Origin: Desulfovibrio sp.
GTDB taxonomy: Bacteria; Desulfobacterota; Desulfovibrionia; Desulfovibrionales; Desulfovibrionaceae
Assembly: GCA_031271265.1 (NCBI GenBank)
Contig: JAISWB010000099.1
Location: 1 to 47,649 of the forward strand
Direction: 5' to 3'
Length of the DNA stretch: 47,649 bases
Positions 1 through 47,649 of this stretch are shown here, one piece after another; within the stretch, counting starts at the first letter, position 1; every line of letters starts with the position of its first letter. The position numbers and the translations under genes were made by a program. The notes under the pieces were generated by a model that was not told where the DNA came from, searched no databases, and saw only the letters and a program-made list of their open reading frames with translations.

Positions 1-2
1 AG

Positions 3-122
3 GCCAAGGAAGCCTACAAGCGGGCCTTTGAGGCGGTCACGGCGGCGTCGGCCGAACATCGGGGAGGGTTGCGTACCGCTTTTTCGAAGTCCGCCGAAGG
101 CGGCTTTCAGGGCGCGGACTGA
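3..122 (+). CDS. 3' end of an unidentified gene (partial)
   Basis: An open frame enters from the left edge and stops at TGA 120-122. It encodes about 39 residues that begin AKEAYKRAFEAV and end EGGFQGAD. Much of the stretch could form an amphipathic helix. I do not recognise the family. The frame is the only one of the three plus frames that gives a plausible soluble C terminus, but so short a fragment in GC-rich DNA could be open by chance. Confidence 0.3.
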   Translation, partial: AKEAYKRAFEAVTAASAEHRGGLRTAFSKSAEGGFQGAD

Positions 123-487
123 TCAAGAAGGCCGCCTCGGGCGGCGGCATTTGCCGAGGGGGTAGGCAAGCAGGGTGGAGGTTGGAAAGGCCCGCATTCT
201 TTCTTGATCAGAAAGTCTTGTATGGTTTGAAACCTCTCCTCTTTCAGGGGAGATTCCCGCTTGACGCCCGGCAAGGCCGGGCATACCTTAAAACCGCACA
301 GGGCCGCGCTCTAAAGAGCGGCAGTTGCCTTCGGCATTGACGCCGCGCAACTTATCGAATTGTATGACGATGAGCCGGTACAAACGCCGAAAGCGTGAGA
401 GCGTGCAAAAGCTGCAAGGACGCCTCGCTGATGACATAGAAATCCGTTGCAAGGCTTGTACACCGACATTTCAGAAAGGAGGATCCT
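123..487. other. Gene-free stretch with small hairpins
   Basis: No convincing gene lies here. Visible structures are a GCCGCC/GGCGGC hairpin near 131-145, a GCCCGG-type hairpin near 266-281 and a GCCGCTCT-like hairpin near 303-322. None has a clear T tract. A 26-codon open stretch around 317-388 (AAVAFGIDAAQLIEL...) is preceded by an in-frame stop and could be a gene remnant. The base composition is more mixed than in the flanking genes, as at an old insertion boundary. The 3' end carries the strong ribosome-binding site AGAAAGGAGG (474-483) of the nitroreductase. Confidence 0.4.
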
Positions 488-1021
488 GTGGACGTTATTA
501 CGGCAATCCATACGAGACGGAGCGTTCGCGCTTACACCGACGCCCCCGTTGACGACGAAGCCGTCCGGACCATGCTCGCTGCCGCCATGACCGCGCCGAG
601 CGCCGGAAACGAGCAACCCTGGGAATTTGTCATTGTCAACGATGCCGCCATCCTGGCCGAAATACCGACGGTCCACCCCTATGCCGGCATGGCCCCCAAA
701 GCGCCGCTTGGCATACTTGTCTGCGGCAACACCGCGAAGGAAAAATATCGCGGATTCTGGGTTCAGGATTGTTCCGCCGCAACGGAAAATCTGCTTCTGG
801 CCGCTGTCGGCTGCGGTCTTGGAGCCGTTTGGCTGGGCGTTTACCCCGTGGAAGAACGCGTCAAGGCGTTCGCCGCGCTTTTCGGGTTGCCCGAAGAGGT
901 TATTCCCATGGCGTTTGTGGTCATAGGTCACCCGAAGAAGGAACAGCAGCCGCAAAACCGTTTCGACGCGTCGAAAACCCACCTCAACGGCTGGCAACCG
1001 GGAAAGCTCCCGCAATTCTGA
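488..1021 (+). CDS. Nitroreductase-family FMN-dependent oxidoreductase
   Basis: Encodes 177 residues, a usual length for small nitroreductase-fold flavoproteins, which bind FMN and move hydride from NAD(P)H to nitro compounds, quinones or other acceptors in the cytoplasm. The N terminus has the family signature HTRRSVRAY, with the Arg and Ser that contact the FMN phosphate. It is followed by APSAGNEQPWEF, the usual second FMN-binding segment. The central VGCGLGAVWLG and the C-terminal VVIGHPKKE also match the fold. The GTG start at 488 is fixed by an excellent Shine-Dalgarno AAAGGAGG seven bases upstream. The metallo-hydrolase that follows is on the same strand, 77 bases downstream, and may be co-transcribed. 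The physiological substrate cannot be told from sequence. Confidence 0.93.
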   Translation: MDVITAIHTRRSVRAYTDAPVDDEAVRTMLAAAMTAPSAGNEQPWEFVIVNDAAILAEIPTVHPYAGMAPKAPLGILVCGNTAKEKYRGFWVQDCSAATENLLLAAVGCGLGAVWLGVYPVEERVKAFAALFGLPEEVIPMAFVVIGHPKKEQQPQNRFDASKTHLNGWQPGKLPQF

Positions 1022-1098
1022 CCCGGCTCCGATCCGCCGTGGCGGAGTCATCCGGCGAATGGGGCCGGCCGTGGATTGAAACAAACACCGTGACAAGC

Positions 1099-2124
1099 AT
1101 GCCGGAAGAAGCAGCACCGGGTATTTACAGAATTGAAGTCCCCCTCCCGCAAAATCCGCTGAAAATGCTGAACGCCTACCTCGTGCGCGGGGAACGGCGG
1201 CATCTGCTCGTTGATACCGGGTTCAACCGGCGGGAATGCAAGGAGGCCCTTTTCGGCGCGTTGGATGCGCTCGGCGTAAGGCCGGGCGCATTCGACCTGT
1301 TCATAACCCACATGCACGCCGACCACTGCGGGCTGGCGGCCGACCTTGCCGCGGCTCCGGGCACGGTCGTCTACGCCGGCAAAGTCGACGGCGAGAGCAT
1401 CAACAGGTTGCTGGACGGCGCGGCGTTCCGGCGTTTCCTTCTCCGCGATATGGCCCGGCACGGCTGCGACGCGGGGCTGCTGAAGGAACTTGAAACAAAG
1501 CATCCCGGCATACAATACGGTCCTTCGGGGAAAGTCGCGTTTACCGCCGTCGGCGAAGGCGACACCCTCGTCTACGGAGCAAGCACGCTGCGCGTCCTGC
1601 TCGTGCCGGGGCACACTCCCGGCCACATGGTCCTGTTTGACGCGCAACGCGGCATATTGATCGCCGGGGACCTCATCCTCGGGGACATCACGCCCAATAT
1701 CTCGCGCCGGCCGGAGATGCCGGATTCCCTGGGCGCCTACCTCGACAGCCTGGACAAGGTGGAGAAACTGAACGCGGCGCTCACTCTGCCCGGCCACAGA
1801 AGCCTTGTCCGCGACACGGCAAAACGTATCGGCGAACTGCGCGCGCACCACGCGCGCCGCCTGGCCGAAGTACGGAGCATCCTTGAAGGACGCACGGCAA
1901 CGGCCGCCGAAGTCGCTCCGGAAATGACCTGGTCCATACGGGGCACCGCCTGGGCGGAGTTCCCCGCTCCCCAGAAATGGTTCGCAATCAACGAAGCGCT
2001 GGCCCACCTCGACCACCTTGCCGTCCTAGGCATTGTCGTCCGCGAGGAAGCCGGCGACCTGACGCGCTTCCGCCTGTCCGGCAAAGCGGGCGCATCAGGC
2101 TCCGCATCGTTCCTTTCCCCCTGA
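1099..2124 (+). CDS. Metallo-beta-lactamase-fold hydrolase
   Basis: 341 residues from ATG 1099. The MBL-fold core carries the zinc motif THMHADHCGL (HxHxDH), a further metal His in PGHTPGHMV, the Asp in IAGDLIL and a final His in LPGHRSL, so a complete binuclear site is present. After the catalytic domain comes a helical C-terminal region of about 110 residues (RIGELRAHHARRLAEVRSIL onward) that resembles the winged-helix tail of the LACTB2/hydroxyacylglutathione-hydrolase-like MBL proteins. In-frame GTG codons at 1039 and 1090 are alternative starts. I chose the ATG because the conserved MBL beta-strand begins only a few residues later. It probably acts on a thioester, lactone or phosphodiester, but the substrate is unknown. 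Confidence 0.88.
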   Translation: MPEEAAPGIYRIEVPLPQNPLKMLNAYLVRGERRHLLVDTGFNRRECKEALFGALDALGVRPGAFDLFITHMHADHCGLAADLAAAPGTVVYAGKVDGESINRLLDGAAFRRFLLRDMARHGCDAGLLKELETKHPGIQYGPSGKVAFTAVGEGDTLVYGASTLRVLLVPGHTPGHMVLFDAQRGILIAGDLILGDITPNISRRPEMPDSLGAYLDSLDKVEKLNAALTLPGHRSLVRDTAKRIGELRAHHARRLAEVRSILEGRTATAAEVAPEMTWSIRGTAWAEFPAPQKWFAINEALAHLDHLAVLGIVVREEAGDLTRFRLSGKAGASGSASFLSP

Positions 2125-2251
2125 CGCATAAGAAACGCCATCCCGCCCGCGCAACGCCCGTAGTTTCCCGCTCCGCAAAACCGCGGATTCTCCGTGCGCC
2201 GAACGCTTTCCGCCCTTGGAAAATTTTTTGGCGGGAACATACTTTTTTATG

Positions 2252-2279
2252 TTGACTTTGACTTTCGTTTTCATATACA
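2252..2279 (+). promoter_or_regulatory. Probable sigma-70 promoter for the DUF2325 gene
   Basis: TTGACT (2252-2257) and TATACA (2274-2279) are separated by 16 bases and lie 50 bases ahead of the start codon. TTGACT is immediately repeated (2258-2263). The imperfect inverted repeat TGACTTTCGTTTTCA overlaps the spacer and the -10 box and could be an operator for a Fur-like repressor. That last point is speculation. Confidence 0.5.
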
Positions 2280-2328
2280 GAAAGAGCGAACGATTCAATA
2301 ACCCGGCAAACAAACGAGAGGAGGCAAT

Positions 2329-2607
2329 ATGTGCGCAGTGCTGATCGGCGGCATGGACCGCCTGCGTAAGGATTACATGCATGCGGCCGGGATACTCGGC
2401 TTTGACCTGAAAATTTTTACCGGCCAGGAACGCAGCCTGAAAAAGCAGCTCGGCGAACCCGACATGATTATCCTCTGTACCGGCAAGGTTTCGCATGCCG
2501 CCAGGCAGGAAGCCTTCAAATACGCCGACGACAGGGCTATTCCCCTGGAAATGATTCATTCATCGGGAGTTTCCGCTCTGAAGCGCTGCCTGGAGGGACA
2601 CGCCTGA
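2329..2607 (+). CDS. DUF2325 domain protein
   Basis: 92 residues that match the DUF2325 family along their whole length. It starts with a Rossmann-like strand (CAVLIGGMDRL), has a middle strand DMIILCTGKVSHAA and ends with IPLEMIHSSGVSAL. This is the arrangement of DUF2325, a small alpha/beta domain of unknown function common in Firmicutes and sulfate reducers. The ATG at 2329 follows a strong GAGAGGAGG ribosome-binding site. The gene stands alone behind its own promoter and is followed by a strong GC hairpin, so it is probably monocistronic. No catalytic role can be assigned. Confidence 0.85.
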   Translation: MCAVLIGGMDRLRKDYMHAAGILGFDLKIFTGQERSLKKQLGEPDMIILCTGKVSHAARQEAFKYADDRAIPLEMIHSSGVSALKRCLEGHA

Positions 2608-3081
2608 TTCCAAGCCCGGATCGCCGTTGCCGTACTCAACATTCGGCACACGGCAGGCGGGCGCGACGCACTGCGAAGGTGTTCGGGCGGCCGCGGCGGA
2701 ATCCTGTTCCCGCCGCGGCCGCGCGTCTTATGCGTGTAACCGGACTCTGTCCGGAATCTCCACGCAAATCTCCTGAAAATCTCCTGAAAATCTTCTTGGC
2801 AATATCCGAGCCGACATAGTAGACTTTTCCACCGCCCGTAGCCCCTGAACACGAACACAATCGGGAGCCGCGGACCCGCAAAGCTTTCGTGCGGCGCCGG
2901 GCAATGCCCGGAGATGCTTATTTGTTCCGCTTTGCGGTAACCGTTGCCGGACGCGGCGGCACTTGTGAAACACCCTGCAATGATACCGTAAATCGGGGGA
3001 TTCCGCCTGCCTGGGCGCAGCCCGCATCGGCAAAAAGGGCACACACGCGATCCCTGCGCGGCATCCCGATCCGGAGTTTAT
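2608..3081. other. Intergenic region upstream of secA
   Basis: No credible gene lies in these 474 bases. The long minus-strand open frame that crosses it is antisense to secA and lacks protein-like composition. The region holds the terminator-like hairpin at 2687-2722, a short direct repeat of AATCTCCTGAA near 2765-2788, and presumably the secA promoter, which I cannot place with confidence. Confidence 0.5.
2687..2722 (+). terminator. Strong GC hairpin, likely terminator
   Basis: The arms GCGGCCGCGGCGG (2687-2699) and CCGCCGCGGCCGC (2710-2722) are perfectly complementary over 13 bases with a 10-base loop. It lies 80 bases after the DUF2325 stop. Only a weak T-rich run follows, so it may stabilise the 3' end rather than act as a classical intrinsic terminator. 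Confidence 0.5.
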
Positions 3082-5721
<2,640 letters not shown>

Positions 5722-5723
5722 CC

Positions 5724-6236
5724 GTGCCCGGGAGGCGCATACTGCTCCTCGGCGTAGGCAATATCCTTTACCGGGACGAGGGACTCGGCGTCCACGCCCT
5801 GCGCCTGCTGGAACAAAATTACAGTTTCTCCGGCAACGTGACCCTGACCGACGGAGGCGTCATGGGCAAGCTGCTCATGGCCGTGCTCATGGAACACGAT
5901 GTCGTCGTCGTTCTTGATGCCGTCCTGGGCGGCGAAAAAGCGGGGACCGTCTACCGCCTGGAAGGCGAAGGACTGCGCAAAAGCCTCGGTTTCCACGATT
6001 CACAGCACCAGGTGGACCTCGTGGATACCCTCATAAGCTGCGGACTCATCGGCAACAGGCCGGAAACCGTGGTCATCGGCATGGAACCGGAAAACTACAC
6101 CGAACCCGGCACGGAACTGACTCCGGCCTGTGCGGCAGCCCTCCCCAAACTCATCAAACACGCCCTTGAGGAACTGCATGCGGCGGGCGGCTCCGCGCGC
6201 CCGTGCAGTGACGCCGCCACAGCAGCTACGTCGTAA
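5724..6236 (+). CDS. HyaD/HupD-type hydrogenase maturation protease
   Basis: 170 residues. These proteases clip the C-terminal tail of the [NiFe]-hydrogenase large subunit once nickel is inserted. The hallmark N terminus LLLGVGNILYRDEGLGVHAL contains the first metal-sensing acidic residue. A second Asp lies in LTDGGVMG, and HDSQHQVDLVDTL provides the conserved His region. GMEPENYTEPGTELTPA matches the family substrate-end segment. The GTG start lies two bases after the secA stop and is the only start that keeps the family N terminus. Its ribosome-binding site is weak, which suggests coupling to secA translation. No hydrogenase structural gene is in the window, so the partner enzyme must lie elsewhere. 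Confidence 0.92.
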   Translation: MPGRRILLLGVGNILYRDEGLGVHALRLLEQNYSFSGNVTLTDGGVMGKLLMAVLMEHDVVVVLDAVLGGEKAGTVYRLEGEGLRKSLGFHDSQHQVDLVDTLISCGLIGNRPETVVIGMEPENYTEPGTELTPACAAALPKLIKHALEELHAAGGSARPCSDAATAATS

Positions 6237-6324
6237 TATCGGTATGCCGCCCCGAACCCTCGGCCTGAGCAGGCGCAAGGACGGACATTACAGCATTGCA
6301 ATGTCGATTTATACGCCTCCGGCT

Positions 6325-6353
6325 GCCGGGGGGAATGATTTCCCGCGGACCCC
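6325..6353. repeat. GC-rich palindromic interspersed repeat, copy 1
   Basis: GCCGGGGGGAATGATTTCCC plus CGGACCCC is a diverged copy of the element seen again at 39196 and 40629. It is preceded by GCCTCCGG-type sequence, as at the other copies. It lies just upstream of the AlbA_2 gene. Confidence 0.6.
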
Positions 6354-6383
6354 TTCCAATCTTCAATGACGGGAGTCTTTGAC

Positions 6384-7919
6384 GTGGAAACGCAAAAAAC
6401 CGAATGGAAACGCCAATGGCGTGATGAGTTCCTCAAGGAATTATGTGGGCTTGCCAACGCGCAGGGCGGCACGCTTGAAATCGGGCGCGGCGATAACGGC
6501 ATTGTTGTCGGCGTTGATAACGTCAAGGAGCTTCTTGAAGAACTGCCGAATGTAATTCGTCATGCCTTGGGTATTGTCCCATCCATAGAGTTATTCCACG
6601 AGGGCGGAAAGCAATATGTCTCTGTGAGCGTTGATGCAAGCGGTACGCCGGTCGGCTTTCGCGGACGGCACTATATCCGCTCCGGCAGCACAACGCAAGA
6701 ATTGAAAGGCAGCGAACTTGACAATTTTATACTCCGCAGACTCGGCAAAACGTGGGACGGAATTGCTGTACCGAAAGTTAAGGTTTCGGACTTGGATACG
6801 TCGGCATTTCGCACGTTCCGTGAGAAAGCCGTCGCAAGCGAGCGCTTGCAGAAATCTGACTTGGAAATATGCGATGAGGCTCTGCTCGACAGTCTTTCAC
6901 TTGTTGAGAATGGTGAGCTTACTCGCGCCGCCGTCTTGTTGTTCCATCACAATCCTGAGAAATATATATTCGGGGCATTTGTCAAAGTAGGTTACTTTGA
7001 GAGCGGCGCTGATTTGATTTATCAGGACGAGTTTCACGGTTCGTTGATAACGGTAGCTGATCAAATTGTTGACACGATTTACCGTAAGTATTTCAAGGGG
7101 ATCATCAGCTACAAGGGTATATTGCGCGTTACAGACTACCCTGTTCCGCGTCCGGCACTGCGTGAAGCTGTTTTTAACGCTATTGTCCACCGCGATTATA
7201 CAACGGGCATACCAGTTCAAATTAAGGTTTTCCCCGATTGTGTAATCGTCTATAACGATGGTAGGCTGCCGGAAAATTGGACAGTAGACAATCTTCTGAA
7301 AAAGCACAGGTCGCGTCCATACAACCCCAAAATCGCCTACACCTTTTATCGGGCCGGCTTTATTGAAACGTGGGGGCGTGGAATCGAGCGGATTACAACC
7401 GCTTGCAGGGAAGCGGGGAAACGCGAACCGTTGTTTGAAGCGTCGCCGAGCGAGGTCAGCGTCACGTTTTTCACCGATGTAAACATCGGGGACGGCATCG
7501 GAGAAAACATCGGAGAAAATGTCGGAGACGGCATCGGAGAAAACGCCGGAGACAGAGCCGGCATCGGAGAAAACATCGGAGAAAATGTCGGAGACGGCAT
7601 CGGAGAAAACGTCGGAGACAGAGACGGCATCGGAGAAAACGTCGGAGACAGAGCCGGCATCGGAGAAAACATCGGAGAAAACATCGGAGAAAATGTCGGA
7701 GACGGCATCGGAGAAAACAACGGAGAAAATGAAACAAGGTCGAAAATTTTGCGGCTTATGCGTTCAAATCCTACTATCAGTGCAAAAACGGCAGCCGCTG
7801 AAATCGGCATAGCTCCGCGAAACGTAGAGGCTCATATCCGCTATATGAAGAAATACGGATTAGTAGAGCGCATCGGAGCAGCTAAGGGCGGTCATTGGGT
7901 TGTAAAAACTCCAATGTGA
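6384..7919 (+). CDS. Schlafen/AlbA_2 domain ATP-binding protein with repeat linker and winged helix
   Basis: 511 residues. The N terminus (KRQWRDEFLKELCGLANAQGG, about residues 8-110) is an AlbA_2/Schlafen-type nucleic-acid-binding domain. The middle (PALREAVFNAIVHRDYT, YNDGRLPENW) matches the HATPase_c_4-type ATP-binding domain usual in these RecG-like regulators. A tract of about 80 residues of IGEN, VGDG and GDR units follows. The C terminus (ISAKTAAAEIGIAPRNVEAHIRYMKKYGLVERIG) is a winged helix. GTG 6384 is preferred because GGGAG lies eight bases upstream and the family motif starts at once. ATG 6366 is the alternative. Base composition is clearly lower in GC than the neighbours, which indicates acquisition by transfer. 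Relatives are transcription regulators or defence-linked proteins; the role here is unknown. Confidence 0.85.
   Translation: METQKTEWKRQWRDEFLKELCGLANAQGGTLEIGRGDNGIVVGVDNVKELLEELPNVIRHALGIVPSIELFHEGGKQYVSVSVDASGTPVGFRGRHYIRSGSTTQELKGSELDNFILRRLGKTWDGIAVPKVKVSDLDTSAFRTFREKAVASERLQKSDLEICDEALLDSLSLVENGELTRAAVLLFHHNPEKYIFGAFVKVGYFESGADLIYQDEFHGSLITVADQIVDTIYRKYFKGIISYKGILRVTDYPVPRPALREAVFNAIVHRDYTTGIPVQIKVFPDCVIVYNDGRLPENWTVDNLLKKHRSRPYNPKIAYTFYRAGFIETWGRGIERITTACREAGKREPLFEASPSEVSVTFFTDVNIGDGIGENIGENVGDGIGENAGDRAGIGENIGENVGDGIGENVGDRDGIGENVGDRAGIGENIGENIGENVGDGIGENNGENETRSKILRLMRSNPTISAKTAAAEIGIAPRNVEAHIRYMKKYGLVERIGAAKGGHWVVKTPM
7484..7731 (+). repeat. In-frame 12/15-base minisatellite inside the AlbA_2 gene
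   Basis: About 250 bases made of near-identical units such as ATCGGAGAAAAC, GTCGGAGACGGC and GTCGGAGACAGAGCCGGC. Unit lengths are multiples of three, so gain or loss of units keeps the frame. The encoded protein repeats IGEN, VGDG and IGENVGDR. Because the units lack stop codons, other frames and the opposite strand also stay open here, which creates false open frames. Confidence 0.9.
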
Positions 7920-7936
7920 AAAACCGGATGAAAAAA

Positions 7937-7971
7937 GAACACCTGCTGAACATGGACCTCCTGCGCGGCGG
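7937..7971. repeat. Stray copy of a secA segment
   Basis: Bases 7937-7956 are identical to secA 5245-5264 (GAACACCTGCTGAACATGGA), and the match continues imperfectly to about 7971. It would encode [13 protein letters not shown] against [13 protein letters not shown] in SecA. It lies in the short gap between the AlbA_2 gene and the convergent methyltransferase gene. Confidence 0.75.
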
Positions 7972-7976
7972 AAGCG

Positions 7977-9083
7977 TCACGGGCAAACTGCTTGCCGGGC
8001 TTCCCCGGTTCCGCCGGCAACGGCGGCGAAGCGGCTGATGATGACGGCGGCGGCCTGAGCCGCGTTCAGAGAGTTGAAAGCGCGGGCCATGGGGATATGC
8101 AGGAGGAAGCGGCAGCGTTTTTCCAGTCCCTGCGGCACGCCGGAATTTTCGCCGCCCAGCACCAGCAGGGCGGGCAGGTGCAGAGTGCAGCGCAGGGCGT
8201 CAAGTACGGGGGCGGGGAGGGCAGTTTTGTCTATGGCGCGGGGCGTGGGGGACGATGCGGCTCCGTAGACGGTCAGTCCCAGTTCTTCGGCCTTGTCGAG
8301 CGCCCGTCCCAGATTGGCGGCCTTGGCGACGGGGAGCTTGTCCAGCGCCCCGGAGGCGATCCGGGCCGCCGCCGCCCCGAGATACACGCCGTTGTGCCTG
8401 GGTATGATCATTCCTGCTCCTCCCAGGGCGTACAGCGTGCGGGCTATGGCCCCGGCGTTGCCGGGATCCTGCAGATACGCCGGCATGAGTACGAGAGGCA
8501 GGGGGGCATCGGGGACGGAACGCAGCAGGCTCTCAACGTCCGTGAAACCGGGGGTGAACAGCCTGGCTGCGACACCGCCGCACGGGCCTGCGTACACGCG
8601 CGCGAACGCGCGCGCATCAAGAAAGGAAAAACGCAGTCCCGCAACGCGGCAGAGATCGGCTATTTCTTCTGTTTCCGGCGTCCTGCGTCCTTTGCGCACA
8701 AAGACGGAGTCGACCCGCTCAGGACTTGTCCGCAGGATTTCCGCCACGGCTTTGCGGCCCGGCAGGATGTCGGCCGGCGCGGTCTGATCTTCCGGCATCG
8801 GATTTCCCGACACCGGATAACCTGCTCCCGTATCGGGACGAGCGGCGCCGGAGTCCGGACCGCGCCCGCCGGCGGTGCGGTTGGGGCGTTCTTTCCCCGT
8901 GGAGCGGAGAGGGCGTTCTTTCCCCGCGAAGCGGGAGAGGTGTTTTTTCACGGCTGCGGTTTCACTTTTTCCCCATGCCTTGCCGGACAGGTTGCCTTGG
9001 CGGGAAAGATAGGGTAGTTTACGCCCCTGACGGCTGTTTTTGCCGCGGCTACGCTTGTACCGCGGCCTTGCAGAAACAACCAT
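7977..9083 (-). CDS. TrmH/SpoU-family RNA 2'-O-methyltransferase
   Basis: 368 residues from ATG 9083 (GTG 9116 would add 11). SpoU enzymes methylate a ribose 2'-OH in tRNA or rRNA using S-adenosylmethionine bound in a deep trefoil knot. The C-terminal half has all three SpoU motifs: LQDPGNAGAIART (motif 1), LVLGGENSGVP (motif 2) and HIPM...SLNAAQAAAV (motif 3). Ahead of it, ILPGRKAVAEIL begins the small L30e-like substrate-recognition domain seen in RlmB. The first 100 or so residues are a Lys/Arg/Gly-rich extension with repeated GKERP units, probably a disordered RNA-binding tail. ATG 8798 would give a protein without it. The gene is divergent from the transglycosylase gene. Confidence 0.87.
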   Translation of the reverse strand: MVVSARPRYKRSRGKNSRQGRKLPYLSRQGNLSGKAWGKSETAAVKKHLSRFAGKERPLRSTGKERPNRTAGGRGPDSGAARPDTGAGYPVSGNPMPEDQTAPADILPGRKAVAEILRTSPERVDSVFVRKGRRTPETEEIADLCRVAGLRFSFLDARAFARVYAGPCGGVAARLFTPGFTDVESLLRSVPDAPLPLVLMPAYLQDPGNAGAIARTLYALGGAGMIIPRHNGVYLGAAAARIASGALDKLPVAKAANLGRALDKAEELGLTVYGAASSPTPRAIDKTALPAPVLDALRCTLHLPALLVLGGENSGVPQGLEKRCRFLLHIPMARAFNSLNAAQAAAVIISRFAAVAGGTGEARQAVCP

Positions 9084-9120
9084 AACCCTATGGTCGGTAT
9101 TTTTGCAATCAGTCACGAGA

Positions 9121-10746
9121 ATGTGCCGGCGAGCGTTGTCGGGCAGGTTTTGGTGTCGCCTGCTCCCGGTCTTTGCCGCGGCAGACAGGTTTTGGGGCCG
9201 TCTGCTTCCGGCCTTTGCAGCGGCGACTTTGCTTTCGGCGTGCGCGACGGGGGGCGGTTCGGTTCATTATGACCCGGACGCGCCGGAAATGATGTCTTAT
9301 TATACGCCGCGCGACGACGGCCGTCCTCTCACGCCGGACGAACTTCACGCATTCAAGACCTTGGGCGACCTGGACCGCAACCTGTCGCCCGAAGACGCGC
9401 GCACGGTGGAACTGCATTTCAAGTTTTTCGTGCACGAGCGGCGGGCGGTTTTCGAGCGTTTCCTCACCCGCAGCGCGCGTTTTCTCCCCTATGTCGTCGG
9501 CGTGTTCACCTCGCGCGGCATTCCCAAGGATGTTTCCTACCTGTTCATGGTGGAGAGCGGCGGCAATCCCAACGCCTATTCCCGTGCCAGCGCCTCGGGC
9601 CTGTGGCAGTTCATTCCCCTTACGGGGCGCAAGTTCGGCCTGACGCAAAACGCGTGGGTGGACGAGCGTCGCGACCCCTACAAAGCTACCTACGCCGCTT
9701 CGGATTACCTGCTGAAGCTCTACAACGACTTCGGCAACTGGCATCTTGCCGTTGCCGCCTACAATGCGGGTGAAGGCAAAATCGGGCGGGCCGTGGGCGG
9801 CACGGGCGCCAAAGATTTTTTCGACCTCTGTCGCCTGGACGAACAACTTGAGGAACGCGCCCGCCTGAAGCCGGAAACGCGCGATTATGTGCCCCGGTTG
9901 CTGGCCGTGGCCAAAATCATGCGTAACCTCAAGAGACTCGGCTTTGAAGAGCCCGACCCCGACGCCGCCTGGAAATTGACCCCGGTAAGCCTGCCCCCCG
10001 GCACCAATCTGGCCGGTCTGGCCAAACAGCTTGACCTGAGTTGGGAAGAATTCACCGCCGTCAATCCGGCCTTCCGCAAAACGGCAAGCCCCCCGACGGC
10101 CGCGTCCACGGTCTATGTGCCGCCGGACAAACTGACCGTTGCCGTGAACTGGGCAGCAGGGCCGGAAGCGCGCGCCTTTGCCGGATGGAAGGAACATACC
10201 GTCAAAAAAGGCGAAACTTTCGCCTCCATCGCCAGGCGCTACAAGGTTTCCGCCGATGCCGTCAAAAACGCCAACGGCATGACGAAAACCCCTCCGGCGG
10301 GTTCGGTCGTGCTGATTCCCTCCGGCAAAGGCGCGCCGGCATTGACCGCCTCCGCCGGGACGCAGGCCGGGAAAAAATCGGTTCCCGCGGGAGCAAAAAA
10401 CGCCCGGCCCGTCGCATCAAAAACGCCCGCCGCCGGGACCAAAACGCAGGCAACGGCATCCAAAACATCCGCTCCCGGAGCCGGAGCACAGGCTGCATCA
10501 TCCGCAACGCAGGCGGCCGGGGGCAAGGCTAAGGCTTCCGGCTCGAAAGCACAGGAGGCCCGCGCGCCGGCGTCCGGCAAAAAAGCGGCGCGGGGCGGGC
10601 GCGGGACCGTGACCGTCAAGGCCGGCGATACCTTGTATTCCATAGCCAAGGCAGGCAATATTTCCATGAAAGCACTGATGGAAGCCAACAATATGAAGCC
10701 GGGAACGCTGCTGAGGATCGGGCGCAAACTGGTCATACCCCGATGA
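9121..10746 (+). CDS. MltD-like lytic murein transglycosylase lipoprotein with two LysM domains
   Basis: 541 residues. A Sec signal peptide ends in the lipobox LLSAC (cysteine at about residue 40), so the mature protein should be a lipoprotein. The SLT domain follows, with the catalytic Glu in FMVESGGNPNAYS and the characteristic ASGLWQFIPLTGRKFGL and VAAYNAGEGKIGRA motifs. It cleaves peptidoglycan to 1,6-anhydro-muropeptides. Two LysM modules (HTVKKGETFASIARRYKVS and VTVKAGDTLYSIAKAGNIS) bind glycan. Between them lies a linker of about 130 residues almost wholly of Ala, Gly, Lys, Thr and Ser, with imperfect repeats. ATG 9121 was chosen because it gives the signal peptide; the frame extends further upstream. 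The next gene, phoH, follows by 19 bases. Confidence 0.92.
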   Translation: MCRRALSGRFWCRLLPVFAAADRFWGRLLPAFAAATLLSACATGGGSVHYDPDAPEMMSYYTPRDDGRPLTPDELHAFKTLGDLDRNLSPEDARTVELHFKFFVHERRAVFERFLTRSARFLPYVVGVFTSRGIPKDVSYLFMVESGGNPNAYSRASASGLWQFIPLTGRKFGLTQNAWVDERRDPYKATYAASDYLLKLYNDFGNWHLAVAAYNAGEGKIGRAVGGTGAKDFFDLCRLDEQLEERARLKPETRDYVPRLLAVAKIMRNLKRLGFEEPDPDAAWKLTPVSLPPGTNLAGLAKQLDLSWEEFTAVNPAFRKTASPPTAASTVYVPPDKLTVAVNWAAGPEARAFAGWKEHTVKKGETFASIARRYKVSADAVKNANGMTKTPPAGSVVLIPSGKGAPALTASAGTQAGKKSVPAGAKNARPVASKTPAAGTKTQATASKTSAPGAGAQAASSATQAAGGKAKASGSKAQEARAPASGKKAARGGRGTVTVKAGDTLYSIAKAGNISMKALMEANNMKPGTLLRIGRKLVIPR

Positions 10747-10765
10747 ACGGACGCAAGCGCAACGC

Positions 10766-11788
10766 ATGACAGCACCTCCGCACCCCGTTGTGTCCGCAAC
10801 GACGGCGGACACGCCTTCGGCCGAGCATTGCCTGTCCTTCGAGGACGCGGCCTTTGCCAACGAACTGTTCGGCCCGCGCAACGCCAATTTGGATTTTCTG
10901 GCCCGGCGCACCGGGTTGCGCATAAGCACGCGGGGCGGGGCCGTCACCCTGCAGGGTTCGGCAGCGGCCGCCGCTCTGGCGCGCGAACTGCTTATGCAGT
11001 TGTACGGCTTGCTCAAATCCGGCCTGCGCCTGCACCCCGACGACGTCCGGCACGCCTGCGCCGCGCTGGAAAGGGACCCGGGGGCCGACCTGGGGCGCCT
11101 GTACCGCGATACGGTCTTCGTTGCCGGGACGCGCAGGAACATCGTCACCCGGACTCTGACGCAGCGCGGGTATGCCGCATCTCTGCGTGACAACGACATG
11201 ACCATCGCCGTGGGTCCGGCCGGAACGGGCAAAACCTACCTGGCTGTGGCCGCGGCGCTGTCTATGCTCATGTCCAAAAAAGTGCGGCGCATTATTCTTA
11301 CCCGGCCCGCCGTCGAGGCCGGCGAACGCCTGGGGTTCCTTCCCGGCGATCTCGCGGAAAAGGTCAACCCTTATCTGCGCCCCTTGTACGACGCCCTGCA
11401 CGATATGCTGGACCCGGAGAAAACGGCCGAAATGACGGCCGCCGGGTTGATTGAAATAGCCCCGCTGGCCTTCATGCGCGGGCGGACGCTGAATGATGCC
11501 TTCATCATCCTCGACGAAGCCCAGAACACGACGCCGGAACAGATGAAAATGTTCCTGACCCGTCTGGGTTTCGGATCCCGCGCCGCCGTTACCGGCGACA
11601 TAACGCAGATAGACCTGCCCATGGGACCGGACGGAGCCGGGCGCTCCGGCCTGATCCAGGCGCTCGGCGTGCTGAAGGGCGTGGAAGGCGTGAACATGAT
11701 TTTTTTTCAAAAAGAAGATATCATACGACATCCTCTCGTGGGTCGCATAGTGGATGCTTATGACAAGTATCAACAAAATTCCCGATAA
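10766..11788 (+). CDS. phoH: PhoH family ATPase
   Basis: 340 residues. The PhoH ATPase domain has Walker A GPAGTGKTYLAVAAAL, then ILTRPAVEAGERLGFLPGDLAEKV and the Walker B region FIILDEAQNTTPEQMKMFLTRLG. RAAVTGDITQIDLP completes the helicase-like core. The N-terminal 120 or so residues form the smaller accessory domain (TGLRISTRGGAVTLQGS) usual in YbeZ-type PhoH. In many bacteria YbeZ works with the endoribonuclease YbeY in rRNA maturation, and that partner lies two genes downstream. The C terminus DKYQQNSR overlaps, in another frame, a relic of the pgpH start (see the repeat at 11760-12127). Confidence 0.95.
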   Translation: MTAPPHPVVSATTADTPSAEHCLSFEDAAFANELFGPRNANLDFLARRTGLRISTRGGAVTLQGSAAAAALARELLMQLYGLLKSGLRLHPDDVRHACAALERDPGADLGRLYRDTVFVAGTRRNIVTRTLTQRGYAASLRDNDMTIAVGPAGTGKTYLAVAAALSMLMSKKVRRIILTRPAVEAGERLGFLPGDLAEKVNPYLRPLYDALHDMLDPEKTAEMTAAGLIEIAPLAFMRGRTLNDAFIILDEAQNTTPEQMKMFLTRLGFGSRAAVTGDITQIDLPMGPDGAGRSGLIQALGVLKGVEGVNMIFFQKEDIIRHPLVGRIVDAYDKYQQNSR

Positions 11789-12127
11789 GGCCCGCACGGA
11801 ATTTTTCCGATTCCCGACTCCGGGCGCGCGCGGATGAAAACGACTTCGGGCATACGGATAACAATGATCATTTCCCGACTCTGGGCGCGCCCGGATGAAA
11901 AGAAGAATATGTTTGCGAATCTTGTTCAGCCATAACCGACTTCCGGCGCGCCTGATGAAAATGTAAGCGTGCGCTTTTTCAATCAACTGTGCCACCCGGC
12001 TCCCGGCGCGCCCGGATGAAAAATTCACGCCGGCGGCCGCACAATGGACGCCTATGAGCAATATCAAAAAAATTCCCGACAAGGCCCGCACCGGGTTTTC
12101 CCAGCTTTTGGCGCGCCTGGGTGAAAA
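11760..12127 (+). repeat. Duplicated phoH-pgpH junction with a 60-base periodic repeat
   Basis: The end of phoH (11750-11800) and the start of pgpH (12044-12095) are homologous. Both contain, in two overlapping frames, a PhoH-like C terminus (DAYDKYQQNSR against DAYEQYQKNSR) and a PgpH-like N terminus (MTSINKIPDKART against MSNIKKIPDKART). They lie 294 bases apart. A further core, about CCCGACTCCGGGCGCGCC followed by CGGATGAAAA, occurs at 11811-11840, 11872-11901, 11934-11961, 11994-12022 and, diverged, at 12100-12127 inside pgpH. The copies end at intervals of 61, 60, 61 and 105 bases. Each core can encode LxARxDEK-like peptides matching LLARLGEK of PgpH. The first relic ORF (11760-11837) encodes 25 residues. 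Confidence 0.85.
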
Positions 12128-14591
12128 ACTCCCGCCTTGGGGTTTTTACCTGCTTGTCGCGTCCCTGGTGCTCCTGTCGGTGCCCGCCGCCGTGGACCTC
12201 GGCCCGCGTCCGGACATGCTGCGGGAGGGCAGCATCGCCACCGCAGATGTCATCGCGGACAGCAGTTTTCTCTACCGCGACGATGCCGCGACCCGTGCCA
12301 GACAGGATCTGGTGCGCAAAATGCAGCCGCTGGTGCTGGATTTCGTAAGCGTTCCCGTGGAGCAACTGCACCGGCGCGTGCAGAGCATCTTCATCGCGGC
12401 CAACGAGGCGCTGGAACTGGACGAACAGGAGGCGTTGCGCGGCTCCCTGTCGCGGGAGATGCGCCGGGAACTGAGCGCCGGCGAAATCGCGGCGCTGACA
12501 TCGCGGGCGATGCAGAATGCCGCCCTGCAGCGCCTGTTGCCCATAGCGGGATCCTACCTGAACAGCGGCGTTCTGCAGGAAATCTCCGCCGTCAGCCCGT
12601 ACCCCGGCGGGGTAGTGGTGCGCAACAGGGACACGGGCGAGGAAAAGCGTATTGAAGAGAGTTTTGCCCTTCCGGATCTTCGGCGGCTGGAACTGCTGCT
12701 TTCCCAGGAAATTCGGGAACTGCCTCTCGGCAATGACGAAAAGCGCATGCTTGACGCCGTGTTCGACGATCTGCTGTATCCTTCGCTGCTGCCGAATTAC
12801 GAGGTTACGAAGCTGCGCGCCGATACCCTTGCCGATGCCGTCGAGCCGGTGACGCACCGCGTTCAGCGCGGGGAAGTCATCGTCCGTCAGGGAGAAAAGG
12901 TCGGCGCCGAGCAGGAACTCAAGATGCAGATTTTCCTGCAAAACAAGGAAGACCGTTTCAATACCAAGCTGTTTCTCGGAACGGCGCTTTTCGCGCTGCT
13001 GATCTCGACCGGGCTTCTCTTTTCGCCCAGCGGGTCAATCTCGGCGCGCATGGAGAACAAAGATTTCATATTTCTGGCAGTGCTTATGACGATTTTTGTG
13101 CTGCTGGCCAAAGCGGTAGCCGTGCATGGGGAGCAGTTGGCCGCGGTAAGCGGCAAGTTCCTGCCGGAAAGCTTGGTGTTCGCGGTGCCGGTCGCCGGGG
13201 CGGCCTCTCTGGCCGCGCAGATTTTTGCCGCCCGGCGCTACATGGTAACGGGCATCCTGCTGGCGTTTTTCTGCACTATAACGGTGCAGGGGTCCATGGC
13301 CCTGTTCCTGTTCTATTTTCTTTCGGCCATGTGGAGTACCCGCCTGACCAACCGCAGTGCCGCGCGGCGCGACGTTGTCCGCTCCGTGCTGCCGTTGTCC
13401 GTCGGGCTGACTGCCATGTGGGGGGCGACCACCATGATACAGGGCGGGGCGCATACGCGGTATCTTTCGGAACTGCTGGCCCTGCTGGGCGGCGGCGCGT
13501 TCTGCTCCATGGTCATCACCTTTGCCCTGACTCCTCTCGTGGAGATGGTCTTCGGCTACACCACGCGTTTCAGGCTCATGGAACTTATGAACCTGGAACA
13601 ACCTCTGCTGCGCGACATGATGATGCTGGCCCCCGGCACCTACCACCATTCCCTTGTCGTGGCCAACATGAGCGAGGCAGGCGCCAAACGCGTGGACGCC
13701 CACGCCATGCTGTGCAAGGTGGGAGCGCTGTACCACGACATCGGGAAAAGCCTCAAACCCGGATATTTCATAGAGAACCAGGCCGGCGCGGGCAACCCGC
13801 ACGACCGGCTTGTGCCGTCCTTGAGCGCCCTCATCCTCATTTCCCATGTCAAACAGGGCATGGAACTGGCGGTCAAGCACAGGCTGGGCCGGGAAATCAC
13901 CGACATCATCGCCCAGCACCACGGCACGGGACTGATCCGCTATTTCTTCGACAAGGCCGCCGCCATGCCCGACATGCCGCCGCCTTCCGAGGATGATTTC
14001 AGGTACCCGGGCCCCAAGCCGCAAAGCAAAGAGGCTGCCATCGTCATGCTCGCCGATATTGTCGAAGCGTCGAGCCGCACGCTGGTGGATCCGTCGCCCG
14101 CCCGTCTTGCCCAGCACATCGACGGCGTTATGAAAAATGTGTATTCTTCCGGTCAGTTGGATCAATGCGAACTGACTCTGCGCGACCTGTATGCCCTGAC
14201 CGACAGTTTCAACCAAATGCTGCTCGGCCTGCACCACCAGCGCATCAGTTACCAGCCTCCCCAGGACAAGAGCGCGCCGTCCAGGCTTCCGGCCGTGAAG
14301 CCCGTCGGCGATGCGGAGCCGGGCCTTGCCGGCCGCGTGCAGCCCGCGGAAAGCGGCATGCCCGCCGAACGCAGATATGCGCCCGCAATGCCGGTCGGGC
14401 GCGTGAATGGGGAAAACGGAACGCCGGACGGCCGCGGGCACGACTCCGGGACGGTCCGGCCCGGAAACAAACCGGGAACACCGGGCAAACATGGGCAGGA
14501 GTCCGGGGTGTCGGGCGGGCGCAGGAGCAAGGTCATCCGCCTGAAGAACAGCACCGCGCAATTTGACGAAGCCGATGTGCGGCATTCCTGA
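12054..14591 (+). CDS. pgpH: 7TM-HD family phosphohydrolase (PgpH-like)
   Basis: 845 residues. The N-terminal segment (FYLLVASLVLLS) is the first membrane helix. A large extracytoplasmic 7TMR-HDED region to about residue 300 follows, then a cluster of membrane helices at about 305-500 (LFLGTALFALLISTGLLF to FCSMVITFALTPLVEMVFGY). The cytoplasmic HD domain has PGTYHHSLVVANMSEAGA, GALYHDIGKSLKP and IIAQHHGTGLIRYF. Family members hydrolyse c-di-AMP in Firmicutes; the substrate here is not shown. The last 110 or so residues are Gly/Pro/Arg-rich low-complexity sequence not expected in the family. It sits between phoH and ybeY, a common order, and overlaps ybeY by 17 bases. The start lies in a duplicated region. 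Confidence 0.92.
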   Translation: MSNIKKIPDKARTGFSQLLARLGEKLPPWGFYLLVASLVLLSVPAAVDLGPRPDMLREGSIATADVIADSSFLYRDDAATRARQDLVRKMQPLVLDFVSVPVEQLHRRVQSIFIAANEALELDEQEALRGSLSREMRRELSAGEIAALTSRAMQNAALQRLLPIAGSYLNSGVLQEISAVSPYPGGVVVRNRDTGEEKRIEESFALPDLRRLELLLSQEIRELPLGNDEKRMLDAVFDDLLYPSLLPNYEVTKLRADTLADAVEPVTHRVQRGEVIVRQGEKVGAEQELKMQIFLQNKEDRFNTKLFLGTALFALLISTGLLFSPSGSISARMENKDFIFLAVLMTIFVLLAKAVAVHGEQLAAVSGKFLPESLVFAVPVAGAASLAAQIFAARRYMVTGILLAFFCTITVQGSMALFLFYFLSAMWSTRLTNRSAARRDVVRSVLPLSVGLTAMWGATTMIQGGAHTRYLSELLALLGGGAFCSMVITFALTPLVEMVFGYTTRFRLMELMNLEQPLLRDMMMLAPGTYHHSLVVANMSEAGAKRVDAHAMLCKVGALYHDIGKSLKPGYFIENQAGAGNPHDRLVPSLSALILISHVKQGMELAVKHRLGREITDIIAQHHGTGLIRYFFDKAAAMPDMPPPSEDDFRYPGPKPQSKEAAIVMLADIVEASSRTLVDPSPARLAQHIDGVMKNVYSSGQLDQCELTLRDLYALTDSFNQMLLGLHHQRISYQPPQDKSAPSRLPAVKPVGDAEPGLAGRVQPAESGMPAERRYAPAMPVGRVNGENGTPDGRGHDSGTVRPGNKPGTPGKHGQESGVSGGRRSKVIRLKNSTAQFDEADVRHS

Positions 14592-15111
14592 GCAAACTTT
14601 GCCGCCGGTGTGCGTACTCAAAGCGCCCCTGGACCGGCGTGGCCTGTATGCGCTGGTCCGGCACATGGCGGAAGCCGCGGGCATGCCCTGCCCGGACCTG
14701 ATCCTGCTCGACGACCGGGGCATGGAGGCGCTGCAGGCGGCATGTCTGGGCAGACAGGGCCCGACAAACATCCTTTCTTTCCCTGCCTCGCTTGCCCCGA
14801 CTATGCCGGGTTCTCCGACCGAGCCGACGGCCTTGATCGCGGCGCCTGTCACGGGTGCCCCGACTGATCTGCTCAAGCCGGACGGACCGGCAGGGCAGAG
14901 GGGGCCTGCGGAGGGTTTCGGCGGTTGTCTGGCCCTGTCTGTGGACACTCTGGAGAGGGAAGCCTTCCTGTACGGGCAGGAAGCGGCGGCGTACTGCATC
15001 CGCCTGCTGGCCCACGGTCTGGCGCATCTGGCCGGACACGACCACGGTCCGGCCATGCGGGAGCTTGAGGAACGGCTTGAGCGCGCCTGCGCGGCGGCGC
15101 CGGCTGCGTGA
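14575..15111 (+). CDS. ybeY: Endoribonuclease YbeY
   Basis: 178 residues. YbeY is a zinc-dependent single-strand endoribonuclease needed for 16S rRNA 3'-end maturation and ribosome quality control. The metal motif is HGLAHLAGHDHG (consensus HGxLHLxGyDH), followed by the usual amphipathic helix MRELEERLERA. TNILSFPAS matches the conserved substrate strand. An insertion of about 45 residues rich in Pro, Ala, Thr and Gly separates LSFP from GGCLALSVDTLEREA, which makes this longer than most relatives. ATG 14575 overlaps the end of pgpH by 17 bases, so translation is likely coupled. A TTG at 14563 is a less likely start. Confidence 0.9.
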   Translation: MCGIPEQTLPPVCVLKAPLDRRGLYALVRHMAEAAGMPCPDLILLDDRGMEALQAACLGRQGPTNILSFPASLAPTMPGSPTEPTALIAAPVTGAPTDLLKPDGPAGQRGPAEGFGGCLALSVDTLEREAFLYGQEAAAYCIRLLAHGLAHLAGHDHGPAMRELEERLERACAAAPAA

Positions 15112-15174
15112 AGATGAAGGCAACTCCGCGTGGATGCGGTTGCGGCGGCCCATGTCGGCGGCCGCAAGGGCCGG

Positions 15175-15194
15175 GCCGGGGAGTCGGCCCCGGC
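15175..15194. terminator. GC hairpin between convergent genes
   Basis: GCCGGGG (15175-15181) pairs with CCCCGGC (15188-15194) around a six-base loop. It lies in the 100-base gap between the convergent ybeY and J-domain genes, where a bidirectional terminator would be expected. There is no T tract on either side. Confidence 0.3.
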
Positions 15195-15211
15195 GGGAGC
15201 AAGGCCGAGCC

Positions 15212-16042
15212 TTACGTCGGTTCGATGCGCACGTAGAGGTCGCCGTGCAGGTTCCCGATGCGCCGGCCCATGCCTTTGAGCCGCATGGCTTTGCCCGGTT
15301 CAAACTCCGGAGGCAGGGTAATCTCGATAATTTGCGGGTTCTCGGTAAACCCGTGCTGTATCTCCAGGCGCACGCGTGCCCCCGGCACCAGGGAGCGTCC
15401 AGGCAACCGCAATACCTGTTCCTCGTCGATCTGCCTGAGAAACCATCCCTTGACCTTATCGAAAACCCCCGGCTGCGTCGAACGGCTCGAAGCGGGACGC
15501 GCGCGCGCCGTGCCGCCCGCGGGCGTCGCCCGTGTGAGCGGCGCGCCTTTGCCGCCGGCTGCGGGTTCTTTCCCGTCGCCGTTTCCGGCGGGCGGCTTTT
15601 TTCGTCCGCCGTGTTCAATGCGGCTGTAAATATCTTCATAGACGCGGCGGGCGAAAGGATCGTTGAGAATATCCCGCAACACGTCTTCCGCGCGCATGTC
15701 GGCCGCACCCGACCCGGAACGCGGTCCTGCTCCGCTTGTCTTTGAGCCTTCGGCCGTGCGTCGTCCTGCCTGAGCATAGGCGCGCCGTGCCTCTTCCCGT
15801 GCCCGGTTTGAGGACGCATCGGCGTCGCCCGTCCGGGCGGATGCACTTCCCGTCCCTGCCGGGCGTTTGCTCAGGGTTACATAAGCTTCGTTGACCTCCT
15901 GAAAGCGGCGGGAGGCATCGGGGATCTGCGGATTCAAATCCGGATGCAGAAAAAAAGCCAGACGGCGGTAGGCGCGCTTGATTTCCGCCGGGTCGGCGTT
16001 TTCCCCGACGCCGAGTACAGCACAGCATTCCTTGAACGTCAT
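15212..16042 (-). CDS. J-domain protein with DnaJ-type C-terminal domain
   Basis: 276 residues. Residues 1-65 are a J domain with the HPD motif at 33-35 (FFLHPDLNP) that stimulates DnaK ATP hydrolysis. A variable linker of about 110 residues follows, rich in Ala, Gly, Arg and Ser. The C terminus ([47 protein letters not shown]) is one DnaJ C-terminal beta domain with its characteristic GDLYVRI end. It lacks the zinc-finger CxxCxGxG repeats of DnaJ itself, so it is a CbpA-like or specialised co-chaperone. It starts 18 bases after the gatB stop on the same strand, so the two are probably co-transcribed. Confidence 0.9.
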
Positions 16043-16060
16043 AGGGCGTCCCTTACGGTA

Positions 16061-17506
16061 TCACGCCTGCGGACCGGGAGCGGCGTCGAGTTTTTCGCGC
16101 AGCAGCCTGTTGACCACGCCCGGATTGGCTTTCCCGCCCGTGCCTGCCATCACCTTGCCGACAAAAAAGGCCAGGAGCTTGGCCTTTCCACCCCTGTATT
16201 CCGCGACTTCCGCCGGATATTCAGACAACACCTTGTCCACGACGGCTTCCAGGGCGCCGCTGTCGGAAAGCTGGGCGAGGTTGCGTTCGGCCGCGAAACG
16301 CTCCGGTGAAGCACCTGCGGCGAACAGTTCGGGGAAAATTTCGTGGGCGATGCGGACGCTGAGCGCGCCGCCGTCGATCAGGCGCGCCAGTTCGGCCAGC
16401 AGGGGCGGGGTCATGCGCGCTTCACCCGCCTTGATGCCCGCCGCCGCGCATTCGCGCAGCAGTTCTCCGCGCATCAGCGCGGCAGTGCGGCGCGGGTTGC
16501 CGCACAAGGACGCGGCGGCTTCAAAGTAGTCCGCGGTATCCTTGTCGGCCGCCAGCAGTTCGGCGTCTTCGTCCGGCAACCCGTAGTCCGCGGCAAAACG
16601 CGCCGCGCGCGGACCCGGCAGTTCCGGCATTGTTTCGCGCCACTCCTTGATGCGCTGCGGATCAATCAGTATCGGGGGCAGGTCGGGGTTGGGAAAGTAG
16701 CGGTAGTCGTGCGCGTCCTCCTTGCTGCGCATGGCGTGGGTTTCCTGCGTCTCCGCGTCGAACAGGCGCGTTTCCTGCAGCACGACCCCGCCGTCCTCCA
16801 GGCAGGCCCGCTGCCGGGCGATTTCATAGTCCACGGCCCGCTGCACATGGCGGAAAGAATTGAGATTTTTTGTTTCGGAGCGCGTTCCCAGGGCCGTTTC
16901 GCCGGCCGGCCGCAGGGAAACATTGACGTCGCAACGCAGACTGCCTTCTTCCATGTTTCCGTCCGTGACATCTATGGCGACCAGCAGCGTATGGATACGG
17001 CGCATGAACTCCGCGGCTTCCTCCGCGCCGCGCATATCCGGCTCGCTGACTATCTCGATAAGCGCCGTTCCCGCGCGGTTGAGGTCCACGAGCGTCGCGC
17101 CCCCGACGTGCAGGCATTTGCCGGCATCGTTTTCCAGGTGGACGCGGGTAATGCCCACGCGCCTGTTCCGACCCTTGACGCTGATGTCCAGATAACCTTT
17201 TTCGCAGACGGGCGGCACGAATTGCGAAGTTTGGAAACCGTCCGGAAGATCCGGGTAAAAATAATTTTTTCGGGAAAAGAGGGAATAGGTGTTTACGGTG
17301 CAGTTCAGGGCCAGGCCGGCGCGTACGGCCAGTTCGACGGCTTTTTCATTCAGGCGCGGCAGAGCTCCCGGCATGCCGGAACACACTTCGCAGACCTGTT
17401 CGTTGGGCGCGGCGCCGAATGACACGGGGCAGGAACAAAACAGCTTCGACGCCGTTTTAAGCCGGACATGGACCTCCAGACCTATTACAGCCTCGTATGC
17501 GGACAT
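16061..17506 (-). CDS. gatB: Aspartyl/glutamyl-tRNA amidotransferase subunit B
   Basis: 481 residues, typical for GatB. It is the kinase-transamidase subunit that converts Glu-tRNA(Gln) or Asp-tRNA(Asn) to the amide with GatA and GatC. The N terminus YEAVIGLEVHVRLKTASKLF and the CxxC-type zinc ligands in FCSCPVSFG and CEVCSGMPGALP are present. The core (KNYFYPDLPDGFQTSQF, EDAGKCLH with N preceding D, GTALIEIVSEPDM, GSLRCDVNVSLRP) is intact. The C-terminal YqeY-like tail ends in GGKANPGVVNRLLREKL. ATG 17506 is set by AAGGAG nine bases upstream; an upstream in-frame extension lacks family similarity. gatA and gatC are not in the window. Confidence 0.97.
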   Translation of the reverse strand: MSAYEAVIGLEVHVRLKTASKLFCSCPVSFGAAPNEQVCEVCSGMPGALPRLNEKAVELAVRAGLALNCTVNTYSLFSRKNYFYPDLPDGFQTSQFVPPVCEKGYLDISVKGRNRRVGITRVHLENDAGKCLHVGGATLVDLNRAGTALIEIVSEPDMRGAEEAAEFMRRIHTLLVAIDVTDGNMEEGSLRCDVNVSLRPAGETALGTRSETKNLNSFRHVQRAVDYEIARQRACLEDGGVVLQETRLFDAETQETHAMRSKEDAHDYRYFPNPDLPPILIDPQRIKEWRETMPELPGPRAARFAADYGLPDEDAELLAADKDTADYFEAAASLCGNPRRTAALMRGELLRECAAAGIKAGEARMTPPLLAELARLIDGGALSVRIAHEIFPELFAAGASPERFAAERNLAQLSDSGALEAVVDKVLSEYPAEVAEYRGGKAKLLAFFVGKVMAGTGGKANPGVVNRLLREKLDAAPGPQA

Positions 17507-17570
17507 CGGGTGCTCCTTGTTCCCGTAGGGCATTTCAATGTTGAAAGTGCGCATCACCGGACCTCGAAAG

Positions 17571-17594
17571 GTCATTCTGAGCGAAGCGAAGAAT
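17571..17594. repeat. TCATTCTGAGCG-type interspersed repeat, locus A
   Basis: GTCATTCTGAGCGAAGCGAA followed by GAAT, in the gap between gatB and the chemoreceptor gene. The same word family recurs at 21789-21811 and twice, as an inverted pair, at 36820-36890. Confidence 0.8.
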
Positions 17595-17614
17595 ACATCG
17601 TTGCCGCGATTTCC

Positions 17615-20296
17615 TCACCATCCGTCACCGTGGGCCAGAAGCGCGCGTTCAAGATCTGAGGAGGTGACAGGCAGAGGTGCGTCGAATTCAAATCCGAGGA
17701 AGAGATTGTCCTGCCACCGCAACAGGCCGGAGCAATGCAGGATGCTGTTCAGGGGCGGGCCGTTCGCCTTGATGTGCGCCTGGGCGTTCTCCAGGTAGGG
17801 CTTCGGAGGTTTGACCTGCAATTCCGCGCACAGACCGAGTGTGGATATCTCCATCACCTTGCAGACAACGGGCGCGTCGCTCAGGCCGGTGATGGTGAGC
17901 ATGCACGTTACGATGGGGGTAAAGCGTTCGGAGCGGCGGCGGTCCGAGCCCATGGACTCCACCAGGTGTTTCAGGTGTTCGGACTGTCTGGTCAGGTCTT
18001 CCGTAAACAGCGCCGCATCCGCCATACTCTGGGATGTCTCCTGCGCCGCTTCGCTGATACGGCGCATGGCCTCCACGTTGTCCGCGCCGACATGCGCCTG
18101 TTCCGCCGTTGCTTCGGCAATGCCGCGCACTTCGCCCATGGCGCGGTCGGCAATGGCGACAATGCCGGTCAGGCTTTCGCCGGACTTCTCCGCCAGATTT
18201 TCGGCCGTGTGCGTCAGGCGCACCGTCTGATCGGTCAGGTCTTTGTTCCGGCCTACTTCGGCCTGCAACGCCGAGATGGATTTGTTGACCTCGTCCGTTG
18301 CGTGCATGGTTTTTTCCGCCAGCTTGCGCACCTCGTCGGCGACGACGGCGAAGCCGCGTCCGGCTTCACCGGCGCGGGCCGCTTCTATAGCCGCGTTCAA
18401 GGCCAGGAGGTTGGTCTGGTCGGCGATATCCTTGATCAGTTCAACAATGCTGTTGATGCCGTCCGCCTGAACGCCCAGCGCCTGCATGCCCTTGGCCGTA
18501 CGGTCGGCGTATTCAGCGGTTTTCTTGATGCATTCCACGGTTTCCGTGACAATCTTCCGTCCGTTTTCAGCCTGAATGCGGGTATCCCGCGTATCTTCCG
18601 TTGTCCGTTCCGCCCTTGCGGCCAGCGATTCCAGCGTATTGCTCACGGCGGTGATGGCGGCCGTTGCCTGGGCGCAGGCATCCTTCTGCAAACCGGCATT
18701 ATCGGATGTTTTTTCAAGATGCTGCAGCAACTTGCGAAAATCCTCACCCTGTTTGTCGGAAATTTCGTGCGCTTTCTTGACCGATGTCGTGATGCGTTCG
18801 TTCAGGGCCATGATGCGTTCCTGCTGTTCACGGATTTCGGTCTCGTCGGTGAGCATCATGCAGGCACCGAACAGTTCTTTGTCCATGTCCGTCAAGGGCG
18901 AGGCCGTGGTGCGCGTATATTTTTTTTCGCCCGAAGCGTTGAGCCTGACGGCGGCCATGTTGAACAGGGTTTGTCTTTCTTCAAGAACCCGGTCAAGCGG
19001 CGTTTTACTCTGCTCGCTCTTGTCGAAGAAGGTGCCGGACGTCTTGCCGTAGTAATCTTCGGGTTTGCCCGGCAGTCCCCAGAATTCAAGAAGTTCCGGG
19101 TTGAGGAAGGTCAGACGTCCTTTGAGGTCGACGACGGCAAAAGGGACCGCGATGCCGTGCATGATGCTTTGCGCGAAGCCGAGCCGCTCTTTCAACTGGT
19201 GCAGCATTTCCGCGAAGGCGGCGCCGAGTTGCCCTATTTCGTCTGACCGTTTCAGTTGTATGTCGACATTGAATTCGCCGTGCGTGATCCGCTCGGCGCT
19301 GGAGGCGAGGTAACGGATGGGGTTTGCCAGATTGCGGGCGAAGCGCAGACCGACGGCGAGCGACAGCAGAACAAGCGCCAGGGTGACGGCACCCAATTTC
19401 AGGATGATTGCGATGCCGGCCTCACGCACTTCGCTTTCGTCGATAACGGACAGCAAACGCCAGTTGTTGAAGCCGCTGAACACAGTGACGATGCGCGACA
19501 CCCCGCCCACTTCCCGCGTGTACGAGCCGGGGGCGAGCGTCAGCGCGTCCTCCAGCCCCGGTATTTTTCCGTCCTTGATGTCGGTGAACACGCTGTCCTT
19601 GAACTGGTCGGAGGCAATGACTTTTCCCGTACCTTCCACCAAGGTCACCTGCCCGGTCCGGCCGATGCGTACGGCGCTGATCATCTTCGTCATGGTGTCC
19701 AGACTGACGTTGATGTAACTTGCCCCGATGACCGCACCGGATGCATCGCGGATCTTGGCCATGGCCGTGCATACGGGTGTTCCGCCCGTAGCGGCGCGGT
19801 ACATGTTTCCGTAAGCTTCGTCGCTTGAGGCGGCCAGGGCGCTTTTATACCATCCGCGCGTTCGGGGGTCGTAGCCGACTGGACGGGTGGAGGTAGGGGA
19901 ACCGAGAAAACCGCCGTCCTTCAGACCGATGCCGATGCCGAAATACAAGGGATTGGCGCTCACGATCTGCTTCAAGCGCTGATTCAGCGCCTGGGCAAGA
20001 GGCGTCATTCCTTCAGGAGAAGGCATGATCGGCTGCTTGATGTCCGTATAGACCGGCAACAAGCCCAAGGAGGCGCGCGCCTCGGGAATATCGGCAATAT
20101 AACGCGCATTGTATTTGGTCATGGCGAAGAAAATTTCTATATAGTTGTTCGCCTTTTCCAACTGCGCGCGCGAAGACTCCATATAAGTTTCCATGGCCGT
20201 CTGCCGGGTTTGCACGCCGACAAATCCCATCAGTATACAGGGCCCCAACAGAGCGAGAAGAGAAAAAATCAGCAGTAATTTTGAACGGATAGACAT
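17615..20296 (-). CDS. Methyl-accepting chemotaxis protein with dCache, PAS and C-terminal PilZ-like domain
   Basis: 893 residues from ATG 20296, preceded by GGAG. Membrane helix 1 is at about residues 7-28. A dCache sensor follows with the typical [12 protein letters not shown], then helix 2 ([17 protein letters not shown]) and a HAMP domain ([18 protein letters not shown]). A PAS-like segment ([19 protein letters not shown]) precedes the signalling hairpin [19 protein letters not shown]. The last 108 residues are unusual: [10 protein letters not shown], then [12 protein letters not shown] and LFLGFEF match the RxxxR, (D/N)xSxxG and G-x-F features of PilZ, with Glu in place of Asp/Asn. This suggests c-di-GMP sensing at the receptor's cytoplasmic end. 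A -10-like TATACT lies on the minus strand at 20336-20331. Confidence 0.93.
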
Positions 20297-20592
20297 AGCT
20301 GCAGTACTCCGCTTTGTATGTTGCACGTACAGTATATGCATCCCCGCCTGCCGCATGGGCGGGTAGGCTGCAAACGCCTTAAATTCCTCCTGATTGTTGT
20401 TTCATTACGCTGCGTCCCAAGCGCTCCGCCGAGCGTCTGCGGGCGGGTATCGGGTGCGTATGCGTACTCTGGTACTATTTTCCCGCGTTTACGTCCACGA
20501 AAAATAGGCGGTCGGACGGAATGTGACTCCACCCGGGCGCTGCCCCGGACGGCAATTATGGCCGGTTGTAAAATCGGGGAGTCGGCCTCTCT
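20297..20592. other. Intergenic region between the chemoreceptor and queE
   Basis: 296 bases without a credible gene. It contains a TATACT -10-like box for the chemoreceptor gene (minus strand, 20336-20331), but no good -35. A CCCGCC/GGCGGG inverted repeat (about 20343-20364) occupies the place of the -35 region and could be an operator. The rest lies downstream of queE; no T-tailed hairpin is seen. Confidence 0.4.
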
Positions 20593-21315
20593 TCAAACTT
20601 CGCCTTCTCCGGCGGGCCAGACGGTCTTGTGGATCTGGAGATTGAACTGCACGTTGTGCAGCCTGTCCCGGATAATGTTCTCGGCAAGCCAGGCCGGCGG
20701 CATGTCGTCCGCTTTCGGCGAAAAGGCGATGCGCGGTACGCCGGGCACGCGCCCGCAACGGAGCGCGATGTCCTTGGCAAAAGCGTAGTCTTCCGCGTCG
20801 GCGATGACAAACTTGAGGTAATCCGTTGCCCGCAACGCGGTCGTCATGCGCTCGAGGGGCGCCATAGCGCCCGTTTCTCCCGTCGAAGGACACTTGTGGT
20901 CCACAACCCAGCACTCCACGAAAGGTCGCAGTTCGACGGGAGGCACTATGGACCCGTTGGTTTCGACGGAAATGCGCATGCCCCTTTCCCCCAGCGCGCG
21001 CAACAGCGTTTCCAGCCCCTTGCCCAGGTACAGCAGGGGCTCGCCGCCCGTGACCGTCGTCTTGCGGCCGGCAAGGGCGACAACCCGCGCGACGAGGTCG
21101 TCCACGGACACCCGCGGCGTGTTTTCCGTTACGGAAAGCCCTTGCGGGGTGTCGCAACGCCCTCCCCAACAGCGCAGATTGCAGCCGGCAAGGCGGATGA
21201 AGGTTGAAAGCGTGCCCTGTCCGGCGCTGTTGACTTCGCCGTCGATACTCGGGAAAATACTTACGAGCGGGAGCTTTTCCTCCCTGCCGGCGTCCTGCCC
21301 TGTGCGTCCGGCCAT
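20593..21315 (-). CDS. queE: 7-carboxy-7-deazaguanine synthase QueE, atypical cluster motif
   Basis: 240 residues. QueE is the radical SAM enzyme that contracts 6-carboxytetrahydropterin to 7-carboxy-7-deazaguanine in queuosine precursor synthesis. Typical features are PSIDGEVNSAGQGTLSTFIRLAGCNLRC, TTVTGGEPLLY for SAM binding, ISVETNGSI, and DHKCPSTG in the purine region. The [4Fe-4S] motif reads CNLRCWGGRCDTP, that is CxxxCxxxxC, two residues longer than the standard CxxxCxxC. The frame is clean on both sides. It starts three bases after the queD stop, so queD and queE form an operon; queC and queF are not in the window. Confidence 0.93.
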   Translation of the reverse strand: MAGRTGQDAGREEKLPLVSIFPSIDGEVNSAGQGTLSTFIRLAGCNLRCWGGRCDTPQGLSVTENTPRVSVDDLVARVVALAGRKTTVTGGEPLLYLGKGLETLLRALGERGMRISVETNGSIVPPVELRPFVECWVVDHKCPSTGETGAMAPLERMTTALRATDYLKFVIADAEDYAFAKDIALRCGRVPGVPRIAFSPKADDMPPAWLAENIIRDRLHNVQFNLQIHKTVWPAGEGEV

Positions 21316-21318
21316 GCC

Positions 21319-21750
21319 CTATCCCGAACGGCTCCATTCGCAACAGGAAGACGGCGACTCCCAAAAGCGTATCCGCACAACGTCCGCCTCGGGCCACTCC
21401 TGCTCCAGCCGCAGCTTGAACCAGCGCACCATGTTTTCCGCAGTCGGAGCGACGACAAGGGCGCCCTCCTCATCCTCGACCTGCTCAAAATACTCCGGCA
21501 TATCCCGGCCTGCTCTGCCCACAACGTCGTTGAGGCACTTGTGGTCCAGTTCTTCGACAAGGGGTCCGACTTTGTCTTTGATTTCGTGAAAGTCCGCGGT
21601 TATGCCGGGGTATTGCTCACCCCGCACCCCGGCTACGGTAATTTCAACCTTCGCCGTGTGCCCATGCATGTTTCCGCACTTGCCCCGGTACGAAGGCAGA
21701 CGGTGCGCATAGGCAAATTCGAAAATTTTTGTCGCAGTGACATGCAGCAT
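21319..21750 (-). CDS. queD: 6-carboxytetrahydropterin synthase QueD
   Basis: 143 residues. QueD converts dihydroneopterin triphosphate to 6-carboxy-tetrahydropterin, the substrate of QueE. The zinc His and active-site Cys appear as FAYAHRLPSYRGKCGNMHGHT, with the CxxxHGH motif. The catalytic Asp/His segment LVEELDHKCLND and the pterin-anchoring Glu in RFWESPSS are present. HVTATKIFEF is the usual first strand. It is the upstream gene of the queD-queE pair. The 3' end of a decayed reading frame and an interspersed repeat lie just upstream. Confidence 0.95.
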   Translation of the reverse strand: MLHVTATKIFEFAYAHRLPSYRGKCGNMHGHTAKVEITVAGVRGEQYPGITADFHEIKDKVGPLVEELDHKCLNDVVGRAGRDMPEYFEQVEDEEGALVVAPTAENMVRWFKLRLEQEWPEADVVRIRFWESPSSCCEWSRSG

Positions 21751-21788
21751 CCGGCACCCGAATATAATCCTGTCTTACTGTATTCTCA

Positions 21789-21811
21789 GTCATTCCGAGC
21801 GAAGCGAAGAA
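21789..21811. repeat. TCATTCTGAGCG-type interspersed repeat, locus B
   Basis: GTCATTCCGAGCGAAGCGAA followed by GAA. One base differs from locus A. Read on the minus strand it forms the last codons (FFASLGMTE) of the relic frame described next. Confidence 0.7.
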
Positions 21812-22050
21812 GCCGTCGAAGCGCGTATCGGGGTCGATGCCGAGTCCTCGCAGGTTGACGGCAAAGAGCTTTGCGCCTGTAAGGTCCACGCCGTCGAGGC
21901 GGCACTTGTGCAAGGCTCCGCCCGCGGCAGGATGTCAAACCGACAGCCCCGGCGGAGGCTGTATTCGCCGGTGAAGGCCGGAAGGTAAAACTGCTCCGGG
22001 ACCCGGTCGGCGGCCGAGGTTGAAAAAGTCCAAGTATAACCGCCGGGCAT
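21801..22050 (-). pseudogene. Possible frameshifted remnant ending in pentapeptide-like repeats
   Basis: A minus-strand frame starting at ATG 22050 (MPGGYTWTFSTS..., EYSLRRGCRFDI) loses coherence near 21935. A neighbouring frame then continues with HKCRLDGVDLTGAKLFAVNL, which looks like pentapeptide repeats (A/C-D/N-L-x-x). A single-base shift near 21930 would join the two. The end runs into the interspersed repeat at 21789. I cannot name the ancestor. Confidence 0.35.
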
Positions 22051-22187
22051 GTCGATATCCTGTATATCCTGTGCTGCGGGGCTGTTTGCGAAAAGTTCTA
22101 TGACAATCCTGCCCTCATGGCAAGAAGCGGCCGCACTTGCAACGCCGCCGATCCCGCATTACCATGTTCGCATGTCGAGGAGGTCGC

Positions 22188-22607
22188 ATGGCGCGTCATG
22201 ATACGGAAATGTTCTGCCGTTTTGTGTACAGCCCGGAGTTGTCGTATGACGCTCTCCTGGCTCTGGAGACGGCGTTGAAGGTCGAACTGACCGCCGTACT
22301 CGGCGAGGGCGGCGGGGAATTCATCCACTTTGAGGAAACGGGCGATGCCCTGCGCGTGCAGTGCGCCTTTGCCGGCTGCGACGAAGACGTGTTTCATGCG
22401 TTGTGCGACAGGATTGCGCAGTTGACGGACGGCAGGACGGAGGCCGGCATGCTGTTTGTGGACAAAGACCTGCAACTGCTGCACATATATGCCCTGCACG
22501 ACGGGACGTGGCGGGAGTGTTGCCTGGGCCTGCCCGCTCCGGGACCGTTGACCGCGGCCGCGGCGGACAAGGCGCAGACGCCTGCACCGGTCGCGCAGGG
22601 TCGCTGA
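22188..22607 (+). CDS. Hypothetical protein
   Basis: 139 residues, family not recognised. ATG 22188 follows GAGGAG at good spacing; the frame is open a little further upstream without a better start. The predicted fold mixes helices and strands (MFCRFVYSPELSYDALLALETALK, LRVQCAFAGCDEDVFHALCDRI, AGMLFVDKDLQLLHIYAL). There is no signal peptide or membrane segment. It has five Cys but no clear metal motif. The Ala/Pro-rich last 25 residues are probably disordered. It is separated from the next gene by 200 bases with its own promoter. Confidence 0.65.
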   Translation: MARHDTEMFCRFVYSPELSYDALLALETALKVELTAVLGEGGGEFIHFEETGDALRVQCAFAGCDEDVFHALCDRIAQLTDGRTEAGMLFVDKDLQLLHIYALHDGTWRECCLGLPAPGPLTAAAADKAQTPAPVAQGR

Positions 22608-22716
22608 CCTCCACGCCCGGTTCCCCCGCCGCCGCCGTTTGCTCCTCTTGAACGCATCAACGCAAGTAGGCCCCCGCGGGCCGTCCTGTAAAATTTTGTC
22701 AACCTCATTATTTTCC

Positions 22717-22745
22717 TTGCTTTTTCTCCGTCTGCCTGCTAGTCT
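22717..22745 (+). promoter_or_regulatory. Possible sigma-70 promoter for the 586-residue protein
   Basis: TTGCTT (22717-22722) and TAGTCT (22740-22745) are spaced by 17 bases in a locally AT-richer stretch 65 bases upstream of the start codon. Both boxes are imperfect. Confidence 0.35.
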
Positions 22746-22810
22746 GTTCAAACCCGGATACATAGAGCGCCCGCCCGCCTGACTGAAAAAAACAACACTA
22801 TGAAAGTGTA

Positions 22811-24571
22811 ATGGTTCAGGACTGGAACTGTCTATTCACCGCCGCCGAACCCGGCTACAATGATGCCGGAGCATTCGCCGCCCCCCTGCGCCTGCCGACC
22901 TTGGACGCCCTCCGGCATTTTCTGGATCTTGTCCATATCAAGTACTGCCTCGCCAAACCTTTCTTTGAACTGCCCGACTACTATCCCGTGGTGGAACCGC
23001 GCGAACTGCTGCCCAGTTTCGAGGCTGATCCCTGGGAATACGCCAAGCTTCCGGCCTTCAGCCTGGTAGCCTTTGACCGGCCCGTGCGCAGTTTCATGGA
23101 AATATTCCAGTTCGACAGGTTGATTCCTCCTGATGCCAAACTGCGCGCGGATCTCGCCCGCGAAAACATGGACGCCAACCTTTCCGTGTTCCTGTCCCGC
23201 CTGCCGCGCGCCATGCAGGAAATTCTCCGCCGGCGCTTCGCAAACGCCGATGTGGCCGACCTCGCCGCCTATCCGGCCCTCATGCCCTATCTCGCCTGCA
23301 TGGACCGCGGCCAGGTCATGGGGCTGCACGGCCCGCATCCGCGCGACATGAATTTTTACCTCGCCGGCGTCTACGCCTCCTTTCCCTCGGACCTGGATAC
23401 GGAAGTCAAACGCTACGGCGTGCGCATCGGCAAATTCAGGATGGACGACCACGACACCTATGAACAGAACCGCAATTTCGTCCTGCAGCACCTGATGGAA
23501 CTCTACGGGTTCCCGGTATCATCGGAACGGCGCACCTCGGCCGCCGTCTTCGCCCGCCGCCTGCACCGCATGGGCGAGCGCTTCCTGATCCGTGTACTCG
23601 GCCAGTCCGACCGCACCCTGACCACCATTTACGGCCCCGGCACGTCCGTACCTTACCCGTACGTCGATAAAATCGCCCTGGTCAGGGCGTCCGACTCTAC
23701 TGAAGACGATAATCCGGAAAAACTTCACGACGAAGGCTGGTTTCTGGACGCGGAAAAACGGGTGCTCATCCTCAAGGTACTGTACAGGCAACACAGATTC
23801 AGCACGGACAACGTGCGCCAGGAACGCGCCCTGTCTGTGCTCAGGCAGGAAATCATCCATCCCCTGACCGGAAAAACTCTGCCCTATGAAGGCTTGAACC
23901 GCAGCACAGCCAATGTTCATCTCCTGCTCAACGACATAGTCCAGGGCGAACATACAGGACGCACCATCTATAAACGCGTGGAAATTGTCGAAGATACGGA
24001 TACTGAAGAAAAACGTTTGAAATTTCTCTATGCCTTGCTGTCCAAAAATCAACGCCGTATCATCGGTTACAGTGATGAATTTTTTGTCAATATCGAAAAA
24101 ATACTCAATAATTACCTCATACCTGCAGATGATGAACGCTTTTACAAAGTACGCGGCTACCACGCCGAAGTGCTGAACCGCTATACATACATACTTCAGG
24201 CTCGTAAAGTACGTATGCTCGAAGACCTGCTGAACCGCAACATCAAGGGTAAACGCATCGGCTACGCGCAGATGCTCAGCGAAAGCGTGGAACTCATGCT
24301 TTCGTTGAAATTTGAAATAGTCAATTATTTCGATTCGTTGGTGTCTGCCGCCATTGCCATAGGCGAATCCATGCTCAATGACCGCTACCTGGTGCGCGTC
24401 TATATCAGCAAACCGGAGAGCCGGCTGTCGCAAAAAGGTTTGGAGATCAAGCGCAGTTATGGTAAAATGGTCGCCTTGGTAGACGACTTCAAGTCCATAC
24501 GGAAACAGCGCACGGCCGGCAACAGGCGGCGCGACGCCGGCGTCGTTGAAGAAAGACAGGCCGTGTCCTGA
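22811..24571 (+). CDS. Large conserved-looking hypothetical protein
   Basis: 586 residues. I do not recognise the family. No signal peptide, transmembrane helix or nucleotide-binding loop is visible. The first half is rich in aromatic residues and Pro (FFELPDYYPVVEPRELLPSF, GPHPRDMNFYLAGVYASF). The middle (DKIALVRASDSTEDDNPEKLHDEGWFLDAEKRVLILKVLYRQHRFS) looks like a folded alpha/beta core. The C-terminal third is helical and charged (LSKNQRRIIGYSDEFFVNIEKILNNYL, ARKVRMLEDLLNRNIKGKRIGYAQML). Codon use is that of a real gene, with GC-rich third positions in most of the gene. The ATG at 22811 lacks an obvious Shine-Dalgarno. Local AT content rises between about 23.95 and 24.5 kb. It stands alone between a small hypothetical gene and gcvT. 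Confidence 0.7.
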   Translation: MVQDWNCLFTAAEPGYNDAGAFAAPLRLPTLDALRHFLDLVHIKYCLAKPFFELPDYYPVVEPRELLPSFEADPWEYAKLPAFSLVAFDRPVRSFMEIFQFDRLIPPDAKLRADLARENMDANLSVFLSRLPRAMQEILRRRFANADVADLAAYPALMPYLACMDRGQVMGLHGPHPRDMNFYLAGVYASFPSDLDTEVKRYGVRIGKFRMDDHDTYEQNRNFVLQHLMELYGFPVSSERRTSAAVFARRLHRMGERFLIRVLGQSDRTLTTIYGPGTSVPYPYVDKIALVRASDSTEDDNPEKLHDEGWFLDAEKRVLILKVLYRQHRFSTDNVRQERALSVLRQEIIHPLTGKTLPYEGLNRSTANVHLLLNDIVQGEHTGRTIYKRVEIVEDTDTEEKRLKFLYALLSKNQRRIIGYSDEFFVNIEKILNNYLIPADDERFYKVRGYHAEVLNRYTYILQARKVRMLEDLLNRNIKGKRIGYAQMLSESVELMLSLKFEIVNYFDSLVSAAIAIGESMLNDRYLVRVYISKPESRLSQKGLEIKRSYGKMVALVDDFKSIRKQRTAGNRRRDAGVVEERQAVS

Positions 24572-24758
24572 CGCGGGGCGCTTTTCGACGCCGGCAACGG
24601 CAGGCTCGTCGGGAGGTCGCGTACCTTGGCTGCGACGGCAGCGCTTTGAGGGACACCGCGCCGATGCGGCTTGCGGGCGCGGCCGGATACCTTGTCGGCA
24701 GCGGCAGGCGCGTTGAAATATTGTATTTTTGTCTTCCACCCCGCAAAGGAGCTGATGC

Positions 24759-25847
24759 ATGATTTCCCTTTTCACGACACCGCTTACGCCGCGACACCTG
24801 GAACTCGGCGCCAAATGCGGCCCTTTCGCCGGCTGGAATATGCCCATACACTACGCCGCCGGCATCGTCGCCGAACACCTTCATACCCGGTCCAAGGCGT
24901 GTCTTTTCGACATCTGCCACATGGGCGAATTTATCGTGGACGGCCCCGGAGCGGCGGATTCCCTGGCGCGCGCGGTTACCGTGAACATCGGCACCCTGAA
25001 GCCCGGACGCTGCCGCTATGGATTTCTTCTCAACGAGCAAGGCGGCATTCTCGACGACCTCATCGTCTACCGCCTGCGCGAAAACCGTTTCATGCTCGTG
25101 GTCAACGCAGCCTGTCGCGACTCCGACTTCGCCCGCCTAGGCGAACGCCTCGACCCCTCAGTCACTCTCGAAGACCGCTCGGACATCACAGGCAAACTGG
25201 ACCTGCAAGGGCCGGAATCCTTTGCCGTGCTGGAGCGCGTGCTGCCCGGCCCGTGGCGCAGACTGCCCTACTTCGGTTTTACCGGGGATGCCTCCTTCGA
25301 CAACGCGCCCCTGCTCGTCAGCAGAACGGGATATACCGGTGAATTGGGCGTCGAACTGTACTGTCCCGCGGAAAAAGCCGAAAAACTCTGGGACCGCCTC
25401 CTGTCCGACAAGTCCGTGCTTCCGGCCGGACTGGGCGCCCGCGACACTCTGCGCCTGGAAATCGGCCTGCCCCTCAACGGCCGGGATCTGGACGAAAAGC
25501 ACAGTCCCGCCGAGGCCGGGTACTCCGCCATGCTCACTTCCCAGGCAAACTTCACGGGCCGCGAAGGCGCGCTCCGCGTCAAAGAAAAACTCACCGCCCT
25601 GCGCCTGCAGGGACGCAGAAGCGCCCGGCACGGCGATGCCGTGTTTCTGGAAGACAAAGCTGTCGGGACCGTAACCAGTGCTTCCTTTGCCCCTTCCGTC
25701 GGCTCGGCCGTAGCCTTGGCCTATATCAACGCCGAAGACGCCGGTGCCGCGGACTACACCATCCGCGCTGCCAGAACGGACCTCCCGGCACGCGCCGGCG
25801 CTCTGCCCTTCTATACAAAAGGCACCGCCCGCATGACCATGGTGTAG
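24759..25847 (+). CDS. gcvT: Aminomethyltransferase (glycine cleavage T protein)
   Basis: 362 residues, the usual length. GcvT transfers the methylene group from the lipoylated H protein to tetrahydrofolate, releasing ammonia. Conserved features are GPFAGWNMPIHYAAGIVAEHLHTR, FDICHMGEF, the catalytic Asp region NEQGGILDDLIVYR, the folate-contact SRTGYTGELGVELYC, and GLGARDTLRLEIGLPLNG. The ATG is preceded by AAAGGAG. The H, P and L proteins are not in the window. Seven bases after its stop begins rsmE, then rarA, so a three-gene transcript is likely. Confidence 0.95.
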   Translation: MISLFTTPLTPRHLELGAKCGPFAGWNMPIHYAAGIVAEHLHTRSKACLFDICHMGEFIVDGPGAADSLARAVTVNIGTLKPGRCRYGFLLNEQGGILDDLIVYRLRENRFMLVVNAACRDSDFARLGERLDPSVTLEDRSDITGKLDLQGPESFAVLERVLPGPWRRLPYFGFTGDASFDNAPLLVSRTGYTGELGVELYCPAEKAEKLWDRLLSDKSVLPAGLGARDTLRLEIGLPLNGRDLDEKHSPAEAGYSAMLTSQANFTGREGALRVKEKLTALRLQGRRSARHGDAVFLEDKAVGTVTSASFAPSVGSAVALAYINAEDAGAADYTIRAARTDLPARAGALPFYTKGTARMTMV

Positions 25848-25854
25848 CCGGGCA

Positions 25855-26589
25855 ATGGCGGACATCCGTTCTTTCTATCTGGCGCCCGAAGCTTGGGAAC
25901 CTCCGTATATATTGGACGCCCGCGAGTCGCGCCACCTGACGCAGGTGCTGCGCCTGCGGGCCGGGGCCGAGGTGCGCCTGTTCGACGGTTGCGGACGTTG
26001 CGGACTGTTCCGCGTGGAAGAGGCGCGCAGGAACGCCGTAAAGCTTACCCTCCTCTCCGAAGGACGCGAAGAAGTTCCCGCGACGCGCTGCACCCTTGCG
26101 GCGGCCTTCTCCAAGGCCCTGCGCCGGACTTGGTTCATGGAAAAGAGCGTGGAACTCGGAGCCGCGGCCCTCTGGTTCTGGCAGGGCGACTACAGCCGGG
26201 CGATCCTGCCCGAGGCGCAGAAGCAAAATTGGCAGGCCGCCCTGCTCGCAGGCGCCAAACAGTGCGGATGCGCGACCATCCCCGCCTTGACCCTGATGCG
26301 CGGCGGCGCCGAAGCCGTCGCTTCCCGGCGCGGAGACTTCGGCAGGGCCTTCCTCCTCTATGAAGGAGATACGGGCGGCAGGCTTCTGGATCTGACGGAT
26401 CTCGCGCCGCCGGGGGACGTCCTTCTGGTTTTGGGCCCGGAGGGCGGCTTTTCTCCGCGCGAAGCAAAACTGTTCGCAGCCGCCGGCATAACGCCGGTCA
26501 GCCTGGGCGCGCGCGTCCTGCGCTGGGAAACCGCCGCGGTGCTTACCCTGGGGTTGGCCTTTCTTGCGGGGCAGAAAAGGACTTGCTGA
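25855..26589 (+). CDS. rsmE: 16S rRNA (uracil-1498-N3)-methyltransferase RsmE
   Basis: 244 residues. RsmE is a SPOUT-class methyltransferase that modifies U1498 in the decoding centre. The N-terminal PUA-like domain begins RSFYLAPEAWE and contains DARESRHLTQVLRLRAGAEVRLFDGCG. The knot domain has LAAAFSKALRRTWFMEKSVELGA and the SAM-binding LVLGPEGGFSPREAKLFAAAG, then LGARVLRWETAAV, all diagnostic. It starts eight bases after the gcvT stop. rarA starts four bases after its own stop. Confidence 0.95.
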   Translation: MADIRSFYLAPEAWEPPYILDARESRHLTQVLRLRAGAEVRLFDGCGRCGLFRVEEARRNAVKLTLLSEGREEVPATRCTLAAAFSKALRRTWFMEKSVELGAAALWFWQGDYSRAILPEAQKQNWQAALLAGAKQCGCATIPALTLMRGGAEAVASRRGDFGRAFLLYEGDTGGRLLDLTDLAPPGDVLLVLGPEGGFSPREAKLFAAAGITPVSLGARVLRWETAAVLTLGLAFLAGQKRTC

Positions 26590-26592
26590 TGA

Positions 26593-28050
26593 ATGCCTCC
26601 CGAAGCCGAGAGAAAGGGCTGTGATTCAGGCGGACTTACCCGCGGGGAAGAAGCTGTGACCGCCTCCGCCCCTTTGGCGGAGTTGCTGCGGCCGCGGGAC
26701 CCGGCCTTGTTTTTCGGGCAGGAGCACCTGCGCTCCAAGCTGGAAAACCTGTTGCGCGCCGCGCGGCTGCCCAGCCTGCTCTTCTTCGGACCGCCGGGGA
26801 GCGGCAAATCTACTCTTGCCCTGCTGCTGGCCGGGGCACGGGGCGGCAAGGTCACGCGCATCAGCGCCCCCGAGGCGGGCCTTCAACAGCTTCGCCGCCT
26901 GCTCGCCGGAACGGATATCCTGATCCTCGACGAACTGCACCGTTTTTCCAAGGCCCAGCAGGACTTTTTTCTGCCTCTGCTGGAAAGCGGTGAAATGACC
27001 CTGCTGGCGACCACCACGGAAAACCCCTCGTTCAGCGTGACCGCCCAGCTTCTTTCCCGCCTGCACGTTCTGCGCCTGCATCCCCTGAAACGCGCGGACC
27101 TCGTCCGGATAGCCGAACGCGGCGAGGAACGCGTGCAGTGCGAACTTGACGCAGATGTCCGTGACCTGCTCTGCGACCTGAGCGGCGGCGATGCCCGCAC
27201 TCTCCTCAATCTCGTGGAATACGCGGCCGCGCTGCCGGAAGACGCCCGCGTCCTTGCGGACATCAAGAAAGTGCTGCCCGAGCTTGTCGCGCGTCACGAC
27301 AAACAGGGGGACAAACATTACGATCTGGCCTCGGCCCTTATCAAATCCATACGCGGCAGCGATCCGGACGCCGCCGTCTATTACCTGGCCTGCCTGCTGG
27401 AAGGAGGCGAAGACCCGCGCTTCGTGTGCCGCCGGCTCATCCTCTCCGCCGCCGAAGACGTGGGGCTTGCCGACCCCGCCGCGCTGCCCCTGGCAACGGC
27501 CTGTCAACACGCCGTGGAACTGATCGGCATGCCCGAAGGCTACCTGCCCATGGCGGAAACGACAATTTATCTCGCCCTTGCCCCCAAAAGCAATTCCGCG
27601 TATGCCGCCTATGTCAACGCCGCGCGCGAGGTCAAGGCAAAAGGCGCTTGTCCCGTCCCCATCCACCTGCGCAACCCCGCAACGCGCCTGCAGAAAGCAT
27701 GGGGATACGGCAAAGGTTACCTGTATCCTCACAATTACCCCGATGCATGGGTGGAACAGGAATACCTGCCCGAAGAACTCGCGGGCAGGCGCTTTTATTT
27801 CCCCAAAAGCCTCGGGGCCGAAGGGCGGTTCAAGTCCCGGCGCGCATCGGCATCCGGGACGAGGACGCAGGCGGCGGGGGCGGCGAACCGGGCACAGGCT
27901 CCCAAGGCGGCGGACAGGACGCAGGCCTCCGGGGCGACGGCACAGGATTCCGAGGCGGCGGCACAGGCATCCGGAGCAATGGACGGGGCACAGGATTCCG
28001 GGGCTGCGGGCAGGCAGGAGAGCAATCAAACCGGTGAAAATCCGGCATAA
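26593..28050 (+). CDS. rarA: Replication-associated recombination protein RarA
   Basis: 485 residues. RarA (MgsA) is an AAA+ ATPase related to clamp loaders that acts at stalled forks. Walker A is FFGPPGSGKST and Walker B LILDELHRF. Sensor 1 is LLATTTENPSF, and the C-terminal tetramerisation region includes LIKSIRGSDPDAAVYYLACLLEGGEDPRFVCRRL and ETTIYLALAPKSNSAYAAY. NYPDAWVEQEYLPEEL marks the usual end. Beyond it sits an unusual tail of about 70 residues of repeated AQASGA/AQDSGA units, an in-frame GC-rich repeat. The ATG at 26593 keeps 21 non-conserved residues; GTG 26656 is a reasonable alternative start. Confidence 0.94.
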   Translation: MPPEAERKGCDSGGLTRGEEAVTASAPLAELLRPRDPALFFGQEHLRSKLENLLRAARLPSLLFFGPPGSGKSTLALLLAGARGGKVTRISAPEAGLQQLRRLLAGTDILILDELHRFSKAQQDFFLPLLESGEMTLLATTTENPSFSVTAQLLSRLHVLRLHPLKRADLVRIAERGEERVQCELDADVRDLLCDLSGGDARTLLNLVEYAAALPEDARVLADIKKVLPELVARHDKQGDKHYDLASALIKSIRGSDPDAAVYYLACLLEGGEDPRFVCRRLILSAAEDVGLADPAALPLATACQHAVELIGMPEGYLPMAETTIYLALAPKSNSAYAAYVNAAREVKAKGACPVPIHLRNPATRLQKAWGYGKGYLYPHNYPDAWVEQEYLPEELAGRRFYFPKSLGAEGRFKSRRASASGTRTQAAGAANRAQAPKAADRTQASGATAQDSEAAAQASGAMDGAQDSGAAGRQESNQTGENPA

Positions 28051-28177
28051 CGGAGAAATTTCCCGTTGCGGTTGCAAGGGCGTCCGCCCGCAGCAGAGGC
28101 CGGAGGAAGCCAAGCGGGAAACAGCAACTCCGGAATGCCGTAATCGACTCCCGGTGAAGCCGGGTGCGGATTGAACC

Positions 28178-28996
28178 ATGTGCGACAACGGTGCAGCGGT
28201 ACCCATACCCTTTCCGGGCGATGCGTACGTCACGCCGGAAGACGCCGCGGCCTTTGAGCGGTGGTGGCCTTCCTTTTTTTTCTCATGGTACGTGGTGGAC
28301 ATCATCCGGCACGATGCCTGCCTGGCCTCGGCCGGGCTGTACCGCGGCCGGGAATGGGTCGAGGGCAGCAGGCGCACGGTACGGCTTCTTGAGCGTTGCG
28401 GCGTCCGTTTTCATATCGACGGTATGGACAACATCGACCGGGCGGACGGAGCGTGCGTGTTTGTCGGCAACCACATGAGCACGCTTGAAACCTTTGTGCT
28501 GCCTTCGCTCATCCAGCCGCGCAAGCCCGTGACCTTTGTGGTCAAGGAGAGTTTGCTGCGCTATCCCTGGTTCGGCGCGGTACTCGGCAGCCGCGATCCT
28601 GTGGTGGTGCGCCGGCTGAATCCGCGCGAGGATTTCAACGCGGTCATGCAGGGAGGTTCGGAGCGCCTCGCGTCCGGCCGTTCCGTTATCGTCTTCCCGC
28701 AGAGTACGCGTACGCCGGCCTTCGACCCGGCGGCCTTCAACAGTATGGGCATCAAACTGGCCAAACGCGCCGGGGTGCCGGTAATACCCGTCGCCCTGCG
28801 CACCGAAGCCTGGGCCAACGGCAAATTCATCAAGGATTACGGCGGCCTGGACATATCGAAAACGGCGTTTATCCGCTTTGGAGAACCCATGCGCATTACA
28901 GGCGCGGGCAAGGACGAACACTCCGCCGTATGCGGTTTCATCGGTCGGAATCTCACAGAGTGGGGTATGACCGTGCCGGCGATTTCCGCCGGGTAA
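28178..28996 (+). CDS. PlsC-like 1-acylglycerol-3-phosphate acyltransferase with variant motifs
   Basis: 272 residues. Lysophospholipid acyltransferases attach the second acyl chain during phosphatidate synthesis at the inner membrane. Motif I reads NHMSTLETF, an HxxxxE in place of the classical HxxxxD. The motif III-like segment reads FPQSTRTP rather than FPEGTR. GVPVIPVALRTEAW matches motif IV. VVDIIRHDACL near the N terminus is moderately hydrophobic but no clear membrane helix is present. The start follows rarA by 127 bases and has no strong ribosome-binding site. The overall layout supports an acyltransferase of the LPLAT superfamily, but substrate assignment is less secure because of the motif changes. 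Confidence 0.8.
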   Translation: MCDNGAAVPIPFPGDAYVTPEDAAAFERWWPSFFFSWYVVDIIRHDACLASAGLYRGREWVEGSRRTVRLLERCGVRFHIDGMDNIDRADGACVFVGNHMSTLETFVLPSLIQPRKPVTFVVKESLLRYPWFGAVLGSRDPVVVRRLNPREDFNAVMQGGSERLASGRSVIVFPQSTRTPAFDPAAFNSMGIKLAKRAGVPVIPVALRTEAWANGKFIKDYGGLDISKTAFIRFGEPMRITGAGKDEHSAVCGFIGRNLTEWGMTVPAISAG

Positions 28997-29309
28997 GACC
29001 GCCCTTTTGTCGGGAACCGTCCGTACGCCCCGGAACGCTTCAGGGGCGCGGGCGGGGAGCGAGCCGGGCAGGCGCTCAATGCGCATCCTCTCGGGCCGGG
29101 TTGACCTCCGTGCTTACTTCGAGTAGGAAGCCGCACTCCGCAAGGATATTGCTGATTTTGCAGAAATCAGTAAGCATCGGCCGTAAGGCCGATGCGCCGT
29201 GAAGCGGCGTGAGTAAGCCGAAAACCAGGTTTTTCGGCCGGCGACCCTGCGTTGTCAAGTTTGCTTGATAACGCGTATCAGTAAGGACAGGACCGTCAGG
29301 AGGATATAT
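28997..29309. other. Intergenic region with several hairpins
   Basis: No gene is seen in these 313 bases. GCATCGGCC (29174-29182) pairs perfectly with GGCCGATGC (29187-29195) around GTAA. A GCCG/CGGC stem follows directly, and CCGAAAA/TTTTCGG pairs near 29219-29240. The three stems in a row could be a terminator cluster for the acyltransferase gene, an interspersed repeat or a structured leader of the chemoreceptor. I found no match to a riboswitch class I know. Confidence 0.5.
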
Positions 29310-31151
29310 ATGTTACGTTCGATCTCAATCGGCAAACGCATCGTTGCGGCCATAGCGTTTTTGCTCGCCGTCATTGCCGCGCTGGTGGTCACCGTTGTTC
29401 TGACCGCGCAGAGCGTCAAAGACAGCGGCGTCAAAGATGCCATGGAGGTTATGCTGCAAGGTCAGAAAGAAAAACTCCGACTCGGGACAAGCACCATCGC
29501 CCACGCCTTGGGCAAGGCGCTGCGGGGCGTGGACAATCCGGAAAAACAGGCGGAGATCATAGGCAACTATATCAATGAAATCCGCTTTGAAGACGACAAG
29601 TCGGGCTATTACTTCGTCTACAGGAACACGGTCGTCTTCGTCCACCCCGCCCAGCCGAAACTGGTCGGTACCGATTTGGGACAAACCAAGGACGCAAACG
29701 GCGTGTACTATGTCAGCGACCTGTATAAAGCCGCTCAGCGCGGAGGCGGTTTCGTGTCGTTCATTTTCGGTAAACCCCGGCCGGGCGGCAGCGTGGCCAA
29801 TGCTCCGAAACTCGCGTATGTTGAAATGATTCCCGGAACCGATTTATGGATTTCAACGGGTATTTATATTGACAACATCGACACTTACAAGGCGCACATG
29901 GAAAAACGCATGTCCGAAGCCCTGTTCGACAGGATGATCGTTATTCTCGGCGGCATCGTGGGGATTCTGCTCATTCTTGTGCCCCTGTGCGTCTTTATCG
30001 TCCGTTCCATATCGGCTCCCTTGCTGGAAACAACGCATGCCGCCGAGCAGATAGCCGCCGGAGATCTCAACGTGACGCTTTCAGCCGCAGGCAACGATGA
30101 AATCACCATTTTACAGAAATCGCTCCTGAGTATGGTTGAAAATTTGCGGAGCAGCTTCTCAAGGATACAGATTAAAGAGCGCGAGGCGTTGGAGCAGGCC
30201 GGTGAAGCCCGAAAAGCCGCGGAAAAAGTTCAGGAAGCCATGCACAACGTCGATATGGTGAACGACGAAATGACAAAAGTCGCATTGCATCTTGAAACAT
30301 CCGTCCATGACATGGAAGCAACAGCGGGGCATTTTTCGAGAACAACAGCCGGCGTAAAAGCGGGTATAGACAAACAGACCACCCGGCTGTCCGAAATTCT
30401 CAAAGCCATGGAACATCTGAATCTCGGTATTGAGGAAGTCGCGCGCAGTGCCGGTACGGCCGCGGACAAATCCAAAGACTCCCGCAACAAGGTGGAAGAA
30501 GGCGTGCGTCTGGCCCGTGAGTCCGGCACGGCCATGAACGGATTGCACGAACTGACGGAAACGCTGAAAGTGAATATTCACGGTCTGGGCAAGCAGTCGG
30601 AAACCATCGGGCAGATAATCAACGTCATAAACGACATAGCCGACCAGACGAACCTGCTCGCCCTCAATGCCGCCATTGAAGCGGCCAGAGCGGGCGATGC
30701 CGGACGCGGTTTCGCCGTTGTCGCCGACGAAGTGCGCAAACTGGCGGAGAAGACGATGGGCGCGACGAAAGAGGTCGGCGAAAGCATTTTATCCATTCAG
30801 CGGCTTGCCCAGGTCAATATTTCCGGCATGGACGATGCCGTTGCGTCCATAGCCGGGGTCAACCGCATGTCCGAAGACACCGTTGCCGCCCTGAGCGAAG
30901 CGCAAGGCATAGTCCAGGAGGCGTCCCGCCAGGTGGAATTCATCGCCGATGCGGTAAAAGAACAGTCCGCGTCCAGCAATACCGTGACCGAACTTGTCGG
31001 CGACGTCGGCACCGTTGCCGAAGAAAATATCAGGCTGGTTGTGCAGGCCGATGAAGACTTGCGCAATTTCATGCGGAAATCCGGTGAAATACGCACGCTG
31101 CTTGAGGCGCTCAAAGCGACGAAAACGCAACCCGCCGCGCAACGCGGCTAG
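29310..31151 (+). CDS. Methyl-accepting chemotaxis protein with single-cache sensor
   Basis: 613 residues from ATG 29310, set by AGGAGG eight bases upstream. Membrane helix 1 ([21 protein letters not shown]) is followed by a small-cache domain of about 160 residues, with [22 protein letters not shown] and [12 protein letters not shown] typical of sCache_2. Helix 2 ([23 protein letters not shown]), HAMP ([19 protein letters not shown]) and the long signalling hairpin with [39 protein letters not shown] (split here only for description) follow. sCache_2 receptors often sense short organic acids. The stop overlaps the convergent lysS stop in the palindrome CTAG. Confidence 0.95.
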
Positions 31152-32659
31152 CTTTCCGGTTTAAGCAGCGGGAAAAGGATGACTTCGCGTATGGAGGGGG
31201 AGTCGGTGAACAGCATGATCAGCCGGTCTATGCCGATGCCTTCGCCGGCTGCCGGCGGCATGCCGTATTCCAGCGCCCGCAGGTAGTCTTCGTCCATGGC
31301 GTGGGCTTCGTCGTCGCCCGCTTTCTTTTCCGCGACCTGTTCTTCAAAGCGGGCGCGTTGGTCAGCCGGATCGTTGAGTTCGGAAAAGGCGTTGGCGAGT
31401 TCGCGTCCGGCGATGAACATCTCAAAACGGTCGGTAATGGCCGGATTAGCGCTGTTGCGCCGGGAGAGCGGCGAGATGTCCGTCGGGTAATGATGGATGA
31501 AATGCGGCTGAATCAGCTTGCTTTCCACGTCGAGGTCGAAAAGTTTGGCCTGGAGTTTGCCCAGTTTCCCACCCGCGACTATTTTTTCGCCGCGTTGGCG
31601 GATGTAGGCGGACAGGGCGTCATAGTTGCCGTAAAGGTCCGGGCCGTGGCCGCCCAATTCTTCAAGGGCGGTGAAAAAACTCAGGCGTTTCCATTGTCCC
31701 GGCCGCAGGTTGATGCTCTGCCCCTGGTAGCTGATTTCATAACTGCCGCAGACTTTATGCGCCAGACCGCCGATCAGGCGTTCGGTCAGGTCCGCCAGAT
31801 CTTTATAGGTGGCGTAGGCCCAGTAAAATTCGCACATGGTGAATTCGGGGTTGTGCCGGACCGAGATGCCTTCATTGCGAAAATTTCTGTTGATTTCAAA
31901 GACTTTTTCCATGCCGCCGACCAGAAGCCGCTTGAGGTAAAGCTCCGGGGCTATGCGCATGTAAAGGTGCATGTCCAGGGCTTTGTGGTGGGTGATGAAC
32001 GGCCTGGCGGTCGCTCCTCCGGCGATGGGTTGCAGCATGGGGGTTTCCACTTCCAGAAAGCCCTCGTCTTCCATGAAGCGGCGGAACTCGCGGATGATTT
32101 TGATGCGCGCGTTGAAGATTTCGCGGGTGCGCTCGGTGACTATCAAATCCAGGTAGCGCCGGCGGTAGCGCGTTTCGACGTCTTTGAGCCCGTGGTACTT
32201 TTCCGGCAGTGAACGGATGGATTTGGTGAGCAGGGTCAGGAAGTCGCAACGCAGGGTCAGTTCGCCGGTCTTGGTGCGGAAAAAACCGCCGCGCACGCCG
32301 ACAATGTCGCCGGTATCCAGTTTTTTGAAGAGGGAATAGGTTGCTTCGCCGAGGATTTCTCTGGCGGCGTAACACTGGATGCGCCCCGCTGCGTCCATGA
32401 GGTGAAAAAAGGCCGCCTTGCCGAAAGAGCGCACGGAAACGATACGCCCGGCCAGACTGTATATTTCGTCCCCGGCTTCCAGTTCTTCCGCGCTCTTGTC
32501 CTTGTTTGCGGCCGTCAATTCCGCGGTGTTGTTGTGTTTGACGAACTCGTCGGCGAACAGGGGTATACCCGCGTCCAAAATTTCGCAGGATTTGGCCACG
32601 CGGTTTTTGATGACCTCGTTGAGTTCGTCGCGGGCGGCGAGGCTTTGCAGCATGGGCAT
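31148..32659 (-). CDS. lysS: Lysyl-tRNA synthetase, class II
   Basis: 503 residues. The N-terminal OB-fold anticodon-binding domain includes [21 protein letters not shown]. Class II motif 1 is in [26 protein letters not shown]. Motif 2 is [30 protein letters not shown] and motif 3 [13 protein letters not shown]. The lysine-binding segment [15 protein letters not shown] is intact. ATG 32659 or 32653 starts the conserved protein. The frame is open for another 90 codons upstream, but that part is low-complexity and unlike LysS. No clear ribosome-binding site precedes the start; AT-rich TAAAAT lies about 25 bases upstream. Confidence 0.96.
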
Positions 32660-33026
32660 GAAATAGGCGGCGTGGCGGGAGTTGCCGGGCAATTTTATTT
32701 TTTTGTCGCCTCGTCCTGCGCCGTTGTCGCGCGCTGGCCGTTCGGGGACGGCATCGGCATCGGAAGACGAGGGGATCGGGCCGTCATGCCTGACGGCGTG
32801 TCCGGCGTCGCCTGTATCCTCGAACAGGCCGGGGCCGTGCAGATGTTGCGTGTCGGGCGGAATCACGACGAAACAAACTCCCCGGCAACAGTGACGCGCG
32901 CTGTTGCCTGTGCTCGGTCTCGGCACGCGGGGGCGCGTGCAGGTCTTAAGCTCTATGCCGATTGCGCACCAGCGTCAATAACCTGATGCGGAAGGAGGCG
33001 CGGGCGGGAAAATTGCAACGGAGACC
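32660..33026. other. Intergenic region between divergent lysS and radical SAM genes
   Basis: About 370 bases with no convincing gene. On the minus strand the lysS frame remains open through it, but with Asp/Gly/Arg-rich low-complexity content. It must hold the lysS promoter; an AT-rich ATAAAATT on the minus strand near 32695 is a candidate -10. Confidence 0.4.
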
Positions 33027-33054
33027 TTGACTCCGGCGTTCCGCGTTTTATGTA
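33027..33054 (+). promoter_or_regulatory. Probable sigma-70 promoter for the radical SAM gene
   Basis: TTGACT (33027-33032) and TATGTA (33049-33054) are separated by 16 bases and lie 33 bases ahead of the start codon at 33087. Confidence 0.45.
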
Positions 33055-33086
33055 TGAAAGTTCAGCAACACAAACAAAGGATACCC

Positions 33087-33968
33087 ATGCGCTACGAAGG
33101 CATGATCTACCGGCCGCCCTCGGAAGGGGAGAGTCTCATTATCCAGAGCACGATCGGCTGCCCGCACAACCGTTGCCGTTTCTGCAACATGTACAAGGCC
33201 AAGCGGTTCCGCATCCGCAAGGTTGCGGACATTCTTCAGGACATAGAGGAAGCCGGGCGGCTGTACGGCGATTTACCGCCGCGCACGTTGTTTCTTGCCG
33301 ACGGCAACAGCATCGTCATGCGCACTTCGCAGCTTTTGAGCGTCCTGCGTAAAATACGGGAGACTTTTCCCGGACTGGAGCGTGTGACGGCGTACGGCGC
33401 AGCGCAGTATGTCGCGCACAAGAGTCTTGAAGAATGGCGTGAGTTGCGCGATGCGGGGCTTTCGCGCATTCACTGCGGCATGGAGAGCGGCCACGATCCC
33501 TTGCTCCGTCTGGTCGGCAAAGGGACCACCATGCGCGGACAGATGGAGGCGGGCCGGTTGTTGCGTGAAGCTGGTTTCGAACTGAGCATGTATTATCTGG
33601 CCGGGCTGGGGGGCGACGCGATGCGCGAGGGCCACGCCGTAGACAGCGCCGCCGTGCTGAACGCCGCAGATCCGGATTTCATACGCATCCGCACCTTTTC
33701 ACCCATGCCCGGTACGGAGCTCGGCGACGAGTTCCTGCAGGGCAGGCTGAAGCTTTCCGAACCGCACGGCGTTCTGGCCGAACTGCGTATGCTGGTTGAA
33801 AGGCTCACGGGCAACGGTCTGCTGCTCAGCGACCATTGGTTGAACTTCGCCCCGGTGCACGGACGGCTGCCCGACGACCGTGACGTTATGCTCCGGCAGA
33901 TAGACAGGGCGCTGGCCCTGCCCGGTGATGCCTTCCGACCGATGGGCATGATCAGCGACAGTCTCTGA
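33087..33968 (+). CDS. Radical SAM protein, Elp3-like fold
   Basis: 293 residues from ATG 33087. The cluster motif is GCPHNRCRFCNMYK, a CxxxxCxxC spacing usual in this family (related proteins carry CxxNxCxFCxMY). FLADGNSIVMR occupies the SAM GGE-like strand, and AYGAAQYV, GLSRIHCGMESGHDPLLRLVGKG and FSPMPGTEL match the Elp3/MiaB/NifB-type TIM barrel. There is no TRAM, B12-binding or SPASM domain. The substrate is unknown. It has its own promoter and is convergent with the molybdopterin-oxidoreductase gene, 24 bases away. Confidence 0.85.
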   Translation: MRYEGMIYRPPSEGESLIIQSTIGCPHNRCRFCNMYKAKRFRIRKVADILQDIEEAGRLYGDLPPRTLFLADGNSIVMRTSQLLSVLRKIRETFPGLERVTAYGAAQYVAHKSLEEWRELRDAGLSRIHCGMESGHDPLLRLVGKGTTMRGQMEAGRLLREAGFELSMYYLAGLGGDAMREGHAVDSAAVLNAADPDFIRIRTFSPMPGTELGDEFLQGRLKLSEPHGVLAELRMLVERLTGNGLLLSDHWLNFAPVHGRLPDDRDVMLRQIDRALALPGDAFRPMGMISDSL

Positions 33969-33992
33969 TGCCGGTAGAGCGGCATTCCGCGG

Positions 33993-36740
33993 TTACGGGA
34001 TGCTGCGCGTTGCGGCCGCGCCCCGGCGGGCGAGATTCAGCCAGTTGCCGGCTGCGCGTTCACAGAAGAGGACGGAATTCCGGCTCAACACCGGGAGATC
34101 CTCAAGCCATGCCTCCGAAAGGTGCGCATCGGAGTGCGCCTTCCATGTTGCGGAGATGTAGGAGCGTCCCTCAAGCACCTCCCGAATCCACGCCGCGAGC
34201 GTGCCCGCCTCCGCTTCCAGGTGGAACTGGAAGCCGTAGGAACACGCGCCCACCCGGAACATCTGGTTTTCGCACGCCTCGCCGCGCACCAGCAGAACGC
34301 CGCCCGGCGGCAGGGTAAAGGCGTCCCGGTGATACTCCATGAGCAGGGGTATGGACGTATCTCCGCCCAGCACGGGATCATCCCTCCCTTCCGGGGTGAC
34401 GGACAGGCGGGTAAAGCCGAATTCCGGGAACTTCATAGGCGCGACCGTTCCGCCGTGCGCGCGGGCCAGGAGTTGCGCCCCCAGGCAAATCCCGGCCACG
34501 GGTTTTCCTGCAGCGTCGAAGGCGCGCATCAGGGCCGTTTCCGCCCGGAAATACGGCGATGCCGCGTCATCATAGGCGTCTTGCGGTCCGCCCAGGACGA
34601 CCAGCGCGGCGTAGTCCCCGGAATCCGCCGGCAGGGCGTCTTTTTGCGGACGCAGCACGTCCGGCCGCGCCCCGCGCCGCTCCAGGGCCTTGCAGAATGC
34701 CCCCCCCGGAGCTTCACCGTGATTTTCCAGGACAAGCAGGCGCAACGGCGCGCCGCCGTCCTCCGCAAAAGGACGGACGGCCACGCGGGCGTCATAATAG
34801 GGCGTGCCGTTGCCCACCTTGCTCGCTATGGGCGGGGTGAGCCGGTTCAGGCCGTGCCCGCACTGCATCCAGCCGCCGCGTTCAACCACGACTATATCCC
34901 GGCGCTGTCCCTCGACGGTCTTGAGTTCGGCAGTCACGCTCCCGGCACGGTTTTCAAGGCGTATCGGATCGCCGTCCCGAAGGCCGAGACGTTCGGCCTC
35001 GGCGCGGGACAACGCGGCCGGAGGCAGGGCAACATGTTCGCGCGACGTGCGCTCCGAGCAGAGAAAGGCGTGCGGGGCCACGCTCATGAGGACGTACGGA
35101 TAGTCTTCGCAAGCTCCGGGCGCCTTCGGCGGCAGGTCCATGAATGACGGGTCGAGGTCGGTCAGGCAGCGGAATTTTCCGGAAGGGGTGGGGAAAATGC
35201 CGCCGCTGTACGGCACCATGGGTGCGTTCAGACGGAAGGGACCGCGTTTCAGGTCTGCCGGCCGGCAGCCCTGTGCCCGCAGAGGCGCGCAGATGTCGTA
35301 CAGCCAATCCTCAAGCGGGCGGCAATATTCGGCGGCAAAGGGGAAACGCCGGGCCAAGTCCTGAAAAACGTCGAACTCCGAGCGGCATTCTCCCAAAGGC
35401 CGGATGGCCCTGTTGACGCCGCCGACGTAATTGTGCCCGTAGCCGGCCGCCACATCGTCCTCTTCAAGAAAGGTGGTCGCGGGCAGAATAATGGAGGCGC
35501 AGTCCGCGGTGTCGTCCAGAAAATGCCCGGTGTAGACCACGGTTTCGGTCCGGCGCAAGGCTTCGGCCACGCTTGCGGAGTCGGGCGCCATGCAGACGGG
35601 ATTGGAAGCGCTTACAACGATCATCCGCACGGGCGGGTTCCGGGCGGCGAGGATTTCTTTGCCCACGGCAGGCATAAGGAAGGTGCGCCGGGGCTGATTG
35701 AGGTGATCGCCCCAGTATTTTTGGTCATATGGACCGTATTCTTCAAATCCCTGGCTTACCCCTCCGCCGGGGACGCCGAGGATGCCCGCGAGGGCGCCCA
35801 GGGCATCGACGGCCCGGACGGCATAGTGCGCGTATTCGTGGCGGTGCAGGCCCCAGCCCAGCAGGATGGACGTCGGCTTGTAATGCAGCAGCAAATCCGT
35901 CGTAAATTCCACGTCCGCGCGCGGAACATCGTGATAACGCTCCAACTCTTCCGAGCTAAAACGCCCGACAAGGGCGAGGTAGTCGTCACAGCCTTCCGTA
36001 TGGACGCGCATGAAATCCAGATCGGCTTTGCCGGAACGCAGAATGCGCCCGGCAATATCCAGGGCCAGAAAGGAGTCGGAGCCGGGGCGCGGCGCGATAT
36101 GCCGGTCGGTCTGCGCGGCAGTGCGGGTACGCACGGGATCAATCAGGGCGACCTTGCCTCCCCGTTTGCGGATGTCGGCCATGACCGCGCACAGGCTGAT
36201 GTTTGTGGAAACGGGATTTCTCCCCCAGAGTATCATGGAGTTGCTGTTGTAGTGGTCCAGCGGGTCATGCGAGACGCGTTCCCCCACATCCAGGTTCTGC
36301 GAGGCCTGCCCTGTGCCGCCGCACACCGTGCCGCGCAGAAAAGTCACCCCGCCCAGATGATTGAAAAAAAGGCGGTTCAGCAGTTTGAGGGCGGTGCGTT
36401 CGCCGAAACCCTGGTAATAGAATATGGCCTCCGGACCGTCTTCGGCGATGATTTTACGCATGCGGAGGGCGATCCGGTCCAGCGCTTCCTCCCAGGAGGC
36501 CCGGCGCAGCAGGCCGCCCACGCGGACAAGCGGGTGGAGCAGCCGTTCCGGGTCATGGACGCGCCGGACGTAGCGCGTGGTTTTCATGCAGGCATGCCCG
36601 CGCGTATAAGGATGTTCCGGCGCTCCCGTGAGTTTGACCAAGCGTTCGCCCGCGGGTGAACATGCCGTGACGGCGTGCAGTCCGCAGGTATTGGGGCAGT
36701 TGCGCGTACAGGTGGTATAAACGGTTTTTTCAGCAGGCAC
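33993..36740 (-). CDS. Molybdopterin oxidoreductase fused to a class I glutamine amidotransferase domain
   Basis: 915 residues from GTG 36740, chosen because AAAGGA lies five bases upstream; ATG 36776 is the alternative. Residues 11-19 (CTRNCPNTC) and a later HACMK bind a [4Fe-4S] cluster. RGTVCGGTGQASQNLDVG holds a Cys in a position that could ligate molybdenum, and MILWGRNPVSTNIS and LPATTFLEEDDVA are typical of the DMSO-reductase superfamily. LGLRDGDPIRLENRAGSV is the C-terminal pterin-binding barrel. From about residue 666 a class I GATase domain follows without a break: VVLGGPQDAYDD, nucleophile Cys752 in GICLGAQLLA, and His840/Glu842 in GFQFHLEAE. No Tat signal is seen, so it is probably cytoplasmic. 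I know of no described fusion of these two domains. It is the last gene of the transporter cluster. Confidence 0.88.
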   Translation of the reverse strand: MPAEKTVYTTCTRNCPNTCGLHAVTACSPAGERLVKLTGAPEHPYTRGHACMKTTRYVRRVHDPERLLHPLVRVGGLLRRASWEEALDRIALRMRKIIAEDGPEAIFYYQGFGERTALKLLNRLFFNHLGGVTFLRGTVCGGTGQASQNLDVGERVSHDPLDHYNSNSMILWGRNPVSTNISLCAVMADIRKRGGKVALIDPVRTRTAAQTDRHIAPRPGSDSFLALDIAGRILRSGKADLDFMRVHTEGCDDYLALVGRFSSEELERYHDVPRADVEFTTDLLLHYKPTSILLGWGLHRHEYAHYAVRAVDALGALAGILGVPGGGVSQGFEEYGPYDQKYWGDHLNQPRRTFLMPAVGKEILAARNPPVRMIVVSASNPVCMAPDSASVAEALRRTETVVYTGHFLDDTADCASIILPATTFLEEDDVAAGYGHNYVGGVNRAIRPLGECRSEFDVFQDLARRFPFAAEYCRPLEDWLYDICAPLRAQGCRPADLKRGPFRLNAPMVPYSGGIFPTPSGKFRCLTDLDPSFMDLPPKAPGACEDYPYVLMSVAPHAFLCSERTSREHVALPPAALSRAEAERLGLRDGDPIRLENRAGSVTAELKTVEGQRRDIVVVERGGWMQCGHGLNRLTPPIASKVGNGTPYYDARVAVRPFAEDGGAPLRLLVLENHGEAPGGAFCKALERRGARPDVLRPQKDALPADSGDYAALVVLGGPQDAYDDAASPYFRAETALMRAFDAAGKPVAGICLGAQLLARAHGGTVAPMKFPEFGFTRLSVTPEGRDDPVLGGDTSIPLLMEYHRDAFTLPPGGVLLVRGEACENQMFRVGACSYGFQFHLEAEAGTLAAWIREVLEGRSYISATWKAHSDAHLSEAWLEDLPVLSRNSVLFCERAAGNWLNLARRGAAATRSIP

Positions 36741-36775
36741 GGCAATCCTTTCGCGTCGCGTTGCGGCTTGGACCA

Positions 36776-36939
36776 TTCTAAGGAAACGCTGATTTATTTT
36801 TTTGAAAAGCAAAAAGATGGATTCTTCGCTACGCTCAGAATGACAAAAGCGTAGTCATTCTGAGCCGTAGCGAAGTGAAGGCGAAGAATCTATCTTGATG
36901 TCTTTTGCCTTTCCTGCATTAATCAGCGTTTCCCTAAGG
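36776..36939. mobile_element. MITE-like inverted-repeat element (about 164 bp)
   Basis: The ends are inverted repeats: TCTAAGGAAACGCTGATTTA (36777-36796) against CCTTAGGGAAACGCTGATTA read inward from 36939 on the other strand. Inside, GATTCTTCGC...CTCAGAATGAC (36820-36844) and GTCATTCTGAG...GCGAAGAATC (36854-36890) form a second inverted pair, so the element could fold into one long hairpin. There is no transposase and no clear target duplication. It lies between two genes of the cluster and has entered the 3' end of the radical SAM gene. Confidence 0.7.
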
Positions 36940-37886
36940 TGTTGATGTGTTCCCGGCAAGACGTCGCCCTCCCGGTTCTGCGCCATGCAACCGCCCTGGC
37001 AACGGCGCATGAACTCTTTGCACGAACGGCATTCCTCGGCGGCGCGCCGTCCCCGGAGCGGGCGCGCGGCTTCGGCAAAGTGCAGGCGCAGGGCTTCTTC
37101 ACCGGAAAAGGCGGTGACGTCCGGAATCCGCAGGTCGTGCAGCGGCAGACAGTAAGACACGGACAAATCCGGGTGTATATCCAGGGAAGGAGCGCAAATC
37201 CCGGTGAATTTCGCGGAAAAGCGTTCCATAAAAGTCCGTTGTTCCGGTTCTGTTTCGCACATGCGCAGACAGCAATCTATCCCCAAGCCCACGCCGAGGC
37301 GCGCGCATTGTTCCGCAAAGGCCGCAACGGCGGCGAGAAGCCGCGCTGTCGTCCCCGGCGGCGCATAATCATTGCTCCCGAACGCATCGGGCCGAGAAAT
37401 GTCGCAGCGCACGAAAGAGACATCGTACTTGACGATGCTCTTCAGCAAATAGGTGTAATCGGCGTAACGGGGTGAAAAGTTTTTGGAGAAGGTCACGCGG
37501 GCGCCCGCAGCGCGCAGCAGCACCAAGTTGTCGTGCAGGCGCCGTCTCTGCCTTGGGGAAAGCAGTTCGGGGGGATTGCAGTTGACGATGAAGTTTGTCG
37601 CGCTCCCGCTCAGGCGCTCCATCAACGCGGGCGCGCCCAGACCGTTGGTGAAAATGCTCACGGCTGCGCCTGCTTGCGCCGTCCGCTCGACCATTTCCGC
37701 CAGGCGCGGGTGCAACGTGGGTTCTCCGCCGATGAACGCCAAACGGTAAAGCTCGACCCGTATGCACCAGGCAAGAAATTTTTCAAAGTCGTCCCTGGCG
37801 ATCCACCGCGGATACAGCGGTTGCAAAGCCCGCGCAAAGCAATATGGGCAGCGCAGGTTGCAGGCGTAACCGACAAAAAGATTCAC
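36855..37886 (-). CDS. Radical SAM protein with SPASM-like C terminus
   Basis: 343 residues. The N terminus has the radical SAM motif CNLRCPYC and the SAM-binding FIGGEPTLHP. The C-terminal half holds cysteines arranged as in SPASM/twitch domains (CAPSLDIHPDLSVSYC, then CRSCKEFMRRCQGGC), which bind auxiliary iron-sulfur clusters. Such enzymes modify peptides or proteins, for example as sulfatase or quinohaem-amine-dehydrogenase maturases. The GTG start overlaps the upstream ABC ATPase stop as GTGA, so translation is coupled to the transporter. The last 27 residues (LRETLINAGKAK...) are encoded by the MITE-like element, so the native C terminus has been replaced. The true substrate is unknown; no small precursor-peptide gene is evident nearby. 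Confidence 0.85.
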   Translation of the reverse strand: MNLFVGYACNLRCPYCFARALQPLYPRWIARDDFEKFLAWCIRVELYRLAFIGGEPTLHPRLAEMVERTAQAGAAVSIFTNGLGAPALMERLSGSATNFIVNCNPPELLSPRQRRRLHDNLVLLRAAGARVTFSKNFSPRYADYTYLLKSIVKYDVSFVRCDISRPDAFGSNDYAPPGTTARLLAAVAAFAEQCARLGVGLGIDCCLRMCETEPEQRTFMERFSAKFTGICAPSLDIHPDLSVSYCLPLHDLRIPDVTAFSGEEALRLHFAEAARPLRGRRAAEECRSCKEFMRRCQGGCMAQNREGDVLPGTHQHLRETLINAGKAKDIKIDSSPSLRYGSE

Positions 37887-39127
37887 AGCTCGAAAACCCG
37901 CCCGCCTGCCCGGCGTAGGATATTCCTGCGGGAAACCCGGTCAAAGGCCGTGAGGCGTTCCCGGTCCGCCACGGTAAAGGCCAGGTCCTGTCCGATGCGG
38001 ATCTGCGCCCGCTGCGCGGCGGAACACAGCATGCCGACCTGCTCCCGGCCGCACCGCACGGTGATGACGGACCGCAGCCCCAACGACTCGATATCCGTCA
38101 CCTGCCCGACGGCATGGTCGCGCGCGCCGGGTATGCCGGTCCACCCACCCGCCTCCGGCGCAGAAGGGGAGGAAAACAGGACGCGGACGTTTTCCGGCCG
38201 TATGCCCAGAAGAAAACCGCCCGGTCCGGCCCGGAGCATATGTTCGGCAGCCTCCTCCAACGCCGTCGGCAGCGGGAAGGCCAGCCCGGCGCAATGTATC
38301 AGGCCCTCGCGGAACTCCGCATGCAGGACGGCGATCTGCGGCGATCCCACAAAAAGGGCCGCCTCGCAGTCCACCGGATAATCGTACAAATCTTCCGGCG
38401 GAGAAGCCTGCACAATTTTTCCGGACCGCAGCAGCAACACCGTGTCGGCAACGGCCAGAGCTTCGGCAAAATCGGGGGTGGCCATGAGAAAGGTACGCCC
38501 CTCCTCCCTCTGCAGACGTTTCAGTTCCGCGCGCAGTTCAAAACGCAGGGGGGCGTCGAGGCTGGACAGGGGTTCGTCCAGAAGGAAGACGCGGGGTGAG
38601 CGGACCAGCGCCCGCCCCAAGGCTGTTCTCTGCCGTTCTCCGCCGCTCATGGTTTTGGGGAGCCGTTCCAGAACATGCTCAATACGCAGCTTCGCGGCAA
38701 CGGCGCCAACACGCCGCTTGATTTCCTCACGGGGCAGCTTGCGCTCCAGCAGGGGCCCGGCTATGTTCTGAAAGCCGGTTTTGTGCGGATACAGGGCAAG
38801 ATTGTCGAAAATCATCGCGATATCGCGATCTTTCGGCTCAAGTCCGGCAACGGATTCGCCGCTCATGAGGATGTCTCCGCCGCTTTCCCGCTCCAGACCG
38901 GCCAGCAGGCGCAGGGTGGTGGTCTTGCCGGCTCCGGCGGGTCCGAGAATCACGACAAAGGACTCCGGGGGAACGCTGAAGGATACCCTGTCCAGGGCCG
39001 TCTTCCGGCCGTAATGCTTGCTCAGTTCCCGCGCTTCAAGCACGGGAACGCCGGACGCGGAATACGCCTCGGACGCCGCCGTCGTCGTCGTCGTCGTCGC
39101 TGCTGTCGTTATAGGGCATTTCAACAT
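37883..39127 (-). CDS. ABC transporter ATPase, MalK/GlpS-like, degenerate catalytic loops
   Basis: 414 residues. The ABC domain has Walker A GPAGAGKTT (from residue 62), signature MSGGERQRTALGRAL and Walker B VFLLDEP (Glu185), followed by a MalK-type C-terminal OB domain (LLGIRPENVRV). Two switch residues are altered: the Q-loop reads MIFDNLALYPH, with Asp108 for the usual Gln, and the H-loop reads LMATPDFAEA, with Pro218 for the usual His. The partner ATPase upstream is canonical at both. The pair therefore resembles a two-ATPase importer with one weak site. The N terminus carries six Thr in a row from a trinucleotide repeat. A GTG at 39043 would remove it. The gene overlaps the radical SAM gene by four bases. 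Confidence 0.9.
   Translation of the reverse strand: MLKCPITTAATTTTTTAASEAYSASGVPVLEARELSKHYGRKTALDRVSFSVPPESFVVILGPAGAGKTTTLRLLAGLERESGGDILMSGESVAGLEPKDRDIAMIFDNLALYPHKTGFQNIAGPLLERKLPREEIKRRVGAVAAKLRIEHVLERLPKTMSGGERQRTALGRALVRSPRVFLLDEPLSSLDAPLRFELRAELKRLQREEGRTFLMATPDFAEALAVADTVLLLRSGKIVQASPPEDLYDYPVDCEAALFVGSPQIAVLHAEFREGLIHCAGLAFPLPTALEEAAEHMLRAGPGGFLLGIRPENVRVLFSSPSAPEAGGWTGIPGARDHAVGQVTDIESLGLRSVITVRCGREQVGMLCSAAQRAQIRIGQDLAFTVADRERLTAFDRVSRRNILRRAGGRVFEL
39081..39099. repeat. (GTC)6 trinucleotide microsatellite
   Basis: Six GTC units in a row on the plus strand encode TTTTTT near the N terminus of the ABC ATPase on the minus strand. Changes in unit number would keep the frame. Confidence 0.85.
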
Positions 39128-39195
39128 TGATTTTTTATGCCTCCGGCGGCCGGGACTTTGTCCAGTCGGCCTTGCACCCGCTCAGGCCGACTCCT

Positions 39196-39224
39196 GCCGG
39201 AGGAAATGATTTCCCCCTGACCCT
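39196..39224. repeat. GC-rich palindromic interspersed repeat, copy 2
   Basis: GCCGGAGGAAATGATTTCCC plus CCTGACCCT, in the 189-base gap between the two ABC ATPase genes. It is preceded by a GCCTCCGGCGGCCGGG block (from about 39138), as at copy 1. Confidence 0.6.
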
Positions 39225-39316
39225 CTCTTTCGGAATGTATGCTTTCGAAGTTAAACCGCTCTAATTCCGTCCTGCGGATCGGCATGGCTTTCCCTCCTTC
39301 CCGGCGTCCGGCATGC

Positions 39317-40648
39317 TTACTGCGGCACGGGCACGAACGCGCTTTCCAGGCGCAGATTGCTGTCGCCGTCAAAGAGAACGACGGTTTCCGGAGCAAGAGT
39401 CAGTCCCACGGGGGTACCCTTGCTCAAGGAAAAGTCGCCTGACGCCGACGGGTTTTCAAGGGCCGCAGGCAGGCCGTCCGCGCTGCGCACCGCGGTGAGC
39501 GTAGTGCCGGTCTTCAGCCCGGACGGATTGCAGCCGCCGGCGTTGCGCGTTGGGGGGAGCCCGGCGCAAGGTGCTGCCTTAAGCTTGTGTTCGACAACGC
39601 ATTGCAACGGGCTGCCGTGGGAACTCAGATTGACCACGGCATCGCCGCCCCGAATTTCAACGCCGAGAATTTCTCCCTGCCACAGCCCCTGTTCCGGGGG
39701 AACAAGGGTGAGATCCTCGGCCCTGAAACCCAGGGCATACTGTTTGTTCGCGCCGCGTTCCCGCACCAGAGCAGGTAGGGTGCAGGCCGGAAACAGCACC
39801 GTAAAGGCGGCATGGGTAAATTTCACGCCGCCTTCGGCATCGGCGAGCCTGCCGCGCAGGATGTTCATGGGCGGTGAACCCAGAAACTGCGCCACCTGCA
39901 CATGGCCGGGAAACTGCATGATCCGGAGGGTTTCCTCGGCCTGGATGATTTTGCCGTGATTCATAATCGCGACGCGGTCGGCCAAAGACAGGGCTTCTGT
40001 CTGGTCGTGCGTCACATAAATGATGCTCAGATGCAGTTCCTGTTGCAGACGCCTGAGTTCTTGGCGTACGGCCGGGCGGGCGGAGGCTTCCAGGTTGGAA
40101 AGGGGTTCATCCAGCAGGAGCAGGGCGGGTCTGGTCACAAGGGTGCGTCCTATGGCCACTCTCTGTTGCTCGGAGCCGCTCAACCGGCCGGCCTTGATGT
40201 CCAGGCACTCCGTCAGGCCCAGAAGCTCCGCGATCTTGTGTACTTCGCTCCTTACGACGGCTTTGTCGGTCTTGCGGACTTTCAGACCGAAAGCCAGGTT
40301 GTCGCGCACGCTCATGGCGGCGAACACAGCGTAGTCCTGAAAGACCAGGCCGACATCGCGCCGGCCGGCGGGCACATCGATCACGGACCTGCCGTCTATG
40401 CGTATGTCCCCGGAACTCGGTTGCTCCAGGCCGACGATCATGTTCAGGGTCGTGGATTTGCCGCAACCGGAAGGTCCGAGCAACGCCAGCGTTTCCCCGC
40501 TTTCCACGGTAAAGCTGATGTCGTCAACCGCGACAACGGCCCCGTCCCTGTACACTTTCGTCAGGCCGGCCACTTCCAGCTTCGGGATACCCGAACGGTT
40601 CAACGTCGGCAGTGCAGATTCCTGATGAGGGGGTCCGGGGGAAATCAT
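39317..40648 (-). CDS. ABC transporter ATPase, MalK/GlpT-like, canonical
   Basis: 443 residues from ATG 40648. All catalytic loops are present: Walker A LLGPSGCGKST, Q-loop VGLVFQDYAVF, signature LSGSEQQRVAIGRTL, Walker B LLLLDEPLSNLE and H-loop YVTHDQTEALSLADR. The C-terminal OB domain (ALGFRAEDLTLVPP, GTPVGLTLAPETVVLFDGDSNLRL) is interrupted by an extra segment of about 45 residues (APCAGLPPTRNAGGCNPSG...). The apparent ATG lies inside the palindromic repeat at 40629; a TTG at 40603, directly before NRSGIPKLEV, is an alternative start. It pairs with the degenerate ATPase downstream to power the importer. Confidence 0.9.
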   Translation of the reverse strand: MISPGPPHQESALPTLNRSGIPKLEVAGLTKVYRDGAVVAVDDISFTVESGETLALLGPSGCGKSTTLNMIVGLEQPSSGDIRIDGRSVIDVPAGRRDVGLVFQDYAVFAAMSVRDNLAFGLKVRKTDKAVVRSEVHKIAELLGLTECLDIKAGRLSGSEQQRVAIGRTLVTRPALLLLDEPLSNLEASARPAVRQELRRLQQELHLSIIYVTHDQTEALSLADRVAIMNHGKIIQAEETLRIMQFPGHVQVAQFLGSPPMNILRGRLADAEGGVKFTHAAFTVLFPACTLPALVRERGANKQYALGFRAEDLTLVPPEQGLWQGEILGVEIRGGDAVVNLSSHGSPLQCVVEHKLKAAPCAGLPPTRNAGGCNPSGLKTGTTLTAVRSADGLPAALENPSASGDFSLSKGTPVGLTLAPETVVLFDGDSNLRLESAFVPVPQ

Positions 40649-40710
40649 TTCCCCCGGCGGGGTCCGGGGCGGAGCCCCGGCGGGGTTTGGGGCGGAGCCC
40701 CGGCCGCCGG
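40629..40710. repeat. GC-rich palindromic interspersed repeat, copy 3
   Basis: The longest of the three copies. It contains GGGGGAAATCATTTCCCCC, a near-perfect palindrome, followed by two CCGGGGCGGAGCCCCGG-like stems. It separates the second permease from the first ATPase and supplies the ATPase's apparent start codon on the minus strand. Confidence 0.8.
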
Positions 40711-40739
40711 AAGCGCGTAACCTCAGCATTGCGATGCTC

Positions 40740-41600
40740 TCATTGCTTGACGGCTCCGAAGGTCATGCCGCGGGCCAGATGTCCCTGAATGAAAAAACCT
40801 CCCAGCACCAGGGGAAGCATGGCCAGCACGGCCAGAGCGGCTTGTACTCCGTAGAGGGTGCCCGCCGTGGCCGTGACGTATTTCGCAAGCTGCACGGGAA
40901 TGGTATTGATGTTGCTGTATGAAAGCACCAACGCGAACATGAACTCGGACCAGTTGAGGATAAAGACCAGCATGGTGGTGGCGAAAAGTCCGCCTTTGAT
41001 CAGGGGAATGGTGACGGTAAGATGGGCTTTCAGGCGCGACATGCCGTCAAGCATGGCGGCTTCCTCGATTTCCCTGGGCAGGTCGTCCACGAAACTTTTA
41101 AGCATCCAGGTCGAAAAAGGCAGGGTCACCGCAACGTAAACGGTGATAAGCCCGGCATAGGTGTCGATGAGTCCGACCAGAGAAAAGATGATCACAAAGG
41201 GAACGGCTATGGCCGCGGGCGGAAACATGCGCCCCGAAAGAATGACGAGGGGAGCGGAACGGCTGCCCTTGCTGTAGCGGGACAGGCCGATGGCGGAAAA
41301 GATGCCGGTGCCTACGGAAATGAGCGTGGAAACCGTGGACGCGAGGAGAGAGCCGAATACGGCGTCTCCCGCGGACCGGCTTACCCCTCCCACCCCGTAT
41401 TCCCTGATGGCGTCGGGATCGAACAGGGTCTTGAAGTTGACGAGCGTAGGCTCGGCGGGTACCCAGATCGCCGGCGAGGCGTTCCAGTCCGTGGGGGGTT
41501 TGACGGCCGTCATGAACAGCCAGAAAATCGGAAAGAGTACGAGGATCAGGGCGCAGCACAGCGCTGTCCGCAACGGCAGGGACAATGTTCGCGGGGGCAT
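40740..41600 (-). CDS. ABC transporter permease, MalG type
   Basis: 286 residues with about six membrane helices, from ALCCALILVLFPIFWLFMTAV to ALAVLAMLPLVLGGFFIQG. The EAA loop that docks on the ATPase is EIEEAAMLDGMSRLKAHLTVTIPL. The short periplasmic region after helix 1 (VKPPTDWNASPAIW...NFKTLFDP) is typical of the carbohydrate CUT1 MalG/UgpE class. Its start overlaps the stop of the other permease as TGATG, with GGAGGAAAG just upstream, so the two subunits are translationally coupled. Confidence 0.93.
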   Translation of the reverse strand: MPPRTLSLPLRTALCCALILVLFPIFWLFMTAVKPPTDWNASPAIWVPAEPTLVNFKTLFDPDAIREYGVGGVSRSAGDAVFGSLLASTVSTLISVGTGIFSAIGLSRYSKGSRSAPLVILSGRMFPPAAIAVPFVIIFSLVGLIDTYAGLITVYVAVTLPFSTWMLKSFVDDLPREIEEAAMLDGMSRLKAHLTVTIPLIKGGLFATTMLVFILNWSEFMFALVLSYSNINTIPVQLAKYVTATAGTLYGVQAALAVLAMLPLVLGGFFIQGHLARGMTFGAVKQ

Positions 41601-42592
41601 CAGCGTCTTTCCTCCATAATGTGATCCTTGACCGGGATAAGCAGCAGATGCACCAGAAACAGCGAACCCACCAGCACGAGGAAGGCCGCCGCCGCGCCGT
41701 AGGCCAGTTGAAAATCGTTGAAGGCCAGCTTGTAAATATAGAGGCTGACGGTTTCCGTAGAAGAACCCGGCCCGCCGCGGGTCAGCATGAACACTTCGTC
41801 GAACAGCTTGATGATCTCCATGGTCCGGACGACAAAGGCGACCATGATCACCGGGCGCAGCATGGGCAGAACGACGTGGACGAAGAGCTGCCCCGGACTC
41901 GCTCCGAGAATGACCGCCGCGCGCAGCGGGTTTTCCGGAACGGCGTTGAGCCCGGAGAGCAGGATGAGAAAAAACAGGGGAGTCCAGTGCCACACCTCGG
42001 TGAGAATTACCGCGCTCACGGCGGGCAGCGAGCTTTTGAACCATTCCACCCCGGACAGGCCGACGAAGCCCAGGATCTGGTTCACCGGCCCGTTGGCCTG
42101 AAAAAGCATCCAGAAGGTGTAACCCACGACCACCGGCAGGACCATCATCGGGCTGAGAAAGGCGGAAAACAGGATTTTTTTCCCCCGGAAACGGCGCATG
42201 AAGAGCACGGCCAACCCCAGGCCGGCCGCAAACTCCAGGGCGAGACAGATCGCGGAAATGATCAGGGTGCGCGCGACGGCTTCCAGAAAACGGGTATCCC
42301 ATATCAGCAGTTCGCTGTAGTTTTCCGTGCCGGTAAAATGCGCTTCCGCCAAACCGCCGCGGGTGGGCGTCCAGTCGGTAAAGCTCATGTACAGGGCGAC
42401 GGCGAGCGGTATTACCAGGACAAGGACGGAAACGACCTGCCCCGGAACGGTAAAGGCCCGTCCCACAGGGAAGCTCTTCCCGGCGGGGCGGGAGGCGCGG
42501 CTCCCGCCGTACGCCGCGCCTTCCGCAACCACCGGGGTCACCTGTCCCGATCGGTCTTCATTCCGACCCGGTAATGCGCCTTCCGTAACCAC
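41600..42592 (-). CDS. ABC transporter permease, MalF type
   Basis: 330 residues from GTG 42592. The core has six membrane helices (VVSVLVLVIPLAVALYMSF first, FLVLVGSLFLVHLLLIPV last) and the EAA loop PLRAAVILGASPGQLFVHVVLPML. The start is uncertain. GTG 42592 has AAGG eight bases upstream and lies 10 bases after the solute-binding protein stop. GTG 42541 and GTG 42466 would give shorter N termini, and 42466 leaves the usual short cytoplasmic lead before helix 1. The extra N terminus contains a 60-base direct repeat (TPVVTEGA / TPVVAEGA). Confidence 0.88.
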   Translation of the reverse strand: MVTEGALPGRNEDRSGQVTPVVAEGAAYGGSRASRPAGKSFPVGRAFTVPGQVVSVLVLVIPLAVALYMSFTDWTPTRGGLAEAHFTGTENYSELLIWDTRFLEAVARTLIISAICLALEFAAGLGLAVLFMRRFRGKKILFSAFLSPMMVLPVVVGYTFWMLFQANGPVNQILGFVGLSGVEWFKSSLPAVSAVILTEVWHWTPLFFLILLSGLNAVPENPLRAAVILGASPGQLFVHVVLPMLRPVIMVAFVVRTMEIIKLFDEVFMLTRGGPGSSTETVSLYIYKLAFNDFQLAYGAAAAFLVLVGSLFLVHLLLIPVKDHIMEERR

Positions 42593-42602
42593 CGGGGTCG
42601 CC
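42516..42602. repeat. 60-base direct repeat at the start of the MalF-type permease gene
   Basis: GCGCCTTCCGCAACCACCGG plus GGTCACC (42516-42542) and its near copy at 42576-42602 are offset by exactly 60 bases. In the permease frame they encode TPVVAEGA and TPVVTEGA. Both copies contain GTG codons that could act as starts. Confidence 0.75.
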
Positions 42603-44171
42603 TTACAGAGTCCAGGAGGCGCGTCCCGTCGCCTTTTTGATGGGTTCGGCCAAGTTTGCCGTAAGCGCGAACCAGGATTTTCTGACTTTATCCTTGCCCG
42701 CGCGCCGCGTGATGCGCTCAAAAGCCTTTGAGGCGTCATCCAGAGCGGCCTTGGGTTTCTTTTCCCCGGTCATGCAGGCGTGTACTTCCTTGTCCAGAGC
42801 ATCCTGGTATTCGAAACCGCCGGGCAGGCAGAAGTCCGGCACGGTGTTGACGATGTTGTTGTAGAGTATTTTCAGGTAATCTTTGGTATAGGTTTCCACC
42901 AACCGTTCCGTCGGGTCCAGCATGTGATTGATGCGGTACGGGTCGGAGTACCCGCCGAGATAGGGGATGGCGTCGGCCGATATGGTCGGCGAGGTCATCC
43001 ACTGGGCGTAGGCGTAGGCAAGCTCCGGATTGGCGGAATACCTGGATACGGCAAAGCCGTACCCCCAGCAGAACATGCCTGCGTACAGCCTGCTGCCGTC
43101 CGGCAGTATATCGGCGGGCATGACCGTGGCCGTGATTTTTCCTGTGGTGGCCGGGCCTGTGGACGGCGCTTTGCTGTACTTGAAGCCTGAAGGCCAGACG
43201 ATATTCATGAAACCTTCTCCCCGGCCGAAGGCATTGTAATTTGAGGACCAGGTAAAACTGAAGGCATCGGGATGCAGGAATTGATTCACAGCCAGCATGT
43301 CTTCAAGCACTTGCAGACCTTCAGGCGAATTGAAGGTCGGATTCATATCCTGATCGAACCAGAGGCGGCCCTTTGAAGCAAGGCGCTGCATGAACATCCA
43401 TTTGGCATAATAGCGGGAACGGTACTCAAGACTCCCGTAAAAATTGTTTTTCGGGTCGTGCATGAAGGAAGCCAGGGTGTAATATTCCTTCCAGGTATGG
43501 GGAACGTCGAGCTTGTAGCCGAATTTGTCCTCAAAGGCCTTGGCCTTGGCGGCGTCCTTGATGTGATCCCCGCGACAGAGCAGGGTAATCTGGTCACCGT
43601 CGCAGAGCAGGCCGACCACACGACCGTTGTACAACTGGGCATGGTGGCTCGCCGGGAACACCACTCCCCAGGTGTCGTGAAAAATATCCGGTTGATAGGT
43701 TTCGACCCAATCCGTCAGATCGTAGATGAGACCGGAATCCAGCCAGTCCGGGTAAGACATGGCCGTGGGCATCATGACATCGTAGCGTCCGGTTTTGGCC
43801 ACAGCCTCCTGCATGCCCTTCGTGTGTACCACTTCGTCCGGTTCTTCAATGAATTCCAGGGTGATGCCGAGTTCGTTTTTCCATTTGTCGGCATAGGGGG
43901 TCATATTGCCGATGGAGCCGGTAGGTATGAGCAGGGTCAGGGTCTTTTTGGTCGCCTTGGCCGCTGCCGCTTTGGCCAGCGCCCAAGCCCTCGCTTCCGC
44001 GCCGTTGACGGCGGCCCAGACGTTGACCGCGCCCAGGGGCGAGAGACCGACCAGGTCGGCAAGCGCGCCGCTCACGCCGAGCAGGCCCATCGTATAAAGA
44101 AAGCGGCGCCTGCTCATTTTGCCTGCGGCATAGTTTTCCACCACAGCGTTGACGGCTTGTTTGTCCTGCAT
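42603..44171 (-). CDS. Tat-exported ABC solute-binding protein
   Basis: 522 residues from ATG 44171, preceded by GGAAGG. The N terminus has a twin-arginine signal MSRRRFLYTMGLLGVSGALADLVGL (split as SRRRFL plus a hydrophobic stretch), so it should be exported folded. The mature protein is a large type-1 family solute receptor with TLTLLIPTGS, YDVMMPTAMSYPDWLDSGLIYDL, AFGRGEGFMNIVWPSG and CWGYGFAVSRYSANPELAYAYAQWM. Size, the two permeases and the two ATPases resemble the rhizobial glycerol importer GlpSTPQV, but the ligand is not thereby fixed. Many aromatic residues (Trp, Tyr) suggest a polyol, sugar or amine ligand. Confidence 0.9.
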   Translation of the reverse strand: MQDKQAVNAVVENYAAGKMSRRRFLYTMGLLGVSGALADLVGLSPLGAVNVWAAVNGAEARAWALAKAAAAKATKKTLTLLIPTGSIGNMTPYADKWKNELGITLEFIEEPDEVVHTKGMQEAVAKTGRYDVMMPTAMSYPDWLDSGLIYDLTDWVETYQPDIFHDTWGVVFPASHHAQLYNGRVVGLLCDGDQITLLCRGDHIKDAAKAKAFEDKFGYKLDVPHTWKEYYTLASFMHDPKNNFYGSLEYRSRYYAKWMFMQRLASKGRLWFDQDMNPTFNSPEGLQVLEDMLAVNQFLHPDAFSFTWSSNYNAFGRGEGFMNIVWPSGFKYSKAPSTGPATTGKITATVMPADILPDGSRLYAGMFCWGYGFAVSRYSANPELAYAYAQWMTSPTISADAIPYLGGYSDPYRINHMLDPTERLVETYTKDYLKILYNNIVNTVPDFCLPGGFEYQDALDKEVHACMTGEKKPKAALDDASKAFERITRRAGKDKVRKSWFALTANLAEPIKKATGRASWTL

Positions 44172-44225
44172 GATCAACCTTCCTTATTTTTGGAGTACTT
44201 TCAGCTTCGTGCCCGCAAAGCGGGT

Positions 44226-45329
44226 TCAAAGCAGTTCATAGGCGCTGTAGGCATTTTCACAGGGATTGCCGAGACAGAACTCGAAGCGGCCGGCGGCCGG
44301 CTCCATAATGAGGGCAAAAACCGTGTGAAAGGCGCGCGTTTCGTCCTCTTCGGGAAAACCGTGCGCACATATGCAGCGGGGATAGTTGGTGTGGTCGCGG
44401 GACAATTCCTTGAGCATATCCATGCTCAACGATCCCCTGCGGGAGCGCAGAAAGCGTTCCGCCGCCTGTTTTCTGACCATGGACCCGCCGTGCGACAGCC
44501 AGCCGGCCGTCTCGAAACGGCGCATGCCCGGCGCCAGCCAGTGATTGGTGTGGGCAAGCACGCCGTCCGGTTCCAGAAGTTCGTAGTGCGAGGCCGAGGT
44601 TTCCGCGCAAAAGGCCGCGCCGTCTCCGGCCAGTTGATAGGTCATGCCCGCGGCGCGCGGAGAAAAAATCACCGCCCCCAGGCTGTCGCCTATACGTTCG
44701 GCGGCAAGAGCCTTGCGGACGATAAACGGATACACGACCCCCGGCGCGGCATCGGAGGCCACAACTTTGTTGATGACCAGACCCGTCCCGACGCTGTTCA
44801 GACCGGCCAGCCCCAGGACGCCCGGCAGGCTGACCACCAACTGGACCGGACCGTTTTCCGGATGCAGGCGCAGAAGACAGATGAACTGTTCATAATATTT
44901 TTCCATGTCATAGGTTTGTCCTAAAAAGGCGCGCCCTTCCGCCCCGGCTTCGGCGGTCACGCAAAAGGTTGTGCAGCCCCGGCGCGGAGCATGCAGCAAC
45001 CCGCCGCCCAAAGACGGGGCACGGAGGTCCTCCAGTTCAAGGAAGGCATTGAGGTACAGCACTTCCTCCACGGACAGGTCGGCCCCGTCGGCTATGCCCG
45101 TCATTTCCGCATGGAGGTCGGGTGAAAAGCTCCGCAGAAAGCCCTGGTTCCGCAGGCAGAAGGCGACCAGTCTCTCGCGGTCCGTCCGCGCACAGACGTT
45201 GTTGTTGCGGTGCACGCCGTCAACGCCGTCCAGAAAGGCGTGAATTGCTTCCTTGAGTACCTGACCGTGCCGGCGCCCCATTGCATACGGAGTGCCCTCC
45301 AGGTCGACAACCTGCAACGACCTTGCCAT
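44226..45329 (-). CDS. C45-family acyltransferase/amidohydrolase (Ntn-hydrolase)
   Basis: 367 residues. The fold and motifs match the acyl-CoA:6-aminopenicillanate acyltransferase group (peptidase family C45). YAMGRRHGQVLKEAI is the usual N-terminal region. The segment RRGCTTFCVTAEAG contains Cys119, the expected N-terminal nucleophile exposed after self-cleavage, and AFLGQTYDME follows. NSVGTGLVINKV, LAHTNHW and LSRDHTNYPRCICAHG are further family marks. Such enzymes form or break amide bonds of small molecules. The ATG is preceded by GGAGA. It lies between the glutamine-synthetase-like ligase and the solute-binding protein, so its substrate is probably the imported compound or a product of it. 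Confidence 0.88.
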   Translation of the reverse strand: MARSLQVVDLEGTPYAMGRRHGQVLKEAIHAFLDGVDGVHRNNNVCARTDRERLVAFCLRNQGFLRSFSPDLHAEMTGIADGADLSVEEVLYLNAFLELEDLRAPSLGGGLLHAPRRGCTTFCVTAEAGAEGRAFLGQTYDMEKYYEQFICLLRLHPENGPVQLVVSLPGVLGLAGLNSVGTGLVINKVVASDAAPGVVYPFIVRKALAAERIGDSLGAVIFSPRAAGMTYQLAGDGAAFCAETSASHYELLEPDGVLAHTNHWLAPGMRRFETAGWLSHGGSMVRKQAAERFLRSRRGSLSMDMLKELSRDHTNYPRCICAHGFPEEDETRAFHTVFALIMEPAAGRFEFCLGNPCENAYSAYELL

Positions 45330-45392
45330 GACGATTCTCCGCGCCTTATTCGTATTTCAGATTAAAACCGCATTACGGAATTATTCGGGGAC

Positions 45393-46775
45393 TCAAAGCA
45401 GTTCAAGGTAGTAATCCCATTCACGGGGATCCACTCTGCTGTTGAATGACGGCGAGTCGTAATCATTGAAGCGGGACCGGGCCAGTTCTTCCTCGTGCCG
45501 TTTCACCGCCGTCACCAGACGGACGAATTCCGGATGCAAAAGTTCCTGCAGAGCCTTGTCCTGCTCAAAGGCGGCAATGGATTCACCCAGCCGTTTCGGA
45601 AGCGCGGGCAGGGCCGGGTTGCCGTAGGCCACAACGTCGACGGGGTCCGGAAGGGGCGGATCGGAGAGTATACCTTCCAGGCCGGCGGCCAGGGTACTCA
45701 CCGCCGGCAGGTAGGGATTGCTCGCGCCGCAGGCCAGACGGTTCTCAAAGTGGGTGCTTTCACCGCGCGCCCCTTTCAGACGTATCCCGACTGTGCGGTT
45801 TTCCAACCCCCAGGTGGCGGTATCCGGGGCAAAGGAGTTGACGCGGTAGCGTTTGTAGCAGTTGACCGTCGGCGCGGTGAACAGCGTATTCGCCCGTGCA
45901 TGTTTCAGTATCCCGGCCAGAAAACGACGGGCGATCCCGCTCAGGCCGTACGCTTCGTCCGGCGCGTTGAAGGCGTTCCTGCCCGTTTCCTTGTCGATCA
46001 GGCTGATGTGGAAATGTGAGCCGGACGCGCTGGAATCAATGAAAGGTTTGGTCATGAAGGTAGCTGTGTACCCGTGCTGCAAAGCGATTTCCTTGACGCC
46101 GGTGCGGAAGAGAAAGGCCGTGTCCGCCGCCGCGATGCCGTCCATGTAATGCAGATTTATTTCCTGCTGTCCCGGCCCGTGCTCCGAGTTCTGCGTGATC
46201 AGCCTGATCCCGGCCTTGTCCATTTTCCGCATGAGGTCGTATGTGAACTCTATGTCGAAATTATTCCTGAGGGTCACAAAAATCGGTTGCCCGCCGTACA
46301 CCGGGGTACGGCTGTCTTTGTGCAGGACATAAAATTCAAATTCGTAGCCCATCCGGCAGATGTAGCCCAGTTCGTCAAAGCGGTTCAGAAGTTTTTTCAA
46401 CAGCAGACGCGGGGAGGCCATGGCCGGAGTGCCGTCGTACCAATACGGGTCTATTATGATGTTCGCCGTACCCGGCACCCAAGGCAGCACCTTGAAGGTC
46501 GTGATATCCGGTACCGTGCAGTGATCCGCAAAGGCCACTTCCTCGGCGTAGCCTGTTCCTTGCGGAACAAGTGACTGTATATCCAGCCCGAGAAGGCCGC
46601 CGTAAAAGTTTAATCCGTTGTCCAGATAATTCATGAAACTGCCGACGGGCACAAGTTTGCTTCGGGATATGCCGTGCAAATCTCCTTGCTCAAAGCGGAT
46701 GAACTCGATCTTTTCGTCGCGGATTGTTTTTTGAATTTCACTGATTTTGTCGGAACGGGAAAATCCGGTGCCCAT
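45393..46775 (-). CDS. Glutamine-synthetase-family ligase (PuuA/gamma-glutamyl-amine type)
   Basis: 460 residues. It has the GS beta-grasp N terminus (FIRFEQGDLHGISRSKLVP) and the catalytic barrel. Metal and substrate residues are visible in MGYEFEFYVL, NSEHGPGQQEINLHY, GSHFHISL, WGLENRTVGIRL and HFENRLACGASNPYLP. The ATG follows GAGGT. The sequence departs from housekeeping GlnA, and family members of this shape ligate glutamate to amines (PuuA, GlnA3/4, FluG-like). In the cluster it comes first, followed by an amidohydrolase and an importer, which fits a catabolic gamma-glutamyl ligase better than ammonia assimilation. The exact amine is unknown. Confidence 0.9.
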   Translation of the reverse strand: MGTGFSRSDKISEIQKTIRDEKIEFIRFEQGDLHGISRSKLVPVGSFMNYLDNGLNFYGGLLGLDIQSLVPQGTGYAEEVAFADHCTVPDITTFKVLPWVPGTANIIIDPYWYDGTPAMASPRLLLKKLLNRFDELGYICRMGYEFEFYVLHKDSRTPVYGGQPIFVTLRNNFDIEFTYDLMRKMDKAGIRLITQNSEHGPGQQEINLHYMDGIAAADTAFLFRTGVKEIALQHGYTATFMTKPFIDSSASGSHFHISLIDKETGRNAFNAPDEAYGLSGIARRFLAGILKHARANTLFTAPTVNCYKRYRVNSFAPDTATWGLENRTVGIRLKGARGESTHFENRLACGASNPYLPAVSTLAAGLEGILSDPPLPDPVDVVAYGNPALPALPKRLGESIAAFEQDKALQELLHPEFVRLVTAVKRHEEELARSRFNDYDSPSFNSRVDPREWDYYLELL

Positions 46776-47401
46776 TACTTACCTCGTTGCGGTATGAAGA
46801 ATGTGAGTCGCTTCACCTGGGAAAGAATAATCGTGCAGTTGAAGGACAAACTGTTCCGTCTCGGCAAACTGCCGGGCGGCTTGCTCTTCCGTCCCGTGCG
46901 CGCGGGATGTTCTACGGCGCGCGGGCCTGCTTTTGCATCATAATTCATTTTCGGCCCGTGCTTGGAGGCTATTCTGCAAGTTCCATACCGGGAAGGCGCT
47001 GATTGCGCGATATACGCTCCCACTGCGGGAATTTACCGATATTGACGGGGAAAAAAGGAGCAGGCGGATACCGTAAAAAAAACATAATCGTATTTTTTCG
47101 GCATAACCGCACATAAGCGGGCAATTTGCTCACGCAAAAATACGGTGAAGTAGTTTTATTGGGAAGTGCAGGGGGATCTGCGGGATGTGCCGGATCGGGC
47201 CGGCCTGCCGGGAGAGCTTTGAGGGAGTGCGTCCTCTCGGAAAGGAACATTCCCCGGTGCCGGTACGGGCGACGAAAAAATAGTTGGACGGCCGTAGAGC
47301 GGTTTTACACTTGAGAGTTGCCGCTGACGGCAAAAAAATACGCTTGCGGCAAATCGGCAGGCATTGCAGTGTTGAATAAAAATCTTGAGGTGAAAAACGT
47401 G
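46776..47401. other. Long gene-free region upstream of the ligase cluster
   Basis: 626 bases with no convincing gene on either strand. The part from 47050 to 47160 is notably AT-rich, including CCGTAAAAAAAACATAATCG followed by TATTTTTTCGG, an imperfect A/T-stem hairpin. TATGAT on the minus strand near 46945 is a candidate -10 for the cluster, without a good -35. This region separates the cluster from dedA, which is transcribed in the same direction, and is where regulation of the cluster would be expected. Confidence 0.45.
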
Positions 47402-47649
47402 TCAGCCGCGCTCTTCCGGCGGGCGGCGGCCGTCCCGAAAGCGCTTGAACGCCGTTGCCGCCACGGGCAGGACGGAAACGAGGATAATCGCGTAGACGAT
47501 GAGGGAAAAATGCTCGCGCACAAAGGGCAGGGAACCCAGAAAATACCCCGCGCCGACCAGGGAAAACACCCACAACAGCGCGCCCGTCACGTTGAACAGG
47601 CTGAAGCGCGTGCGGCTCATGCCCGCCACGCCTGCGACAAAAGGCGCAA
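47402..47649 (-). CDS. DedA/VTT-family membrane protein (partial, C-terminal part)
   Basis: About 82 C-terminal residues; the 5' part lies beyond the window edge. APFVAGVAGMSRTRFSLFNVTGALLWV is the conserved DedA segment (FxxGxxxMxxxxFxxxNxxGxxxW), followed by GYFLGSLPFVREHFSLIVYAIILVSVLP with a membrane helix and a short basic tail. DedA proteins are inner-membrane transporters; several flip undecaprenyl phosphate or phospholipids. The stop is at 47402. Substrate not assignable from this part. Confidence 0.85.
   Translation of the reverse strand, partial: APFVAGVAGMSRTRFSLFNVTGALLWVFSLVGAGYFLGSLPFVREHFSLIVYAIILVSVLPVAATAFKRFRDGRRPPEERG

Follow-up and report, generated by a model that had tools for sequence, protein, structure and literature searches.

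We describe a set of nine genes in Desulfovibrio sp. (contig JAISWB010000099.1, of which the whole stretch analysed, 47,649 nucleotides, is here called the window) that we judge, with about even confidence, to encode a catabolic pathway, induced by its substrate, that takes up a primary amine (probably a hydroxylated or sugar-like one) and proceeds through glutamylation, oxidation by molybdenum (Mo) and radical SAM enzymes, and deglutamylation. The assignment of the first enzyme as a gamma-glutamyl-amine ligase is well supported by its sequence, while the catabolic direction, the order of the steps and the roles of the Mo enzyme, the radical SAM protein, the C45 hydrolase and the GATase domain are those we infer. 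All nine open reading frames lie on the minus strand at 33993-46775 (Table 1), and the genes, order, coordinates and protein families given in an initial annotation of this DNA agree throughout with the open reading frame list and with our profile searches. Its statement that several junctions overlap is accurate for permease 1/permease 2 and ATPase 2/radical SAM, the remaining junctions being short gaps. For permease 1, ATPase 1 and the Mo-GATase, homologues align only from within the longest frames, which leaves the start positions uncertain; ATPase 1 homologues, for example, align from about residue 49, and the start may be internal.

Table 1. Genes of the nine-gene unit, with positions in the window
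Feature	Coordinates	Strand	Remarks
GS-like ligase (GoaS / PuuA-IpuC type)	45393..46775	-	460 aa
C45-family autoproteolytic Ntn amidohydrolase	44226..45329	-	367 aa
Solute-binding protein, SBP_bac_1, twin-arginine signal	42603..44177	-	524 aa
ABC permease 1	41600..42574	-	ORF opens 42739; start uncertain, about 42574
ABC permease 2	40740..41600	-	286 aa; TGATG overlap with permease 1
ABC ATPase 1, UgpC/MalK type	39317..40729	-	
ABC ATPase 2, UgpC/MalK type with TOBE	37883..39127	-	
Radical SAM protein, SPASM-like cysteines	36855..37886	-	343 aa; GTGA overlap with ATPase 2
Mo/W-bisPGD oxidoreductase fused to class I GATase domain	33993..36812	-	one 939-aa frame

The host genome is 2.5 Mb and Desulfovibrio-like, and the nearest named relatives of the window are the Desulfovibrio MAG contigs Im510_bin59 and Nm470_bin149, which from their names we take to be termite-gut bins. 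A simple consensus scan for a sigma-54 promoter upstream of the GS-like gene returned nothing above shuffled sequences. Between the radical SAM and Mo genes lies a 23-bp element, CATTCTGAGCG[A/T]AGCGAAGAATC (36820-36842, minus strand), which recurs at 17573-17595 and 21791-21813 (both plus strand) and has 30 exact copies in the genome, compared with none for the reversed control. A second radical SAM gene (33027-33968, plus strand) converges on the cluster; among the loci examined only L003 also has it at that position, and it is probably unrelated to the cluster.

The gene at the head of the unit encodes a protein of the glutamine synthetase (GS) family (PF00120, 270.9 bits). In a phylogenetic tree it groups with PuuA and IpuC, apart from four true GlnA sequences, with support of 100/100 (the group also holds a Thermomicrobium protein, a Rhizobium protein and family f87, from another class of the phylum; L107 was left out), so that the grouping with true GlnA, named in the initial annotation as an outcome that would refute its reading, does not occur. 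Mapped onto E. coli GlnA, the ligase has Tyr58 for Asp50, Leu for Ser53 and Phe315 for Glu327, and both ammonium residues (Asp50 and Glu327) are, by this alignment, lost. The ATP, metal and glutamate residues are kept (Glu129/131/212/220/357, His269 and Arg321/339/344/359), with the other catalytic residues retained in 20 of 20 sequences. Loss of Asp50' together with the Glu-flap residue has been described for GoaS enzymes in a study of NpaA1 (PMC11335346), and the window ligase shares both this loss and the grouping with PuuA/IpuC. It scores 214 on the GlnA model (cut-off 429) and 220.8 bits on the PuuA equivalog model (cut-off 650), and it matches IpuC at 237 bits and PuuA at 150 bits; because all NCBIfam equivalog models fall far under their cut-offs, no known substrate can be assigned. 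A housekeeping glutamine synthetase was ruled out by the tree, by the residues and by two other GS-family genes in the host (frames of 752 and 883 aa, GSIII size), whose presence means that the window ligase is not needed for ordinary glutamine synthesis.

To ask how widely this arrangement is shared, we compared it across related genomes. Of 297 genomes surveyed in the order, 22 have the ligase at 70% identity or more; the radical SAM protein is found in all 22 of these and in no others, apart from a remnant in a single further genome. The order GS, C45, binding protein, permeases 1 and 2, ATPases 1 and 2, radical SAM and Mo-GATase is kept in 18 other loci from three families of the order. 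Upstream of the GS-like gene, 16 of the 18 loci have a histidine kinase gene in divergent orientation, accompanied in almost every case by one for a sigma-54-type response regulator, and in most lineages this pair is part of the unit; it is absent from that place in the window and in loci L002 and L036. Within family f87 the ligase is found in 6 of 63 genomes, at 53-58% identity. Three long f87 contigs place the transporter first (binding protein, permeases and ATPases, then GS, C45, radical SAM and Mo); in a fourth genome the importer lies on a separate contig from GS-C45-rSAM-Mo. The Mo protein is without the GATase domain in all four f87 genomes that have the cluster, and among nine GATase-family places found in one f87 genome none is similar to the Mo-fused domain. 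Because gene order is conserved, the GS-like and radical SAM genes co-occur, and gene content is conserved in another class, the nine-gene unit is not a chance grouping; the conserved synteny on which the initial annotation had staked its reading is thus found in related genomes, and in the other class as content with a changed order. Some genomes that have the cluster (G244 and G015, loci L110 and L111) encode an additional GS-like protein outside it, about 35% identical and also without the ammonium residues, from which it appears that more glutamylation systems may exist in this order.

The last gene of the unit encodes a protein with PF04879, PF00384 and PF01568 (Fe4S4, Molybdopterin and Molydop_binding) together with PF00117 (GATase). 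It has Fe4S4 cysteines at Cys35/39/43/75 and a metal ligand, Cys164, that is present in 41 of 41 sequences covering the site, and on these sequence features it is a member of the DMSO reductase family (bis-MGD) with a Cys ligand. A formate dehydrogenase was rejected (176 versus 666 bits; the CHG of Fdh aligns to CGG here, Gly replacing the His after Cys), as was selenocysteine, the flagged TGA codons lying at or outside the gene ends. Among the cluster genes none encodes a partner subunit or electron-transfer partner for the Mo enzyme. Many genomes keep the enzyme without the rest of the cluster, and it may therefore catalyse a general reaction that is not tied to this amine.

The initial annotation called the neighbouring protein a SPASM radical SAM enzyme, and we describe it as SPASM-like from its cysteine pattern: CX3CX2C plus Cys231, 246, 286, 289, 296 and 300 are present and invariant in 18 aligned sequences, but the Pfam SPASM model gave no score. 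Among solved structures, the nearest relatives match the core only, and an AlphaFold model of the protein alone has a pLDDT of 37. With the radical SAM motif starting as early as residue 9, the protein has neither an N-terminal recognition domain nor space for one, making RiPP maturation unlikely; a role as Mo-enzyme maturase is weakened by the persistence of the Mo-GATase in genomes without the radical SAM protein.

Two proteins of the unit are candidates for hydrolysing amide bonds. The C45 protein scores well above its family cut-off (NF040521, 206 versus 85 bits), and matches the isopenicillin acyltransferase structure; all 20 sequences compared have the nucleophile Cys119 together with Asp141 and Asn262. 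With isopenicillin N acyltransferase, itself of family C45, it shares the fold family, the nucleophile Cys and the key Asp/Asn, although that protein is a eukaryotic penicillin enzyme and the window has no evident acyl-CoA partner. Isopenicillin N acyltransferase cleaves a delta-aminoadipyl amide, which is chemically close to a gamma-glutamyl amide. The GATase domain (about residues 691-939 of the fused protein; PF00117 at 53.5 bits, with a partial C26 match at 23.0 bits) has the Cys, His and Glu residues of class I. It had been proposed as the equivalent of PuuD, a claim we do not uphold, as the domain has no significant BLAST similarity to PuuD (E 0.39), which leaves it outside the PuuD-type C26 hydrolases, and is not in the invariant core. 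It is also unlike the Ipu GATase, and resembles both the separate GATase of a Rhizobium version described below (E 8e-35) and a second GATase adjoining C45 in L043. This second, separate gene lies between C45 and the binding protein in genus g10 (L039 and L043), besides the fused domain, to which the L043 copy (7011-7706) is 37% identical. Since the f87 version is without the domain, with no similar GATase elsewhere in one f87 genome, the GATase step must be dispensable. Both Desulfobacterota versions have just one amide hydrolase in common, C45, and for this reason we prefer it as the putative invariant deglutamylase, for which it would be a better candidate than the GATase; the initial annotation listed the gene but gave it no role, despite its place in the invariant core.

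Comparison of genomes with and without the unit also revealed how it has been lost. In a tree of the Mo domain, copies from genomes that lack the cluster branch as sisters to copies that adjoin it. At L058, sister of L057, the flank runs up to the regulator gene, of which 148 bp remain; next come 61 bp of ATPase 1 and the radical SAM gene reduced to its 3' half, and then the Mo-GATase. The whole unit, regulator included, has been deleted. L051/L053 form the same kind of presence/absence pair, with clean ends. The catalytic residues of the GATase are intact in 20 of 20 Mo-GATases adjoining a ligase. Among 14 genomes that have no ligase, by contrast, six show damage: catalytic residues are lost in L062 and L054, and the domain is absent in L063-L066 (Fisher P 0.002, with no correction for relatedness). 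Counting L063/L064/L066 as one event, there are four independent losses, all on ligase-free lineages. Mo copies that have no GATase (the Mo-only L067-L073) form basal branches of the tree, suggesting that the Mo enzyme is older than the GATase fusion and has a function of its own.

The importer offers a view of the likely substrate. Its binding protein (SBP_bac_1, with a twin-arginine N-terminus, RRRF) is 77-86% identical across orders and in a Rhizobium plasmid, and with two BPD_transp_1 permeases and two ABC_tran ATPases the system is of the sugar/polyol class rather than Pot-type. On that plasmid, pRACO34Ab of Rhizobium sp. ACO-34A, the binding protein (77.5% identical) is followed by two permeases, two ATPases, a GATase, a GS-like ligase, an amidase-signature enzyme, a 2Fe-2S ferredoxin and SHMT, with a divergent MocR-type regulator whose best NCBIfam model, under its cut-off, is the rhizopine regulator. 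The importer layout is the same as in the window, and the GS-like protein and GATase are 41% and 37% identical to the window's; the amidase-signature enzyme, however, stands where the window has C45, the ferredoxin and SHMT where it has the Mo and radical SAM enzymes, and the MocR-type regulator contrasts with the two-component system. By analogy, this cluster may be regarded as an aerobic cousin of the window unit. Because of the rhizopine regulator model and the sugar/polyol class of the binding protein, an amino-polyol or aminocyclitol is a reasonable first guess at the substrate, made with low confidence.

Other plasmids carry parts of this arrangement. That of Thermomicrobium roseum (L079, 5876-11347) encodes, close together, a MoaD/ThiS protein, an aldehyde ferredoxin oxidoreductase, RidA and a GS-like ligase sharing 41% identity with the one in the window; this may be a further glutamylation unit, here with a tungsten enzyme. 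Phaeobacter and Alisedimentitalea plasmids (L077 and L078) have importers with a binding protein 40% identical, together with RidA, an alcohol dehydrogenase and a lone glycine-betaine-type binding protein; no ligase or GATase lies alongside these importers.

We found no published description of this gene combination in the open-licence literature, and compared it with known glutamylation pathways. The initial annotation had called the cluster Puu-like, and the general logic of ligase, redox enzyme, hydrolase and importer stands, as it does for ligation, oxidation and hydrolysis in the putrescine pathway of E. coli. The likeness does not extend to the components: the FAD oxidase PuuB, aldehyde dehydrogenase PuuC, C26 hydrolase PuuD and permease PuuP have no counterparts in the window, the profile search found no PuuB oxidase or PuuC dehydrogenase domain in the nine genes, and the PuuA model is far from reached. 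The closest known logic is instead that of the aerobic Ipu and Atd/Npa pathways. In Ipu (Pseudomonas KIE171, Paenarthrobacter aurescens TC1), IpuC glutamylates isopropylamine, a P450 system oxidises the gamma-glutamyl amide, and an amidotransferase-type hydrolase frees alaninol, returning glutamate (PMC6776027); the genes are clustered, as in the window (on pTC1: GS, GATase, P450, ferredoxin and reductase), and the GS-like ligase is of the same broad clade (32% identity). Ipu differs in requiring O2 (P450, ferredoxin, reductase), in its PuuD-like GATase, and in being without an ABC importer, C45, radical SAM or Mo enzyme. The Atd/Tdn/Npa pathways for aniline and 1-naphthylamine likewise use a GoaS ligase without Asp50 and the Glu-flap residue and have a GATase-like protein that reverses glutamylation, NpaA1-A5 being the analogous aerobic unit, but they are aerobic, act on an aromatic ring with a Rieske dioxygenase, and have no dedicated binding-protein importer described. 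There the dioxygenase does the oxidation and the GATase-like protein is not essential (PMC11335346).

In the pathway we propose, a Tat-exported binding protein and a two-ATPase ABC importer would bring in a primary amine, which the GS-like enzyme, no longer suited to ammonium, would couple to the gamma-carboxyl of glutamate at the expense of ATP, a well-supported step. The cytoplasmic, Cys-ligated Mo (or W) enzyme may then carry out the oxidation done in aerobes by P450 or Rieske oxygenases; the radical SAM protein may either act on the substrate itself or play an assisting part. Cleavage of gamma-glutamyl amides, with return of glutamate, would fall to the C45 Ntn-hydrolase, joined in Desulfovibrionales by the GATase domain. 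In most hosts the divergent kinase and sigma-54-type regulator would control the unit. Somewhat more tentatively, we suggest an anaerobic counterpart of oxygenase-based glutamylation, in which a Cys-ligated Mo/W enzyme and a SPASM-like radical SAM enzyme oxidise the gamma-glutamyl-tagged amine and C45 is the deglutamylase; to our knowledge, such a pterin-dependent oxidation of a gamma-glutamyl-tagged amine would be the first known. The GATase may mainly clear unreacted or stalled gamma-glutamyl amide, as proposed for the GATase-like AtdA2/NpaA2.

Other readings assign the hydrolases differently. C45 could act first instead of last, it (or the Rhizobium amidase) freeing the amine from an imported amide, with glutamylation and the GATase as a protect-and-release pair around Mo/radical SAM oxidation. 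Every version has an amidohydrolase, yet that of Desulfobacterota is a C45 protein and that of Rhizobium belongs to the unrelated amidase-signature family, which suggests that the same bond is cut in both. A further protein that could remove the glutamate is retained in the Rhizobium as well as the Desulfovibrionales version. The f87 version, however, with C45 only, would be left with no cluster-encoded enzyme to remove the glutamate, and we consider this reading rather unlikely, albeit the strongest of the alternatives. A true anaerobic Puu pathway for putrescine or another diamine, with the Mo enzyme replacing PuuB/PuuC and the fused GATase standing in for PuuD, would account for the presence of a ligase, a redox enzyme and a GATase hydrolase, and for the intact catalytic residues in all 20 GATase copies adjoining the ligase. 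We think it improbable given a ligase nearer to IpuC than to PuuA and far below the PuuA model (221 versus 650 bits), a GATase unrelated to PuuD by BLAST and absent in the other class, and an importer that is not Pot-type.

Class I GATases usually supply ammonia to a fused or bound partner. The domain might by analogy hydrolyse glutamine and channel ammonia to the Mo site, the fused enzyme carrying out an amination, and intramolecular transfer to a metallopterin site has a precedent in metallopterin ergothioneine synthase, where sulfur is channelled between fused domains (PMC9516567). This we hold to be very improbable: losses of GATase residues or of the whole domain accompany absence of the ligase, with the Mo domain still intact, and Rhizobium has this type of GATase as a free-standing protein, without the Mo enzyme. 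Marginally less probable again is a loose collection, a transporter-ligase operon that happens to be followed by a Mo-GATase with an unrelated housekeeping role. The Mo enzyme does stand alone in many genomes, and copies without the GATase are basal in the tree, but the Mo, radical SAM, C45 and GS-like genes occur together in another class in a changed order, and lone Mo-GATases with a traceable history arose by deletion of the rest.

Glutamate tagging of amines is known mainly from pathways in which the next step requires O2 or uses a flavin oxidase. For the pathway we favour, of glutamylation, Mo/radical SAM oxidation and deglutamylation, the importer's highly conserved binding protein is a direct route to the substrate. 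If correct, this pathway would show how strict anaerobes, gut bacteria included, may break down amines, and would provide a function for a Mo-enzyme family and a C45 branch that have both been without one so far.
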